From Vreelandella neptunia (lineage in GTDB: Bacteria; Pseudomonadota; Gammaproteobacteria; Pseudomonadales; Halomonadaceae), in the NCBI RefSeq assembly GCF_000712975.1, contig NZ_JHQL01000006.1, positions 124,001 through 188,000 of the forward strand: a stretch of 64,000 bases of DNA. Direction: 5' to 3'. Each line of letters starts with the position of its first letter. The stretch's first letter is position 1. A program made the translations under genes and the position numbers. Below, piece after piece: positions 1 to 64,000 of this stretch. Under the pieces are notes generated by a model, which was given only the letters and a program-made list of their open reading frames with translations, had not been told where the DNA came from and made no database searches.

Positions 1-1044
1 AAAAAATCTAAACTCACCGCCGCCATACTACTGGGTGGCGCAATACTCGCTAGCACAATGACGTTCAGCGCGACCGTTCAAGCGCAAAGCGAATCATTGC
101 AAATACTCAACGTCTCCTACGACCCGACTCGCGAGCTTTATCGGGAGTACAACGATTGGTTCAGCAATTACTGGCAAGAACAGACCGGTGAAACTGTCAC
201 CATTCGGCAATCCCATGGGGGAGCGGGGTCTCAGGCCCGCGCGGTACTCGATGGCTTGGAAGCCGACGTTGTCACGCTCGCATTGGCGTATGACATTGAT
301 CAGTTCCATGAACGCTCTGATTTAATACCTGCGGATTGGCAGTCACGTCTTCCCAATAATAGCTCTCCTTATACATCCACTATCGTGTTGCTGGTGCGCG
401 ATGGCAACCCAAAGAACATTCAGGACTGGGATGACCTTGTTCGTGATGACGTTGAGGTAATCACCCCCAACCCGAAAACCTCCGGTGGCGCACGCTGGAA
501 TTATCTTGCCGCTTGGGGTTTCGCGTTAGATAAATTCGATGGCGACGAAGAGAAGGTTTTCGAATTCGTACGTGATATATACAAAAACGTGCCGGTACTT
601 GACTCAGGAGCTCGCGGCTCGACTAACACCTTCGTTCAGCGTGGCATTGGAGACGTATTGCTCGCTTGGGAAAACGAGGCATTCTTGGCTACCGAACAGC
701 TTGGTCAGGGCGATTTTGAGATTGTCGTGCCGTCGGTAAGCATTCTCGCAGAACCGCCTGTGACAGTGATTGATAAAAACGTCGACGCTCATGGAACCCG
801 CGAGGTGTCTACCGCCTATTTGGAGCAACTCTATTCTGATGAGGCTCAGCGCCTGGCAGGCAAACATTATTACCGCCCATCCAATGAGTCCATTGCTGAA
901 GAGTTTGCTGATCAGTTCCCTGAAGTAGAGCGTTTTACAGTTGATGAGGTGTTTGAAGGCTGGACGAATGCTCAAGAAACACACTTCAATGACGGTGGTC
1001 GTTTCGATGACATTCTCGAACAGGTCGGCAATCCCACCAATTAA
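1..1044 (+). CDS. sbp: Sulfate-binding periplasmic protein, 5' end cut by window
   Basis: Periplasmic receptor that delivers sulfate (possibly thiosulfate) to the CysTWA importer encoded just downstream. The reading frame is open from base 1, and the first residues ([18 protein letters not shown]) look like the hydrophobic core of a signal peptide, so the true start lies upstream of the window. The mature part has Sbp/CysP hallmarks: [47 protein letters not shown] and [12 protein letters not shown]. The SHGG and LAYDID forms are closer to Sbp than to CysP. A terminator-like hairpin follows, so the receptor is probably made in excess over the membrane genes. Confidence 0.93.
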
Positions 1045-1064
1045 AGTAGGTTGATACTTTCAAT

Positions 1065-1091
1065 CCCCAGGCTGTGAGGCCTGGGGTTTTT
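1065..1091 (+). terminator. Hairpin with T-run between sbp and cysT
   Basis: Arms CCCCAGGC and GCCTGGGG enclose a 6-base loop, followed by TTTTT. It lies 20 bases after the sbp stop and 20 bases before cysT. In this position it probably works as a partial terminator that lowers permease expression relative to the binding protein (inference). Confidence 0.8.
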
Positions 1092-1111
1092 GGGTTTAAC
1101 CACCCCACCAA

Positions 1112-1954
1112 ATGATGAGCTTCACCATGCCGAACCTTAACCAACCGCGCAATGTGATCCCAGGCTTTGGCTTAACAATGGGGTTCTCGCTTTTCTATCT
1201 CGGATTAGTCTTCCTGATTCCCGTTGCCGGATTACTGATATTTACCACGACCATGAGCTGGGCTGACTTTTGGTCGGCCATTAGCCATCCCCAAGTCGTG
1301 GCATCTTACAAACTCTCTTTTGGCGCGTCATTGATCGGCGCCTTAATTAACTTATTCTTTGGCATGCTCGTGGCCTGGGTGCTAGTGCGCTACCGCTTTC
1401 CAGGTAAACGCATTGTTGATGCGCTGGTGGATCTCCCCTTTGCCTTGCCCACCGCTGTAGCAGGCATTGCCCTCGTAACACTTTACGCCAGCACTGGGTG
1501 GGTAGGCCAACACCTGGATGTCTTCGGCATTCGCGTTGCCTATACCCAATTGGGCGTTGTGGTAGCACTCACCTATATTGGTTTGCCTTTTGTTGTACGC
1601 ACAGTTCAACCGGTATTAGAGGATTTAGAAGCGGAGTTTGAAGAGGTATCCGCTAGCCTGGGCGCTAGCCGTTTCACTACTATCCGGCGGGTGATTTTCC
1701 CAGCACTGCTTCCTGCAGCATTAACAGGCTTTGCATTAGCATTTGCACGTGCACTGGGGGAGTACGGATCCGTTGTATTTATCTCAGGCAACCTACCATA
1801 TAGAACCGAAATCACCCCATTACTAATAGTCACCAAGATTGAGCAATTTGACTATCAAGGTGCCGCCGCTATCGGCACGGTGATGCTGCTCGCTGCTTTC
1901 TTGCTACTGCTGCTGATTAATGGCCTGCAGTGGTGGGCTTCTCGGCGCCACTAA
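1112..1954 (+). CDS. cysT: Sulfate/thiosulfate ABC transporter permease CysT
   Basis: Inner-membrane permease subunit of the sulfate importer, 280 residues, the usual size for CysT (CysU). About six hydrophobic segments are visible. The permease EAA loop that contacts the ATPase is at about residues 172-200 (EEVSASLGASRFTTIRRVIF), and the conserved ALGEYGSVVFISGN stretch follows at about 216. The start is one of two adjacent ATGs at 1112/1115. The stop is 10 bases before the cysW start, so the two genes are co-transcribed. Confidence 0.93.
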   Translation: MMSFTMPNLNQPRNVIPGFGLTMGFSLFYLGLVFLIPVAGLLIFTTTMSWADFWSAISHPQVVASYKLSFGASLIGALINLFFGMLVAWVLVRYRFPGKRIVDALVDLPFALPTAVAGIALVTLYASTGWVGQHLDVFGIRVAYTQLGVVVALTYIGLPFVVRTVQPVLEDLEAEFEEVSASLGASRFTTIRRVIFPALLPAALTGFALAFARALGEYGSVVFISGNLPYRTEITPLLIVTKIEQFDYQGAAAIGTVMLLAAFLLLLLINGLQWWASRRH

Positions 1955-1964
1955 GGATCTCTCC

Positions 1965-2855
1965 ATGTCATTAACAAATACTTCATCTTCATTATCCAAC
2001 TCGTCACTGGAAAAGCGCTGGCGTCGCGCTACTGAAGAGCCTGCTTGGCTACGGCTCAGCCTAATTATTATCGCGCTTACTTTTCTAGGGCTCTTCCTGG
2101 TGCTTCCACTGATCGTGGTACTTTACAGCGCCTTCAGCCAGGGACTATCGGCCTGGCAAGCGGCCGTCACTGAGCCCGACGCCTTGGCTGCTATCCGTTT
2201 AACATTGCTGGTGGTGATTATCGTCGTACCCGCCAATATGGTGTTCGGCGTAGCGACCGCCTGGGCCGTTGCTAAATTCGAGTTCCGAGGTAAGTCCGTA
2301 TTAATCTCACTGATCGATATGCCTTTCGCTATTTCACCGGTGGTGGTAGGCCTGATTTTCGTCGTCATGTTTGGCTCCCAGGGCTGGCTTGGCCCCTGGC
2401 TGTATGAGCACGACTTAAAAATTCTCTATGCGGTTCCTGGCATCGTGATTGTCATCATATTTGGCACACTGCCGTTTATTGCTCGTGAGCTTATCCCTTT
2501 GATGCAGCAGCAGGGTAAAGAGGAAGAAGAAGCTTCGTTAACACTCGGCGCCAACGGCTGGAAAACCTTCTGGTACGTCACGCTTCCCAATATCAAATGG
2601 GGCCTTATATACGGCGTAATTTTGTGTAATGCCCGCGCAATGGGCGAGTTTGGTGCAGTAGCGGTTGTTTCTGGCCGGATTCGCGGGGAAACCAACACCA
2701 TGCCGCTGCATATCGAAGTGCTCTACAACGAATACATGTTTACCGCCGCTTTTGCCGTCTCTTCGCTTTTGACAGGCCTTGCGCTAGTCACCATTGCGAT
2801 TAAGAGCGCCGTTGAGTGGAACGACGAGCGTCGCCAGCGTATCGCCTCCGCCTGA
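1965..2855 (+). CDS. cysW: Sulfate/thiosulfate ABC transporter permease CysW
   Basis: Second permease of the sulfate importer, 296 residues. The ATG at 1965 is chosen because AAGGA (1953-1957) sits 7 bases upstream; longer in-frame starts would run back into cysT. The EAA-loop region is at about residues 195-215 ([20 protein letters not shown]), followed by the typical CysW stretch [15 protein letters not shown]. Pairs with CysT to form the membrane channel; CysA follows 34 bases after the stop. Confidence 0.93.
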
Positions 2856-2889
2856 TCCCTTAGCGCTTTACAGAGATAAGAGACTATTT

Positions 2890-3969
2890 ATGAGTATTGA
2901 AATCGATCACGTTAACAAACATTTTCGCGACTTTGTCGCGGTCGATAATGTCAGCCTAACGTTCCGTGATGGCGAGCTCACTGCCCTGCTCGGCCCTTCT
3001 GGTTCCGGCAAGACAACGCTTTTACGCATCATAGCCGGACTAGAACAGCCAGATACCGGGAGAATCCGCTTTCACGGCGAAGACACTACCGACCTGCATG
3101 TCAGCGAGCGCGGTGTTGGCTTTGTCTTTCAGCACTATGCCTTATTCAAGCATATGACCGTGTTTCAGAACGTCGCTTACGGGTTAACCGTCCGGCCACG
3201 CAAAACCCGTCCCAGTAAAGACCAGATTAAGCAGAAAGTTATGCGACTGCTGGAGCTCGTGCAGTTGGACTGGACCGCCCACCGCTACCCCCATCAGCTC
3301 TCCGGCGGCCAGCGCCAGCGGATTGCCCTGGCCCGCGCACTGGCGGTAGAGCCTAAAGTACTGTTGCTTGATGAGCCTTTCGGCGCACTGGATGCCAAAG
3401 TGCGCGCCGAACTGCGCCGCTGGCTACGCCGACTACACGACGATATCCACGTGACCAGCGTGTTCGTTACCCATGACCAGGAAGAGGCGCTGGAAGTCTC
3501 AGATCGGGTGGTGGTGATGAACAAAGGCCGCGTAGAACAGGATGGTTCACCAGAGGATGTGTATGACCACCCGGCCAACCCATTCGTGTACCAGTTCCTC
3601 GGTAATGTGAACCTATTTCATGCAAGGGTTCATGATGGGATTGCCCGCATTGGCGATATACAACTGCCAGCGCCTGAATTTCAAGGGTACAAAAATGAGC
3701 AAGGCCAGGCGTATGTAAGACCCCATGAAATTGAGGTATTCGCCGGGCGCGAACACTCAGATGCGCTGCACGCCAAAATAGAGCTGGTATCGGTAGTAGG
3801 CCCTACCGTGCGGCTTGAGTTGCGTACGGATAACAGCGAGGAGCTCATTCACGCAGAGCTTACCAAGCACCGTTTCCGGGCATTAGGCTTAGCACAGGGT
3901 GGCGATGCCTGGATTCGCCCCACTTACAGCCGCGTGTTCTTGCCGGATGAACGTGTTTCAAACGGCTAA
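2890..3969 (+). CDS. cysA: Sulfate/thiosulfate ABC transporter ATPase CysA
   Basis: Cytoplasmic ATPase of the sulfate importer, 359 residues, normal for CysA. Walker [10 protein letters not shown], signature LSGGQRQR, Walker [14 protein letters not shown] and the switch histidine in VTHDQ are all present. The C-terminal part (about residues 240-350) is the TOBE-type regulatory domain seen in CysA. The ATG at 2890 begins [12 protein letters not shown], the normal family N-terminus; an upstream in-frame start would overlap cysW and add sequence unlike the family. Last gene of the sbp-cysTWA operon. Confidence 0.95.
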
Positions 3970-4478
3970 GGGCCTAATGAGGAAGTGGCGTCGCTGGTGC
4001 AAGCAGCACCAGCGGTCAGCTCGCTCTGCCTCAGATAACACCCAGCCAGTGCCCTGGTTTGGACCACGAGACATTAATGACTGGGTGGATGGGCCATAAG
4101 GCCCAAGTGCAATATTCAACTGCCGCTTACATCTACCCAGGAATTCTGGCGTTATATAACCTGGAATCCATGAGTCCCATCTTTCTCCAACTGCGCGACT
4201 AAACCAAACTCCCAATCCAAAACTGTATTGATCTTTTCATACTCCGCCACACCCACTTCTTAGATTAACTCTAGATATATAAATCTCAACTTTTCATATA
4301 GCCAAAGGAACCTTTCCCAGTTAAAGCCCCCTATTCTTTTTAATTATTACTTTTTTTGAATAACCTTTTCTTTTTTAACTATTTAAGCGAATAGGAATCA
4401 CGTTGGTAGCATAAATCAACACTCTTTCTAGCTTAATTCTTTATTTCACGGTTTTTTCCATTTTTGGAGGGATTTTCT
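3970..4478. other. Intergenic region between cysA and ssuC with hairpin
   Basis: About 510 bases without a convincing gene. A perfect 9-bp hairpin with a 5-base loop (3992-4014, arms CGCTGGTGC/GCACCAGCG) lies 20 bases after cysA. It has no T-run, so it could be a weak terminator or an mRNA 3'-end stabiliser. The second half (about 4216-4460) is strongly AT-rich and is the likely promoter region of the ssu operon. Regulation by a CysB/Cbl-type activator is expected for such genes but no site could be identified with confidence. Confidence 0.6.
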
Positions 4479-5276
4479 ATGTCCATAGCATCACAAAGGC
4501 TAGCGTCTAACAAGTGGGCCGACAGCGCGCTGCCATGGGCGGTTCCCATTGTATTAATACTGCTTTGGCAGTTGGCGGTGACGTTCGGTTGGATTTCAAG
4601 CCGCATCATGCCCGCGCCGTTGGCGGTGCTTGAGGCTGGCTGGAAGTTAACCGCGTCAGGTGACATCTTCTATCACCTAGGCATCAGCTTTCAGCGTGCT
4701 GCGTTGGGTTTTCTGATTGGTGGCGGGATAGGACTTGGGCTAGGCCTGATTAGCGGTCTCTCACACTGGGGAGAAAAGCTACTAGACAGTACCGTGCAAA
4801 TGATTCGTAACATACCGCATTTGGCGCTCATTCCTTTGGTCATCCTTTGGTTTGGAATCGATGAGACCGCTAAAGTTTTCTTGGTCGTTCTTGGCACAGC
4901 GTTTCCTATTTACCTCAATACGTTCCATGGCATTCGCAATATCGACCCAAACTTAATGGAAATGGCTCGAAGCTATGGGCTCTCAGGGTGGCCACTTTTC
5001 ACCAACGTTATCCTTCCCGGTGCTATGTCTTCAATTTTGGTAGGGGTGCGTTATTCACTCGGCTTGATGTGGCTAACGTTGATCGTGGCGGAAACTATTT
5101 CAGCCAGTGAAGGCATTGGTTATCTGGCCATGAATGCGCGTGAATTTTTGCAAACCGACGTCGTCGTGCTCGCCATTGTGCTCTATGCGCTACTTGGCAA
5201 GCTAGCGGATGAAGCTGCCCGCGTCCTTGAACGGCGCTGGCTACGCTGGCACCCCGCCTATGTGAAGGGAGACTGA
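4479..5276 (+). CDS. ssuC: Alkanesulfonate ABC transporter permease
   Basis: Inner-membrane permease of a sulfonate importer, 265 residues with about six membrane segments. The family pattern [15 protein letters not shown] followed by [19 protein letters not shown] is the SsuC/TauC EAA-type coupling loop. The ATG at 4479 is preferred because GGAGG (4466-4470) is 8 bases upstream. It is the first gene of a ssuC-ssuB-ssuA-ssuD unit; ssuB starts two bases after its stop. The flavin reductase normally found beside ssu genes is absent here and lies at 23521-24096. Confidence 0.9.
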
Positions 5277-5278
5277 AC

Positions 5279-6076
5279 ATGAGTTTTTCTACCTATTCAG
5301 AAACAACGACACCAGTTAAAGAAAGCGCTGCCAGCAGTGCTCGCACCTCCCTCTCTTCACCGAAAGGAGGTACGCATTTACACCTCAAAGGCGTGGTGAA
5401 AAAGTTTGGCGAGCTGGAAGTACTCAAAGGCATCGACCTGGAGATCGAGAAAGGCCAGTTCATCGCTATCGTGGGTCGTAGCGGTTGCGGAAAAAGCACG
5501 CTACTACGCCTTATTGCCGGGTTGGATCGCCACAACACAGGCACCTTAAGTGCCGACGGCCATGCAGACTTGGTATCCACCGATATTCGTATGATGTTTC
5601 AGGATGACCGGCTGCTGCCCTGGAAATCTGTGATCGACAATATTGGGCTGGGCCTGAAAGGTGACTGGAGGCCTCGCGCGTTAAGAGTCTTAGAAGAAGT
5701 CGGCCTCTCTGACAAAGCCGATGTATGGCCCGCCAAGCTGTCGGGCGGCCAGCGTCAGCGAGTTGCCTTAGCGCGCGCCCTCATTCATCAGCCACAGCTC
5801 CTGCTACTGGATGAGCCGCTAGGGGCGCTGGATGCATTAACACGCATCGAAATGCAGCGCCTAATCGAGCGACTCTGGCAACAAAATGGCTTCACCGTGC
5901 TACTGGTGACTCATGATGTGCAAGAGGCTGTTCAACTGGCGGATCGCGTCATTGTGCTTGAACAGGGCCAGATTGGTATGGATATGAATGTTGAGATTGC
6001 ACGGCCACGTGAGCAAGCGAGCGCCGCCGTTTCGGCCATTGAAGGAAAAGTGTTGAAACGCGTATTAGGCCAATAA
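5279..6076 (+). CDS. ssuB: Alkanesulfonate ABC transporter ATPase
   Basis: ATPase that energises sulfonate import with SsuC and SsuA, 265 residues. Walker [10 protein letters not shown] at residues 66-74, signature LSGGQRQR, Walker [13 protein letters not shown] and VTHDVQEA are intact. An N-terminal Ser/Thr-rich extension of about 30 residues precedes the ATPase domain; Pro, Ala and Ser residues suggest it is unstructured. It is translated from an ATG directly after ssuC. Confidence 0.92.
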
Positions 6077-6152
6077 CAAACATCTGACCTTACCCTTTGG
6101 CATTTCTCATAACCCCAAAGCACACGGAACGTGCGCGTTAAGGAACACCTCC

Positions 6153-7127
6153 ATGAAACCTTTTGCTCTACCACTTTCATTCAACCGTTCGATAATCGTT
6201 GGCGCAGTAGCGGCCGCTACGCTGCTACAGGCGCCATTTAGCCTAGCGGAAGAATTACGCATCGGTTATCAGCGTTCGTCTACCTTAATGAGTGTGTTAA
6301 GGGACAATAATTCCCTGGAAGAAAAGCTGGCGGAACAGGGCGTTACCATTGACTGGTATGAATTCACCAGTGGCTTACCGATGCTTGAGTCGCTGAATGT
6401 TGGCAATATCGACATTAGCGCTGACGTGGCGGACACCGTCCCCATCTTTGCCCAGGCAGCGGGGGCAGACCTAACCTTCTATGCCAGTGAAGCCGCCTCG
6501 CCCTCTGGACAAGCGCTTATCGTACTGGAAGACAGTGATATTGAAACGCTGGAAGATCTTGCGGGTAAGCGCATTACCGTCACCCGTGGAGCAGGCAACC
6601 ACTACTTGCTGATTGCAGCACTCGAAAGCGTTGGCCTGACCCTTGACGATGTCCAGGTTTCCTACCTCCCCCCCGCCGATGCGCGTGCTGCTTTTTCGCA
6701 AGGCAGCGTGGATGCATGGATTGCCTGGGAACCCTTCCTCTCAACTTCCCGTGCAACTTTGGAAACACGCACCATTACTGACGGTAGCGACGGTTTAGCG
6801 AGTTACAAGCGCTATTATCTAGCGACAACACCCTATGCGGAAGCCAATCCAGAGGTCATTGCTACCGTTTATGACGCGCTCTATGAGGCGGGCCTATGGA
6901 TCAAAGCCAACCCAGAGGAAGCGAGCGAGCTTTTATCGCCATTATGGGGCGACCTCGACCCTGAGATTTTACAAAATGCGCTGCAAAACCGCAGCTATGA
7001 CGTACAGCCTGTGACGCTTGAGGGTCTTAGCGAGCAGCAGAAAATTGCCGATGCCTTCCTGGCTGCGGATATTCTGCCTAACGCCGTCGATGCCCTAGAT
7101 TCACCGATTTGGCAACCAGGAGAGTAA
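6153..7127 (+). CDS. ssuA: Aliphatic sulfonate periplasmic binding protein
   Basis: Periplasmic receptor for alkanesulfonates, 324 residues. The N-terminus has a basic start and hydrophobic core ending SLAEE, a clear Sec signal peptide. Family marks include [12 protein letters not shown], the [15 protein letters not shown] stretch, [11 protein letters not shown] and [12 protein letters not shown], as in SsuA. It lies 76 bases after ssuB and two bases before ssuD, so receptor and monooxygenase are probably made together. A paralogue is encoded at 22549-23502. Confidence 0.92.
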
Positions 7128-7128
7128 C

Positions 7129-8307
7129 ATGGCTGAGTCTTATGACACTTCCCAAGCAATACCTAGAGTTACCAAAGGGAAGTTTCTATGGTTTTTACCC
7201 ACTCATGGAGATGGGCATTATTTAGGCACGGCCAAAGGAGGCCGCGAGGTCAGCCTTGGCTACCTGAAGCAGATTGCCCAAGCGGCAGACCAACTCGGCT
7301 TTTACGGGGTTCTTCTTCCCACTGGCCGAAGCTGCGAAGACTCATGGGTGATTGCCTCCGCTCTGGTACCTACCACTGAGCGCTTGCGCTTTCTCGTTGC
7401 AGTGCGCCCGGGGTTGCAGTCGCCCACTGTGGCAGCGCGTATGACCGCAACCCTTGACCGCATTTCCAATGGTCGATTGCTGATCAATGTAGTGACCGGG
7501 GGCGATCCCGTTGAGAATAAGGGCGATGGCATCTTCCTGCCCCACGACCAACGGTATGAAGTTACCCGGGAGTTCTTGGATGTCTACCGTCGTTTGCTTG
7601 CCGGTGAAAATGTTACCTACCAGGGTAAGCATATCCATATTGAAGAGGGTCAACTGATTTTTGAACCGGCTCAAACGCCCCATCCCCCCCTTTATTTTGG
7701 TGGTTCATCGGTAGCAGGCATCGAAGTAGCGGCGGATATCGTTGATAAATATCTCACCTGGGGTGAGCCACCGGCACAAGTGGCCGACAAAATTGCTACC
7801 GTGCGTGAAGCAGCCAACAAGGCGGGCCGTGAGTTAACGTTTGGCATCCGGCTGCATGTCATTGTGCGCGACACGGATGAAGAGGCATGGGCAGCGGCAG
7901 ATAAACTTATTGAGCATGTAGATGATGAGACCATTGCCGCTGCACAGAAGACGTTTTCACGTATGGATTCCGAAGGCCAGCGCCGGATGGCTGCCCTGCA
8001 CGGTGGGCGGCGGGATAAACTTGAGGTCAGTCCCAACCTATGGGCAGGGGTGGGCTTGGTGCGCGGCGGCGCAGGCACCGCATTAGTCGGTAGCCCAGAA
8101 ACCGTGGCCGAGCGTATTCGAGAGTATATGGCGGTGGGCGTCGATACCTTTATTTTCTCAGGTTACCCACACCTGGAAGAGGCTTACCACTTTGGTGAAA
8201 AGGTACTTCCACTGCTGCCAAAAGACCACGAGCCGCCACCCGCCATTGACACGCTTCGTGCAGCGGTGCGCGGCGAAATAGTTGCTAACAGTGCCAAGCC
8301 TCGCTAA
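7129..8307 (+). CDS. ssuD: FMNH2-dependent alkanesulfonate monooxygenase (copy 1)
   Basis: Cytoplasmic luciferase-fold enzyme that cleaves C1-C14 alkanesulfonates to the aldehyde and sulfite with FMNH2 and O2. 392 residues. Diagnostic stretches are [48 protein letters not shown] and [20 protein letters not shown], the last containing the mobile-loop arginine region known in SsuD. It needs reduced flavin from an SsuE-type partner, which is encoded only at 23521-24096. It ends the ssuCBAD unit and is followed by a strong terminator. Confidence 0.95.
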
Positions 8308-8334
8308 ACAAACACTTTTTTAATTAAGGAATCA

Positions 8335-8367
8335 ATATGCCTCTTTGTTCAAAGAGGCATATTTTTT
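8335..8367 (+). terminator. Rho-independent terminator of the ssuCBAD unit
   Basis: Perfect 12-bp stem (ATATGCCTCTTT / AAAGAGGCATAT) with loop GTTC and a following T-run, 27 bases after the ssuD stop. Confidence 0.93.
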
Positions 8368-8485
8368 GTTTACCTTTATTTCTTAATAAGCTTTTCATTT
8401 ATCCTTATTTACCAGCCATTGTTATTTTCTCCCCGTACGACATACTCTTTTTAATTGCAGAAATTTCAATCTGGGAGATTTAAGG

Positions 8486-9070
8486 ATGACGTCATTAAAC
8501 AAACACTATCTGATAGTACCCGGTTGGAATGGCTCTGGTCCGGATCACTGGCAAAGCCATTGGCAGACACAACTACCTAATAGTTCCCGTACACTCGTCA
8601 GTAGCTGGAGTCATCCTCAACTGGGCGATTGGGTTGCCTCATTGGAACGCGCCATTGCTCAGGCCAAGGGGCCTATTGTCCTGATTGCTCATAGCCTTGG
8701 ATGCGTTACGGTTGCTCACTGGGCGGCCACACGACCCAATTTAAGGGCCAAGATACAGGGCGCACTGCTCGTCGCTCCTGCAGATGTAGAGCGTTTAAAC
8801 GTAAATCCAAATTTAGCCGCGTTTGGCCCGATCCCCTTAACGCCATTGCCTTTTCCCAGTTTGGTAGTGGGTTCTACCAATGACCACACCGCCAGCCTTG
8901 AACGTATTCAGCATTTTGCTAATGAATGGCACAGCGCTCTACATATTATTCGCGATGCAGGTCATATTAATAGTGCATCGGGGCATACGCAATGGAGTGA
9001 CGGTCTTCGCTTACTCAAGTGCTTTGATTATTACCGCGAGCTACATAGTGATCAGCGATGCAGTGCTTAA
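8486..9070 (+). CDS. RBBP9/YdeN-family serine hydrolase
   Basis: Small alpha/beta hydrolase, 194 residues. Family signs are the N-terminal LIVPGWNGSGPDHWQ, the nucleophile elbow AHSLGC (Ser at about residue 69), an acidic residue in STNDHTASLERI and the catalytic His in RDAGHINSASG near the C-terminus. GGGAGATTTAAGG lies just before the ATG at 8486. It stands between two terminators, so it is its own transcription unit. Its substrate is unknown; the setting suggests an ester or thioester linked to organosulfur use, but that is only inference. Confidence 0.8.
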   Translation: MTSLNKHYLIVPGWNGSGPDHWQSHWQTQLPNSSRTLVSSWSHPQLGDWVASLERAIAQAKGPIVLIAHSLGCVTVAHWAATRPNLRAKIQGALLVAPADVERLNVNPNLAAFGPIPLTPLPFPSLVVGSTNDHTASLERIQHFANEWHSALHIIRDAGHINSASGHTQWSDGLRLLKCFDYYRELHSDQRCSA

Positions 9071-9125
9071 TGTCTTTAGCTAAAAAATCACAATCTTCTC
9101 CTTCTCCTCCAGCGTCATCTTTCAT

Positions 9126-9148
9126 CCCTCGTTAAGAGGGGTTTTTTT
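9126..9148 (+). terminator. Rho-independent terminator after the hydrolase gene
   Basis: Stem CCCTC/GAGGG with loop GTTAA followed by a run of seven T, 55 bases after the hydrolase stop. Confidence 0.85.
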
Positions 9149-9306
9149 ATCACCTTATTTATCCCTTACTTATGAATATCAACATCTAAAATACTTCCTA
9201 AGCTTTTATTTCTAAATAGATGATTATTTACAGAAGCACTGCCGATGCGCAAGCTCTAACCGCTCTGCATTGATTTATAAACACCTATTCAGGATAAGGA
9301 CTTACG

Positions 9307-10113
9307 ATGAAACTTCGCTCATTATTACTTTCTTCAGCACTCATAGCGGTTGCAACGGCCTCCTATGCCGATAATGTGGTACGCATTGGCACAACGTCTG
9401 GGGTTACGTCAGATTCACTGCTAGCGCTCAGTGATGAAATTAGTGAACGTGGTATTGATCTTCAGGTCACTGAGTTTAGCGACTGGACGCTCCCCAATGA
9501 AGCGCTTAACAACGGCGATATTGATCTTAACTTTTTCCAGCACCAAGCCTTTTTAGATAACGCGATCGACCAGCGTGGCTATGAGCTCAGCATGCTGGGA
9601 TTGGGGTTATTGCAAAATATTGGCATCTACTCCAATACCCTCACCACGTTAGAGGATATTCCCGAAGGTGCTCGGGTGGCCGTTGCAAGTGACCCTGTCA
9701 ATCAAGGGCGCGGGTTATTGCTGCTTCAACGTGCAGGATTAATCGAATTAAGTGACGGCGATGCCATTGGCGCAACCGTGCACGATATTACTTCTAACCC
9801 GAATAACCTCCACTTCCATGAAATTGATGGCCCGCAAATTGTTCGCAGTTTGAATGATGTAGATTTAGCAGTCTCTTGGCCCAGCCATTTCGTTAATGCA
9901 GGCCGCCCGGAGCAAGCTGGCGAAGCGCTGATTTATTCAGGCATTGATGACACTTTCTACGCCATGGGCTTTGTGGCCCAGGAAAGTCGCAAGGATGACG
10001 CTCTTCTTCTGGATGTCATCAATCAATTCCAAACGTCTCCTGCCGTAAGGGAAACCATTGATGCCAGCTATGGCGGCAATCCTGATCTCTATACGCTCCC
10101 CTGGGTAGAGTAG
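9307..10113 (+). CDS. NLPA/MetQ-family periplasmic binding protein (copy 1)
   Basis: ABC-importer receptor of the MetQ/NlpA type, 268 residues. Signal peptide ends ATASYADN with no lipobox cysteine, so it should be a soluble periplasmic protein and not a lipoprotein as in E. coli MetQ. Family motifs: EFSDWTLPNEAL, GDIDLNFFQHQAFLDNA, VAVASDPVNQGRG and DGPQIVRSLNDVDLAV. There is no adjacent ATPase or permease; the only MetN/MetI pair is at 27637-29404. The ligand is probably an organosulfur compound given the SfnB-like neighbours six bases downstream, not necessarily methionine. Confidence 0.85.
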   Translation: MKLRSLLLSSALIAVATASYADNVVRIGTTSGVTSDSLLALSDEISERGIDLQVTEFSDWTLPNEALNNGDIDLNFFQHQAFLDNAIDQRGYELSMLGLGLLQNIGIYSNTLTTLEDIPEGARVAVASDPVNQGRGLLLLQRAGLIELSDGDAIGATVHDITSNPNNLHFHEIDGPQIVRSLNDVDLAVSWPSHFVNAGRPEQAGEALIYSGIDDTFYAMGFVAQESRKDDALLLDVINQFQTSPAVRETIDASYGGNPDLYTLPWVE

Positions 10114-10119
10114 TTACTT

Positions 10120-11376
10120 ATGACCTTATCACCCACTACTGCTTCTGCAGAAGGCTCCTTAATGGAGCCTCTCCCCATTGTTGCTGACCGTGTTCGTATT
10201 ATCCGTAATGATGAAGAGGCAATCTCCACGGCACATGCACTTGCCAAGCGCTTCGCCCAAGAAGCTGCCACTCGCGATGCTGAACGGCGGCTTCCCTGGA
10301 AGGAACTTAATGAATTTTCTTACAGCGGCTTAGGCGGAATAACCGTGCCACGCGAATACGGCGGGGCGGATGTCTCTTATCAAACCGTTGCGGAGGTTTT
10401 TCGCCTTTTAAGTGCTGCAGACCCCGCTTTGGGTCAAATTCCTCAAAACCAGTTTGGCGTACTGGGCGTAGTGAAAGAGCTGGCTAGCGAAGCGCAGAAA
10501 GCGCACTGGTTTGGCCTTGTCTTGAAAGGTCAACGATTTGGCAACGCAGGGCCCGAGCGGGGAACCAAAACCATTCTGCATCAGCGCACCCGCCTTGCTG
10601 AACAGCAAGGCCAAGATAAACTCAGCCTTAATGGCACCCGCTTCTACTCCACCGGCGCACTCTATGCCCATTGGATCCCTACCCGCGCTCTGGATGAACA
10701 GGGCCGTGCTGTGCTGGCTTTTGTGCCACGTACAGCACCAGGCGTAAACGTTATCGACGACTGGTCGGCCTTTGGTCAACGTATCACGGCCAGTGGCACC
10801 GTCACGTTTAACGATGTTCAGGTTCCCTTGGAACATACCCTGCCGGTGTGGCAAATCGCCAATAAGCCTGGGCTGAGCGGCCCCTCTTCACAGCTCATTC
10901 AGGCCGCTATTGATGCAGGCATTGCCAGTAACGCTATCGACGATGCTCTTCAGTTTGTGCGCGAACACGCCCGCCCCTGGACAGATTCCGGCGTTGCTCG
11001 CGCCAGCGATGACCCTTACACCATCCATGCATTTGGTCGCCTGAAAATCGACCTCCATGCCGCCAACGCGGTGCTTCAGGAAGCTGCCACGACGCTTGAT
11101 GAGATCGCCCGCCAGCCGATTGACGATAAAGGCAGTGCAAGAGCGTCCGTTGCGGTGGCAGAAGCGAAAATTCTCACTACGGAAATAGCACTTGAAGCCA
11201 GTGAGCGACTCTTTGAGCTTTCCGGGGCATCTGCCACTCGCGCCAAGCACAACTTGGATCGCCATTGGCGTAACGCGCGTACCCACACTCTGCACGACCC
11301 GGTTCGCTGGAAATATCACTTACTCGGCAACTACTACCTCAATGACGTGCTACCCGCACGACATCAATGGAATTAA
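10120..11376 (+). CDS. SfnB-family sulfur-acquisition flavoprotein (copy 1)
   Basis: Acyl-CoA-dehydrogenase-fold flavoprotein, 418 residues, of the SfnB/DszC-like type linked to sulfone and other organosulfur use. Recognisable blocks: ITVPREYGGADVSYQTVAEV (N-terminal domain), DPALGQIPQNQFGVL, LNGTRFYSTGALYAHWIPT and WSAFGQRITASGTV (central beta domain), and a C-terminal helical part ending HWRNARTHTLHDPVRWKYH. The last block is typical of SfnB/DszC monooxygenases. It lies six bases after the NLPA gene and 10 bases before a paralogue, in one operon. The exact reaction is not evident. Confidence 0.85.
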   Translation: MTLSPTTASAEGSLMEPLPIVADRVRIIRNDEEAISTAHALAKRFAQEAATRDAERRLPWKELNEFSYSGLGGITVPREYGGADVSYQTVAEVFRLLSAADPALGQIPQNQFGVLGVVKELASEAQKAHWFGLVLKGQRFGNAGPERGTKTILHQRTRLAEQQGQDKLSLNGTRFYSTGALYAHWIPTRALDEQGRAVLAFVPRTAPGVNVIDDWSAFGQRITASGTVTFNDVQVPLEHTLPVWQIANKPGLSGPSSQLIQAAIDAGIASNAIDDALQFVREHARPWTDSGVARASDDPYTIHAFGRLKIDLHAANAVLQEAATTLDEIARQPIDDKGSARASVAVAEAKILTTEIALEASERLFELSGASATRAKHNLDRHWRNARTHTLHDPVRWKYHLLGNYYLNDVLPARHQWN

Positions 11377-11386
11377 GTGAGCAACC

Positions 11387-12601
11387 ATGACTGAAGCGAC
11401 CCTCATTTCCCCTCACGTAAGTCGCGTGGGATTGATCACTAGTGATCAGCAAGCAATTGCGACTGCACACACCCTGGCGAGCCATTTTGAACAGCAAGCA
11501 GCCCAGCGTGATAAAGAGCGCCTGCTGCCGTGGCAAGAGCTTGATGACTTTACAAAAAGCGGCTTATGGGCGATCACCGTACCCGCTGACTATGGCGGAC
11601 CAGAGCTAAGTAGTGATGCACTTGCCCAAGTGATTGCCATCATTGCCGCAGCCGATGGCTCTATAGCCCAAATTCCCCAAAACCACTTTTATGCCCTTGA
11701 GGTGTTGCGCGTAGGCGGCAGTGAATCGCAGAAGCGCTTCTTCTATTCAGAGGTCATTAGCGGTAAGCGGTTGGGTAATGCACTCGCGGAAATAGGCCAT
11801 AAGGATTACAAACGCCGCACCAGACTGTACAGAGACGCTAGTCAAAAGTGGCGCGTCAACGGGCAAAAATTTTACTGCACCGGCGCGCTTTACGCCCACT
11901 GGATACCAACATTGGTGGTGGATGAAGCAGAGCGCCAACAGCTGGTATTCATCCCCAAATCAGCACATGGGGTCACCATTACCGACGACTGGGACGGCTT
12001 TGGCCAACGCCTTACGGGAAGTGGCTCAGTTCAGTTGGACAACGTATTGGTAGACCCCTTATGGGTAGTGCCGTTTACCGACTCCTTTGAACGTCCCACT
12101 GCTATCGGCCCCTTTGCGCAGTTGATGCACGCCGCGATTGATTTGGGCATTGCACAAGGCGCTTTCGCCACCACACTGGCGTTCGTCAAACAACATGCCA
12201 GGCCCTGGATTGATGCCGGCGTGGAGCAGGCAAACGAAGACCCGCTGTTAATTGAGCGAGTAGGAAATCTCTCCGTGCGCCTAAAAGCGGCAAAGAGCCT
12301 GCTTAAACGAGCGGCTGGCAGCGTTGCCATTGCCCAGCAAACACCCGATGACGACAGCGTGGCGCAAGCCTCCATCGATGTCGCCGAAGCGAAAGTACTC
12401 ACCACCGAGGTTTCATTGTTGGCAGGTTCTCAGTTATTCGAGCTATCCGGCACGGGGGCAACGTTGGATAACCGGCAGTTAGACCGGTTCTGGCGCAATG
12501 CCCGCACACATACCTTACATGACCCTGCCCGCTGGAAGCTGCACGCAATAGGCAATTTCTACCTCAATGGGCAACGCCCACCCCGTCACGGAGCGATCTA
12601 A
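11387..12601 (+). CDS. SfnB-family sulfur-acquisition flavoprotein (copy 2)
   Basis: Paralogue of the preceding gene, 404 residues, sharing the same ordered blocks: ITVPADYGGPELSSDALAQV, DGSIAQIPQNHFYAL, YCTGALYAHWIPTL, DDWDGFGQRLTGSGSVQLDN and RFWRNARTHTLHDPARWKLH. Tandem duplication followed by divergence is likely. Two copies may form a heteromer or act on different substrates; the sequence does not settle this. The next gene starts three bases after its stop. Confidence 0.85.
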   Translation: MTEATLISPHVSRVGLITSDQQAIATAHTLASHFEQQAAQRDKERLLPWQELDDFTKSGLWAITVPADYGGPELSSDALAQVIAIIAAADGSIAQIPQNHFYALEVLRVGGSESQKRFFYSEVISGKRLGNALAEIGHKDYKRRTRLYRDASQKWRVNGQKFYCTGALYAHWIPTLVVDEAERQQLVFIPKSAHGVTITDDWDGFGQRLTGSGSVQLDNVLVDPLWVVPFTDSFERPTAIGPFAQLMHAAIDLGIAQGAFATTLAFVKQHARPWIDAGVEQANEDPLLIERVGNLSVRLKAAKSLLKRAAGSVAIAQQTPDDDSVAQASIDVAEAKVLTTEVSLLAGSQLFELSGTGATLDNRQLDRFWRNARTHTLHDPARWKLHAIGNFYLNGQRPPRHGAI

Positions 12602-12604
12602 ACG

Positions 12605-13999
12605 ATGCCAGCGCCCAAAAAACATATCCTGCTCAATGCGTTCAATATGAACAGTGTCGGCCATATCAATCATGGGTTATGGACACACCCAAGGGATAAC
12701 TCATCAGACTACAACACGCTGGAATACTGGACGGAGTTGGCTAAAACGCTGGAGCGTGGTCTTTTTGACGGCCTGTTTATTGCCGATATCATCGGGGTGT
12801 ATGACGTTTATCAAAATAGTGTTGAGACGACGTTGCGGGAGTCCGTGCAGTTGCCGCTCAATGACCCTGCCGTACTTGTCTCAGCGATGGCCGCAGTGAC
12901 TCAGCATTTAGGCTTTGGTATTACCGCCAACTTAAGTTTTGAGCCGCCCTATCTCTTTGCTCGCCGCATGTCGACACTCGATCATCTCACCCGTGGCCGC
13001 GTCGGTTGGAATATCGTCACGGGGTATCTCGATAGCGGTTCGAAAGCCGCCGGTCTCCATGGCCTTGCCCCGCATGATGAGCGCTATGACCGCGCGGACG
13101 ATTACCTAGAACTACTCTACAAACTATGGGAAGGCAGCTGGGAAGATGATGCCGTATTGCGCGACCGCCAGGCTCGCGTGTTTAGCGACCCCGCCAAAGT
13201 GCACAAAATCATTCATCAAGGCCCTTACTACCAGATGGAGGGCTATCACCTGAGTGAACCCTCGTTACAGCGCACGCCCGTGCTGTATCAAGCAGGTTCT
13301 TCACCCCGTGGCCAGCAATTTGCCGCTCGTCACGCAGAAGCGGTATTTATCAGTGCCCAGGATAAGGGCGAGGCAAAACGAGCAGTGGATAGCCTACGCC
13401 GTCAAGCCGTTGAAGCGGGTCGCAAAGCAGACGATATCAAAATCTTCGCAGGCATTGCGATGATTACCGGCACCCACCAACAGGAGGCGCAGGATAAGTA
13501 CGATGATTACCGCCGCTATGCCAGCCCCGAAGCAGGGCTTGCCCACTTCTCTAGCAGCGTCGGCATCGATTTTGATCGCTTTGAGCTGGATGAGCCGATT
13601 CACTACGGCAACAGCAATGCCATACAGTCAGCGGCGAGCAGTGCCCAAGCCAACGCCATGACCAAGCGTAAGTTACTGGAACGCTTCAAACTAGGCAGCC
13701 GCTACCCCACCTTGGTAGGCAACCCTTCCTATATCGCCGATGAACTTGAGTCATGGATCACTGACGTAGGAATCGACGGTTTCAACGTATCACGCACGGT
13801 CACACCGGAAAGCTTTGAAGATATTGCCGACCTCATCGTGCCCGAGCTGCAAAATCGCGGCGTCTACAAAACCAGCTACCAGGAAGGCAGCCTACGCCAC
13901 AAACTCTTTAGTGCCGGGGACAAGCTTCCGAGCTATCACGCCGGGGCGCAGTATCGGAGAGTAAAAGAGGCACATGCCAATGAGGAGGCCACCGTATGA
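12605..13999 (+). CDS. NtaA/SnaA/DmoA-family FMN-dependent monooxygenase
   Basis: Luciferase-like monooxygenase of the nitrilotriacetate / dimethyl-sulfide / dibenzothiophene-sulfone group, 464 residues. Marks: LLNAFNMNSVGHINHGLWTH at the N-terminus, YWTELAKTLERGLFDGLFIADI, STLDHLTRGRVGWNIVTGYL, PHDERYDRADDYLELLYKLW and LYQAGSSPRGQQFAARHAEA. It needs reduced flavin from a separate reductase. Placed after two SfnB-like flavoproteins, it probably performs a C-S cleavage or sulfide oxidation step in one pathway with them. Its stop overlaps the next start as ATGA. Confidence 0.87.
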   Translation: MPAPKKHILLNAFNMNSVGHINHGLWTHPRDNSSDYNTLEYWTELAKTLERGLFDGLFIADIIGVYDVYQNSVETTLRESVQLPLNDPAVLVSAMAAVTQHLGFGITANLSFEPPYLFARRMSTLDHLTRGRVGWNIVTGYLDSGSKAAGLHGLAPHDERYDRADDYLELLYKLWEGSWEDDAVLRDRQARVFSDPAKVHKIIHQGPYYQMEGYHLSEPSLQRTPVLYQAGSSPRGQQFAARHAEAVFISAQDKGEAKRAVDSLRRQAVEAGRKADDIKIFAGIAMITGTHQQEAQDKYDDYRRYASPEAGLAHFSSSVGIDFDRFELDEPIHYGNSNAIQSAASSAQANAMTKRKLLERFKLGSRYPTLVGNPSYIADELESWITDVGIDGFNVSRTVTPESFEDIADLIVPELQNRGVYKTSYQEGSLRHKLFSAGDKLPSYHAGAQYRRVKEAHANEEATV

Positions 14000-14793
14000 A
14001 AGCACTAGCCATGGCTGGAGTACTCACGTTAACAGCGGCAACAGCATATGCGGACGCTTTACGCATTGGTGTAACACCAGGTGCATTGGCAGACTCGGTC
14101 ATCGTTGCAGCAGAAGAAGCCCAGCAGTTAGGAATTGATGTTGAGGTGGTGGAGTTTAGTGATTGGACAACACCTAATCTAGCATTGGCGAATGGAGATC
14201 TAGACGCTAACTATTTCCAGCATCAAGCATTTCTTGACAATGCTGTTGAGGAAAGAGGGTACCCAATCGAGTCCATTGCTTTCGGCATATTGCCGAATGT
14301 AGGCCTTTACTCGCAACGTATTGAGTCGCTGGATGATTTACAGGATGGGGCACGTGTAGCGGTAGCCAGCGATCCAGTCAATCAAGGACGTGGCCTACAG
14401 CTGCTGCAATCAGCAGGGTTGATAGAGCTTGACCCAAATGCAGGCGCAAAACCCACTCTAGATAGCGTTATCGCTAACCCGAAAGCGTTGCGTTTAATCG
14501 AAATCGAGGGGCCACAGCTTGTTCGAGCAATTAATGATGTGGACTTAGCCCAAGGCTATCCATCTCATATCGTCGCAGCTGAAGCCTTTGACCCTGGCAG
14601 TGCACTGCTTTTTTCAGGCCTTGAAGACGAATATTATGCAATTCGTTTTGTTGCCCATCATGACAACACTGGCAATGAAAAACTACTTGAATTTATTGAC
14701 TTATATCAACATTCACCTGCCGTTAGAGAACAGATTCATCGTTCCAACGCCAATGATGATCGCCTCTACAGCCTTCCCTGGCTGAATCACTAA
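13996..14793 (+). CDS. NLPA/MetQ-family periplasmic binding protein (copy 2)
   Basis: Close relative of the 9307-10113 product, 265 residues, with short signal peptide ending TAYADALRIG and no lipobox cysteine. Shares EFSDWTTPNLAL, GDLDANYFQHQAFLDNA, VAVASDPVNQGRG and EGPQLVRAINDVDLAQG. The start overlaps the preceding stop (ATGA) and GAGGAGG at 13983-13988 supports it. Two such receptors now bracket the SfnB/SfnB/DmoA-like genes, so the whole 9307-14793 run reads as one sulfur-source operon that borrows a MetNI-type transporter encoded elsewhere. Confidence 0.85.
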   Translation: MKALAMAGVLTLTAATAYADALRIGVTPGALADSVIVAAEEAQQLGIDVEVVEFSDWTTPNLALANGDLDANYFQHQAFLDNAVEERGYPIESIAFGILPNVGLYSQRIESLDDLQDGARVAVASDPVNQGRGLQLLQSAGLIELDPNAGAKPTLDSVIANPKALRLIEIEGPQLVRAINDVDLAQGYPSHIVAAEAFDPGSALLFSGLEDEYYAIRFVAHHDNTGNEKLLEFIDLYQHSPAVREQIHRSNANDDRLYSLPWLNH

Positions 14794-14803
14794 TCTTACC
14801 CCC

Positions 14804-15571
14804 CTACCCCTTGGCCCAACGCCGATAGGCAATACGGGCCAAGGCATCCAGGAAAAATCCCAGAAACCCTATCAGCACTACCATGGCCATAAGTTCCGAA
14901 TAGGCTAATCGATCTCGGGTGTCGAGTATGTAGTAACCCAACCCAGAGCTAACGCCCAACATCTCGCAGGGCACTAGAATGATCCACAAAATACCAATGG
15001 CCAGCCGCACCCCTGTCAGGATATTTCCGAAGACGCCCGGCAGAATCACATGAAAAAGCAGTTCGCGCCGAGTGGCACTCAAGCTGCGAGTTAGCTGCAA
15101 CCAGCGGGGATCTAACTGCTTCACCCCAGAGGCGGTGTTCAACAAAATTGGCCATACGGCAGCAAAGGCAAGCAGAAAGTAGATCGGCTTGTTACCTACG
15201 CCTAGCACCATAACCGCGATGGGCATCCAGGAGAGAGGCGATATCATGCGTAGAAACTGGAACACTGGCGTGGTTGCCCACTCCACGTAGTGCGATGCTC
15301 CGACCAAAAGCCCCAGCGGAATACCCAACAACAAAGCAAGCCCGAGACCTACCAACACGCGCTGCAGGCTAGCAGCAATGTGCTCATACAACTCAGCCCG
15401 CCCCAGTAGCTCCGTCAAACTGGCGAGGGTTGCCTGCGGGGTAAACAGGTTACCTAGCCTACCCAACCCATCAAGCGGCCCAAGCCAGGCCCACCAGAGC
15501 AACAGTAAGGTTAAAATACCGACGCCCCCCAATAGCCAGGGGAGCGCCGCTTGTCGAATGATCCGCGTCAA
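14804..15571 (-). CDS. ABC transporter permease, SsuC/TauC type
   Basis: Inner-membrane permease, 255 residues, about six hydrophobic segments, with coupling-loop sequence QLTRSLSATRRELLFHVILP and VRLAIGILWIILVPCE. Belongs to the nitrate/sulfonate/taurine permease group. It is the last gene of a five-gene leftward operon (AhpD-like, SfnB-like, ATPase, receptor, permease) in which every junction overlaps. Its end lies 10 bases from the convergent NLPA gene. The transported compound is probably an organosulfur compound, by context. Confidence 0.88.
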   Translation of the reverse strand: MTRIIRQAALPWLLGGVGILTLLLLWWAWLGPLDGLGRLGNLFTPQATLASLTELLGRAELYEHIAASLQRVLVGLGLALLLGIPLGLLVGASHYVEWATTPVFQFLRMISPLSWMPIAVMVLGVGNKPIYFLLAFAAVWPILLNTASGVKQLDPRWLQLTRSLSATRRELLFHVILPGVFGNILTGVRLAIGILWIILVPCEMLGVSSGLGYYILDTRDRLAYSELMAMVVLIGFLGFFLDALARIAYRRWAKG

Positions 15572-16770
15572 ACCTCGATCTCCTCATCTCGTTCAAAGCG
15601 CTCTGGAAAACCAAACGCTGAAAGACCGCCCACGGCTTCAATACTGCGGCGAACAAAACGATCATCGACAAGATCTCTTGCCACTTCTGCAGGATCCAAG
15701 GTATCCAGAAAACCAGCATTGCCTTCAACAACGGTGTTTTTCAGTTGGCGTACCAGCTCTTCGGTGTAGCTCGGGAAAGGGTAAGGCTGAAAGTCGATCC
15801 GCTGGGAATTCCACTCGGGGTGCTGAATCGCGCCTGACGATAAGTAGCCTTCTCGAGCACTCGCGGGTGGGGCGAGTACTTGCTTGAGCACCTCAGGTTC
15901 ATGCGGAGTATAACGATGGGTTCCCGCCCGGGAGAGTAGCTCGGCAGCTTCTTTGCGATGATCGCGTGTCCATAATTGCGCTTTAACAATCGCATCGACG
16001 ACTTTCTGTGACCACTCGGGGCGCTCTTTAAGGTCATGCTCGTGCATAAACACCACACAGCAGGCGTGCTGTTTCCAGATATCGCCTGTAAAGCGCGCCA
16101 CCCGGCCAACGTTCATATGCTCTGCCAGTGCATTGAACGGTTCGGCAACAATGTAGCCGGCTATTCGACCACTGGCTAACGCCGGGGGCATATCGGAAGG
16201 AGGCATGACTACAAGGCCGACTTCATTGTCAGCGACAGCGGTATCCGGCCCGGCGCTGACAGGGGTTAATCCCTCTTCCCGAAGCAAGCGTTGCACCACG
16301 ACGTTATGGATGGAATACCAGAAAGGAACTGCGACGTGCTTACCGCCCAGTTGGCTGACATCTTCAATATCGGGGGCAACGGTCAGGCCAGAACCATCCA
16401 CGTGATTCCACGCGACTACTTTGGCGGGCACTTGGCTTCCGTAGCGCGCCCAAATCGTCATGGGTGAAAGCAGGTGTATTACGTTAACTTGCCCTGAAAG
16501 AAACGCTTCAATTACCTGTGCCCAGCTTCTTAACATCACGGGTGCGTCTGCTTGTACGCCCGCTTCTTCAAACAGGCCATGGTGATGGGCGACCAAAAGC
16601 GGCGCCGCATCAGTAATGGGCAAGTAACCAATGCGCACGGGGGCGTCTGGTTCTTGCGCAGCTGCGCGGCTACTTAATGCAGAAAGTAACGGCGCAGCAC
16701 CTGCGGCGGTAAATAAAGCAGCGAGTTTTAAAATGTCACGCCGAGTAGGGGTAGGATCATTTAAGCACAT
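15568..16770 (-). CDS. ABC substrate-binding protein with Tat-type signal
   Basis: Receptor of the CmpA/NrtA/SsuA-like class, 400 residues. The N-terminus PTRRDILKLAALFTAAG has a twin-arginine motif followed by a hydrophobic stretch, so it probably folds before export by Tat. The mature part starts VRIGYLPITDAAPLLVAHHHG. It continues with features of the NrtA group: GKHVAVPFWYSIHNVVVQRL and YIVAEPFNALAE. Partner ATPase and permease are encoded on either side with overlapping ends. The ligand is unknown; a sulfonate or sulfinate fits the neighbourhood. Confidence 0.85.
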   Translation of the reverse strand: MCLNDPTPTRRDILKLAALFTAAGAAPLLSALSSRAAAQEPDAPVRIGYLPITDAAPLLVAHHHGLFEEAGVQADAPVMLRSWAQVIEAFLSGQVNVIHLLSPMTIWARYGSQVPAKVVAWNHVDGSGLTVAPDIEDVSQLGGKHVAVPFWYSIHNVVVQRLLREEGLTPVSAGPDTAVADNEVGLVVMPPSDMPPALASGRIAGYIVAEPFNALAEHMNVGRVARFTGDIWKQHACCVVFMHEHDLKERPEWSQKVVDAIVKAQLWTRDHRKEAAELLSRAGTHRYTPHEPEVLKQVLAPPASAREGYLSSGAIQHPEWNSQRIDFQPYPFPSYTEELVRQLKNTVVEGNAGFLDTLDPAEVARDLVDDRFVRRSIEAVGGLSAFGFPERFERDEEIEV

Positions 16771-17570
16771 GCCAGGTCTCCCTTAATGAGGTCGTTCGTT
16801 ACCTTACGGCTAGAGTGTTGGAGCGTTTTGAGAATATCGATGCGCAGCAGGCCTAAGGCTTCAATGTGATCATCTCGCGGGTAAGGCAGATCAATTGACC
16901 ACTCGTTGAGCGTGGTAGCGGGTGCACCACCCAGCAGCAGCACCCGCTGAGACAGCTGGAGTGCCTCATCAATATCGTGGGTAATGAGCAGTACCGCGGT
17001 GTGGCGAGCCTTGACGATGTCGATCAATAGCGCCTGCATCTCACCTCGTGTGACTTCATCAAGCGCCCCGAAAGGCTCGTCCAACAGCAGCACGCTTGGC
17101 TCTCTGGCCAAGCAGCGCGCCAGCGCGGTACGTTGTGCCATACCGCCTGACAACTCTTTGGGATAGCGTCGCCGGGCATGAGTGAGCCCCACAGCCTCCA
17201 TTGCGCGCGCCACTTTTTCTTTACGTTGGGCGGTACTCTGTACCGGCTGACTGGCAAAGTTGAGCCCAAACCCTACATTCTGCTCGAGGTTCAACCACGG
17301 CAGCAGGCAGGGATCCTGAAAGGCTACCGCAACACGGGGGTGCGGTTTTTTATGTGGCTGGTTAAATAGCGTGACGTCACCTCGCTGGGGTGACTGCAAA
17401 CCACCCAGCACACGTAGCAAACTCGATTTACCGACCCCGCTGGGGCCCAACACGGTGACAATTTCGCCAGCCTGGAGAGACGTTGAAAAATCTTCAAGCA
17501 CAGGGTTCCAGCCTGCCCCATCGGCATATCCCAGCATTAGGTTATTAGCCTCAAGTACCGGCGAGGTCAT
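16761..17570 (-). CDS. ABC transporter ATPase, SsuB/TauB type
   Basis: ATPase of the neighbouring importer, 269 residues. Walker A GPSGVGKSS, signature LSGGMAQR, Walker [14 protein letters not shown] and ITHDIDEAL are present. Overlaps the upstream SfnB-like gene as ATGA and the downstream receptor by 10 bases, a sign of translational coupling. Confidence 0.92.
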   Translation of the reverse strand: MTSPVLEANNLMLGYADGAGWNPVLEDFSTSLQAGEIVTVLGPSGVGKSSLLRVLGGLQSPQRGDVTLFNQPHKKPHPRVAVAFQDPCLLPWLNLEQNVGFGLNFASQPVQSTAQRKEKVARAMEAVGLTHARRRYPKELSGGMAQRTALARCLAREPSVLLLDEPFGALDEVTRGEMQALLIDIVKARHTAVLLITHDIDEALQLSQRVLLLGGAPATTLNEWSIDLPYPRDDHIEALGLLRIDILKTLQHSSRKVTNDLIKGDLACA

Positions 17571-18640
17571 ATAAAGAGCACCTCTTGATGACGCAGCAGC
17601 TCAGCTTTCAGCTGCACCACGCTGGGCGTGATGATGGGAATAAACGCGGCCTCCCTCCATCGACGAGCGAAGCCATTGGCTGCGTTATGCACATACGCCT
17701 TACCACCTGAGGCTTGCAACTCTAGCTGGGAGGCATTTGCCACGACTTCAGCCAGCGTCAAACGTATCGCAAAGAGTTCAGCAGGGTGCTTGATAAAGCG
17801 CTGCTTGCTTAGCCCCTTCTGCAACTGCTTGCCTGCATGGCTTAAGTGCCGATCCACCCCTTCGTAGTCATCGCGCAGCGCTGAACGTGTGGGTCCAAGT
17901 TGCTGTTTGGCTGCTACTAAACAGCGGCGAGCCAACCCAATTGACATGCCACATTGCATGGCCAAGAACGCTGGCCGAACGCGCGGTAAAAAGGTGTTGG
18001 CTGAATGGGAAATGACCCACTCATCTGTTAGTGAGGCATTCTCAACCTTGATGGAGGCCGTATTACTGGCCCTTAGTGCGATTAGATCCAGATCGTCGCT
18101 GCGATTAATCCCCGCAAGATGACTGGGCAGCGCCGCAATCAGCGGCTGTTCATTTTCGACCTCTACTGCGGCTGCCACCACAAAGCCTTCTTTTCGCAAG
18201 TTAGTGGCCCAAGGCAACACGCCATCTAGTAAGCGCTTACTATCATCAATAGGCCTTCGAACGACGATGCCCAACGACTCAATACCGGCCAAGTATTTCA
18301 TGGCATTGGATAACCCTGTCGCACCGGCCACCTCACCGCTTAGCAAAGAAGGCAACAACCGTTCTCTTAACTCCGGATTGTCGCCTTGCAGCAAATACTC
18401 AATAAACGCGCGGTGCCCCCAAAAAACAAAGGCAGCCGTTAACGACTGGGAGGCCACCTGAGCGATGGCCTCCACACTGTCAGCCACCTCTCCACCTACG
18501 CCTCCAAGTGAGGTGGGTACACCTATTTTAAACACCTCCGCAGCGGCCAGCTTGGGTAAGAGCTCGGCTTCGTTAATATGTCCCGAATCCAGTAAGTCGG
18601 CATGCTCAATTAACCATTGGTTAAGATGATCACTGATCAT
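17567..18640 (-). CDS. Short SfnB/acyl-CoA-dehydrogenase-like flavoprotein
   Basis: Flavoprotein of the acyl-CoA dehydrogenase superfamily, 357 residues, shorter and more diverged than the other SfnB-like proteins here. Visible blocks: FKIGVPTSLGGVGGEVADSV, FVFWGHRAFIEYLLQ, GATGLSNAMKYLAG and a C-terminal helical part with GGKAYVHNAANGFARRWREA. The ATG at 18640 is chosen because a purine-rich GGGGAGGGGG precedes it; a longer frame would read deep into the upstream gene. It probably oxidises the compound imported by the co-transcribed ABC genes. Confidence 0.75.
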   Translation of the reverse strand: MISDHLNQWLIEHADLLDSGHINEAELLPKLAAAEVFKIGVPTSLGGVGGEVADSVEAIAQVASQSLTAAFVFWGHRAFIEYLLQGDNPELRERLLPSLLSGEVAGATGLSNAMKYLAGIESLGIVVRRPIDDSKRLLDGVLPWATNLRKEGFVVAAAVEVENEQPLIAALPSHLAGINRSDDLDLIALRASNTASIKVENASLTDEWVISHSANTFLPRVRPAFLAMQCGMSIGLARRCLVAAKQQLGPTRSALRDDYEGVDRHLSHAGKQLQKGLSKQRFIKHPAELFAIRLTLAEVVANASQLELQASGGKAYVHNAANGFARRWREAAFIPIITPSVVQLKAELLRHQEVLFI

Positions 18641-19193
18641 TGCCCCCTCCCCAGCGGTACGCTGCCAACTCGGAGTTGAGCGGCGTTCGCGCAAAGCTAT
18701 TGGCAAAGTTGCACAGTGTCGCCAAGCTAACGCCAAGAATGACCTCCAGCGCCTGCTGTTGATCGAACCCTGCCTCTAGGAAAGAGTTGAGTGAGTCTTC
18801 ACTAACGGCACCACGGTTAGCAATCACCTCTCGCGTGAAGGCAGCGAGTGCCTCATAGCGCTTATCCGGCAACTCTCCCTTTGCACGTAAGGCCTCAATG
18901 ACCTCCTCCGATAATTTCGCCTTGTTTTTGGCGATGGCAGTATGGCCTGCGACACAAAAGCTGCAGCCATGGGTCGTGGCGGCCGTTAACTGGACAACCT
19001 CCCGCTCAGCCAAGCTTAAACTAGCACGCGCATTGATCGCCGAGACAGTTAAATAGGTTTCCAACGCCACCGGCGCATTGGCTAATACTTTTAAAAGATT
19101 GGGCAGATAGCCGGATTGCTCTTGAGCTTTCTGTAACCACGGCAGCGCATCAGCGGGTGCATCTTCAAGTGTTCTTAAGGTAACCAAAGACAT
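18630..19193 (-). CDS. AhpD-like / carboxymuconolactone decarboxylase-family protein
   Basis: 187-residue protein with the AhpD core: SLAEREVVQL then THGCSFCVAGHT, giving a CxxC pair at residues 77 and 80 and His 84, the peroxidatic thiol centre of this family. AGGAGG stands just before the ATG at 19193. First gene of a leftward sulfur operon. Such proteins often accompany flavin monooxygenases, plausibly removing peroxide leaked by uncoupled turnover (inference). Confidence 0.83.
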   Translation of the reverse strand: MSLVTLRTLEDAPADALPWLQKAQEQSGYLPNLLKVLANAPVALETYLTVSAINARASLSLAEREVVQLTAATTHGCSFCVAGHTAIAKNKAKLSEEVIEALRAKGELPDKRYEALAAFTREVIANRGAVSEDSLNSFLEAGFDQQQALEVILGVSLATLCNFANSFARTPLNSELAAYRWGGGNDQ

Positions 19194-19256
19194 TTCCAGA
19201 CCTCCTGATAAGTAAGTAACGAAATCTTAGTAGTCAGAGGCATAGCGCTGAATACT

Positions 19257-20210
19257 ATGGAGTCGTCGAAACTTGCTCTAGAGTGTTTCCGTTATATGAA
19301 TTACTCACGTTCTCCTACCGATTGGTTATTAGAATTTATTGACCCAAAGGCGCGCCTTTTTCATACCGGCAATTATTGCGGTCGCTGGAAAGCCTCGTCT
19401 CATGGGCATGCCAACGCGAGCTTTCATTTGGTTGTTTCTGGGAATTGCTGGCTACATCTTGAAGGAGTAGCACCAGAGCCTCTCACGGCAGGCGATGGTG
19501 TCTTAATACTCCGCGACGTACCTTTTTGGCTGTCAAGCAGCGAAGCGACATCTGCGTTAACAGCAATACCCGTGACGCAGATGCAGCCGTTCACTCCCCA
19601 CTCAACTAACGAAACCGGTTTAGTTTGTGGCTTTTTTGAAGTAGCGCCGGGTATTGGCCAGTGGGTAATAGAGGATTTACCCAACTTTATTATTTTCCGC
19701 CAATCATCCATCAGCATGCCGCAAATACCGGTCATCTTTTCTCTTATTGTTGAAGAAACACAGCGCGAACAGTCGCCCTCTCCCAGTTTATTAACGCGTT
19801 TAAGCGACTTGCTATTGCTTTATGTACTGCGTGAGCGCCTGCAACATTTGGAGGAGCTAGGTGGTGTGTTTGCGCTAGTCTCTTCGAGCACGTTGCTTCC
19901 TTTATTGGAACGCTTGGTCGCCGAACCCGATGCCGCTTGGACACTGCAAACCATGGCTGACACAGTGGGCATGTCGCGTTCTGCCTTTTTTAAACACTTT
20001 AACGATTGCACTGGTCAATCACCGGGGCAGGTGCTGTTAATGTTGAGGATGAAAATGGCCGCGCGTCACTTGCACAACAATCGTTCAGTGATAGAGGCAG
20101 CCGATTTGGTTGGTTATAAATCATTGGCTGCCTTTACTCGTGCCTTTTCACGCTTTTATGGCGAAGCACCCGGTGCTTTTCGCCGTCATACTAAGCAGCT
20201 ATCCGCCTGA
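19257..20210 (+). CDS. AraC-family transcriptional regulator with cupin domain
   Basis: Regulator of 317 residues. The first half resembles a cupin effector domain (FHLVVSGNCWLHLEG, LTAGDGVLILRDVPFWL). The last ~100 residues are two AraC helix-turn-helix units, with AWTLQTMADTVGMSRSAFFK and VIEAADLVGYKSLAAFTRAF followed by FYGEAPGAFRR. It is divergent from the AhpD-SfnB-ABC operon with only 63 bases between starts, so that operon and itself are the likely targets. Its 3' end overlaps the convergent serine acetyltransferase gene by 12 bases. Confidence 0.87.
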   Translation: MESSKLALECFRYMNYSRSPTDWLLEFIDPKARLFHTGNYCGRWKASSHGHANASFHLVVSGNCWLHLEGVAPEPLTAGDGVLILRDVPFWLSSSEATSALTAIPVTQMQPFTPHSTNETGLVCGFFEVAPGIGQWVIEDLPNFIIFRQSSISMPQIPVIFSLIVEETQREQSPSPSLLTRLSDLLLLYVLRERLQHLEELGGVFALVSSSTLLPLLERLVAEPDAAWTLQTMADTVGMSRSAFFKHFNDCTGQSPGQVLLMLRMKMAARHLHNNRSVIEAADLVGYKSLAAFTRAFSRFYGEAPGAFRRHTKQLSA

Positions 20211-21137
20211 AGGGTGATCATCCACCGACTGCCGCAGTACCGCCTGAGTAATCCTGCTCCCTGGAGGTACATCGCGGGTTAGCCAAACGTTGCCACCAAT
20301 TACAGCGCCGCGACCAATGGTGATACGGCCAAGAATGGTGGCACCGGCATAGATCACCACGTCGTCTTCCACAATGGGGTGGCGTGGCTCGCCTTTGGTG
20401 AGTGCACCCTGATCATCCTCATCGAATCTTACCGCGCCTAGCGTCACCGCCTGATAAAGGCGTACCCGCTCACCAATGACCGCCGTTTCACCGACCACAA
20501 CCCCCGTGCCGTGGTCGATAAAGAAATGGCTGCCAATCGTTGCGCCAGGATGAATATCAATACCGGTCACCGAGTGGGCTTTTTCGGCAATAATTCTGGC
20601 GATGATTCTCAGCCCTTCCCCATAGAACACATGCGCGATGCGATGATGAATAATGGCTAATAGCCCTGGGTAGCACAGCAAAATTTCGTCTACCGAGGAT
20701 GCTGCCGGGTCGCCGCGATAGGCAGCTATCACGTCCTGATCTAATTGCCGACGTAGTGCAGGCAGCAGGGTGGCAAAACGACGGACAAATTCATTCGCTT
20801 TACGATCTTGAGCCTGGGGTTCCAGGCGCGGCTGCTGGCAACTCAGTTCTAAACGCACCTGGGTCGCCAGAATATTCAACGCGTGACCAAGCTGATGCCC
20901 CACATAAAAATCCTCACTCTCCTTTTTGAGATCGGAGGGGCCCAAGCGCATAGGAAATAAGATGCCGCACAGGGCATCAATCACCTCATGTATATGGCGG
21001 TGAGCAGGAAGCTCCCGGGTGCCCAGGTCGGTCTCCCGCCCTTGGCGCTCGCGCCACTCGTGTCTCACCTGGCGTAACTCTGCCACCACACTGTCTAATG
21101 GCCATGGAGATGGCTCATTGTGGTTTTTTTCACTCAT
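20199..21137 (-). CDS. cysE: Serine O-acetyltransferase, EpsC-like long form
   Basis: Acetyl-CoA:serine O-acetyltransferase making O-acetylserine, the carbon acceptor for sulfide in cysteine synthesis. 312 residues; the N-terminal helical region is followed by the hexapeptide-repeat domain: DIHPGATIGSHFFIDHGTGV, VVGETAVIGERVRLYQAVTL, then GRGAVIGGNVWLTRDVPPGS. The catalytic His-containing DHGTG stretch is intact. It links the scavenging systems around it to cysteine production. The long N-terminus resembles the EpsC-type subfamily rather than E. coli CysE. Confidence 0.9.
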   Translation of the reverse strand: MSEKNHNEPSPWPLDSVVAELRQVRHEWRERQGRETDLGTRELPAHRHIHEVIDALCGILFPMRLGPSDLKKESEDFYVGHQLGHALNILATQVRLELSCQQPRLEPQAQDRKANEFVRRFATLLPALRRQLDQDVIAAYRGDPAASSVDEILLCYPGLLAIIHHRIAHVFYGEGLRIIARIIAEKAHSVTGIDIHPGATIGSHFFIDHGTGVVVGETAVIGERVRLYQAVTLGAVRFDEDDQGALTKGEPRHPIVEDDVVIYAGATILGRITIGRGAVIGGNVWLTRDVPPGSRITQAVLRQSVDDHPSGG

Positions 21138-21182
21138 CTCAGCGTGGGCCTCTTCTTTTCAAGCGTTGATAGTTTGCCCTGA

Positions 21183-22430
21183 CTACGAATAAGACGTTGG
21201 CACAGGATACTGATCCAGCAGTGCCCACCGGCCTAGATCGCGTATTTTATAATCCACCGGATCATGGAGTGTATGGGTACGTGCATTGCGCCAAAAACGA
21301 TCCAGCCCCAAAGGCCGCGCAGTCGCCCTTGCACCTGCAATATCAAACAACCGGCTGCTAGCATCCAACGCCGCTTGGTGCGCCACGACTTTCGCCTCTG
21401 CAGTGGCAATTGCAGCCTCACCCCGGTTTTCAGCACTAATAGCGGTACGTTTCACAAAGTGGCGCTGGGCTATATCGCCTGCTATATCGGCCAATACTTG
21501 AGCACTACGCAGCTTTACCCACAACTCACCAAAGTGGCGCTGAAGGTATGGGTCATCTTCCGCTTGAGCTGCTTCAGAGGCTAACCAGGGTCGCCCCTGC
21601 TCAAGCGTAAAGCGCTTTGCTTCCTCAAAGGCCCCTTCGGCAATGCCGACGTATAGATTGACTAACACTAACTGGGCTAAACAGGCGCGAAACTGAGCCG
21701 ACGGGGACCACGCAAAACCAGGCGGTAGCAGCACTTCGCTCTCGAAAACCTCCACCTGCTCAAAACTCACGGTACCGCTATCGGTTTGCCGTTGACCGAT
21801 AGCGTCCCAGTCATCATGTACGGTAATGCCAGGACGATGAGTGGGCACCGCCGCAATCACCAGGGTTTGGGTCGGCTCATGCCACGCCGAGACGGTCAAA
21901 TAGTCTGACCCTCTTGCCCCTGAGCAGAACCCCTTCTTGCCTTGCAGGATAAAGCCACCATTACCACGCTCGGTAGCGACGGTGCGCTTATCCAACGGAT
22001 TAAGGGTATTGCCCCAGAAAAGATGTTCTTGAGCGGTGGCGGTTAACAGTCGCTGCTGCTGATGTTGATTGCCGTAAAGTAATACCGACCCCACTTGCAG
22101 GTGGTGGAAAGCGAATACATGGGCAAGCGCTGAATCCACCCTGGCTAAGCGTCTGACTACTTGATAAACAAGTGACCATGGCTGCCCCTGACCGCCATAT
22201 TCAGTGGGTACAGCCAATGTCAGCAAACCGCTGTCACGAATCAGCTCGCGCTCAAAAGAGGCATGCCCACCCAGGCGATCCCGCTCAACGGCACTTTCGG
22301 CTAGGCGCGCTGCCAACTGATCAGCAATGGTCAGCCAATGCTGCTGATCATTGCTCGACAGAGCGTCTCGCGAGGGATCCACCGCTCTCAATCGTTCAGA
22401 CTGATCTGGGTAGGCATTTGCAATGCTCAT
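21183..22430 (-). CDS. DszC/SfnB-like flavin monooxygenase
   Basis: Acyl-CoA-dehydrogenase-fold monooxygenase, 415 residues. Blocks: LAVPTEYGGQGQPWSLVYQV, ALAHVFAFHHLQVG, KKGFCSGARGSDYLTVSAWH, DDWDAIGQRQTDSGTVSFEQ and DRFWRNARTHTLHDPVDYKI. The GFCSGARGSD and RNARTHTLHDP stretches are typical of the DszC group, which oxidises sulfides/sulfones using reduced flavin. GAGGAG precedes the ATG at 22430. Probably transcribed with the second ssuA-ssuE-ssuD genes upstream on the same strand. Confidence 0.85.
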   Translation of the reverse strand: MSIANAYPDQSERLRAVDPSRDALSSNDQQHWLTIADQLAARLAESAVERDRLGGHASFERELIRDSGLLTLAVPTEYGGQGQPWSLVYQVVRRLARVDSALAHVFAFHHLQVGSVLLYGNQHQQQRLLTATAQEHLFWGNTLNPLDKRTVATERGNGGFILQGKKGFCSGARGSDYLTVSAWHEPTQTLVIAAVPTHRPGITVHDDWDAIGQRQTDSGTVSFEQVEVFESEVLLPPGFAWSPSAQFRACLAQLVLVNLYVGIAEGAFEEAKRFTLEQGRPWLASEAAQAEDDPYLQRHFGELWVKLRSAQVLADIAGDIAQRHFVKRTAISAENRGEAAIATAEAKVVAHQAALDASSRLFDIAGARATARPLGLDRFWRNARTHTLHDPVDYKIRDLGRWALLDQYPVPTSYS

Positions 22431-22548
22431 GCGGCCACTCTCCTCAATGCATTAATGCCAAAACCAGAAAAAAGAACCATCAAACGGTAAAACGCAGGCC
22501 CAGGCACATTGAGGCTCAACCACGTTTAGCGGGTATGGATACGGTGTA

Positions 22549-23502
22549 TTATTCATCGCTAGGCCGCCATACCACAGAAGGGATATCCAGCTCGCGTGGA
22601 ATCAGCTCCAGTTCAAAGAAGGTATCGGCAATATCCTGTTGCTGGGCAATCACTTCATCAGAAAGATACTGAGCACCGTAGCTTGCACGATTCGCGGCCA
22701 CATATACCACATCCTGCTCAAGGCCGATGGAAGGCGCTAAAAGCTCTGCCACTTCGCGCAGGTTATCCGCCGCCCATACGTCCAGCGTCTGCAGCTCTTC
22801 AACAATATCCTCAACCACATGCGGGTACTGTTCCGCTAAAGGCCCTGCGGCAATATAGAACTCATGATTACTCACTAGATCCGTGCCATCTGTTAGGATT
22901 CGTGCGCCCAGCGCATCTTCGGCCGCCGCCAAGTAGGGTTCCCAGATAACCCAGGCATCGACGCTGCCGCGCTCAAATGCAGCGCGTGCATCCGAAGGGG
23001 GTAGGTAGGCTGGCCTAATATCATGAATGGATAAACCGGCATCCTGTAGCGCGCGCACCAATAAATAGTGAACGTTCGAGCCGCGGTTTAGCGCAACGCG
23101 CTTGCCTTCCAGCTCGGCAACGCTTTGGATGGGCGAATCTTCTTGCACAAGAATCGCTTCTGCTTGAGGCGCTGGGGGCTGGTGGGCCACATACACAAGA
23201 TCCGCCCCGGCAGCTTGGGCAAAGACCGGCGGTGTTTCACCTACCGTGCCAAAATCAATGCTGCCTACATTAAGGGCTTCCAGCATTTGCGGGCCAGCAG
23301 GAAACTCCGTCCAGGTGACATTAATATTACGATCAGCAAATCGCTCTTCCAGCGCTTGGCGCTCTTTAAGCAGTACCAAGGTGCCGTATTTCTGGTAGCC
23401 AATCCGCAGCGTTTCAGGGTCGTCTGCTGCTAACAACGAGTGCGGCAACAAAGCCAACACTCCAGATAGTACAGCGGCAGATAAGGCTGTTCGTTTAATC
23501 AT
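22549..23502 (-). CDS. ssuA: Aliphatic sulfonate periplasmic binding protein (copy 2)
   Basis: Second SsuA-like receptor, 317 residues, with a Sec signal peptide ending LLAADD. Marks: TLRIGYQKYGTLVLLKE, FPAGPQMLEALNVGSIDFG, LNRGSNVHYLLVRAL and SVDAWVIWEPYLAAAE. The ATG at 23502 is preferred over a GTG 12 bases upstream because GGGA lies at a normal distance. No permease or ATPase adjoins it; it may use the SsuBC encoded at 4479-6076 or the importer at 14804-17570. Confidence 0.9.
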   Translation of the reverse strand: MIKRTALSAAVLSGVLALLPHSLLAADDPETLRIGYQKYGTLVLLKERQALEERFADRNINVTWTEFPAGPQMLEALNVGSIDFGTVGETPPVFAQAAGADLVYVAHQPPAPQAEAILVQEDSPIQSVAELEGKRVALNRGSNVHYLLVRALQDAGLSIHDIRPAYLPPSDARAAFERGSVDAWVIWEPYLAAAEDALGARILTDGTDLVSNHEFYIAAGPLAEQYPHVVEDIVEELQTLDVWAADNLREVAELLAPSIGLEQDVVYVAANRASYGAQYLSDEVIAQQQDIADTFFELELIPRELDIPSVVWRPSDE

Positions 23503-23520
23503 AGTTAATCCCACTGAAAA

Positions 23521-24096
23521 TTAAGCGTAGGCAACAGAGCGCTGGTAGGCACTCGCTGATGCGGAACTCTGACTGGGGAGCGTTTCAATCAGCTCTTCAA
23601 TAGAGCGACTGATGCGAGCGCTTGCCTCTTCCCCTACCTGATAGCGCTTTTCACTATCAAGGGTGAGCTGTTTCGCGTTGACGTAGACACCGCCCAATAC
23701 ATTGCTGGCCCCTAACGCAGACAACACCGGCTTTAACGCGTAATCGATCACCAGTAGATGGCTGTCAGAGCCGCCGTTGGCAAGCGGCAACACTACTTTG
23801 CCTTTCAGCCCACGCTCAGGTATTAAATCCAGCAGCAGTTTAAGTGCCCCTGAAAAGGAGGCCTGGTAAACGGGCGTTGCCAACACCACCGCATCGGCCT
23901 TGGCAATCGCCTCCCGGTATCGAACAATTTGAGGCGCGTTAAAATCGGCGAAAAACACTTCATTACCGTCAAATTCATTGACGTTGAATACGTCTGTTTC
24001 GATTCCCTGTTCCTGTAGCTCCTTATTGATAAAGTCGATTAACGCTGAGGTACGTGACAAGCTTCCAGGGCTTCCTGCAATTAATACAACACTCAT
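23521..24096 (-). CDS. ssuE: NAD(P)H-dependent FMN reductase
   Basis: Supplies FMNH2 to SsuD-type monooxygenases. 191 residues, flavodoxin-like fold with VVLIAGSPGSLSRTSALIDF at the N-terminus (phosphate-binding loop) and VVLATPVYQASFSGALKLLL, both typical of SsuE/MsuE. AAGGAGT sits 4 bases before the ATG at 24096. It is the only clearly recognisable flavin reductase in the window, while at least three luciferase-type and four SfnB/DszC-like enzymes may need reduced flavin. Confidence 0.92.
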   Translation of the reverse strand: MSVVLIAGSPGSLSRTSALIDFINKELQEQGIETDVFNVNEFDGNEVFFADFNAPQIVRYREAIAKADAVVLATPVYQASFSGALKLLLDLIPERGLKGKVVLPLANGGSDSHLLVIDYALKPVLSALGASNVLGGVYVNAKQLTLDSEKRYQVGEEASARISRSIEELIETLPSQSSASASAYQRSVAYA

Positions 24097-24149
24097 AACA
24101 AACTCCTTAAGCACAAAATAGTTAAGATGTCAGGGGTAGAAAAACTGAT

Positions 24150-25286
24150 TTACGAGGCTGAGGCTTGACGGGATTGCGTCGCACGCGCGTCAAACGCACC
24201 CCCAGTAAATACGCCCTCTTCTGTCACCGCCTGTTTGCCAGGCAGCAAAGGGAAAACGAGTTCAGCGAAGCGGATCGCCTCTTCAAGGTGCGGATACCCC
24301 GAAAGCACAAACGTATCTACGCCTAAATCCGCGTACTCCTGCAAACGCTGGGCCACGGTTTCCGGGTCCCCCACCAGCGCCGTTCCGGCACCGCCCCTTA
24401 CCAGCCCGACACCCGCCCAAAGATCAGGGCTAATCTCAAGCTTGTCGCGTCTTCCACCGTGCAGTTCCGCCATACGCCGCTGCCCCACAGAGTCCATGCG
24501 CGAAAAATTCTCCTGGGCTTTTTGGATGGTTTCGTCATCCAGGTTGGCAATCAACTTGTCTGCCGCTTGCCAGGCCTCTTCGCGGGTTTCTCTGACAATC
24601 ACATGGAGGCGCACGCCAACTTTCACTTCGCGCCCGTACTTGGCCGCTTCTGCGCGCACATTGGCAATCTTTTCAGCAACAGCGGCAGGCGGTTCACCCC
24701 AGGTGAGGTAGGCATCAACATGCTTAGCGGCTAATTGATGGGCAGCAGGGGAAGAGCCGCCAAAGTAAAGCGGCGGGTAAGGCTTCTGGACAGGATTAAA
24801 GAAATTCTTGGCACCCTCAATCTGAAAGTGCTTGCCCTGATGATCAACACTTTCACCTTCCAGCAGCCGTTTCCAAACCGTTAGAAATTCATCAGCCACT
24901 TCGTAGCGTTCGTCATGGGTCAAGTGAACACCTTCGGCAGCCAACTCAGCGGCATCGCCGCCCGGCACAACATTAAGCAACAGCCTGCCTTTTAGCGCCT
25001 GATCCAGCGTTGCCGCCTGGCGAGCGGATGCGGTGGGGCCTGAAATAGAGGTACGCAACGCTACCAATAATTTAATTCGCTGAGTGACGGGCACTAAACT
25101 TGCAGCCACCACCCAAGGGTCTAAGCAACTGGCGCCGGTGGGAATGAGCAAGCCATCATAACCATGATGCTCTGCGGCAACCGCTATTTGCTGCAAGTAA
25201 GCGTTACTGGGTGGCCGCCCACTACCTTTTCCCAAATAGCGCGTATCGCCAGACGTAGGCAAAAACCAGAAAACATCTAAACTCAT
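24150..25286 (-). CDS. ssuD: FMNH2-dependent alkanesulfonate monooxygenase (copy 2)
   Basis: Second SsuD-like enzyme, 378 residues, close to the 7129-8307 product: [48 protein letters not shown] and [20 protein letters not shown]. Starts at the ATG 25286 with AGGA upstream. It heads the ssuD-ssuE-ssuA leftward unit. Differences in the N-terminal substrate region ([10 protein letters not shown] versus [11 protein letters not shown]) suggest another sulfonate range. Confidence 0.93.
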
Positions 25287-25512
25287 CGCGTCATCATCCT
25301 GTCAATAACCTGTAGCCAGGTTGCAAAGGGCATTAAGCACTGATTACCGACAGCATAAAGACATGGATAAGACCCAAACAAATCACTTTATGAGATATCT
25401 ATTTCAGCATGAGGCAAGCAAACCTAATGCTATAAACCTGATGACTACTTCTGTTTAAATTATTTAGCTTACCTGCCCACTCAAGTTATATTTTTTAGTT
25501 ATATTTATCCGG

Positions 25513-26448
25513 ATGAACAACGAGATGCCGAGTCTGAAAACCCCGTTCTCCTCGTTACCTAATGCGCGATGTTGTGAGTCACACACGCACTCAAACCTTA
25601 GCAACATGACCCAGTTGAGACACTGGGCAGGCACCACTCCTCTTTCGACGGCATTATGGCAGCCTAACCATGGTCAATGGCGACGCTGGCGATGGATCGA
25701 CCTACTACGGGAAGCAGAAAACCTCGCCGCCAATATGCGTCATCATGGCTTAGCGACCAACGCTCATATCGGCTTTTGCGGTACGCTCAACGCTGATTTT
25801 CTCTTTGGGATGTTGGCGGCTTATATTAGCCATTGCAGGCCGGTGTTGATTGACAGCGAGTTATTAAACGAGCCGGCAAACTTCTTAGCAGCTTGCCATC
25901 AGCAACAGCTCTTATATGTCGTTACTACGCGCCCCGTTTCACCTTTCAACACGCCTCGACCTAACGTTACCAGCAGTTGCTTGTTGTCTAGAAAAAACAC
26001 CTTTGAGGCGTTTAGCCAGCTACCGCTCGCTTTAGCCAGTCCAACTATCTGTCACAAAGCACCAAGCCGTGTAGCACTATGCCTAGCACCACGCGGCTTC
26101 TGGGCTGAAGAAGGCACCGAGCGCCCTAATAGCGTAGAACACACCCTGAGTCACTGGCTCACCTCAGGCGAGGCACTCGTGCTACCTGAAAACAGACATA
26201 CGGCGATTAAAGATCGCCAGGCCGCCTTGATAACGAGCATCATCGGCTCCCCTAGCCTGCGACAGAATATCTATTCACAGAATCAGCAATACTTCACCTC
26301 GCTTCCACCTAAACAGCAAGCGCTCTACCGCTGGAGTAGCCAACAGGATGCACCCGCTCTCACTAACGCCGCCAAGAAAGTTATCAGTCGCTTGATGGGC
26401 TGGAACTACTTACAGCATTTGGAAAGACAGCTCACCTCACCCTACTAG
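25513..26448 (+). CDS. Degenerate AMP-binding (ANL)-like protein
   Basis: 311-residue protein of uncertain function. Residues about 55-120 (RWIDLLREAENLAANMRHHG, then HIGFCGTLNADFLFGMLAAY) resemble the N-terminal part of acyl/aryl-CoA synthetases. The rest lacks a recognisable P-loop, the ATP-binding GE/YG.TE motifs and the C-terminal lid domain. It is much shorter than the usual 500 or more residues. It could be a truncated or repurposed ANL relative. It starts 226 bases from the divergent ssuD copy 2, so it may share a sulfur-regulated promoter region. Low certainty on family. Confidence 0.5.
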   Translation: MNNEMPSLKTPFSSLPNARCCESHTHSNLSNMTQLRHWAGTTPLSTALWQPNHGQWRRWRWIDLLREAENLAANMRHHGLATNAHIGFCGTLNADFLFGMLAAYISHCRPVLIDSELLNEPANFLAACHQQQLLYVVTTRPVSPFNTPRPNVTSSCLLSRKNTFEAFSQLPLALASPTICHKAPSRVALCLAPRGFWAEEGTERPNSVEHTLSHWLTSGEALVLPENRHTAIKDRQAALITSIIGSPSLRQNIYSQNQQYFTSLPPKQQALYRWSSQQDAPALTNAAKKVISRLMGWNYLQHLERQLTSPY

Positions 26449-26773
26449 TAAAAAACAAAAGCATTACGCATAAAAAAACCGCCTAACTGGCATCAGCCAT
26501 TTAAGCGGTTAAAAGGTACACTCCACTGGGACACTACACACTTCAACCTTACTTTACCGCTAGAGTTTTTAAAAATCTTTATTGCGTATATCTATTTTAA
26601 TAATCATCTTAAAATCCTACTAAATTACTCACTAGCAACCACAACAAGATTCACCGAGCGTATCATTAAAAATGATTTACTAATCATTATTTATAAAGTT
26701 TTCATAACTATTTTTAAACGTTGGCCCAGTCATTTATGGTCTGCCATTACTGACCACTATTGAGTAGACCATT
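26449..26773. other. Intergenic region with inverted repeat
   Basis: 325 bases between the ANL-like gene and the third NLPA gene. An inverted repeat at about 26477-26510 (arms AACCGC/GCGGTT) is preceded by A7 on the + strand, so read leftward it has the form of a terminator ending in T7; on the + strand there is no T-run. The remaining 200 bases are AT-rich and probably hold the promoter for the NLPA-metN-metI operon. Confidence 0.6.
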
Positions 26774-27640
26774 ATGCGAACCCCCTCTTTCACTGCCACC
26801 CTCTCTTTTGCCCAATCCAAAAAATATTGGCTGGCCAGCCTGCTAGTTCCCTTAGCCGCTGCCTCACAGGTGAATGCTGACGATGTCAGGATTGGCGTTG
26901 TCTCAAATGGGCTGATTGTCGATTCAGTCTATGTCGCGGCTGACCTTGCTAAAAAGCAAGGTATCAATGTTGAGGTCACGGAGTTTAGCGACTGGGTGCT
27001 TCCTAATACCGCCGTGCTAAACAAAGATATCGATATCAACTACTTTCAGCATGAGCCTTTTCTGACCAATGCCGAGGAGGAGCGTGGCTTCGATTTAACC
27101 CCACTCGCCTATGGGGTTGAGGGCTTGATGGGTATTTACTCAAAGGACTTTGATAAAGCAGAAGACATCCCTGCAGGCAGTACCATTGCAGTGGCCGATG
27201 ACCCTGTCAACCAAGGCCGGGGGTTAATACTGTTAGAGCAAGCTGGTTTAATCACCTTGCCCGAAGGCATCGGCTACCATGCCAGCCTGTACGATATTGA
27301 AGACAACCCGTTGGATCTCTCTTTTGTAGAGCTGCCGGGGCCACAGCTACCCCGCGCGTTTGAAGATGTGGCCGCTATTCTTAGCTACCCACATTACATC
27401 AAATCTTCCGGCGTGACGGATCCTGCAGATGCACTGCTATTCCATATTGACGACACGCACACTTTCGCACTGCGTTTCGTTGTGCATCCTGATAATGAAG
27501 ATGCTCCCGCTATTCATCAATTCATTTCAATCTACCACCAGGCACCTGAAGTAAAGGCCTCTCTTGAAGAAGCCTTCGGTGATAGCTCGCTATATCAATT
27601 GGCATGGGAAGACTTTCCTCCCCTGGAGCTGAGTGAATGA
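26774..27640 (+). CDS. NLPA/MetQ-family periplasmic binding protein (copy 3)
   Basis: 288-residue receptor with a long signal region ending ASQVNADD and no lipobox cysteine. Motifs shared with the other copies: EFSDWVLPNTAV, DIDINYFQHEPFLTNA, VADDPVNQGRG and PGPQLPRAFEDVAAIL. This is the copy directly coupled to the transporter: its stop overlaps the metN start (ATGA). It therefore probably defines the main ligand of the MetNI unit. Confidence 0.87.
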   Translation: MRTPSFTATLSFAQSKKYWLASLLVPLAAASQVNADDVRIGVVSNGLIVDSVYVAADLAKKQGINVEVTEFSDWVLPNTAVLNKDIDINYFQHEPFLTNAEEERGFDLTPLAYGVEGLMGIYSKDFDKAEDIPAGSTIAVADDPVNQGRGLILLEQAGLITLPEGIGYHASLYDIEDNPLDLSFVELPGPQLPRAFEDVAAILSYPHYIKSSGVTDPADALLFHIDDTHTFALRFVVHPDNEDAPAIHQFISIYHQAPEVKASLEEAFGDSSLYQLAWEDFPPLELSE

Positions 27641-28770
27641 ATATTGCCGTTGCCCCCTATCGTAAGGCAGCCCCTTCGGGGGCTGCTGATAGCCAAAAAA
27701 CATCCCCCACTAACCCTCTGCACCTGCGACTTGAAGGTGTCGGTAAAACCTATGTATCTGGTCAGCGACGAGTAGAGGCGCTTAAAGATATAAATTTGGA
27801 TATCTTCCAAGGAGAGATCTTCGGCATTATCGGGAGGAGTGGTGCGGGTAAATCGAGCCTGATACGTACGCTGAATCGCCTTGAAGATGTCACTACCGGA
27901 AAAGTGTTGATTAATGGCGCCGATATCCAGTCACTGGATACAAACGGCCTCGTTAAACTACGCCGCCGAATTGGGATGATTTTTCAACACTTTAATTTAC
28001 TCTCATCAGCGACCGTATTTGAGAATCTAGCACTTCCGCTGAAAGCCGCGGGTATTCGAGATAAGCAGCGCATCCGGCAACGGGCACAAGAGCTTCTGCG
28101 CCTAGTAGGGCTCGAGGGAAAAGAAGATGTTTACCCCTCTCGCCTTTCAGGCGGACAAAAACAGCGCGTTGGCATTGCCCGTGCGCTGATGCTAGACCCA
28201 GAAATTCTGCTATGCGACGAAGCGACCTCGGCACTCGACCCTGAAACGACGCAATCCATTTTGAGCCTGATCAAAGAGATCAATAAAACGCTAAAATTGA
28301 CCGTCGTGCTGATTACTCACGAGATGTCAGTGATTAGTCAAATATGTGACCGTGTGGCGGTACTTGAGGACGGCGCGTTGGCTGAACTGGGGCCTGTTTG
28401 GCGAGTGTTTGGGCGCCCTGAACACGAAGCTACCCAGGCGTTACTGGCGCCATTAAAACCTAAAATAGCCGACGACATTGCTCAGGCGATATCTGCCACA
28501 CCCGCGGATAACACTTCCAGAGCGATTGTTAAGTTTTTTTTCGATGGAACCGCAGCCACCTACCTGCCCCTGGGAATACTCAGCCAGCGCTTAGGTGGTG
28601 ATCTCAGACTACTGCAGAGTGGCATTGGCCGGCTTCAAGGTCACCCACAAGGCGAGCTACTTGTCAGCCTGCCCTACCAGCAACACGAGCTAACACAACG
28701 CCTCGAAACTATTAATGACCTTGTCTCAACCGTGGAGGTACTCGGCTATGCTGTCCCAACGAATGCTTGA
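27637..28770 (+). CDS. metN: MetN-type ABC transporter ATPase with NIL domain
   Basis: ATPase of the methionine-uptake family, 377 residues. An N-terminal extension of about 25 residues precedes the ATPase domain: Walker A GRSGAGKSS, signature LSGGQKQR, Walker B ILLCDEATSALDPE, and ITHEMSVI, all typical of MetN. The C-terminal ~90 residues form the NIL regulatory domain known to bind the substrate and inhibit transport. It is the only MetN in the window and probably serves several NLPA receptors. Whether it carries methionine or another sulfur compound cannot be told. Confidence 0.92.
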   Translation: MNIAVAPYRKAAPSGAADSQKTSPTNPLHLRLEGVGKTYVSGQRRVEALKDINLDIFQGEIFGIIGRSGAGKSSLIRTLNRLEDVTTGKVLINGADIQSLDTNGLVKLRRRIGMIFQHFNLLSSATVFENLALPLKAAGIRDKQRIRQRAQELLRLVGLEGKEDVYPSRLSGGQKQRVGIARALMLDPEILLCDEATSALDPETTQSILSLIKEINKTLKLTVVLITHEMSVISQICDRVAVLEDGALAELGPVWRVFGRPEHEATQALLAPLKPKIADDIAQAISATPADNTSRAIVKFFFDGTAATYLPLGILSQRLGGDLRLLQSGIGRLQGHPQGELLVSLPYQQHELTQRLETINDLVSTVEVLGYAVPTNA

Positions 28771-29404
28771 TGCACTTTGGCAAGCCTTTCTCGATACGCT
28801 TTATATGGTGGGTGTATCAGCGGCGATTGTCTGGTTTGTGGGTATCCCGCTAGCGATCATTTTGGTGACCACCGCCAAGGGGCAAATTTTTGAAGCGCCG
28901 CTGGTTAATAGAGTGCTAGGCAGCATTGTCAACGGATTCCGCGCAACACCCTTTATCATTTTACTGGTCGCGCTGATCCCGCTTACCCGCTTGATTACTG
29001 GTACAACTATTGGCGTTTGGGCAGCCGTTGTGCCTATTACTGTCAGCGCGACGCCCTTCTTTGCGCGCATCGCCGAGGTGAGTTTGCGAGAAGTCAGCTC
29101 AGGGGTGATTGAGGCTGCCCAGGCGATGGGTTGCCAAAAGCGCCATATCATATTCAACGTTCTTCTGCCTGAGGCCTTACCAGGGATTATCGGCGGCTTC
29201 ACCATCACGCTTGTGGCCATGATCTCTGCCTCTGCCATGGCAGGTGCCATTGGTGCAGGCGGGTTAGGCGACCTAGCGATTCGTTACGGCTACCAGCGTT
29301 ACGACACCACCGTGATGCTTGCCGTTATTGCCATTCTTATCGCTATTGTTGCCATCATCCAGTATGCCGGGGATCGCTATGTTTACCTTTTAAAGAATAG
29401 GTAA
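28748..29404 (+). CDS. metI: MetI-type ABC transporter permease
   Basis: Permease partner of MetN, 218 residues, five or so membrane segments. Typical MetI stretches: NGFRATPFIILLVALIPLTR, SSGVIEAAQAMGCQKRHIIF (coupling loop) and AGAIGAGGLGDLAIRYGYQR. The ATG at 28748 is chosen because GGAGG (28734-28738) is 9 bases upstream, giving a 23-base overlap with metN. Confidence 0.93.
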   Translation: MLSQRMLDALWQAFLDTLYMVGVSAAIVWFVGIPLAIILVTTAKGQIFEAPLVNRVLGSIVNGFRATPFIILLVALIPLTRLITGTTIGVWAAVVPITVSATPFFARIAEVSLREVSSGVIEAAQAMGCQKRHIIFNVLLPEALPGIIGGFTITLVAMISASAMAGAIGAGGLGDLAIRYGYQRYDTTVMLAVIAILIAIVAIIQYAGDRYVYLLKNR

Positions 29405-29524
29405 GCCAATGTTTCTAAATCTTAATTGTAGCCCCCAATCTATTTAGAAAATGGTTTTGGGGAAAGAGCATGGCTTCACCATGGCGCTAGAGCAGGATCT
29501 TCAGCGTAGTACTAACGAGGAAAC

Positions 29525-30580
29525 ATGATGACAAACAAGCGTCGCGGTGCAACCGCTAGCGCCTCACGTAAACAGCCCACGTTACCTGTTATTGATTTGC
29601 GTGATTTCACTTGTATGGATCGACGCCAGGACTTTCTAGCCAATTTGCGTCATGCGGCCCGCGATGTTGGCTTTTTCTATCTTGTTGGTCATGGGGTTGA
29701 TGACACTCTTATTCAACAAATATGGCAGGTATCCAGGCGCTTCTTCGCGCTACCACAAGCAGAAAAAAATGCCATCAGCATGGCCAACTCGCCGCACTTT
29801 CGTGGCTATACCCAACTAGGCCATGAATTGACCCGGGGGGTGCCCGACCGCCGAGAGCAAATTGATATAGGTGCTGAGTTACCCGCCCTTGAAATTTCCC
29901 CCGATGCCCCTGCATGGCGACGATTACAAGGGCCCAATCAATGGCCTTCAAGGCTGCCGGAGTTACGTGAAGTAACGCTTGAATGGTCTGCAACGCTGCG
30001 CAGTGTGGCCATACAACTGCTGCGCGCATTTTCGGTCGCCCTTGAGCAGCCTGAAGAAGCGCTGGACGGGCTTATCGATAAAGCCCCAGCGCAACTTCTT
30101 AAGCTTATTCGCTACCCCGGAAGCCACCAGGCACATGAGCGCCAGGGCGTAGGCCCTCATAAAGATGCGGGCATTCTCACTCTGTTGTTACAAGATGAGC
30201 ATCCAGGGTTGCAGGTGAAGCGAAATGGCGAGTGGCTCGATGCCCCCCCGATGCCAGGAGCCTTGGTCGTCAATATCGGTGAGATACTGGAACTCGCCAC
30301 CAATGGCTACTTGCGCGCCACGCTACATAGAGTGTTGGTACCCGATGCGGGGGTCACTCGCTACTCCATTGGCTATTTTCTGTCCCCTAGCCTGGAAGGC
30401 AGTGTGCCGCTTTTACCGCTACCCGAGCACTTGGCCAAAGATGCACTAGGCCCGGAAAGCGACCCCGACAACCCGCTCTTTCGTGACATCGGCGCTAACG
30501 CTCTAAAGGGCCGGTTACGATCACATCCTGATGTTGCTGAACGCTTTTATCCTGACCTCTCATCTCATTCTGTTTCTTAA
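29525..30580 (+). CDS. 2-oxoglutarate/Fe(II) oxygenase, isopenicillin-N-synthase-like
   Basis: Non-haem iron dioxygenase of 351 residues. The N-terminal DIOX_N-type region (LPVIDLRDF, ARDVGFFYLVGHGVDD) is followed by the jelly-roll core with iron ligands H212 and D214 in VGPHKDAGILTLLLQD and H268 in RATLHRVL, and the 2OG-binding R279/S281 in RYSIGYF. All required residues are present. It lies between metI and a fourth NLPA gene, only nine bases upstream of the latter. A plausible role is oxidative cleavage of an imported sulfur compound, analogous to TauD; this is inference. Confidence 0.87.
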   Translation: MMTNKRRGATASASRKQPTLPVIDLRDFTCMDRRQDFLANLRHAARDVGFFYLVGHGVDDTLIQQIWQVSRRFFALPQAEKNAISMANSPHFRGYTQLGHELTRGVPDRREQIDIGAELPALEISPDAPAWRRLQGPNQWPSRLPELREVTLEWSATLRSVAIQLLRAFSVALEQPEEALDGLIDKAPAQLLKLIRYPGSHQAHERQGVGPHKDAGILTLLLQDEHPGLQVKRNGEWLDAPPMPGALVVNIGEILELATNGYLRATLHRVLVPDAGVTRYSIGYFLSPSLEGSVPLLPLPEHLAKDALGPESDPDNPLFRDIGANALKGRLRSHPDVAERFYPDLSSHSVS

Positions 30581-30589
30581 GGAACCCGT

Positions 30590-31411
30590 ATGAACACTCA
30601 ATACCATCATTATATTACCCATTCTTTGGGCGGCCTGGTTATGGGGGCGCTCTCGATGACACTCCAAGCGAACGAACGGGCAGAAACACTGACTATCATG
30701 GCCTCTTCATTGCCTCACGCGGACATCCTCGAATTCGCTGATGATCAACTGCTTAACAACCTCTCTCTCGAGATTATCGAGATTACCGGCCAAATGAACC
30801 CAAACGGATTTTTAGCCGGTGGTGATATCGATGCCAACTTTTTTCAGCACGTGCCTTACCTGGAAACAGATAGTACGAATTTTTCACAGCCACTGACGGT
30901 GATTGCTACCGTACATATCGAACCGTTAGGCATTTACTCAAGCCGGCATGACACCTTGGAAGCATTGCCCAAGGGCGCCCGTATCGCCGTACCGGATAAC
31001 CCAACCAACTTAAGTCGTGCCCTCTTTTTATTAGAAGATGCCGAATTAATTTCATTGGCACCAGGCGTTAGCCGAGCGGAGCTAACACAAGCAACGGAGC
31101 TAGATATTGCCGAAAACCCATATGAGCTTGAGATAGTGCCCATCGATGCGCCGCTATTAATGCGTGCATTAGCAGATGTCGATGCGGCGATCGTCAACGG
31201 CAATTGGGTGTTAGAAGCAGGTTATACGCCTGATGAAGATGCGCTGGTATTGGAGACAGCTCTCGACAATCCCTACGCCAATATACTGGTAACTCGTCAA
31301 GACATTGCCCACGATGAGCGCCTTGTATCACTTGCTAACGCATTGGAGTCAGAGCAGGTAGCAGATTTTATTCGCGAGCATTATGACGGTGCTGTACTTC
31401 CTGTTCACTAA
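30590..31411 (+). CDS. Divergent NLPA-family periplasmic binding protein (copy 4)
   Basis: 273-residue receptor, the most diverged of the four. It keeps GGDIDANFFQHVPYLETD and VPDNPTNLSRALFLLEDAEL but lacks the EFSDW motif of the others, having EITGQMNPNGF at that place. The N-terminal region has a hydrophobic stretch (GGLVMGALSMTLQAN) that looks like a signal peptide with no lipobox Cys. The gap of nine bases from the oxygenase gene suggests that this receptor supplies the oxygenase substrate. Confidence 0.8.
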   Translation: MNTQYHHYITHSLGGLVMGALSMTLQANERAETLTIMASSLPHADILEFADDQLLNNLSLEIIEITGQMNPNGFLAGGDIDANFFQHVPYLETDSTNFSQPLTVIATVHIEPLGIYSSRHDTLEALPKGARIAVPDNPTNLSRALFLLEDAELISLAPGVSRAELTQATELDIAENPYELEIVPIDAPLLMRALADVDAAIVNGNWVLEAGYTPDEDALVLETALDNPYANILVTRQDIAHDERLVSLANALESEQVADFIREHYDGAVLPVH

Positions 31412-31427
31412 GAAGTGAACGCGGTAT

Positions 31428-31460
31428 GTGGCTCATCCTGTTGGTATCAGAATGAGCCAC
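31428..31460. terminator. Hairpin between convergent genes
   Basis: Arms GTGGCTCAT (31428-31436) and ATGAGCCAC (31452-31460) form a perfect 9-bp stem, placed between the ends of the NLPA copy 4 and YeeE/YedE genes. No clear T-run on the + strand; it probably acts as a shared terminator or 3'-end structure. Confidence 0.6.
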
Positions 31461-31467
31461 GCCACCA

Positions 31468-32646
31468 TTATTTGCGGTACTGAACACGCCATCCCAGGTA
31501 AAGCCCCGCCATACAAAAGACGGCAAAGACCCAGCCTGACAGCGCTGACGCCATAATGCCGGAAAGTAACGTACCGACCGTACAGCCGAGGGCGACCATT
31601 GCTCCCCACCCCATCAGCACCCCGCCAGCAAATGTCCGCGTGAGCTCTTTAAAAGAGGGCTTTTTGAAGACTGCATCGCCAGCTGAAAGTGCCGAGGCAA
31701 CCGCACCTAAGGTCACACCGATAACAAATAAGCCGTTATTACTCCAGAGCGTTTCCTTAATAACAGTGGCGCACCCCCTGAAGGTATCCAAGCCTTCAAG
31801 CCGAGCCGGTAGCCAGCCAAAAGCATCTGCTCCTGTTCGCGCTAAGCTGCCAATTTCCGCCGTAACACCAAAGGGGCCCACCCTAAGGTAAGCCAGTGCG
31901 GCTAAAGCACCAATGAGAAGTCCGCCTGCCCAGGTTGGCCAACGCTTACGCCACCACAAAGTTGTATTCGATGCAGGCATTATTTGATGGCGCCACGCCA
32001 ATACCAACGCCACGGCAGCCAGCACGACCAGCTGTAACCACAATGCCCCTTCATAACCTAAATAGTGAGGCAGCCAAATAACCGGCGCGCTTTGTATCGC
32101 TTGAAGATAAAGCGTATTCCAACTGGCAAAGCCAAGCGCAAACCCAACGATGACACCCAGCAATCCAATGGGTGCGGTTGCCATGCCTTCCCCCAACCGA
32201 TAAAACAAAGCACTGACACAGGAGCGAGCTAATGACATGCCGATGCCAAAGGTAAACGCCCCCACCACCAACACCCAGCTAATAGGGCCAATATGTGCCC
32301 CAGGGGGTAAACGATCAGCACGAGGCATTGGCAGAAACGCACCAAAGATAAAATGGTAACCCACTAAGCCGACCGCCAACGCAGCCACAATGCCGAGCAG
32401 CCCAGCCGCATCACGCCGTTCAAAAAAATCCCTTGATACGCAATAAAAGCAAAACCGTGAACGCTGTAGTAACGCCCCAAACGACACCCCAAGCCAAAGT
32501 GACATTTCAAGATGACCGCTATCGCTAGGCGCGATTACCCATTTGGCAAAGAGAACAACCCCTGCCACTACCAGTAAAGGAAATAGCCACTGCCGAGCGG
32601 GCGGAGAGCTGATCCTACCTACCCTATCGCTCTGAAAATTCGACAT
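31468..32646 (-). CDS. YeeE/YedE (TsuA-like) sulfur transporter
   Basis: Membrane protein of 392 residues from the preferred start, with around nine to ten hydrophobic segments and the two-fold repeat of this family: GVSFGALLQRSRFCFYCVSR, FGIGMSLARSCVSALFYRLG, FRGCATVIKETLWSNNGLFV and MGWGAMVALGCTVGTLLSGI. The conserved cysteines in these segments are those used by TsuA to pass thiosulfate across the membrane. A periplasmic rhodanese is encoded just upstream. The ATG at 32646 (AGGGA close upstream) is chosen; an in-frame ATG at 32664 is possible. Confidence 0.87.
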   Translation of the reverse strand: MSNFQSDRVGRISSPPARQWLFPLLVVAGVVLFAKWVIAPSDSGHLEMSLWLGVSFGALLQRSRFCFYCVSRDFFERRDAAGLLGIVAALAVGLVGYHFIFGAFLPMPRADRLPPGAHIGPISWVLVVGAFTFGIGMSLARSCVSALFYRLGEGMATAPIGLLGVIVGFALGFASWNTLYLQAIQSAPVIWLPHYLGYEGALWLQLVVLAAVALVLAWRHQIMPASNTTLWWRKRWPTWAGGLLIGALAALAYLRVGPFGVTAEIGSLARTGADAFGWLPARLEGLDTFRGCATVIKETLWSNNGLFVIGVTLGAVASALSAGDAVFKKPSFKELTRTFAGGVLMGWGAMVALGCTVGTLLSGIMASALSGWVFAVFCMAGLYLGWRVQYRK

Positions 32647-32695
32647 AAAGTCCCTATTAATCATCTCTACTTGCCAATAAAAAGTGTTCATCCAT

Positions 32696-32721
32696 AAAAA
32701 AGGCAGTGCAAACGCACTGCC
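32696..32721 (-). terminator. Rho-independent terminator of the rhodanese gene
   Basis: On the minus strand, GGCAGTGC-GTTT-GCACTGCC followed by TTTTTT. It stands between the rhodanese stop and the YeeE/YedE start, so these two genes are probably not simply co-transcribed. Confidence 0.88.
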
Positions 32722-32758
32722 TGAACTCCAAGGAAGAGGAACACTAAAACGCTACAGC

Positions 32759-33682
32759 TTACTGACCACCCCATACAGTGCCTGACAAGTTAGCTACAGG
32801 GACGCCAACGGCATTACCATACTCGGTCCATGAACCATCATAGTTGCGCACGTCGTATCCCAGCAGTTTGCTCAAGGCAAACCAGGTGTGGCTGGAACGC
32901 TCACCAATACGGCAGTAGGTAATGATAGGTTTATCACCGTTGATGCCAACATCTGCATAGACTTGGCGCAACTCCTCAACGGATTTGAAAGTACCATCTT
33001 CTGCCACTGCATTGCCCCAAGGTACATTGACAGCGCCGGGCACATGGCCAGCACGAACCGCCAGTTCCTGCACACCCGGCGGCGCGAAAATTTTACCCGT
33101 ATATTCATCCGCTGAACGAATATCAACAACGTCTACATCCACTTCATTTTTCGCCGCCGCTAACACATCAGGTAAAAAGGCGCGCAGCTCTGAATTGACA
33201 CTCGCAATGGTAATGTCACCTGCGTCAGGCGTCGGTGCGATAGGCGTTAACGTGCGGCCTTCGGCTTCCCATTTATTACGACCGCCATCCAGTAGCTTAA
33301 CGTTGGCGACATCATAAATATCAAATACCCAAGCCCCCCATGCCGAGAACCAGTTATTGGTATCCCCATAAAGAACAATGGTGTCACCTTCAGACACGCC
33401 TGCATCCCGAAGTAAGGACTGGAAGTTCTCCTGGCTAACGATGTCACGGTTAACCGTATCCACTAAGTCCGTATGCCAGCTAACATTGACAGCGCCGGGT
33501 ATGTGGCCCCGCTCGTACACACCTGGATTTACGCTGACTTCAAAAACCACCAAGTCTTCACTTTCGAGATTATTTTCGAGCCACTCGGTGCTGACCAAAA
33601 ACTCGCTATCAGCAGCACTGGCAGCCGACACAGCCAAGCATGTGCTAATAAACGATGCGCCAATATAGTGTTGAATTTTCAT
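32759..33682 (-). CDS. Periplasmic rhodanese-type sulfurtransferase
   Basis: 307 residues with a signal peptide (ending SAASAADSE) and two rhodanese domains. The first (about 25-145) lacks the catalytic Cys (VLYGDTNNWFSAWGAW). The second (about 165-300) has the active-site loop CRIGERS with Cys 257. A CRxGxR loop is the form of thiosulfate sulfurtransferases rather than mercaptopyruvate enzymes (CGSGVT). Export and nearness to a TsuA-like transporter suggest handling of periplasmic thiosulfate. Confidence 0.9.
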   Translation of the reverse strand: MKIQHYIGASFISTCLAVSAASAADSEFLVSTEWLENNLESEDLVVFEVSVNPGVYERGHIPGAVNVSWHTDLVDTVNRDIVSQENFQSLLRDAGVSEGDTIVLYGDTNNWFSAWGAWVFDIYDVANVKLLDGGRNKWEAEGRTLTPIAPTPDAGDITIASVNSELRAFLPDVLAAAKNEVDVDVVDIRSADEYTGKIFAPPGVQELAVRAGHVPGAVNVPWGNAVAEDGTFKSVEELRQVYADVGINGDKPIITYCRIGERSSHTWFALSKLLGYDVRNYDGSWTEYGNAVGVPVANLSGTVWGGQ

Positions 33683-33820
33683 TACCGTCCCCTTTTGTTT
33701 AACCTACTATGAGATAGTAGTGAAGACTCGCCAAGCTAAATAAATATTTTTAAGCGATATAGTTTTCTGAATTAAAGATTTAAAAACTAAAGCTACCGAA
33801 TAAAAAAGGTAGAGAGGAAT

Positions 33821-34660
33821 TTATCTAATTGTTACTGTTTCAGAGATACTAAACTCACTCAACTGCTCACCACTCACCAACGTCGGCTCCAACTGCGTCA
33901 TAATTCCCAAGTCGCCAGGTCGATCAAGTTTTGGCCACCACACTTTTAAGCCTGCGAGTCTCGCATCCTTGCTCCACTCCGTTAAGCGGGGGAAGTGTTC
34001 GCGGCTTTTGCGCGCCAGCGGCAATGCATCCGGCGGTGGTGTTACCCAGCGTATACCGTTCTGCTTCAAGCGCTGCCACTCCTTCGAAGTAGTACCCAAC
34101 GGCACAGCTTGCGCCAATAGCGGATAGCCTCGTTGATGAAAGCTATGCGCAGCGGCCTGAGCATGCTCCTCTTCCAGTACCACTGAGCCATCTAGCCGCA
34201 AGACCACTTGGCTAGGATGCAGGCCCAATTGGGTTAACAAGCTTTCAAATACACTGCCATGAGATACCTCGACGGCCTGGATATGACGCCAGTGCACATC
34301 GACAATTAGCGGTTTGGTGCTAGCCCCATTCAGAGCCAAATGATTGAGGGCATGCAGAACCCGTAGAAAACGGTCTAAAAAAACCACATCTTCCTGGTTC
34401 CACGATAAAAAATAGAGCCAGTCTGATGGGTGCGGTACGTCGTGTTGGTCACGAATTTCTACCCCTGCTTCCCAAGCGGCAATATCTAACCGCTCCAATG
34501 AGAAGATAGGCTGCTGTGATGGATACAACGTCAAATTGTAAAGCTGCCCCCATATCCGCCCATCCTCCCAATGGAATGCCGCATGGTGTTGCAAACTGGC
34601 GTTGGGATTAAAGATATAAAGGTGTTCGTTAAGATAGTTGGTAACTTGCGTTAATGGCAT
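33821..34660 (-). CDS. Degenerate EAL-domain-like protein
   Basis: 279 residues. The order of segments is reminiscent of an EAL domain: QPIFSLERLDIAAWEAGVEI where an active enzyme would have the EAL motif, LIVDVHWRHIQ, VVLRLDGSVVLEEEH where ELTES is expected, and a late GIRWVTPPPDALPL. The EAL triad itself and the DDFG and EGVE metal ligands are missing, so it should not hydrolyse cyclic-di-GMP. It might bind it or act through protein contacts. Family assignment is tentative. Confidence 0.5.
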   Translation of the reverse strand: MPLTQVTNYLNEHLYIFNPNASLQHHAAFHWEDGRIWGQLYNLTLYPSQQPIFSLERLDIAAWEAGVEIRDQHDVPHPSDWLYFLSWNQEDVVFLDRFLRVLHALNHLALNGASTKPLIVDVHWRHIQAVEVSHGSVFESLLTQLGLHPSQVVLRLDGSVVLEEEHAQAAAHSFHQRGYPLLAQAVPLGTTSKEWQRLKQNGIRWVTPPPDALPLARKSREHFPRLTEWSKDARLAGLKVWWPKLDRPGDLGIMTQLEPTLVSGEQLSEFSISETVTIR

Positions 34661-34842
34661 GACGTTATCCTCCCGATGGGGATTTAAAAAAGCGCGAAAG
34701 TGTTAACGAGCCGATGGACAATCGACATTTAGCCATTAATTTCAACTGATTTTTCATCCTTGTCCTCTCTCATTGTGTTTTTGCTTCAAGTCCTTGCTGC
34801 CTGCTTTGAGCGCTTAAAACTTACGAATGACAGGGTTCAATG

Positions 34843-35862
34843 TTAACTACCTGGATGCTCATGCGCTTCTTCAAAGAAGTAGTCTTGCCATGACTCGGCT
34901 TGATGCTCTAGAACGCCCAAGTTATGCAGCTCTTCTGCGTAAATAAAGGTTCTTTCTGGAAACGCCGTAAACGTGATTTCAGGGTCATTAACGATGCTGC
35001 GCACTAGCTTGGGGTCTAGTCGCGACTGCTGAACATTGATAAACGTCTCAGCCGCAGCATCTTTATCACTATTGATGATTTCTGCGGCCTCTAACAGAGC
35101 ATCATAAAAAGCGCGATAGGTTTTCGGGTTCTCCTCTCGATAGGCCTCGGTAGTGTAAAGCACATTAAAAGTCGCCGGGCCGCCAAGAATATCGTAGGAA
35201 CTGATGACCGATCTTACGTTAGGATTTTCAAGCGCTTGATGCAGGAATGGCGGGCTTGAAAAGTGCGCACTAATCTCTGAGTGCCCTGAGATGAGGGCCG
35301 CGGTGGCCTCTGAATGAGGCAAGCTGATAGAGATTTGGTCAAAGCGCTGGAAATCTTCAGCACCGAAACGGCGTGCTGCTTCGATTTGTAGCGTTCGTGA
35401 CTGGAACCCAACACCTGCTGCAGGCACGGCAATCCTGTCCTGATCCGTAAAATCCTCTAAATCCTGCACATCTGGATTATTGGTTAACAAGTGGTTGGGA
35501 AGCGATCCCAAGGCTGCTATTGCCTTCACATTTTGTCGCCCCTGGGTACGATCCCAAACAGTTAACATCGGCGGCACGCCAGCAGACACAACGTCTAAAC
35601 TGCCTGACAAAAGCGCTTCGTTCATGGCGGTGGCACCCGAAATGGTGCGCCATTCAACGTCAATATCAATCCCTTGCTCGCGCCCATGCTTTTCAATTAG
35701 CGCCTGCTCTTGAATAACATCCAAGAGCAAATAGCCGATACCAAATTGCTGAGCGATACTGATTTCGCCACGCTCTTCTGCATGGGCGCTAGCGCCTCCC
35801 ACCAGGGTGATGATGCCCAATGCGCCATAACGTAACGCTTTCTTAGCCCATAACGTTTTCAT
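34843..35862 (-). CDS. TauA-like periplasmic binding protein (copy 2)
   Basis: ABC receptor of the SsuA/TauA (NMT1-like) class, 339 residues. Signal peptide ends ASAHAEER; then SIAQQFGIGYLLLDVIQEQA. Similar along its length to the 38927-39949 product, including AVPAAGVGFQSRTLQIEAAR and the ending SWQDYFFEEAHEHPGS. The ATG at 35862 has AAGGA 7 bases upstream. It is the last gene of the tau-type operon, so two different receptors flank one permease/ATPase pair. Confidence 0.87.
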   Translation of the reverse strand: MKTLWAKKALRYGALGIITLVGGASAHAEERGEISIAQQFGIGYLLLDVIQEQALIEKHGREQGIDIDVEWRTISGATAMNEALLSGSLDVVSAGVPPMLTVWDRTQGRQNVKAIAALGSLPNHLLTNNPDVQDLEDFTDQDRIAVPAAGVGFQSRTLQIEAARRFGAEDFQRFDQISISLPHSEATAALISGHSEISAHFSSPPFLHQALENPNVRSVISSYDILGGPATFNVLYTTEAYREENPKTYRAFYDALLEAAEIINSDKDAAAETFINVQQSRLDPKLVRSIVNDPEITFTAFPERTFIYAEELHNLGVLEHQAESWQDYFFEEAHEHPGS

Positions 35863-35897
35863 AGGTTGTCCTTGAGTAGAGGTCGTAATTAACGTCA

Positions 35898-36779
35898 TCA
35901 GCGCACCATCCCCCAGCGCTTCACCGTTAGGCGCTCAACGCTGTCAAAAATTATGTTTTCCACCAGCAGGCCAATCACAATGACGACGACCAAGCCTGCA
36001 AAAACGTTATCGGTGTAAAGCTCGTTACGGTTCTGGAAGATGTACCAGCCAAGCCCGCCTTTGCCTGAAGAAGCACCAAACACCAGCTCGGCGGCGATCA
36101 GGGTGCGCCAGGCAAACGCCCAGCCAATTTTTAACCCTGCCAGCAGCGCGGGAAGCGCTGCAGGAATCAGAATGAAGGCCACATAGCGCAGCCCCTTGAG
36201 CCCGTAGTTACGCCCTGCCATACGCAGCGTTTCTGAAACGCCCTGAAAGCCTGCGTGAATATTGATCGCCATGGCCCACAGCACCGAGTGCACCAATACA
36301 AAGATCAAGCTGGCCTCGCCCAGGCCGAACCACAGCAGCGCCAGCGGCAACAGGGCAATGGCAGGCAGCGGGCTGAACATGGACGTTAACGTAGTGAGCA
36401 AGTCTCGCCCAATACGCGTTGAGACCGCCAAGGTCGTTAACGCCAAGGCGAGAAACGCACCTAAGGCAAAACCTTTTAGCAGCACGCTCAGCGATGCACT
36501 TACCCGTGCCAATAGAACGCCTGACGCCAGCCCATGCCACAGTGCACTCGAGGTCTCCATAGCACTGGGCAACATCAGTGGATTGTTCTGTACCCTGGCA
36601 ACCACCTCCCAGGCGACTACCAACAGCACCAGAATGACGCTTTTACGCACTACGCTTTGATCCCACAGCCGCTGGCCAACACTGCGAGCGACTTTTAGCT
36701 CGCGCACATCAACGGGCGGTAGATCAAAGAAGCGATCAACCCGTGGATCAACGGGGCCACGCAGGTCATGTACGCTCAT
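35898..36779 (-). CDS. tauC: TauC-like ABC transporter permease
   Basis: Inner-membrane permease, 293 residues, with six hydrophobic segments and the coupling loop RMAGRNYGLKGLRYVAFILI followed by LLAGLKIGWAFAWRTLIAAE. The ATG at 36779 with AGGAG upstream is preferred; it overlaps the preceding PLP-enzyme gene by 14 bases. An N-terminal cytoplasmic stretch of about 45 residues precedes the first membrane segment. Confidence 0.87.
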   Translation of the reverse strand: MSVHDLRGPVDPRVDRFFDLPPVDVRELKVARSVGQRLWDQSVVRKSVILVLLVVAWEVVARVQNNPLMLPSAMETSSALWHGLASGVLLARVSASLSVLLKGFALGAFLALALTTLAVSTRIGRDLLTTLTSMFSPLPAIALLPLALLWFGLGEASLIFVLVHSVLWAMAINIHAGFQGVSETLRMAGRNYGLKGLRYVAFILIPAALPALLAGLKIGWAFAWRTLIAAELVFGASSGKGGLGWYIFQNRNELYTDNVFAGLVVVIVIGLLVENIIFDSVERLTVKRWGMVR

Positions 36780-38073
36780 GTGAATCTCCTGACGTAGTAG
36801 TGAAACCTGCAGTGGGAATAGCGCTCTGTTTATCCAGCACGTCAACGTGAAACGATTGGCTATCCGGGTATTTGATGCCTGCGCCGGTATTCAGCGCCAC
36901 TACACGCTCATGAGTGCCGATTTCGCCGAGGGTGCTTAACTCCCGTGCAGCAGCGAGAACAGCGGCACCCTCTGGGCAAACAAAGGTACCCTCTAACTGA
37001 GCCGCCCGGGTTTGCTCCCAGCGAATCGCCGTTTCACTTACGGCAATGGCGCGACCACCGGTGGCATATAGAGCGTCTAACACCAGAAAATCCCCTAGTG
37101 CTTTGGGTACGTTGATACCAAACGCATGGGTATGACTGCGCTCCCAGAATTCCGATACCCGAGCGCCCTCTTGCCACGCCTTCACAATGGGCGCGCAACC
37201 ATTGGCTTGCACGGCAATTAGCCGCGGCAGCTTGCCGGTGACCCATCCCAGCGTCTGTAGCTCCTGCAAGGCTTTGTAAATACCGATCAGCCCCACGCCT
37301 CCGCCGGTGGGGTAAAGAATCACATCCGGCAACTGCCAGCCGAGCTGCTCGGCTAACTCCAGCCCCATGGTCTTTTTGCCCTCAATGCGATACGGCTCTT
37401 TCAGGGTGGAAGCATCGTAGTGGCCGGTGGCTTTTACCCACTCGCCAATCTGCTTACCTGAATCACTAATCACCCCATCGACCAGCGTTAGGCTGGCACC
37501 TGCAGCCGCGCACTCTTGACGAGTAATAAAGGGGGCATCTACCGGCATACTAATCGTGGCTTTAATGCCTGCCCGGGCGGCATATAACGACCACGCGGCA
37601 CCGGCATTACCATTGGTTGGCATGGCTAAGTGGGTAACACCCAACTCTTTAGCGCGAGATATACCCACCGCCGCGCCCCGCGCTTTAAATGACCCCGTGG
37701 GCAGCAGCCCTTCGTCTTTCATGACCAAGTGATCCAAGCGCATATCGGCACCCAGCACAGGCAACTCGATCAGCGGTGTGACCACTTCACCTAGGCTGAC
37801 GACGGCGTCTGGCGACGTCACGGGCAGCAGCTCGTGGTAACGCCACAGGCTCCAGGGGCGCGAGGCAAGATCCGCCTTCAACCATGACGCTTTGAGCGCC
37901 TCCAAGTCATAACGCACCAGCAGCGGCGAGCCACACTGGCACAGCTGTTGAACGTGTTGATGGGCATATTCAGCAGCACAGCGCGGGCAGTAAAGCCCTT
38001 CAACATAGCTATAACGTTGGCCTGCTAAGGGAGTGACTTTTTCATCTACACGCGGGCTGACGAACGCACTCAT
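36766..38073 (-). CDS. Threonine-synthase-like PLP enzyme in the tau operon
   Basis: 435-residue fold-type II PLP enzyme. An N-terminal zinc-ribbon-like part has C29/C32 and C45/C47; the PLP lysine is K130 in TGSFKARGA; PTNGNAGAAW binds substrate carboxylate and PTGGGVGLIG the PLP phosphate. Closest in pattern to threonine synthase. It is inserted between the ATPase and permease genes of a taurine-type importer with overlapping ends (ATGA and 14 bases), so it should act on the imported compound or its product. Archaeal cysteate synthase belongs to this same family, which makes a cysteate-related reaction a serious option, but nothing in the sequence proves it. Confidence 0.85.
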   Translation of the reverse strand: MSAFVSPRVDEKVTPLAGQRYSYVEGLYCPRCAAEYAHQHVQQLCQCGSPLLVRYDLEALKASWLKADLASRPWSLWRYHELLPVTSPDAVVSLGEVVTPLIELPVLGADMRLDHLVMKDEGLLPTGSFKARGAAVGISRAKELGVTHLAMPTNGNAGAAWSLYAARAGIKATISMPVDAPFITRQECAAAGASLTLVDGVISDSGKQIGEWVKATGHYDASTLKEPYRIEGKKTMGLELAEQLGWQLPDVILYPTGGGVGLIGIYKALQELQTLGWVTGKLPRLIAVQANGCAPIVKAWQEGARVSEFWERSHTHAFGINVPKALGDFLVLDALYATGGRAIAVSETAIRWEQTRAAQLEGTFVCPEGAAVLAAARELSTLGEIGTHERVVALNTGAGIKYPDSQSFHVDVLDKQSAIPTAGFTTTSGDSHERT

Positions 38074-38927
38074 GGGGCCACCTCGTTTTCAAATAGCAGC
38101 CGATGAATGGTTTGGGTGCGCGCTTTGGTCGCTTCACTGCCCAAGCTGTGCAGGCTATCGTCAGCGCAGCCTAGCTCAGCGCGTACCCGGCCTGGATGGG
38201 GTGAAAGCAGCAGTACCCGGTTACCTATTACCTGGGCTTCTTCAATAGAGTGGGTGACAAACAGCAGCGTAAAGCCTTCTTGCTCCCACAACGCCAGCAA
38301 CTCTTCCTGCATTTTGCGCCGGGTGAGCGCATCGAGTGCGGCAAAGGGTTCATCCATCAGCAATACCCGTGGCCGCATGGCCAGCGCACGGGCGATGGCC
38401 ACACGCTGCTTCATGCCACCGGAAAGCGTATGTGGATAGGCATCCGCAAAACGCCCCAGCCCAACCTTTTCTAGCGTTTCTAACGCACGCACCTCTGCCG
38501 CTTTGCGCCCCAAGGTGCGCGAAGCCACCAGCGGGAACATGACGTTCTGCTTGACGGTTTTCCAGGGGGGCAGTTGATCAAACTCTTGAAACACCACGAT
38601 GCGGTCGGGCCCTGGGCCATGAATGGTGTTGCCATCCAGACGAATGCCGCCTTCTGCGGGGGTTAAAAACCCGGCGATGGCTTTGAGCAGCGTGGACTTG
38701 CCACAACCGGATGGCCCCAGTAGTACAAACCGATCCCCTTCCTGCACGTTAAAGCTCACTTGCTGGGTCGCTTTCACGACATGTTGGCGAGTCCGGTATT
38801 CAAGGGTAACGTTGTCTACTGCCAGCCTGGGAGTTGCTGCTGCGGATGACGTATTTGTCGGTGAATAAGCCTCGCGATCCAGCGAGGCCTCACCCAGCAC
38901 ATGGCGATTACGAAGGGCTAGTGACAT
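38070..38927 (-). CDS. tauB: TauB-like ABC transporter ATPase
   Basis: ATPase of 285 residues with a 30-residue N-terminal extension. Walker A GPSGCGKST, QLPPWKTVKQNV (Q-loop), signature LSGGMKQR, Walker B VLLMDEPFAALDA and VTHSIEEA are intact. Its start overlaps the stop of the upstream receptor gene by one base and its stop overlaps the PLP-enzyme start (ATGA), so it is translationally coupled on both sides. Confidence 0.9.
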   Translation of the reverse strand: MSLALRNRHVLGEASLDREAYSPTNTSSAAATPRLAVDNVTLEYRTRQHVVKATQQVSFNVQEGDRFVLLGPSGCGKSTLLKAIAGFLTPAEGGIRLDGNTIHGPGPDRIVVFQEFDQLPPWKTVKQNVMFPLVASRTLGRKAAEVRALETLEKVGLGRFADAYPHTLSGGMKQRVAIARALAMRPRVLLMDEPFAALDALTRRKMQEELLALWEQEGFTLLFVTHSIEEAQVIGNRVLLLSPHPGRVRAELGCADDSLHSLGSEATKARTQTIHRLLFENEVAP

Positions 38928-39949
38928 TAGCTTCCCTCCCAGGCATGGATATCTTCAAAGAAGTAGTCCTGCCATGAAGTGGGCTCATTCTGAATAGCGC
39001 CAACGTCAAACAGAAACTCTACCAACGGGAAAGTGTTGTTCGGCACCAGAGAGAAGCTTACTTGTTCGTCAGTAATAATCGACTCCAAGAAATCGATATC
39101 TAACTGCGTGCCTGTCACTCGTTTGTAGATATTAGCGGCTTCCCGCGGGTCTTCTTCTATTACCGCTCTGGCCTCATCCAGTGCATCCAGGAACGCAGCA
39201 TAGATGTCAGGGTTTTTATTGCGAAAATCTTCGGTGGCGTAAAGCACCGTCGGAGATACAGGGCCGCCTAGAATTTCGTAGGAGTCGGTAATTTTGTGAA
39301 TGCCCTCTTGCTGCAAGGCCTGGTATTGAAAAGGGATGGATGAAAAGTGTGTATTAATCTCGGTGCCGCCGCTGATGAGCGCCGCCGTGGCATCTGGGTG
39401 AGGCAGTGCAACGGTATTGCCCTCTAACCGATCAAACTGATCCTGCCCAAAAGTATCGGCGACCGCCTTTTGCAAGAAACGTGACTGAACAGATACACCG
39501 ACTGCAGGCACGGCAATACGGTCATTGTCATCAATATCTTCTAACGTCTGAATATCGGGGTTATTGGTGATCAAAAAATTAGGGAACTCGCCTAGGGAAG
39601 CGATGCCTTTCACATTCAAGTTGCCATGAGTGCGATCCCACACCGTTAACAGCGGCCCCACCCCAGCCCCGGCAATATCGATACTGTTAGAGAGCAGCGC
39701 ATCATTCACGGCCGCCCCGCCTGAAAGCTGCAACCACTCCACATCGATATCCACACCGCGCTCGGCACCGTGCTTTTCAATCAGGCCCTGGTCACGGGCA
39801 ACGTGGAGCAGTAGATAGGTGATGCCAAACTGTTCGGCGATACGCAATTGTTCTGCCGCTTGAGCGGGGCTTGCACTTGCCAGCGACACCGCCAACAGCG
39901 TGGCTAAACCAGAGGCAGTAACAGATTTACTAATGAGAGTTCGAGACAT
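38927..39949 (-). CDS. tauA: TauA-like periplasmic binding protein (copy 1)
   Basis: Receptor of 340 residues with Sec signal peptide ending SPAQAAEQ. Motifs: LRIAEQFGITYLLLHVARDQ, DAATALISGG-type loop (PHPDATAALISGGTEINTHF) and VLYATEDFRNKNPDIYAAFL. Related to copy 2 at 34843-35862. GGAGC precedes the ATG at 39949. First gene of the leftward operon, divergent from tauD; taurine or another sulfonate is the likely ligand. Confidence 0.87.
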   Translation of the reverse strand: MSRTLISKSVTASGLATLLAVSLASASPAQAAEQLRIAEQFGITYLLLHVARDQGLIEKHGAERGVDIDVEWLQLSGGAAVNDALLSNSIDIAGAGVGPLLTVWDRTHGNLNVKGIASLGEFPNFLITNNPDIQTLEDIDDNDRIAVPAVGVSVQSRFLQKAVADTFGQDQFDRLEGNTVALPHPDATAALISGGTEINTHFSSIPFQYQALQQEGIHKITDSYEILGGPVSPTVLYATEDFRNKNPDIYAAFLDALDEARAVIEEDPREAANIYKRVTGTQLDIDFLESIITDEQVSFSLVPNNTFPLVEFLFDVGAIQNEPTSWQDYFFEDIHAWEGS

Positions 39950-40167
39950 AACGGTGCTCCTGAGCATTAAATGTCAGGCCACCTTATGGCGCTCCGATAT
40001 TACTCAGAAGTGAGTTTTCGAGAAGTCTTTATCAGCGAATAACTGAAATACTTATTCACTTTATGCTGACATCTAAATCATAAAAAGGGCGGTTATTTAA
40101 ATTATTTGGGTTCATGACCTGATGCTTCGATAGTGGGTTCACACTCCATTTAAAAAGAGCAACACAC
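39950..40167. promoter_or_regulatory. Divergent promoter region tauA / tauD
   Basis: 218 bases between the divergent tauA-like and tauD starts. The middle (about 40025-40110) is AT-rich and must carry promoters for both sides. A LysR-type CysB/Cbl-like regulator would be expected for such genes from known systems; no specific site is claimed. Confidence 0.5.
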
Positions 40168-41118
40168 ATGACACAATTACAACGCTCACAGAGCACTCTT
40201 CGTGTACGCCCTTTAAGCGGTCATATCGGTGCCGAAATTGAAGGGTTAGATCTCGCCAGCCTGGTTCTCGATAATCGGGATAACGAAGGTTTTGCCACGC
40301 TTAAGTCGCTATTTCTGCAGTACCAGGTAGTTATTTTGCGTAATCAAACTCTCACGCGGGATCAGCATATTGCACTGGGCAAACGCTTTGGCGACCTCCA
40401 CGTTCACCCTATGGCGAAAGGCCCTGAGGGCTACCCGGAAATTTTTCCCATTGAGGCCGATGCCAACTCGTCTAACGACCCGAAAGCTATTCGCAGCGGT
40501 AAGCGTGCGGTTAATGGCGGCCACTGGCACTCGGATGTTTCTTGCGATGTAGAGCCACCGCTGGGAAGTTTGCTGTACCTACGCGATGTGCCTGAATATG
40601 GCGGCGATACCCTGTTCAGCAGCGGTTATGCCGCGTATGAAGCACTTTCCCCCGCCTTGCAATCGCTGCTTGAAGGCTTAACCGCCGTTCACTCCGGCGA
40701 AGCTACTTATCGCCTCCATTACGGTCATCAAGCGGCTAAAGATCGTAGTCAATTTGGCTTCAAGAACGGCGCGGACTACCCTGAGGCGGTGCATCCTGTG
40801 GTGCGCACTCACCCTGAAACCGGGCGCAAAAGCCTGTTTGTCAATCGCGGTTTTACTCGGGAGATTGTTGAGCTTTCCCACACAGAGAGTCAGGCGCTGC
40901 TGGAGTTTCTCTATCGCCATCAGGAAACGCCAGAGTTTACCGTGCGCCTAAATTGGACACCCAACAGCCTGGCTATTTGGGATAACCGCTGCACCCAGCA
41001 CCGGGCCATTTTCGATTACTCCGGGCAGGCACGGCGGGGCGAGCGTGTCACGGTTAAAGGCGACCGCCCATTTTTTACCAAGCCTGAGAACAGTGTAGAA
41101 TGGGGGTTAGTGGGGTAG
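40168..41118 (+). CDS. tauD: Taurine/sulfonate 2-oxoglutarate dioxygenase
   Basis: Fe(II)/2OG dioxygenase that hydroxylates the C-S carbon of taurine so that it breaks into aminoacetaldehyde and sulfite. 316 residues. Marks: VRPLSGHIGAEIEGLDL at the N-terminus, iron ligands H121 and D123 in GGHWHSDVSC, the distal His in NRCTQHRAIFDY and the 2OG-binding Arg in RRGERVTVKGDRPF. Slightly longer than E. coli TauD (283), mainly in the 95-115 loop. Divergent from the importer operon. Confidence 0.9.
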   Translation: MTQLQRSQSTLRVRPLSGHIGAEIEGLDLASLVLDNRDNEGFATLKSLFLQYQVVILRNQTLTRDQHIALGKRFGDLHVHPMAKGPEGYPEIFPIEADANSSNDPKAIRSGKRAVNGGHWHSDVSCDVEPPLGSLLYLRDVPEYGGDTLFSSGYAAYEALSPALQSLLEGLTAVHSGEATYRLHYGHQAAKDRSQFGFKNGADYPEAVHPVVRTHPETGRKSLFVNRGFTREIVELSHTESQALLEFLYRHQETPEFTVRLNWTPNSLAIWDNRCTQHRAIFDYSGQARRGERVTVKGDRPFFTKPENSVEWGLVG

Positions 41119-41130
41119 TAACAGACAGAG

Positions 41131-41150
41131 TCACCTAAGACGGTAGGTGA
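41131..41150 (+). terminator. Hairpin after tauD
   Basis: Stem TCACCTA/TAGGTGA with loop AGACGG, 12 bases after the tauD stop. No T-run, so weak as an intrinsic terminator. Confidence 0.45.
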
Positions 41151-41789
41151 ATAGTCAACTTATCGCCTATTAAGAGTGCTATCCATGACATTTTTCACTC
41201 TTCTTTACCCAATTTAAAATCAGTGGTTAGTAAAACTAGGTAGGCTTTTTTAATTAAGCTTATATTTATACTAATGTGCGGGCCGACACCGAAGGACTTC
41301 GATAGCTGTTGCGTAAGGGTTACACCTATCATAAAACTGGGGTCATCCTACTCGGCCTTCTACCAAAGCCAACTGTTAACTTACACTGACACAAAAATAA
41401 CAAATAGAGGCCGAAGAAAAGCTCAAAAATCATCTCATGGCCACTGTCGACCAGCTCAATCGAGAGTTAGTACGAGTGACTATACAGCTAGGATTGCTAC
41501 GAACAGGCAATGCCTGGGCATTTACCGGACTCCTCGGCACGATACCACTCGATGTGAAGCACTGTCGCTTGTACGCTCATCACGCGCACTCAAGTCATCG
41601 TTTCTAAATTAGAAAATAGCGCTAAAACCTGCGTCTATTTAGCCTTTTGCGCATATGTAGTAGCTGATAACTTATTTTTAAGCACATATGGTACCAAACA
41701 AGCAAAAAGCGGCAGTGCATCCTACCGCAAAAAATTAATTATTATTAGAAACACCTAAATCTTTCGGTCCCAAAGTATTGAGGAACAAC
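41151..41789. other. Non-coding stretch at the left edge of the accessory island
   Basis: About 640 bases with no convincing gene. A 56-codon open frame (41437-41607, + strand, MATVDQLNRELVRVTIQLGL...) reads like natural protein, with stops in frame before it, so it may be a decayed gene remnant. The stretch 41607-41760 is AT-rich. No intact tRNA gene was found here, although the right end of the island has a tRNA 3' fragment. Confidence 0.5.
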
Positions 41790-42671
41790 ATGCCCAAAGA
41801 ACAAATGAAAACGCATTTTCAGTACCCAAAGAATCTCATCATTAAAGTCGTTTCATTAGAAGATGCTATAAAAATTCAGTATGCCAATGGTCTTGTATGC
41901 ACACCTGAAAACCTCGAAAAAACTGATATAAGAGATTTCACTTATCATTTACAAGGGATTTTATCAAACTACATCGAAGCATCAATACCAGATAACAGCA
42001 TCAGTATCGAAAATACATTTTTCATAGCAACAGAAGGAGAAAACCAGAACAAATATATCGGCATGCTATTTTTAAGAAACCAGCCTCACCAAGAAAAATT
42101 AACACGAAAACTCGCCCGAATAGCTTACGAAATAACGCATTCCGTCATCACACAAAAAGACATTTTAAGCATCAACTATATCAATCATAAATCACCTGAA
42201 GATGAAGAATTTATTAAAGAACACTCTGAAAAATTCATTAATAAAAAAAATGCACGACCTATTAAGCATCCGTTTACCGTATCACCTGAAATAGATAACA
42301 AAAAACAGCCAAAAGTGGAAATCCTAGTTAGCGGTCAGTATTGTGCACCAACGTTTGCAACACTTAAACCGACGCCAGTGAAGGGTTATGCTGTACCAGC
42401 AGGATATGATGAACACAGCAATACAATCTCTCTTTATAGTATCGATTCAACTAATAAAGTTTCAAGCACACCTTTTATGCTCTCCTCCAGTCATGCTGAC
42501 CATATCATGACATTAGCTTCTGCAAAAGTTAATAACCACATCTTATACTACACCGGTGAACGTTTGGAAAACCCTAAAGGCCCCACTAAACAAAAGTCAT
42601 ATGTATTGTCTACTCTTTCCATTGCGAGCGAAGACAATCCTTACAAAAACTTTCAGCTGCAATCTAGCTAG
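41790..42671 (+). CDS. Unrecognised AT-rich island gene
   Basis: 293 residues from the ATG at 41790, which has GAGGAA 4 bases upstream. Family not recognised. No signal peptide or membrane segment is visible; the protein is hydrophilic, rich in Lys, Asn, Ile and Ser. Base composition is clearly more AT-rich than the sulfur cluster, a sign of transfer. It converges with the giant recombinase gene, with 7 bases between the stops. The absence of any strand partner suggests it is a cargo gene. Confidence 0.7.
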   Translation: MPKEQMKTHFQYPKNLIIKVVSLEDAIKIQYANGLVCTPENLEKTDIRDFTYHLQGILSNYIEASIPDNSISIENTFFIATEGENQNKYIGMLFLRNQPHQEKLTRKLARIAYEITHSVITQKDILSINYINHKSPEDEEFIKEHSEKFINKKNARPIKHPFTVSPEIDNKKQPKVEILVSGQYCAPTFATLKPTPVKGYAVPAGYDEHSNTISLYSIDSTNKVSSTPFMLSSSHADHIMTLASAKVNNHILYYTGERLENPKGPTKQKSYVLSTLSIASEDNPYKNFQLQSS

Positions 42672-42678
42672 CGTTAAA

Positions 42679-45600
42679 CTACTTTTTATTCATATACAAA
42701 TAAGTGGCAGTCACTATGTAAGCGACTGCCAACTCATACCGGCTTCTAACAATATTGTGTTCATTTTTACCTAGTAGCAGCCCGGCATATTGCTGATACT
42801 TCATCTTTCTACCACCCTTTACAACTTCAAATATATCTAGCTGAACACTCGTATCACTTATCTCTTTCAACCCATACGAGTGCAGCATGCGCTTTACGTC
42901 ATCGCTGCAGTTTTTTCCAGCGATGACATAGTTGGATGGGGACACTTTAAATGCTTTGATAGTAAGAGCGATAACTGCCACGTGCCTCGCTTCACTCATC
43001 AGTAGATGCCGGTGCCGTCCAACCTGGCAAGCTAACTCACTGAGTTCTAGTGCCCCATTCGTCGTTAAGATTTCACCATCAATTTTTTTAGCATGCTCAA
43101 GCAGGCGATCCCATGCAGCGTCGCTGATAATGCGCAGTAGGCCTAAGGGGTACTCTTGCGATGTTACCCATTGGTCTTTTCCCCGAATTTTGAAGCGCAT
43201 ATTTTTTTCAGCGTCCTTAATAACACCTTCAAGGATAGCAGCATGTACCGGGGACAACCCCAACGCCTCACTCGCTCGTCGCACGTTCTGCCTTAGCGCG
43301 CCTAGTCGCAACGCTTTCATCAGTAAATGCGGTGTTGGTTCGTTAAACAAAGAAAGCTCTTGAGGTACCGCAGAAGCCGGCGTGTAAAGTTTAAAATCCA
43401 GCGGTTGTAGGGCTTCTTTGAGAATGCTGCTATTTGTCCCTTTAACAGGCGTCAGCTCATCCGCCCATTCTAGAATCAAATGATGATAGTTCAGCAGCCC
43501 TGTTGATGGCTGCCGGTGGCCCATCAAACGCGCCAAACCCATCATCAAGCGCCGTGAACAATGATGTTGTTGTCCCATCACCATCTGACGAAGATGAGCG
43601 TGATCTACATGCTGAATTATTTTTGTAGCCACAGGCGTACTTAACTGCAGCAGAGAGGCCGCCACTATATTGTAAAACGCATGGCGGGCGTGATGTAGTG
43701 ATAGTGATGAGCTGCCACTCACGTGACGCAATGCATCTATCTCAGCAGCACTGATGGCTGAAGCACTGAGCGCTATTTCGACGCTACCCTTACGCATCTC
43801 ACCGAGGAGTGGCGTGGCTGCTTCCCCGCCCAACAGTGCATCATGACGGTTAAAGACGGCATTGATAGTGCGTTGCTCTATTGCGTCGAGAGAAAACAAA
43901 AGCGGTACGGCGCGGCGAGAGGCCTCGCTTTTGAGCGTTCGATAACGATTATTCCGAACCAGCACCCAACTGTAGCCATGAGATGTACACCAATCTCGCC
44001 GGAGCAATCCCCTCGCTTCATCAAGTCGTAATCCAAAGCGATACGCACATAGCAATACAAACTGAAGTAAACAGGCAATATCGGAGTCTCGTTGGGTTGT
44101 CCCTATCTGCTTCAGTGTCTCAAGGTACTCCCGTTCTGAGAGTATTTCAGCACGCACGTGACGCCCTTGCTCTGCGACGGGCAGCTCATCCCAATCAGGC
44201 TCTTCAACACCAAGAGAGGCAGCTACGCGGTGAAAAGAGCGCAGGCGATGGCTAAAATAGCTCATATCGCTTAGCTGGTTTTCTTGGTAATCAATCAACC
44301 CTGCATAAAAAGCAGTGACCTCTTCACTACCGAGCGTCATCAAATCGACACCGTACGCCAGTTCCTCAAATAGCTTACGCAACGTCCCCCAGTAGCGATG
44401 AATGCTACTGCTTTCGAACGGCTTAAAGCGCTTTCCCGCTTTTCCCTTGCCCCTTCGGATAACCGCCGCGATCCAGATGACCAACAGCATGATGGCGCTA
44501 CTAACCTTACCATTTCGCTGTGTGACCAGTTGCTCCAGTGATTTTGCCGTTATTTTAGCCTGCGCCTTGGTGTAGCCATCCAAGATTTGCTTCACCTCTT
44601 TAAAAAGAAGTACCGCCTGTTGCTGCAGCTCGTGTTTATCGCCATTAGCTCGTAATAGCGCTGGCAACGCTGTCGAGAGCTCCAAATCCTCAGTGTTGAC
44701 TGCTGAAGGTGGGAATATCAGCGATTTGCCGTGCACCATACGAATGTGCGCTTGCATAGGGAGGCTGGTGGCCACTATCCGCCCTGCTAACGCGCCAGCC
44801 ACTACGCCCGGTAATCTCAGAAGATTGGCTTGATCGACAATAGCGGCCGCCTGCCTAAGTATCTGCTGGATCGTTATACACTCTTGACTCTCACAGCACT
44901 GAATCAACGCCTCAGGCAAAGGCGGCGCTTGTTTTGGGATCGTCCAAGTATCGTCGAGCGCTTTGGTAGATGTTAGGCGTTGGCCGTAAGTTAGTAGTGA
45001 TGCCACATGATATGACACTGTGTGGCGCTGCACGGGGGCTTGCCAGCTGGTGCTATTTAACTGTTCGCTATACTCCAAGTAATAGGTTTTACGGTGATAT
45101 AACAGCCGAAAGTTGTCCCCTTGGCACACATCCTTCAGCAGGCGCATATAACAAATACGTTTTTCAATACACAAAAGTAACGCACCGAGCGCTAATGCCT
45201 GGCGTTTAGAACAGTGGGTTCGGGTGGCGTATGGACGCATAGTCGATGCCCAATGCGTCAATTGAGTCATTAATGCAGAGTAAGCGGGAGCGTGCTCATG
45301 AATCAGCGTTTTTTCCGGCAACATCGGAATGTAACGGCGCTGAAACGCATGGCGATGCGGTGACTCATGCCGCTCTAGCAAGCGTGTCAGCACACTAAAC
45401 CGTAAGGCTGCAGAGGGGTAAGGCGTTTTTCCCTGCTGAAGCAACATTTGCCGCCCCAGTTGCTTAATCTCATCAGCGGACAGCGTGGCCATATCACGCC
45501 CTTTTAGAAACAACTCAATATCGTTAAGCGCTGCTCTGATAGCGTTTCGTGTTGCCAAGCGACGATTTTTTTCGCGTAGCCGCTGCCCAAATGCCCGGGA

Positions 45601-48051
45601 AGATGTCGCTGAATCACGCAAGCTGCTCACGGCAGCTACTGGCAAGGAGGCAGGTGGTGCTAGCAAATCAAACGATAGTCGCTCAAAGAGTTCGTTGACC
45701 TCTTTACGGTAAGCCTTCCAATCGTCCATCCAACACCGGGCCGAGGTGTCGCCATAGGTGGCGACACTTTTTTCCGCATGCCCCAGCCAACCATCCACAA
45801 CTTCGTTATCGACGCCTAATAAGGGTAATTGCTGTGCTAGTCGGTGACGGAAAAGATTGGGGGGTAGTGGCCAGTCGAATAAGGTGGCACCTGGTAGATC
45901 AGTCGCTGGCATAGAGTGCCAATTGAGCGACTCATCAAGTAAAAAGAACAGGGGCTGTTCAGCCTTCGCCGGCAATTCTAATAGCGTGTTTATTCGCGAT
46001 GATATTACAGGATGGGTGCTCAACAAATGCTCGGCGAGACGCTGGAGGTACGAGAGGTAAGCCTCGACAAACTTAATCGCCTTATCGGCCAATGGCACCA
46101 TACGACCATTCCGCACACCGCTGCCTTCCGCTTTATCATTAATAAACACAGCAGGGAGGTCGTGATTAAAAAACCGTGTGCTTTCAAAAGGGTCTTTAAG
46201 GTACCTACTCCCCGTTGCCGCATAGAGAGCCATGACACAGTAGCTGGTCCACTGATTATGTAGACGCACCAGATCATTGCCGTTTAACGTTTCTTTGAGC
46301 TGCTGAGTCGCTTCGCTAATCGCCCTATTGAGCTGGGCTTCAAGCGGTACCAACAAGCTGCCTTGATTCGTCGATTGTAACGTTTCGGCGCCGTGGAACT
46401 GATAAGGTAAAGCAAGTCCTTGCTCAATCGCCTCGATATCCCAGCTAGCATAGCTACACGCACCAGGTAAGGCGCTATTGGGGTGAGCCGTTAACATCCT
46501 CGCGAAATGGTGATTGCCTGACGCATCAAAAACAGATTGGCCCCATACCTCAGCCAGCTTACCGCTGGTAACGCGTGGGCATGCAATGCTCATGCGTTCA
46601 TTGAACCACACCTCAATTTTTTGGGCTGGCGATACGCTCTGCCACAGTTCTGCCAGTGACGCTTGGGTGGTTAATGGCTGACTACTGATTACAAGCGTCT
46701 CTCTTACTTCGGGGATTAGCCCAATACACTGCTTTTCGTGAACAGCTGCCACATAAGCTTGTGCGGCAATATTAGGTTTCCAGGCATTACGTCGACGCGG
46801 AGACAGGCGATGCATTTGCTTGAGGTTTGATGCTAAAGACCATTCCCCATGGGTCTCGTCTCCAATGCCCATGGCAAGTACTTGGCTGAGCGAGCGGGAA
46901 AAACGTATCGCGAGCCACACTAACGCTCCGCCCAATCGCTCTCGCTGATCAGTATGCTTGAGCTGCTGAGCAATCCATTGCTCAATCAGTAAACGCTCAG
47001 GCGGCAAAAGCTTGGAACAGCTCCACGGCAGGTAATGGGACGTTTCCGCTTGTTGTTGATAAAAGCTACGCCCTGTCAGCTCTTGTTGAGCCTGCGTATC
47101 CGTTGCATCAACCGGCAGTAAGTAAATCGCCTCATCAGCCTCTTCATCTAGCCAACCATCTGGGCTTGGACATACTTCTATGAACTGTTCAGATGACTCA
47201 TCAAGGCTTATTAACTGTGTCGGCTCAGAAATGGGTGCAGATAACTCAGCATGCACAAAAGGCTGCGGAGGGAAATCGCGCTGAGTGGTGAAAGGTTTTG
47301 TATCACCACTGGCAATCTCGATGATGGCATTGATGAATGCGGTGCCACTTTTACCAAATGTATGGCTTTGCTTGTACTGCTTAGCAGCCAAAGACAACGC
47401 GTCAGTAAAACGTTCAAATGTCCAAGTATCAGGTGTCAGGTAACGTCGGGCACGGCGCAAGACATCATCAACGAGTTGCCACTGCGCTTGATAGCGGTCT
47501 GCAATCAAAAAGCGCGCTGCGGTACTGATATTTCGATCCGCTAAGCAATGCTCTTTCACTACCCGATTCGCCGCCTGCGCGACCAACCACAAGCGTAGCG
47601 CACGCCTTAACACGTATTCAGATGATTGCTCCGCCCCAGGCAGCGGGTAAGTAATTAACGTTATAAGAAACGTTTGTTCTTTAAGGCTGCCTTTATATGT
47701 TTGTTTCGTTTTTGTAGCGTCTCCTGCATGAAGAAATGCAGGATACTGACGGTTGATCAAGGAGTCTTGACGAATGGCTTTCGCCAGATCATCTAGCGAG
47801 GCAAGGGTGGGATTTTGCCGCCATCGAGTCAGAATGTCTTTTGATTCAGGATGGTGAAATTCATTAACCAGGTTGCCAATCGCGACGACCTGGTGATCCA
47901 ATCCAAGCGTCCAAAAAGCCAGTTCCAGAGCATCACTAAGATCATGCTGGGCAGCCCATTGGCATATATCGCGATAGGGGTGGCCAAAGCGCGCTATTTG
48001 CTTACCAGTGCTTATATCGTCTCTTTGGACCGCGAACGTATGCTCTACCAT
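42679..48051 (-). CDS. Giant protein with two tyrosine-recombinase domains
   Basis: Single open frame of 1790 residues. The C-terminal domain (about 1300-1530) has the full tyrosine-recombinase set: R1342 in FGLRLDEARGL, K1374 in RTLKSEASRRAVPL, H1453/R1456 in LHHARHAF, H1512 in LMGHRQPST and Y1522 in LLNYHH. A second, central domain (about 590-790) has R616 in YAATGSRYLKDP, K640 in INDKAEGSGVRNGRMVPL, R735 in NLFRHRLAQQL (Asn in place of the first His), H758 in GWLGHAEKS and Y766 in VATYGDTS. Residues 1-590, 800-1240 and 1540-1790 are unrecognised; the latter two may include DNA-binding arms. Ordinary integrases have 300-450 residues and one catalytic domain. Probably the mobility enzyme of the island. 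Its promoter lies in an AT-rich stretch just upstream of 48051. Confidence 0.85.
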   Translation of the reverse strand: MVEHTFAVQRDDISTGKQIARFGHPYRDICQWAAQHDLSDALELAFWTLGLDHQVVAIGNLVNEFHHPESKDILTRWRQNPTLASLDDLAKAIRQDSLINRQYPAFLHAGDATKTKQTYKGSLKEQTFLITLITYPLPGAEQSSEYVLRRALRLWLVAQAANRVVKEHCLADRNISTAARFLIADRYQAQWQLVDDVLRRARRYLTPDTWTFERFTDALSLAAKQYKQSHTFGKSGTAFINAIIEIASGDTKPFTTQRDFPPQPFVHAELSAPISEPTQLISLDESSEQFIEVCPSPDGWLDEEADEAIYLLPVDATDTQAQQELTGRSFYQQQAETSHYLPWSCSKLLPPERLLIEQWIAQQLKHTDQRERLGGALVWLAIRFSRSLSQVLAMGIGDETHGEWSLASNLKQMHRLSPRRRNAWKPNIAAQAYVAAVHEKQCIGLIPEVRETLVISSQPLTTQASLAELWQSVSPAQKIEVWFNERMSIACPRVTSGKLAEVWGQSVFDASGNHHFARMLTAHPNSALPGACSYASWDIEAIEQGLALPYQFHGAETLQSTNQGSLLVPLEAQLNRAISEATQQLKETLNGNDLVRLHNQWTSYCVMALYAATGSRYLKDPFESTRFFNHDLPAVFINDKAEGSGVRNGRMVPLADKAIKFVEAYLSYLQRLAEHLLSTHPVISSRINTLLELPAKAEQPLFFLLDESLNWHSMPATDLPGATLFDWPLPPNLFRHRLAQQLPLLGVDNEVVDGWLGHAEKSVATYGDTSARCWMDDWKAYRKEVNELFERLSFDLLAPPASLPVAAVSSLRDSATSSRAFGQRLREKNRRLATRNAIRAALNDIELFLKGRDMATLSADEIKQLGRQMLLQQGKTPYPSAALRFSVLTRLLERHESPHRHAFQRRYIPMLPEKTLIHEHAPAYSALMTQLTHWASTMRPYATRTHCSKRQALALGALLLCIEKRICYMRLLKDVCQGDNFRLLYHRKTYYLEYSEQLNSTSWQAPVQRHTVSYHVASLLTYGQRLTSTKALDDTWTIPKQAPPLPEALIQCCESQECITIQQILRQAAAIVDQANLLRLPGVVAGALAGRIVATSLPMQAHIRMVHGKSLIFPPSAVNTEDLELSTALPALLRANGDKHELQQQAVLLFKEVKQILDGYTKAQAKITAKSLEQLVTQRNGKVSSAIMLLVIWIAAVIRRGKGKAGKRFKPFESSSIHRYWGTLRKLFEELAYGVDLMTLGSEEVTAFYAGLIDYQENQLSDMSYFSHRLRSFHRVAASLGVEEPDWDELPVAEQGRHVRAEILSEREYLETLKQIGTTQRDSDIACLLQFVLLCAYRFGLRLDEARGLLRRDWCTSHGYSWVLVRNNRYRTLKSEASRRAVPLLFSLDAIEQRTINAVFNRHDALLGGEAATPLLGEMRKGSVEIALSASAISAAEIDALRHVSGSSSLSLHHARHAFYNIVAASLLQLSTPVATKIIQHVDHAHLRQMVMGQQHHCSRRLMMGLARLMGHRQPSTGLLNYHHLILEWADELTPVKGTNSSILKEALQPLDFKLYTPASAVPQELSLFNEPTPHLLMKALRLGALRQNVRRASEALGLSPVHAAILEGVIKDAEKNMRFKIRGKDQWVTSQEYPLGLLRIISDAAWDRLLEHAKKIDGEILTTNGALELSELACQVGRHRHLLMSEARHVAVIALTIKAFKVSPSNYVIAGKNCSDDVKRMLHSYGLKEISDTSVQLDIFEVVKGGRKMKYQQYAGLLLGKNEHNIVRSRYELAVAYIVTATYLYMNKK

Positions 48052-48649
48052 TACGACTTATTCATTCTTATATAGACAGTTACTATATATCTAAAAAACA
48101 TATAAATAATAGTGATAGCTACTAATATCTATTGATACCAAGCACTAGTAGCCAAAGTAGTCGCGCACCAGAGCTGTCACCCTGACATTTTTGATTATTC
48201 GTATGACTAGAGACGGTGTGGCCACCAGCCAAACAAATTCTGCCTTGCTAAACTTCGTGAACAGATGTTGCATGCCCAGGCAACATTTAACGTTATATGC
48301 ACGGCAGACCAGAGACTTCCTGAGTGGCGTGGTTCACAAGTGGTGGCAAAACATTTTTAGGGCATCAACTAGCGGTGCACCCAAATAGCTTTGGCCACTT
48401 TGAGGGAAACAGTTGCTTAACTCTAAGTAGGTATCGTGGGCAAAAGGCAACTATCACTGCTCACTGGTAATTGACGAGTTTGATGCCACAACCGTCCAAA
48501 GTGCACATGGGTCCAACAGGCGTTTCAGCACCCAAGCGCTAGGCAGCCTCAGAAGGTAGTCATCGGAATAGCCTATCCCATGCGAAGCCTATTTTGGGAT
48601 AGGGTTTAACACCCATAAATCAGCAGGGGCCCAGTTTCCGATAGAGAAG
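48052..48649. other. Non-coding stretch with inverted repeat
   Basis: About 600 bases. The first 80 are AT-rich with repeated TATATA-type words and probably hold the promoter of the giant recombinase gene. A 9-bp inverted repeat (CCTATCCCA at 48572-48580, TGGGATAGG at 48595-48603, 14-base loop) lies about 45 bases beyond the stop of the TIR gene and may be its transcript end. No protein-coding signal was seen between. Confidence 0.55.
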
Positions 48650-49609
48650 TTATCTTGCACGCTGAAGTGGCGCGATAACGATTTCCCAAAGCATTTCTGC
48701 TGCCCCTCCCTGAGATAGCTTCTGATGTTGACGCCCCTGGAAAGCCATTCCCATGCTCGTTAGGTAAAGGGCTTGGTCGTCTGCTTGCACCGAAAGAGCC
48801 TCGTTAAAGGAGTTACTGCTGAAAGAGTCACCACCCTGACTGTAATAGATCCCTGCTCCCATTTGCCCTCCAACATACACTGTCGCCGTCGCGACGCTCT
48901 CACCATCTTTGTAGATGGTCGCAAAAAACCGATTAGCATCAATTCGACGAAATACACCTTCGTAGCCTGGGTTCCGTGCTTGGAGCTCATTCAGAGAGTT
49001 TTCGAAAAAGCGCGCAATGTATTCAAAAGTGTCGATTTGGAAACGGTCTTTGTCCAGCTGAGTAAAGGTCTTAGCGACTCGAAGGTTGCTCGAACGCGGG
49101 CCGGCAACTACAGTCTGCTGGGTATGCATCAAAGCCCCAACATCCACGCGTTCGGCGCTTGATTGAGTGCTTCGCCACCTTTCAGCCGCTTTGCGAACCT
49201 CCTTCACGACCTGTAACAATGCTTCGTCCCTATCCGGCCAGAGAGTGACCGGCTTTCCATCCTGGGGGGTGCCAAGCAGTTTTCCAAATGGGGCGTGGTG
49301 CCAATCGCATGCTCGCAAAATCACTGGAATGACAATTGCCTCCTTAGCGTTGTGTCGCTCCATGGCACGCGCCATCTCTATGTTGTAGCAATAGTCGGAA
49401 GCAATGAAATCAGGACTCACTAACAGCAAAATTATCTCATCGCTGTTGATATGTTCATCAATGGCTGCGTCGATCTCCTGACCAGCATCAATTCTTCGAT
49501 CGTGCCAGCTGTCGATAACACCTTGACGCTTGAGCATCGCTAGCTGCTTTTCTAGCTGATCTCTCAGCACCTCGTCAGCGTGACAGTATGAGAAAAAAAC
49601 GTTTGGCAA
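48650..49609 (-). CDS. TIR-domain protein with unrecognised C-terminal domain
   Basis: 319 residues. Residues 1-140 form a bacterial TIR domain: VFFSYCHADEVLRDQLEKQL, DSWHDRRIDAGQEIDAAIDE, EIILLLVSPDFIASDYCYNI, then EMARAMERHNA. Glu 78 in the YCYNIEM stretch corresponds to the catalytic glutamate of TIR NAD-cleaving enzymes. Residues ~170-319 (IDTFEYIARFFENSLNELQA, FRRIDANRFFATIYKDGESV, GAGIYYSQGGDSFSSNSFNE) form a separate domain that I do not recognise; it may be the sensor. Such proteins commonly work in antiphage or abortive-infection systems. Confidence 0.83.
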   Translation of the reverse strand: MPNVFFSYCHADEVLRDQLEKQLAMLKRQGVIDSWHDRRIDAGQEIDAAIDEHINSDEIILLLVSPDFIASDYCYNIEMARAMERHNAKEAIVIPVILRACDWHHAPFGKLLGTPQDGKPVTLWPDRDEALLQVVKEVRKAAERWRSTQSSAERVDVGALMHTQQTVVAGPRSSNLRVAKTFTQLDKDRFQIDTFEYIARFFENSLNELQARNPGYEGVFRRIDANRFFATIYKDGESVATATVYVGGQMGAGIYYSQGGDSFSSNSFNEALSVQADDQALYLTSMGMAFQGRQHQKLSQGGAAEMLWEIVIAPLQRAR

Positions 49610-49921
49610 AATGAGTACTCCAAGCCTATAAGACCTGACTGATCTTACGACTTTTTCATCTCTTAAAGAAAAATTATATTTAGCATTTCGGCAAGAGGTT
49701 ATCCGTCCTATCTATGGCATGCACACAATTCGGCGCAAAGCAGCCAGTGATAATAAACGACCTATTTGCACTGTGAGACCCGGTTAGCGTTCATGATGGG
49801 AGCATTTGCGTTGATGCAGCAAGTGACGCATAGCACATACAATATGGTTATACCGCTCTACTTTTAAGTTGAAATTTTGTTCGAATCAGGCATATCCGAG
49901 CAGAGTGTTTATTTCATCATT
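49610..49921. other. Intergenic region between TIR and orphan genes
   Basis: 312 bases. Moderately AT-rich with no reading frame of note. It should contain the TIR gene promoter (leftward) and the 3' end of the 280-residue gene; no hairpin with T-run was identified. Confidence 0.5.
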
Positions 49922-50764
49922 TCATTTGCTGGCTGACGTCCAATTGGATGTCCTTCTACTGCGATCGCGTTCCTTCTGCCGGAAGCGCTTCACATAGTCG
50001 GCGGAGGCCATCTCGTCCACCCTTAGCTCCAGTGCGCAGTTAATCAAGGAGGCCATGGTATTGTCCGTGATCTTCAAGTCACTGGGCAGCCGCCCAAACA
50101 CCTGAGCACTGCTTTCTTCGATGGCAGCGAGGAAGGCCCTGAGAAAATCACCTTTTGACGATCTAGAGCTCTCCGTGGCCGCCTTGGTTAGCGGATCAGT
50201 AGCTTCAATATCTGCGTCGCTAGCATCCTGGGCTAGTTCGTCCATGAAGTCGCTTAGTGATGGCCAATATTTTAGGTCATATTGATAATGTAAGCGGCTA
50301 AGCTTATCCCCAATCTCCATTCCAAACAAAGGGTTGTGTTCAGAGGCTTCTTCGATTACTTCGCAGACATGATAATGGGTATTGCTGGCGAAGCCGGAAT
50401 GATTATGGAGCACGCTGCGCTCATCCAGCAGCGTCGAGAGTTCCATAGCTTTGTCCGCAATCTGCCGATTGACCTCAATGAGACGATATCGACTAGCACG
50501 GGCGGCCTTCATGTCTTCCGGTTTCCAAAATGCGGCTGTACTCAAAAGCTTGGCGAGAAATTCCTGCAGTGCATGAGGGTGATGGCCGAGCTTACGGTGC
50601 AGTTCCAGATAGGCGCTTTCCAGCTCGTGGCCTCTGTTCAACAGTCTATCAATCACTCTGTTCTCACTCGGCAAACACTGATGCTCCAAATTGTATTGTT
50701 TACCCTTTCGCAGAATGTCTTCGCAAACGGCTAGGGGAGAGGCTGGCGGCTTGAGGTGAGTCAT
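49922..50764 (-). CDS. Unrecognised 280-residue protein next to Gabija
   Basis: 280 residues, no signal peptide or membrane segment, mostly helical in composition and with a basic C-terminal tail (KRFRQKERDRSRRTSNW) that could touch nucleic acid. Family not recognised. It is transcribed divergently from gajA with 416 bases between starts and lies between the TIR gene and gajA. It could be an accessory or regulatory component of either defence module, or unrelated cargo. Confidence 0.7.
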   Translation of the reverse strand: MTHLKPPASPLAVCEDILRKGKQYNLEHQCLPSENRVIDRLLNRGHELESAYLELHRKLGHHPHALQEFLAKLLSTAAFWKPEDMKAARASRYRLIEVNRQIADKAMELSTLLDERSVLHNHSGFASNTHYHVCEVIEEASEHNPLFGMEIGDKLSRLHYQYDLKYWPSLSDFMDELAQDASDADIEATDPLTKAATESSRSSKGDFLRAFLAAIEESSAQVFGRLPSDLKITDNTMASLINCALELRVDEMASADYVKRFRQKERDRSRRTSNWTSASK

Positions 50765-51180
50765 GTGCTTATCTCCGTGAAGTTTGAAAGATAGCTTACC
50801 GGCCTTCTCTCAGGCTGTCGGTACCCGAAACCGTTTATTTCTAGTGAGCTTTAGGTACCTGTTGCCACAACCATATCTAATTTTAGTAAGCACTCTCAAG
50901 GCGTACAAAATATGGCAGGCTTGAGGCCACTGAGGCCTCCCACTAAACGCGAAGGTCTGAAACGATTTAAGGAAGGGCTAGCGGGATAAAATTTATTTAG
51001 GGAGCGAAAATAGCCCTTTTCCTCACCAGGGCTTGGGGTATCACATTGGTATAGAAGCATGCTATTGCTGGGGTAACCGCTTATGACCATTTCTGGGATG
51101 GGGCGCAGGTGATGTGTTGATTACACAGTCGTGATAACAATGGATTAATTAAAAACCGATCCACAGGGGGCGCTACATCA
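50765..51180. promoter_or_regulatory. Divergent upstream region of the Gabija operon
   Basis: 416 bases between the divergent 280-residue gene and gajA. It includes a short perfect hairpin near 50930 (GAGGCC-ACTGA-GGCCTC). The AT-rich TTAATTAAAAA stretch about 30 bases before gajA and the AT-rich stretch near 50985 are promoter candidates. No reading frame in it was judged real. Confidence 0.5.
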
Positions 51181-52926
51181 GTGTATCTAGCAAAACTGAA
51201 AATAACGAACTTCAGAAAATTGCAATCTGTTGACCTTGAGTTTCAGCCCGGGCTGAACGTCCTGGTCGGCTCTAATAACATTGGCAAGACCGCTATTGTT
51301 GATGCATTGCGCGCGCTACTTGCAGGATACGACGAGCCATACCCGCGCTTTGACAACGACGATATGCATCGACCAAAGGGCGGCGATGCGGCAGGTGACA
51401 TCCAATTTAAGTACGTCTTCCAGGATTTGGACGTAGACGACGAAGCCGACTTTCTGGCAGCACTGAAGCCGGACGAAGATGGCAGGTTTGAAGCTCACAT
51501 TAACATCCGTTATTCAGAAGCTGACAAGATTGGCAGGCTGCGAGTAAGGCGTTGGTGTGGAGACCATGAAGAGATAGGCCTGACCGCAGATATGATCGAG
51601 AACCTTCGCGGTGTCTACCTGCCACCTCTTAGAGATGCATCACAGGGTCTCAAGCCCAATCGCCATAGCAAGCTGGCTCGACTATTTCAGCTCCTAGCCG
51701 ATGATGAAGGTCGTGATGGAATTAATGAAGCACTTAAACTGCTCGATGAAGAGCTAAGGGGCCACGATCCCATTATTACCGCTCACTCGGCCATCACAAG
51801 TCGGCATGACACGATGCTAGGGTCTCAGCTAGCCCAAGTGTTGGATTTGGGATTGAGCGGAAGCGATTTTCAGAAGCTGGCATCACGCCTGTCGTTAGTG
51901 GTGGACGACTTCGAAATTGAACAGAACGGCCTTGGATTTAACAATCTGATTTACATGGCGGTGGTTCTCTGTGAGCTGGCCAGGAACGCTGACGCGAGTT
52001 ACCGAGGCCTGATCATTGAGGAGCCTGAGGCACACTTGCATCCGCAGTTGCAGGCGGTGTTGCTAGATTACCTGGAATCGATTCAAGATGGGGAGGGTGA
52101 GAAGCCCGTTCAGTTGTTTGTTTCTAGCCATTCCCCCAACTTCGCCAGCATTGCTAATCTCGACAGCCTCACCTGTCTGGTCGAAACAGCCACTGGCGTG
52201 GAGACTTTCTTCCCACGCACCATCCAATTCGAAAGGGGAAAAAGAGAAAAGCTCGAACGCTACCTTGATGTGACCCGTGCTGAGCTGTTTTTTGCCCGTC
52301 GTATCATCTTCGTTGAAGGCGCGGCCGAGTTGATGCTGGTCAATGTCCTCGCGGAAATGTGTGGCTATAACCTGCGCAAGCACGGCGTCAGCCTGATCAG
52401 TGTCGAAGGACTCAATTTTGACTCTTTTTTGCCTCTGTTTGGCGAGGAAGCCCTGAAAATTCCAGTATCCGTGATCACCGACGCGGATCCAGTAAGTGAA
52501 GCGGATGAAATCGGAGAAACGGTGGCTGTTTATCCCACGTTCGACGAGGAAATTAGGGTTTCAGACAATACCGCCAGGATGAAGAAAAACGAGGATTCCC
52601 TCGTTAAGGTTTTCTGCGGTCTCAAAACTCTCGAATATGATCTGGCGTTGGTTGACGTTAATCGCACCGCAATGCTGGCTGCACTTAGAAATATGCACCC
52701 GAGAATCGCGCAAGACCTCCAGACTAAGGTCGAAGAGGAAGAAGGCGATGCAGACAAAGCACGGACCCTATTCAGCGGCATGTTTGAGCGCAAACAAAAT
52801 AATGTGCAGAAGGGGCGCTTTGGCCAGTCACTTGCGCAAGTTATTGCCGAAGGCAACGCTTTTGTAGTGCCAGACTACATCCAGAATGCGATTTCTCATG
52901 CCTGTCAAACAGTGGAGGCCAAGTAG
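51181..52926 (+). CDS. gajA: Gabija nuclease GajA (OLD-family ATPase-Toprim)
   Basis: 581 residues, close to known GajA length (578). The ABC-type ATPase half has Walker A GSNNIGKT (30-37), the OLD-type NGLGFNNLIYMAVVL (249-263), Walker B GLIIEEPEAHLHP (276-288) and H-loop SSHSPN (315-320). The Toprim nuclease half has VEGAAE around 378-383 and VITDADP (431-437) for metal binding. In Gabija, GajA is a DNA-nicking nuclease held in check by nucleotides and released when phage infection depletes them. GTG start; the stop overlaps the gajB start by one base. Confidence 0.9.
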   Translation: MYLAKLKITNFRKLQSVDLEFQPGLNVLVGSNNIGKTAIVDALRALLAGYDEPYPRFDNDDMHRPKGGDAAGDIQFKYVFQDLDVDDEADFLAALKPDEDGRFEAHINIRYSEADKIGRLRVRRWCGDHEEIGLTADMIENLRGVYLPPLRDASQGLKPNRHSKLARLFQLLADDEGRDGINEALKLLDEELRGHDPIITAHSAITSRHDTMLGSQLAQVLDLGLSGSDFQKLASRLSLVVDDFEIEQNGLGFNNLIYMAVVLCELARNADASYRGLIIEEPEAHLHPQLQAVLLDYLESIQDGEGEKPVQLFVSSHSPNFASIANLDSLTCLVETATGVETFFPRTIQFERGKREKLERYLDVTRAELFFARRIIFVEGAAELMLVNVLAEMCGYNLRKHGVSLISVEGLNFDSFLPLFGEEALKIPVSVITDADPVSEADEIGETVAVYPTFDEEIRVSDNTARMKKNEDSLVKVFCGLKTLEYDLALVDVNRTAMLAALRNMHPRIAQDLQTKVEEEEGDADKARTLFSGMFERKQNNVQKGRFGQSLAQVIAEGNAFVVPDYIQNAISHACQTVEAK

Positions 52927-54635
52927 TGAACTACCCTTCCGAAGAGCAGACACAGGTTATAGATGCCTCAGTAGAGCCCTTGTCAGTAATTGCCTGTGCT
53001 GGCAGCGGCAAGACATTCACTGCCGTGCGACGTCTGGCCAATATTCGTCAAAAACTTGGTAATCATCGTGGTCGTGTGGCACTCCTGTCCTTCTCCAATG
53101 TCGCTGTAGATACTTTCCAAAAGGAATATCAAGATCTGGGGCTCAGCAGCAACGTCAACAACCGCGTGGACATAGATACGCTGGATACTTTCATCACCAT
53201 AAACGTGTTGCGCCCTCATGCCTATCGGACGATGGGCGCGCAACAGACGGCTTTCCTTGTGACCGGTGGAGAAGCATTTCTGAAAGGATTCACCTTTCAA
53301 ACGGATCCTTACCCGCGCGCTATCAATGAAATGCAGGTCGGTATTGACGCTGGAGGTGTCTACTTCTGCTACTCGGATATTAAAAGTGAAATGCACAGGC
53401 TCAATACTGCCCAAGCTGCAGACGTGGTGCATCGCCTTGGGCGGATCGGTGCCTACACACACAACCTCGGGCGTTACTGGTGCTATCGCACGTTAGCAGA
53501 TCAACCTGGGATTCTGCGTGCTCTGGTTCGCCGTTATCCGCATATCCTGATTGACGAGGCTCAGGATATCGGAACGGTTCATCAGGTCATCATCGAGCAG
53601 CTAGTGAGTGCTGGTTGTCAGGTCTCACTGATAGGTGATCCAAATCAGGGTATTTATGAATTTGCCAGTGCTGATGGGGCGTTCTTGTCAAAGTACTGGC
53701 AACGTGACGGCGTAAATAGCCTCGAATTGAAGAGAAACTTCCGGTCCGTGCCACCAATCCTTGATCTGGCCAACCATCTGGCCGGACGAACCGATGCCGC
53801 AGATAGGGAAGCGCCTGATACAGTCCATGGTCCCTTCTTTGTAGCTTACGGTAAGAATGACAGAGAGCAACTCATTGTTTCGTTTCAGAGAGCAGTGGAG
53901 GCCGCTGGCCTTAGGCTGGAGCGTTCGGCGGTACTCTGCCGCGGACGCAAACAGGCAGATAAACTGGCTGGCAACAAAGGGGCCCCAGGCTGGGGCATCG
54001 TCAAACGGTTTACACAGGCTGCAATTCTGCGCGAGCGTTTTAAAGACTATCAAGGTGCATTCAAGCTGGTGGCTATCGGTATCGTCAACCTGCTCGTTGA
54101 TGCTCCAAATGGGATGTTGGCTAAGCTCACATCCCAACGTGAGGATCAGGCGTTACGTCGGCTCATCTGGGCTTTTACTCGTAATCCTGATTCGGGACTG
54201 CCCGGTGTATCGCTCACAGGAAAAGCGCAGTGGCACCCCCTATTACTTAATAGAGTCAAAACTTTGCTGGCTCAAATTAATAAAGATTGTGGTCTGACGA
54301 GCGTTAATAAGCTTGGTAGCAAGCTCACTACAAGAGATTTGCCTGATGGACCGTTACTATCTGCCGCTGACCTGAATGGGAATAATGACCGACCCCGCAT
54401 TCGCGTTGACACAGTTCATCAGGCGAAGGGAGAAAGTCTGGATGCAGTGTTGTATTTGACAAATAAGGAACATGCCGAAGGCTTAATGAACGGCGTGGAT
54501 ACAGAGATTGGGCGTATTGGCTATGTTGCGGTAACCCGTGCCCGGAACCTGTTTTGGCTTGGTGTGCCAGCCAGTGCGTTAGTTGATTTACGGCCAGGAT
54601 TACTCGATCTTGGCTTTCAGGAAACTGAGGCATAA
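52926..54635 (+). CDS. gajB: Gabija helicase GajB (UvrD/Rep-like)
   Basis: Superfamily 1A helicase, 569 residues. Walker A ACAGSGKT (24-31 region), Walker B ILIDEAQD (207-214), LIGDPNQGIYEF (motif III), LKRNFRS (motif IV), VDTVHQAKGESLDAVLY (motif V) and GYVAVTRARN (motif VI) are all present. In Gabija, GajB binds GajA to form the complete defence complex. The start codon is a GTG overlapping the gajA stop, so production is coupled. Slightly longer than the Bacillus reference protein (494), with extra residues in the middle part. Confidence 0.9.
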   Translation: MNYPSEEQTQVIDASVEPLSVIACAGSGKTFTAVRRLANIRQKLGNHRGRVALLSFSNVAVDTFQKEYQDLGLSSNVNNRVDIDTLDTFITINVLRPHAYRTMGAQQTAFLVTGGEAFLKGFTFQTDPYPRAINEMQVGIDAGGVYFCYSDIKSEMHRLNTAQAADVVHRLGRIGAYTHNLGRYWCYRTLADQPGILRALVRRYPHILIDEAQDIGTVHQVIIEQLVSAGCQVSLIGDPNQGIYEFASADGAFLSKYWQRDGVNSLELKRNFRSVPPILDLANHLAGRTDAADREAPDTVHGPFFVAYGKNDREQLIVSFQRAVEAAGLRLERSAVLCRGRKQADKLAGNKGAPGWGIVKRFTQAAILRERFKDYQGAFKLVAIGIVNLLVDAPNGMLAKLTSQREDQALRRLIWAFTRNPDSGLPGVSLTGKAQWHPLLLNRVKTLLAQINKDCGLTSVNKLGSKLTTRDLPDGPLLSAADLNGNNDRPRIRVDTVHQAKGESLDAVLYLTNKEHAEGLMNGVDTEIGRIGYVAVTRARNLFWLGVPASALVDLRPGLLDLGFQETEA

Positions 54636-54835
54636 GGACATCTACGTTCGACCTATCTCATCAGCTTGACTGTGCCCTGTGATTGGCCCGAAGGTCACTT
54701 CCTTTCAAGGAATTTCCCCAAGTTTTGTGCCAACTATAAGCTCCCTCATGTGCTCTTAAATGACACTACCTCCACGAACGCAACCCAGAAAAAACCCTTC
54801 CGAATGATGATTTTAGAGCATTAAACGTAATTTTA

Positions 54836-54852
54836 GGACATATAATATGTCC
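54836..54852. repeat. Perfect palindrome beside the tRNA scar
   Basis: GGACATATAATATGTCC: 8-bp arms around a single central A. It lies 22 bases before the tRNA 3' fragment, exactly where an integrase arm or excision site would be expected, or it could be an operator. No copy was seen at the left end of the island. Confidence 0.7.
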
Positions 54853-54874
54853 CTATTTCATCAGTCTCATAACC

Positions 54875-54905
54875 GTCATCGGTTCAAATCCGGTCCCCGC
54901 TACCA
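54875..54905 (+). other. tRNA 3' fragment, probable attachment-site scar
   Basis: The 31 bases contain a T-arm (ATCGG-TTCAAAT-CCGGT, fully paired), the 3' acceptor strand CCCCGCT and a terminal ACCA. The 5' half of a tRNA (AGCGGGG expected) is absent in the preceding 80 bases. The preceding CTCATAACC resembles a Met-type (CAT) anticodon loop, but the spacing to the T-arm is too short for a functional tRNA. This is what integration into the 3' end of a tRNA gene leaves at the far side of an element. A strong terminator follows. Confidence 0.85.
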
Positions 54906-54916
54906 ATATTTTGAAA

Positions 54917-54949
54917 GGCAGATCAGTTACTTACTGATCTGCCTTTTTT
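54917..54949 (+). terminator. Rho-independent terminator after the tRNA fragment
   Basis: Perfect 11-bp stem GGCAGATCAGT/ACTGATCTGCC with loop TACTT and a T6 run, 11 bases after the CCA end. It is in the position of a normal tRNA-gene terminator and probably belonged to the original tRNA. Confidence 0.93.
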
Positions 54950-55053
54950 GTGTTTGTTTGTTGGCTAATTCCCCGCGACACATTTGTGACGTGCATGTAA
55001 CACATTAGCTTTCTCTATTTTATCAACAATTTCTTCTAACGACCGTCAGGCGA

Positions 55054-55087
55054 TTTATTCCCCACCCCATTTTATTCCCCACCCCAT
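55054..55087. repeat. Two tandem 17-base repeats
   Basis: TTTATTCCCCACCCCAT occurs twice head to tail without mismatch. No function is evident. Confidence 0.9.
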
Positions 55088-55141
55088 TCATTTTTCTTTT
55101 TTGCCCTACAGCTGCGCCGATGGCGTGCCTGTTGATCACTA

Positions 55142-55185
55142 AACTATGCACCAGCCTCAAAATAACTATGCACCAGCCTCAGAAT
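55142..55185. repeat. Two tandem 22-base repeats
   Basis: A 22-base unit beginning AACTATGCACCAGCC occurs twice in direct tandem with one mismatch (A to G near the end of the unit). With the 17-base pair 55 bases earlier this gives two independent short duplications in the 727-base gene-free stretch 54636-55361. Confidence 0.9.
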
Positions 55186-55361
55186 AATTGGCTATTTTAA
55201 TAATAGAAGCTGTGGGATTAATCCAGCCGACGTCTTTCACTGAACCGTCGTCCGCAGCAAAGCGCTGAGCCTTTCATTCCTCAAGCGTCTTGTGGCTGTT
55301 AAAGATAACGCTCTCTTCTAGCCATAAACACACTCCATCATCAAAAGAGATAAATAGTGCT

Positions 55362-55754
55362 ATGCAATGTCCAGACATCCGTCGCCCCCTACTCATCGCG
55401 ACACTACTACTAGTGAGCACTGTCGCAGTCAGTAACGAAAAATCGCACTCGTATGAGGTGTGTATGCAGCAAGCCATTAGCACGCTCGATATGGTCACCT
55501 GCATATCGAACGAATATGAGCATCAAGATCAGAGGCTCAATGATAACTACCAGCAGCTTCGTCGCCAGTTGGGCAGTGAACGGCGCGACCAGTTGCTCAC
55601 CGCCCAACGGGCATGGATTACATACAAAGAAGCTAATTGTGGTTTCTATGCCGACCCAGAAGGAGGAACAATGGCACGCATCAGCGCCAATTCATGCTTG
55701 CTCAACGAAACCACCCAACGAGCGGATGAACTGGAAAATTTGATGCGCCCCTAA
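55362..55754 (+). CDS. LprI/DUF1311-like secreted protein
   Basis: 130 residues from the ATG at 55362, with a signal peptide (LLIATLLLVSTVAVSNEK). The mature part shows the LprI pattern: CMQQAISTLDMVTCISNEYE, QDQRLNDNYQQL and LLTAQRAWITYKEANCGFYA, with four conserved cysteines that would form disulfides. Members of this family include lysozyme inhibitors of the envelope. The ATG at 55362 is preferred over a longer frame because the signal peptide then starts correctly. Confidence 0.83.
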   Translation: MQCPDIRRPLLIATLLLVSTVAVSNEKSHSYEVCMQQAISTLDMVTCISNEYEHQDQRLNDNYQQLRRQLGSERRDQLLTAQRAWITYKEANCGFYADPEGGTMARISANSCLLNETTQRADELENLMRP

Positions 55755-56149
55755 CAAGCCAGACTTACCTAGGCCTCTTCTTCAAATCTTAAGTAATTCA
55801 TTAAACGTACTTTTTCTATGCCACACCTAACAATGTGAGGGCATAAAGATCGTTCTAGTGGTTACCAATAACTTTATACAAACCAATCACACTTTTTCAT
55901 CGCTTTATCTCATAGGCATAGAGCCGAGTTTCACCACCAAATGATTGCCAGGAGCTACACTGGGGTCAGGGGCAGTCACTATTTTGGGGAAACCATGAAA
56001 CCAACCTCTGAAATACTGTTATTTCCCGATGGAAGCAGGTTAATTTAGACGAAGCAATAAATTACCATAGACGGTTTCAGACGACCCCTTACCAGCAAAA
56101 CGCGGGGCGAATTCTGAAGAAATCGCTTTCTATAAAGGGAGTCCGAGCC
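55755..56149. other. Intergenic region before the diguanylate cyclase
   Basis: 395 bases with no clear gene. A very short frame (MKPTSEILLFPDGSRLI, from 55995) ends at once and may be a remnant. Its surroundings (CTGGGGTCAGGGGCAGTCAC) resemble ends of repeat-associated elements only loosely. AAGGGAG near 56136 serves the downstream gene. Confidence 0.45.
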
Positions 56150-57340
56150 TTGGCATCAAGACCGACGCCAGATCAAGTACATTGGCTGACTGGCCAGTTT
56201 TGCGAAGATAGCAAAGAAGTAACTTACCGAAGATCCATCACCTCAAGGGTACAGTTTGAAGCCTGCCTTTCATTAATTGTTGCAGCCTGTATCTTTGGTA
56301 TGTTTTCTATCTCTGACTACAGCCTGCTTGGCTTAACCAAAGAATATTATCTGTTGGTCGCCATGCGGTGTGTGGTGGTGGTTTTATGCCTGTCGCTGGC
56401 TTTAATCATTTATCGTTGGGGAGGTTATGCAGACAGCGCTTGGTTACACGCTTTACCACTATGGGTATTGGCAACAGGCATTATTTTAATCGTTCCCTTA
56501 CGTCCCGATAGCCTGTCTACTCAGACAACAGCGGTGGTAGTAGCTACCATGGCTTTCTATCTCTTAATTCCCAATTTGCTGAAAGTAGTAACACTTGCAA
56601 GCCTCTATTTAAGTGCAGGCTTTATCGTCTCTGCGGTGTTATTTGCAGACATCACACCCATGACGACGCTTCGTATCGCACTTTTGCTGATTATGGCCAA
56701 TGCGGTGGGCTTCTTTGCTCTACTGCGCTTAGAGAGCCTCCAGCGCAAGCAGTTTTCGCTACTTCACGAAGAGCGCCATCAAAACTGCAAGTTGCTCAAG
56801 GAAATAGCCCACCGAAAATCCCTGGAAACCCAGTTGCGCACACTCGCTGAGCGCGATGCTTTAACGGGACTCAATAATAGAGGCCATTTTATTAAGCTAG
56901 CTACCGCGTTGTTACACCGCTCGCAACATGAAAACATGCCGTTCAGTCTCTTCATGATCGACGTCGATCATTTCAAAAAGATCAACGATACCTGGGGCCA
57001 CAGCCATGGCGATTGGGTACTGACTAAAATTGCAGAAGTGTGCTCGCAGTCTCTTCGCCCTATGGATGTGATCGGGCGCTTCGGGGGTGAAGAATTTGTG
57101 ATGGCCTTACCCAACACAGGACCTGAGGATGCTCAAATGGTGGCGGAGCAATTAAAAAAGCAGGTTGCCGAGCTACCGCTAAAGGAAGGTATGAGTGAAC
57201 TGTGCTTGAGCATCACCATTGGTATTGCAGTGGCGCATAATGAAAAGACCACACTTGAGTCGCTGATCAAACAGGCAGATCAAATGCTTTACGTCGGCAA
57301 GCGAGATGGCAGAAACAAAGTGGTCATGTTTCAAATCTAA
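56150..57340 (+). CDS. Membrane diguanylate cyclase (GGDEF)
   Basis: 396 residues from a TTG start preceded by AAGGGAG. Residues about 35-200 contain five to six membrane segments, then a short linker (FSLLHEERHQNCKLLKEIAH) and a GGDEF domain: RDALTGLNNRGHF, FMIDVDHFKKINDTWGHSHG and active site GGEEF. An inhibitory I-site RxxD (RPMD) stands five residues before GGEEF, so product feedback is likely. Makes cyclic-di-GMP at the inner membrane in response to an unknown signal. No ATG is available in frame before the membrane region. Confidence 0.88.
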   Translation: MASRPTPDQVHWLTGQFCEDSKEVTYRRSITSRVQFEACLSLIVAACIFGMFSISDYSLLGLTKEYYLLVAMRCVVVVLCLSLALIIYRWGGYADSAWLHALPLWVLATGIILIVPLRPDSLSTQTTAVVVATMAFYLLIPNLLKVVTLASLYLSAGFIVSAVLFADITPMTTLRIALLLIMANAVGFFALLRLESLQRKQFSLLHEERHQNCKLLKEIAHRKSLETQLRTLAERDALTGLNNRGHFIKLATALLHRSQHENMPFSLFMIDVDHFKKINDTWGHSHGDWVLTKIAEVCSQSLRPMDVIGRFGGEEFVMALPNTGPEDAQMVAEQLKKQVAELPLKEGMSELCLSITIGIAVAHNEKTTLESLIKQADQMLYVGKRDGRNKVVMFQI

Positions 57341-57389
57341 GAGTAAAGCGCTACACAGAAAAAACATTAGTAAACAAGCTTCAAGAACA

Positions 57390-59090
57390 CTAATCTAAAA
57401 AGCGGGTTAGCGGGCGCGTTAATGTATTGGTAAATACATCCACAGGAGTGGGACGGCCGAATAGAAAACCCTGATAAACATGACACCCCAAGTTGGCTAG
57501 CACTAAGCGCTGATCTTCTGTTTCTACACCTTCTGCAATTACTCCCAACCCTAGGCTTTCTGCCAATGTAATTATCGTCCCAGCAATTGGTCTCGCCTGC
57601 CTATTAAGGGTTAAATCCCTGACAAAAGCGATATCGATTTTCAGCGTATCCAGCGGTAGAAGTTTTAAATAAGAGAGTGATGAGTATCCCGTGCCAAAGT
57701 CATCTAATGCAAAGCTGACACCCATGCGCTGTAGCTGCTGCATTTTATTGATCGTCCCCTCTGGGTCAATCAGCAGGAGCGACTCGGTCAACTCCAGCGT
57801 TAACCGCGCTGGTGGCGCATCATATTGCTCGATGATAGATAACACCTGGTCAGTAAAGTCAGGCTGCTGGAATTGGCGCGCGCTAACATTCAATGAAAGC
57901 TTCAAGTGCTGTAATTGCGCGTCTTGATGCCATTTGCCTAGCAAGCGGCAGCCCTCTTTCAGCACCCACTCTCCTAGGGGCAAGATCAGTCCGGTCTCCT
58001 CGGCCAACGCGATAAAATGACCGGGTGACACCAACCCCCGCTGAGGGTGTTGCCACCGCAGCAAGGCCTCGGCCCCAATGACGTCGTGCTGACCGTTCAC
58101 TTGCGGCTGTAGATGCAGACATAACTCATCATTCTCGATTGCAAAACGTAACTCACGCTCCATCATCAGACGCTCTTCAAGTTCTCGCTCCTGCTCCGCA
58201 CGAAAGAACTGCGGCTGACCGTCACGAAGACGTTTCGCTACCAGGAGAGCAAGATCTGCTCGCTTAAACAGGGGGGCGCTGCCCTCACGCTTAACGGGGT
58301 TAAAAATCAGTACACCTACATTAAGCTTACAAGGGTAGGTATGCCCCTGTAGGTCATAGTCGGCGGTCAACGAGGCCAGCACCTTATCTATTAGAGAGCA
58401 GACTTCACTCTGGGCGATAGCGCCATCGTTGGTTGAACATGCCCCCAATAAAGCAAACTCGTTACCATCTAACCGCGCGGCGTATAGCCCCTTCTCTGCC
58501 CACTGCTGAAGTCGCTTGCTCAATTGACGCAGTAACTCATCACCAATATCTTGGCCTAAACTGTCATTCAGCAGTTTAAAGCGGTCAATATCCAGCAGCG
58601 CTAAAAATGCTTGTTGATGAACGGCTTTTTCAGCAGCACCAAGCTCTTCAATCCGCGCCTGCAAAGCTCGCCTGTTGGGCAGTTCTGTCAGCATGTCATG
58701 GTAGGCAAGATAGCGTATACGCTGCTCTGCCTGTTGCTCTTCTGAGCGGTCGCTAAGAAGCGCCACATAATCACGCTCATTGCTATCAGCGTAGTTCACA
58801 CACGTAACGCTCAGCCAAGCGGGAAACCCTAGACCATTAGCCCGTATCGCCTTAATCATCCCACTCCATTCGCCATGCTTCTCAAGCGCTTGGCGAATCT
58901 CCACGTTCAGTGTTTGACTATCTTGAGCGTAGTTAAGATGCGCAATTGATGCTCCTACCAACTGATTAGTAGTACTACCTACCAACCGCTCGAAGGCTGC
59001 ATTACACAAGCGTACGCGTGCCCGGTTATCAAGCAAAACGACGCTATCTTGAAGGGCAGATATTACCTCTAGCAGCCGCGTTTGCGTCAT
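57390..59090 (-). CDS. PAS-GGDEF-EAL cyclic-di-GMP phosphodiesterase
   Basis: 566 residues: PAS domain (about 5-115), GGDEF-like domain (about 125-290) and EAL domain (about 305-560). The GGDEF site is degenerate (ARLDGNEFALLG), so no cyclase activity is expected. The EAL site is intact: EALLRW, ELTESLLLIDPE, DDFGTGYSSLSYLKLLPLDT and VIAEGVETEDQ, with YQGFLFGRP at the end. Probably a phosphodiesterase. It is 16 bases downstream of the MHYT gene, with which it should work. Confidence 0.9.
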   Translation of the reverse strand: MTQTRLLEVISALQDSVVLLDNRARVRLCNAAFERLVGSTTNQLVGASIAHLNYAQDSQTLNVEIRQALEKHGEWSGMIKAIRANGLGFPAWLSVTCVNYADSNERDYVALLSDRSEEQQAEQRIRYLAYHDMLTELPNRRALQARIEELGAAEKAVHQQAFLALLDIDRFKLLNDSLGQDIGDELLRQLSKRLQQWAEKGLYAARLDGNEFALLGACSTNDGAIAQSEVCSLIDKVLASLTADYDLQGHTYPCKLNVGVLIFNPVKREGSAPLFKRADLALLVAKRLRDGQPQFFRAEQERELEERLMMERELRFAIENDELCLHLQPQVNGQHDVIGAEALLRWQHPQRGLVSPGHFIALAEETGLILPLGEWVLKEGCRLLGKWHQDAQLQHLKLSLNVSARQFQQPDFTDQVLSIIEQYDAPPARLTLELTESLLLIDPEGTINKMQQLQRMGVSFALDDFGTGYSSLSYLKLLPLDTLKIDIAFVRDLTLNRQARPIAGTIITLAESLGLGVIAEGVETEDQRLVLANLGCHVYQGFLFGRPTPVDVFTNTLTRPLTRFLD

Positions 59091-59106
59091 ATATTCATGG
59101 CGCTGA

Positions 59107-59880
59107 CTAGCATGCAGACGGCGCTGAACCCCGGTTGAGGGTGAGTAGTGCGGTTAATACCGCCACGACACCGATAAGATAAATAAGCCACCGAGAGTGC
59201 GAGTGCATGGGCAACACTAAGACACGGCCATCCGGTACGTACCAAGCAGCTTGCATGGCTACGTAGTGCATTCCGCTCACTGCAATAGAGACACACAGCG
59301 CTGCAATGAAAGCGCAGCGCCTTGAACGCTGTATGCCCCACTCCTGCTGGCAAAGCCTGTATACATAGACGCTTGCCATACCCAACACAACCGCAACAAG
59401 TAGTGATATTAAGAAGAGATTCAAAGAGTAATACAGCTCGGCCGGCATGCGCATCGCAGCCATGCCGCTATAATGCATCGCCCCAATACCCATCCCTAAC
59501 CCCACCCCCGCCAACCATAAAGAATGATGGGAAGGTGCAGGACGAGAAAGCACCACCATAGCACTCAGGCTACCTAAAATAGCGGGTAGTATCGAAAGTA
59601 GAGTAGCTACTGGCGCATGAGTCACTGGAAAATCAAGCTGATAGGCGTGCATACCAATAAAGTGCATGCTCCAGACGCCTAACCCCATGGCACTGGCACC
59701 TGCAAACAGCCATACGCTACGCCAAAGTGAATGAGTCACCTTGCGTACCAGTTTGATGGTATCCAACCCCGCATAAGATGCCGCCAATGCGACTAACCAT
59801 GAAATAAAAACAAGCAGGATATCGTGCTTGCCCTGAATGGCATTGAGCGCTTGGGGATCAGACAAAACATTGAATAGCAT
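59107..59880 (-). CDS. MHYT-domain membrane sensor
   Basis: 257 residues with seven hydrophobic segments and three MHYT-type motifs (SMHFIGMHAY, AMHYSGMAAM, GMHYVAMQAA), proposed to bind a metal and sense gas or redox state. In many proteobacteria MHYT, PAS, GGDEF and EAL domains are one protein. Here the MHYT part stops and the rest starts 16 bases later in another frame, so the sensor and output are split. Confidence 0.88.
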   Translation of the reverse strand: MLFNVLSDPQALNAIQGKHDILLVFISWLVALAASYAGLDTIKLVRKVTHSLWRSVWLFAGASAMGLGVWSMHFIGMHAYQLDFPVTHAPVATLLSILPAILGSLSAMVVLSRPAPSHHSLWLAGVGLGMGIGAMHYSGMAAMRMPAELYYSLNLFLISLLVAVVLGMASVYVYRLCQQEWGIQRSRRCAFIAALCVSIAVSGMHYVAMQAAWYVPDGRVLVLPMHSHSRWLIYLIGVVAVLTALLTLNRGSAPSAC

Positions 59881-60293
59881 AAATAAGCTGACTGCCCGTT
59901 TATTTTTATAGTAATAATCAATATCAACGTTATTAATTCTGGTGATGCGTAATAAACAGCATTAACGTCGATCGCTGTACAAGCAAGCCGCTTTCGTCCC
60001 ACCTAAGCTGCCGTAGATATAAATGTCACTACCATGTATACGCAACTAAAACGCCTATTAACTGATCTTGCCCAGTTATAGGAGCACATTAACAACTTCA
60101 CGAATTGAAATAGCAAAATTTTTATGAAAAACCACTCTAAAGTATAATATTGTTAGCACTCTAAACAGGAGCAGTCGAATCAAGCGTCATGAAGGGCTGA
60201 CAAGGAAGGGCGGAGACGTTGCGATGAGTAGCGGGTTAGCACACAGGAAAGCGGATTAGCACGCTGGGAAGGTGGAAGGCGGGCCAGGCGACC
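59881..60293. other. Intergenic region MHYT / moaA with imperfect repeat
   Basis: 413 bases upstream of the MHYT gene and downstream of moaA (both leftward). AT-rich in its middle part, with the MHYT promoter expected near 59900-60000. Two imperfect 20-base direct repeats stand at 60230-60249 and 60250-60269 (AGCGGGTTAGCAC... and AGCGGATTAGCAC..., four mismatches). No gene seen. Confidence 0.55.
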
Positions 60294-61283
60294 CTAGCCA
60301 CCGGTGGCATTCATAAATCTCACTATTTGAACGTCACCATCAGTCGTAAAGTGATGACGCTCAGGCTTCTTCGTCATCGCCGCCACAATGGTCGCTTTTA
60401 GGCGCTGGGTGTCGCCCGGATAGCGGCGCATGATGGCGTGCAAATCTACCGAGTGCTCATTACCTAAGCAAAGCAGCAGACGCCCTTCCGCTGTCACCCG
60501 CACCCGATTACAGGTGCCACAAAAATTATGGCTATGGGGAGAAATAAACCCAATGCGCGACGAACTACCCGGCATACGATAGTAACGAGAGGGCCCCAGG
60601 GTCGTTTCAGTGGTCGGTAGGAGCGGATAATGCTGTTCGATCGTCTCGCGTACTACATCACTGGAAAGATAGGTTTCGCCGCGATGATGCTCGCTAATTG
60701 CGCCCAGCGACATCTCCTCAATAAAGCTAATATCCACGTCTTCATCGCGTGCGAAATTGACGAGATCTAGAATTTCATCGTCATTGCGCCCCTTCAGCAA
60801 TACGGCATTGAGCTTGATGGATCTGAACCCTGCCTGGCGGGCTGCTCGGATACCGTCGATGACGTGGTTTAGATCTCCCGTCCGAGTTAACGCCTTAAAA
60901 CGCTCAGGTTTGAGTGAGTCGAGGCTGATATTGACCCGATCAAGCCCACCTTGGCGCAACGCTCCAGCATGTTTTACCAGCCCTGAACCGTTGGTGGTCA
61001 TGGCTAGCTCATGCAAGCCTTCAAGCTCGCCCAGCTTTTCGACTAGTGTGAGTATGCCCTTACGTACCAGTGGCTCCCCCCCGGTTAGGCGGATTTTCTC
61101 TACCCCCAGCTCGACAAACGCTTGAGAAAGGGTCGCTAACTCCTCCAGGGTGAGCAGTTTGGCACGGGGTAGAAAGGTCATCTCCTCCGCCATACAATAA
61201 ACGCAGCGAAAGTCACAGCGATCAGTCACCGATAGGCGAAGATAGCTTACCGTGCGGCCAAACCCATCGACTAACGTACTCAT
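60294..61283 (-). CDS. moaA: GTP 3',8-cyclase MoaA
   Basis: Radical SAM enzyme of the first molybdopterin step, converting GTP to (8S)-3',8-cyclo-GTP. 329 residues. The SAM cluster cysteines are C23/C27/C30 in [10 protein letters not shown]; the C-terminal cluster uses [20 protein letters not shown]; the protein ends in the conserved Gly-Gly tail (NATGG). Its start overlaps the stop of the upstream DGC gene (ATGA-like), so it closes the leftward block. Confidence 0.95.
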
Positions 61284-61687
61284 TTTTTAGGCTCCTCTAC
61301 GTGGGCGTTGGCATTAACGGGGAACCGAGCAATCAGTGCTTGCACCTCTGCGGTGACGTCGTCGATTATTTGCTCGTCATAAAACTGGCCGCGTCGCTTG
61401 CGAAGGCCACTCTCGTAAAGCTTCACATGTTTGGTGGGCGACACCCCTGCATTCGCCAGACAATGGCTAGCGCAGTGCATCTGACAGCCATCAATCGCTA
61501 TGATCGGTCGTCCACTTTGGGCAGTTCGTACAAGACCGGGCACCCCGCCGCCAACGCCTGCAATGCAGGACATTTCCGCTTCCCCCGCATGATCAAGGCG
61601 CAGTGCAACACTATTGGCCAGTTGCGCAACATCAGAGCAGCCAGAGCAGGCATAGACCAAGGTGCGCGGTTTTTGACGTAACGACAT
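61280..61687 (-). CDS. DGC-domain putative zinc-binding protein
   Basis: 135 residues, ATG at 61687 with AGGAGAG 3-10 bases upstream. Cysteine motifs [19 protein letters not shown] and [19 protein letters not shown] give a likely metal site (DGC/putative zinc-binding family). Often found with moaA and nitrate reductase genes; precise role unknown. A metal-trafficking or cofactor-insertion help is plausible. Confidence 0.85.
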
Positions 61688-61744
61688 GCCCTCTCCTTGA
61701 ATAAGCAAGCAAACAACCTCAGCCGCCGCAGACGGTAGCAAAGC

Positions 61745-63007
61745 TCACGCGGCGAACTGATTAATGGGGTAATAGTGGTAGGTACTCCCTTCCGTTACCT
61801 CTGTGTCGGGGTTAATCATCAGATAGCCGTCGGCTTGGCTGGCGGCAGTGAGCATATGCGACCCCTGCCCACCCGCTAATGTCGCGACAGGTTCCCCGCT
61901 ACTACCGTCCACCACCACGCGCAATAACTCGCACCGCCCCCGGGGGCCGCGCTGGGCAAAACCGGCTTTTATTGGGTAACACTGCAACGCCGCTACTTTT
62001 CTGCCCTGCATGGCGTGAACAAACGGTAATGCCAATAGTTGCCAACCAACCAACGAAGCGACGGGATTGCCAGGTAACGCGATTAGTGGGGTAGCTGCTA
62101 AAGGATCGGCACCTAAATAGCCAAACGCAAAGGGCTTGCCTGGCTTCATCGCGACACCATGGAAATGCAGCCCGCCACGCTGTTCGATAATGGGCCGAAC
62201 GTGGTCTTCTTCGCCTACCGACACTCCCCCCGTACACATCAGCACGTCTGCAGCGTGCTGTGCATCATCAAACGCCTGATGTAGCGGCGCGGGCGAATCC
62301 GCAATGACGCCAAGATCAATTACCTCACACTGCGCCTGCGCTAGCAGTGCCTTGAGCATTGCCCGGTTGCTGTCGAAGACCTGCCCAGGCGATCGTCGGG
62401 CACCAGGGGCGATCAGCTCATCGCCGGTGGAGAGTAGTGCCACACGCAAACGTCGTTTAACAGTAACGGCACTTATTCCGTGACTTGCCAACAGCGCAAT
62501 CGATGCCGGGGTGAGGTACTCGCCTACTGCCAGTAGCAGGTCACCCTCACGGGTTTCTTCGCCCTGGCGGCGAATATTAGCGCCCATAGCCAACGTGCCT
62601 TCGATATGAATATGCCCGTGATGATCAAGCGTGACGCGCTCCTGTGGCACCACAACATCGGCACCAACGGGTACCGGTGCACCGGTAAAGATACGCGCGC
62701 AGCCGCCTTGGGAAAGCAACATCACGCCCGCCCCGGCCGGTACGCGCTGAACAATGGGCAACCCTTCCCCCTGGCGAGCCGATGGGTAGTCAGCCAAGCG
62801 CAGCGCATAACCATCCATCGCGCTATTGTCGACCCCAGGCATATCAAGAGGCGCAACGACTGCCTCAGCAAGCACGCGCCCTGGCGCCTGTTCAAGAGAA
62901 ACCGTTTCTACGCCGTTAAGTGGCGTAGCAGCGTCAATAAGCCGCTGACGTGCTTCAAAGAGCGCTAACAATCCTGGCGTTACGATGTCGCCACACTGAC
63001 AGTTCAT
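61745..63007 (-). CDS. moeA: Molybdopterin molybdotransferase MoeA
   Basis: Inserts molybdenum into adenylylated molybdopterin. 420 residues in the usual domain order: N-terminal ALFEARQRLIDAATPL, LEQAPGRVLAEAVVAPLDMP and NSAMDGYAL; then the MoCF-binding part with LSTGDELIAPG and CTGGVSVGEEDHVRP; then the C-terminal domain with LPGNPVASLVGW. All typical motifs are intact. Overlaps the upstream moaB gene by four bases. Confidence 0.95.
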   Translation of the reverse strand: MNCQCGDIVTPGLLALFEARQRLIDAATPLNGVETVSLEQAPGRVLAEAVVAPLDMPGVDNSAMDGYALRLADYPSARQGEGLPIVQRVPAGAGVMLLSQGGCARIFTGAPVPVGADVVVPQERVTLDHHGHIHIEGTLAMGANIRRQGEETREGDLLLAVGEYLTPASIALLASHGISAVTVKRRLRVALLSTGDELIAPGARRSPGQVFDSNRAMLKALLAQAQCEVIDLGVIADSPAPLHQAFDDAQHAADVLMCTGGVSVGEEDHVRPIIEQRGGLHFHGVAMKPGKPFAFGYLGADPLAATPLIALPGNPVASLVGWQLLALPFVHAMQGRKVAALQCYPIKAGFAQRGPRGRCELLRVVVDGSSGEPVATLAGGQGSHMLTAASQADGYLMINPDTEVTEGSTYHYYPINQFAA

Positions 63008-63579
63008 ACGCGCTCCGCCTCATTATGCGTAGCATGACGGCTGCTACATGGCGTCGCTAAAGGTAGGACCATCGCGGCAAAGTTGCAGGGCCGAGTACGG
63101 GAATCCAATTGCAATGAGATAATTTTATCCCACGCCATAGCGCACGCTTTAGGTGAGCCGGGCATCGCAAATATCAGCGTTTGATTGGCAACGCCTGCGA
63201 CCGCCCGCGATTGGATGGTGGCCGTTCCTATCGTCTGCAAAGAGAAATGCCGAAACAGCTCGCCATATCCGTCAATGGCTTTATCAAACAGCGGCGTCAG
63301 CGCTTCTGGGGTGGTATCCCTGGGGGTGAAGCCAGTGCCGCCGTTAACCAAGATTACCTGGGTGTCAGCCCTTGCGATCCACTCCGACACTACCGCGCGA
63401 ACCTGATAAATATCGTCAGGTACGATGCGCCGTTCCATTAAGTTGTGGCCACATTCACTCAGGTGCGCAGCCAGCAAATCGCCGCTGCCATCCTCGTCAA
63501 ACCCGCGGGTATCAGAAATTGTTAGCACCGAGATGTTAAGCGGGCTAAAAAGGGCATCGACAGGCACATGGGACATCAC
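63004..63579 (-). CDS. moaB: Molybdenum cofactor protein MoaB
   Basis: 191 residues, Mog/MoaB fold: SVLTISDTRGFDEDGSGDLL at the N-terminus and VILVNGGTGFTPRDTTPEAL with the GGTG molybdopterin-binding loop, then FAMPGSPKACAMAWDKII. Thought to adenylylate or bind molybdopterin. GGAG-type purines precede the ATG. The C-terminal tail of about 25 residues is longer than usual. Confidence 0.92.
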   Translation of the reverse strand: MMSHVPVDALFSPLNISVLTISDTRGFDEDGSGDLLAAHLSECGHNLMERRIVPDDIYQVRAVVSEWIARADTQVILVNGGTGFTPRDTTPEALTPLFDKAIDGYGELFRHFSLQTIGTATIQSRAVAGVANQTLIFAMPGSPKACAMAWDKIISLQLDSRTRPCNFAAMVLPLATPCSSRHATHNEAERV

Positions 63580-63596
63580 ACTCTCCTCTTGCTTTT

Positions 63597-64000
63597 CTAT
63601 TGCATCAAACTGCCGCCGGCATCGTCATCCAGAACAATGCCTTCGACGCCGATCTCGCTTTCCAACGCCAGCAAATAGTGGCGTAACGCCCGTCGGGTCG
63701 CCTGCTCACGCAGACTATGACGTACCCGGTCAGCCACCTGCTCAAACGGTAACGCTCGCCCTTCACGCCGCTCGTCGATACTGACAACGTGCCAGCCATA
63801 ACGGGAAGCTAAGGGGCGCTCGTGAAGCCCTTCGGGTAAGTGTTGTAAAGCTCGGTCCAGTTCTGGGACGGTCTGCCCCGTCACCAGCCAGCCCAAGTCG
63901 CCATCCATCTCTTTCGAGGGGCACGCGGAGTGGTGTTGGGCAAACTCAGCAAAACGTTCTGGGATCTCCGTGAGTTGTTTAATCAGCTTCTCACCCAGCT
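63597..64000 (-). CDS. Parvulin-type peptidyl-prolyl isomerase, N-terminus beyond window
   Basis: Reading frame open to the right edge, so the protein is N-terminally truncated here; about 134 residues are visible. Parvulin core: HHSACPSKEMDGDLGWL, then SRYGWHVVSIDERREGRALP and FEQVADRVRHSLREQ. The CPSK...GGDLGWL form is that of the NifM/PpiC proteins found beside narGHJI and moaA in pseudomonads and halomonads. The neighbouring nar genes would lie just upstream, outside the window. Confidence 0.88.
   Translation of the reverse strand, partial: LGEKLIKQLTEIPERFAEFAQHHSACPSKEMDGDLGWLVTGQTVPELDRALQHLPEGLHERPLASRYGWHVVSIDERREGRALPFEQVADRVRHSLREQATRRALRHYLLALESEIGVEGIVLDDDAGGSLMQ

Follow-up and report, generated by a model that had tools for sequence, protein, structure and literature searches.

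The giant gene in the 64,000-nucleotide stretch of DNA from the marine bacterium Vreelandella neptunia analysed here (the window) encodes a tyrosine-recombinase (YR)-like chain that is, judged by sequence comparison, a fusion of two proteins, A and B, which are encoded by separate neighbouring genes elsewhere. We hold it to be slightly better than an even call that this chain is a permanent fusion of two large YR-type subunits of a multi-recombinase island mobility module. That two enzyme subunits encoded separately in other bacteria should be joined in one protein is surprising, and it is testable. The starting points are computed results, namely the fusion and its conservation, the folds of domains D4 and D2, the junctions at tRNA-fMet and the co-occurrence with an ordinary integrase. 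The features are collected in Table 1; G numbers denote genomes, G000 being the window's own, and L numbers denote loci.

Table 1. Features of the fused gene and its surroundings (window coordinates)
Feature	Position	Strand	Remarks
Convergent partner gene	41778..42671	+	297 aa; no known family; relatives near fused gene
Fused A-B giant tyrosine-recombinase-like protein	42679..48051	-	1790 aa; ATG to stop, no internal stop
D4, residues 1296-1529	43465..44166	-	Canonical YR; R1342, K1374, H1453, R1456, H1512, Y1522
D3 (tentative), residues ~921-1107	44731..45291	-	Secondary structure of the model only
D2, residues 567-793	45673..46353	-	YR fold; R616, K640, N732, R735, H758, Y766
D1, residues 342-529	46465..47028	-	Probable YR/TopoIB-like fold; structure model; Y534 just beyond
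Cargo: TIR-domain protein	48650..49609	-	Full-length match to PADLOC ThsB1 model, E 3e-158
Cargo: 280-aa protein	49922..50764	-	No significant family match
Cargo: GajA, Gabija anti-phage system	51181..52926	+	PADLOC E 3e-296
Cargo: GajB, Gabija anti-phage system	52926..54635	+	PADLOC E 9.9e-258
Island terminus CTCATAACC	54866..54874	+	Identical to tRNA-fMet anticodon loop region
Displaced tRNA-fMet 3' half (distal junction)	54875..54905	+	Last 31 bases; same-species chromosome continues beyond

Conservation, origin and domains of the fused chain

The first-pass annotation had described a single intact chain with two sets of catalytic residues; the open frame was verified, and all twelve residues listed for D2 and D4 stand at the positions claimed. 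Library models matched the window protein weakly: PF00589 aligned with residues 1314-1483 (E 2.8e-5; 24.4 bits, below the cut-off of 27.1), and the XerD model and a PHROG integrase family reached E 4e-5 and 1.3e-5, respectively. PADLOC models gave no match to it, a sequence search of solved structures at E <= 1 gave no relative, and phage sequences held no match to the window protein or to one split A protein; a viral fold library search returned mostly integrases, given without aligned ranges. Two plasmid records were matched by the window protein and eight by one split A query, and the plasmid-borne relatives examined are annotated as integrase, site-specific integrase, tyrosine-type recombinase/integrase or hypothetical protein. 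As a separate observation, one split B query matched 223 plasmid records, 218 of them from Acinetobacter, and these Acinetobacter relatives (cf. L119, 7090-13027) carry an integrase annotation or none among the matches listed. Among the literature matches listed, from a search mostly outside subscription journals, no report of natural fused tandem tyrosine recombinases was found.

The window's own genome holds one copy of the fused gene. Within its family, A/B protein matches were detected in 33 of 275 genomes; by our own reading of the rows, 17 of these have the fused gene, whole or in part (15 genes or fragments plus two remnants, in G240 and G241), and in the other 16 the A and/or B part matched in separate frames. 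When one genome per species was scanned, 30 further fused loci were found, whose hosts on the gamma side are Vreelandella/Halomonas, Marinobacter, Marinospirillum, Neomelitea, Parathalassolituus and Motiliproteus, together with a few MAGs and betaproteobacteria. A single open frame of 1717-1979 aa is present in 23 of the 30, the remaining loci being truncated or cut by a contig end. The main alignment comprised the window protein and 25 relatives (26 rows; L056, L058, L076, L080 and L083 were omitted as truncated), and in all 26 rows R616/K640/N732/R735/H758 and R1342/K1374/H1453/R1456/H1512/Y1522 are identical, while Y766 is a tyrosine in 24, with histidine in L073 and phenylalanine in L082. 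Both residue sets were kept in all ten full-length copies of an earlier alignment. By these alignments, the family of the fused chain is stable to a degree beyond chance. The proposal that homologues keep both catalytic sets was borne out for the C-terminal set and for R616 and H758, which are present in all aligned rows, but only in part for Y766. A variant was seen in Marinospirillum (G137; L048, 6075-10966), in which a 1253-aa chain matches fused residues 569-897 and 1063-1419 and a separate 378-aa gene lies upstream.

In the split form, a small gene X is followed by A and then B. X spans 137-197 aa (13 examples), A 738-875 aa in 13 of 14 cases and 306 aa in one, and B 947-1149 aa (14 cases). 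Profile comparison, which took in ten of the 14 fetched split loci, aligned split A with residues 319-798 of the fused chain (hhalign 100%, E 3.5e-38) and split B with residues ~903-1714 (hhalign 100%, E 1.3e-46), with no cross-match between A and B. In an unrooted tree of 42 rows, in which some branches are long, all 26 fused rows fall on one side of one branch (support 100/99), which fits a single fusion. Two further ideas were rejected: that X lies inside the fused chain, by profile comparison, and that the convergent partner is X, by sequence comparison. An artefact, in which a sequencing error or misassembly joined two genes, might be suspected from the separation of A and B in many wider-family relatives and from G199, where the fused chain is broken into two ORFs; however, the long single frames and the grouping of the fused rows make such an origin scarcely credible, and the sequence evidence already refutes it.

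Two YR-type domains in one chain, as had been suggested, are conserved in the fused relatives and YR-like in predicted fold. D4 has the R-K-H-R-H-Y set of a tyrosine recombinase on a YR fold, and the central domain D2, on whose folding the proposal had been staked beforehand, adopts the YR catalytic fold in the structure model. The region previously left unexplained probably holds at least one further YR-like fold in the model, D1; moreover, the helix/strand order of the tentative D3 resembles a degenerate YR fold in which no nucleophile was seen. Profile comparison of D1, D2 and D3 with one another, with D4 and with the island integrase gave nothing significant, and D4 alone matched the integrase (93%).

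The tyrosines were counted over 25 of the 26 fused rows, one being short in the A half, and 14 split rows. Y534 is kept in all 25 fused and 12 split rows, with a tyrosine within one column in 13 of the 14 split proteins, while Y766 is a tyrosine in 23 fused rows and in a single split one, the other 13 split A proteins having W, F or L there. The box-II histidine of D2 is N in all rows. H523 is kept in 21 of 25 fused and 2 of 14 split rows and R386 in 20 and 11, respectively; since the box-III histidine is poorly kept in the split proteins, D1 is disfavoured as an ordinary centre. R616 and H758 speak for the second catalytic domain that had been postulated, but the substitution of Y766 makes a second cutting centre doubtful, and to speak of two full catalytic domains appears too strong. 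The tyrosine pattern also suggested a speculative and rather improbable arrangement, in which one chain would comprise three, perhaps four YR folds as a pre-assembled synapse, with D1 donating Y534 into the R-K-N-R-H pocket of D2 and the D2 tyrosine being dispensable. An active site shared between neighbouring subunits is known from FLP recombinase. Were this so, two chains would form a whole synapse, and the pattern of Y534 kept and Y766 mostly absent in split relatives leads to clear predictions.

The tRNA-fMet island and its junctions

The same-species genome G229, compared with the window from position 38500 onward, lacks 38500-54857 apart from short repeats, its matches resuming at 54858, and on its chromosome the left flank of the island is followed by an intact tRNA-fMet and then by the right flank. 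A further G229 difference of ~29 kb begins just beyond window position 55765. In the window's genome, the intact tRNA-fMet lies ~4.5 kb left of the window (G000 contig 6, 119412-119488) and is followed by a phage-type integrase gene (120284-121498), so that by coordinate subtraction the island measures ~59 kb and contains most of the window. Between terminus and fused gene lie the TIR gene, the gene for the 280-aa protein and the Gabija pair; a scan of six proteins revealed no ThsA. The tRNA-fMet gene thereby stands out as an insertion site for islands, in this case for one with Gabija and TIR genes. In V. alkaliphila the TIR gene is present and only the 3' end of gajB is found, joined directly, which looks like a deletion there. 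Also within the island, most of the window (positions 1-41118) is taken up by what appear to be sulfonate/taurine-type transport and oxidation genes, named by eye from their translations.

An intact tRNA with an integrase at one end and a copy of the tRNA 3' end at the other, which defines a tRNA-type genomic island, was found in full in G000, G225 (~97 kb), G238 (~51 kb), G282 (~27.5 kb) and G278 (~46 kb), the lengths again being coordinate subtractions, and the layout was followed up to the contig end in G275. G278 is the same genome as G138 (M. minutulum), in which 27 kb separate the fused gene from the junction and two stop codons interrupt the integrase match. G199 has the tRNA and the integrase, and its terminus, 6.5 kb from the fused gene, joins non-tRNA DNA. 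Apart from this, a Marinobacter contig that also bears a fused gene (G275 contig 10) has three consecutive, RIT-like integrase genes at 9215-11645.

The terminus GTTATGAG was found no more than 420 bp upstream in 15 of the 23 fused loci with upstream DNA, at a distance of exactly 117 bp from the adopted ORF start in 11 of them, and is absent within 420 bp in the other eight; in L069 the locus's own terminus is at -194, and a match at -341 belongs to a neighbouring intact tRNA. A tRNA-fMet 3' half is joined to it in 14 of the 15 loci, L067 being the exception (eight halves were recognised by blastn with the tRNA of the window genome and six by eye). The fused chain was hence located beside tRNA scars, as had been anticipated, with the displaced half just upstream in 14 of 23 loci. 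A wider gap, of 2.5 to 27 kb, separates gene and terminus in the window, V. alkaliphila, G199 and M. minutulum. In two of the eight loci without a near terminus, L082 and L084 (Hydrogenophaga), the gene seems, by eye, to adjoin another tRNA at its 3' end.

Measured against the 36 bases that follow the core in an intact tRNA, the junctions lack 0 bases in L059, L062 and L065; 5 in L061, L066, L069, L070, L072, L075, L078 and the window; 8 in L068; 16 in L060 and L071; 18 in L079; and 23 in L057, whose junction is 2.5 kb from the gene. The signature of the 5-base loss, CTCATAACCGTCRTYGGTTC, occurs in 9 of the 275 family genomes, all nine belonging to the 17 in which a fused gene or its remnant occurs (Fisher 1.1e-12, a value that ignores shared ancestry and overstates independence), and eight of these 17 do not show it. 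The 5-base form may stem from an attachment sequence that belongs to the element itself, exchange then taking place in the GTCATCG that comes next, or may have arisen by change after insertion. Tandem copies of the tRNA-fMet 3' end lie beside the junction in L057 (7003-7460) and in G225 (contig 1, 419355-419656), suggestive of several accumulated insertions or repeats. The displaced tRNA-fMet half by the fused gene of G280 (V. titanicae; contig 23, 30982-38427) is followed after ~1.4 kb by a second phage-type integrase gene, perhaps reflecting tandem islands.

A loose single-linkage cluster of proteins of ~260-305 aa that includes the convergent partner has a member close to the fused gene in 17 of 27 loci, including the window, and in 12 of the 27 the partner gene directly follows the fused gene in convergent orientation. 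Similarity of the window partner to other members ranges from E 6e-177 down to not significant, the distant members being weak matches.

Proposed role of the fused protein and co-inheritance with the integrase

Relatives of the island integrase (E <= 1e-90) occur in 36 of the 275 family genomes and A/B proteins in 33, with both in 31 (Fisher 2.2e-33, in which shared ancestry is ignored and independence overstated). A/B proteins without the integrase family were found in G068 and G250, and the reverse in G096, G136, G142, G200 and G264. Context was fetched for 30 of the 48 integrase matches: integrases of at least 64% identity adjoin tRNA-fMet in 19 of 21 cases, those of at most 58% identity in 0 of 9. 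Fifteen of the 21 genomes with the close class carry a fused gene or remnant, and in G212, G025 and G094 split genes lie 31-58 kb away; in G218 the integrase is at tRNA-fMet and the only A/B matches, which are split, are some 660 kb off, and the incomplete genomes G264 and G096 have a close-class integrase without A/B matches. In seven fetched regions (L031-L033, L037-L039, L049) an integrase ORF of 423-436 aa runs towards the split genes in convergent orientation. Among the 12 genomes reached via fused loci, seven (G277, G278, G280, G282-G285) carry an intact tRNA-fMet with a PF00589 integrase no more than ~2 kb away; the fused gene is in some cases on another contig.

On the reading that we favour, the A half (residues ~1-830) and the B half (residues ~830-1790) would together serve islands that sit in the initiator tRNA gene, with the ordinary integrase beside the intact tRNA, the cargo between, and the A-B gene in the direction of the opposite end, in many cases at a distance of exactly 117 bp from the displaced 3' half of the tRNA, so that in a circular form both recombinase genes would flank the attachment site. 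D4 of B would cut and rejoin DNA via Y1522, while A would grip the partner half-site with its phosphate-binding R-K-N-R-H centre and would have at most a modified nucleophile. The fusion would fix the A:B ratio, and the A-B unit, alone or together with the ordinary integrase, would form an asymmetric synapse that leads to integration or excision of the island. We infer the action of A-B on the island ends, the cutting by D4 and the helper role of A from the split-profile matches, the grouping of the 26 fused rows, the invariance of D4 in all of them, the spacing of the terminus, the co-occurrence with CTCATAACCGTCRTYGGTTC and with the integrase, and the empty site in G229. Several findings count against a mobility module. 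The ordinary integrase alone could explain insertion at the tRNA, it occurs without a nearby A-B gene in G218, G264 and G096, and in M. minutulum its match crosses stop codons. Furthermore, the fused gene is distant from the terminus in four cases and eight of 23 loci have no near terminus, the loss of 0 to 23 nt after the core is not what exchange at one fixed core would lead one to expect, and Y766 is missing in most split relatives. The suggestion of an undescribed mobility system goes too far if taken to mean a stand-alone one, as an ordinary integrase is encoded at the tRNA of the resolved islands as well.

These observations lend some weight to a different and less probable account, in which the islands are ordinary tRNA-fMet islands moved solely by the phage-type integrase and the fused protein is a long-standing distal passenger that, for example, protects, stabilises or regulates. 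In its favour, the close-class integrase adjoins intact tRNA-fMet in 19 of the 21 loci that were fetched, G212 has a tRNA-fMet fragment, in natural undeleted sequence, 3.8 kb from split X-A-B, and the tRNA-fMet integrase of G218 without nearby A-B raised this account slightly and lowered the module reading slightly. However, a passenger would not readily explain why the exact distance between gene and terminus is kept in 11 of the 15 loci with a terminus, or why the catalytic residues of D4 are invariant over much divergence. Rather improbable, in our view, is that fused gene, partner and terminus constitute a separate element inserting at the tRNA-fMet anticodon loop or at existing island ends. 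The identity of the 9-nt terminus with the anticodon loop region and the two copies, L067 and G199, whose terminus joins non-tRNA DNA are consistent with such an element, but blastn (E <= 0.05) detected no additional tRNA-fMet fragment between the two ends of the island in G000 or G238, and the integrase is inherited together with the fused gene.

Comparison with known multi-recombinase systems

For the fused chain as part of a mobility module, the closest parallels are GInts (ginABCD), whose movement needs several YR-type proteins, one with an incomplete catalytic set, and a small protein, and which show site-specific insertion, short imperfect repeats and cargo (PMC5385486). In GInts all four genes proved essential, three separate YR genes form one operon with ginD at one end, and the sites described so far are protein genes such as ssb (PMC5385486). 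In contrast, here two large subunits are joined, the integrase is at the far end, the site is tRNA-fMet and a convergent partner is often present; three separate YR genes with ginD were not found, a distinction drawn from gene arrangement. The strand-biased circularizing integrative elements (SEs; IntA-Tfp-IntB-Srap) likewise combine two YRs with Tfp, a YR-fold protein without catalytic motif (PMC10214605). Circles ceased to form in SEs when intA, intB or the small gene was knocked out; complementation succeeded only with the small gene, and attempts to knock out tfp yielded no mutant (PMC10214605). Tfp is said to be without the RHRY motif and the SE genes are separate (PMC10214605), whereas the A half of the fused chain keeps R-K-N-R-H; the intA-tfp-intB-srap arrangement is not present here, as judged by gene order.

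Several YR proteins also act together in RIT elements (ritABC), which comprise three adjacent overlapping genes in an element of ~3.5 kb (PMC3414803); by contrast, one fused gene in islands of tens of kb was found here. Gamma-mobile-trio islands resemble the present ones in being mobile islands with anti-phage cargo that includes Gabija (PMC12715929). A gamma-mobile-trio identity was rejected: the window protein, one fused relative, one split trio and the L048 pair gave no NCBIfam Gmt match, and the GmtY model (NCBIfam NF040693) had no match above the cut-off in three genomes, only sub-cut-off matches at other places. Common tRNA islands with a phage-type (P4-type) integrase share the integrase beside the intact tRNA and the displaced tRNA 3' end at the far junction, but the giant A-B protein is additional here. 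Taken together, the best reading of these comparisons is that the A-B module would be like GInts and SEs in logic, and its natural 1:1 fusion may offer a one-gene handle on why GInts, SEs and RITs need several recombinases for four-strand exchange.
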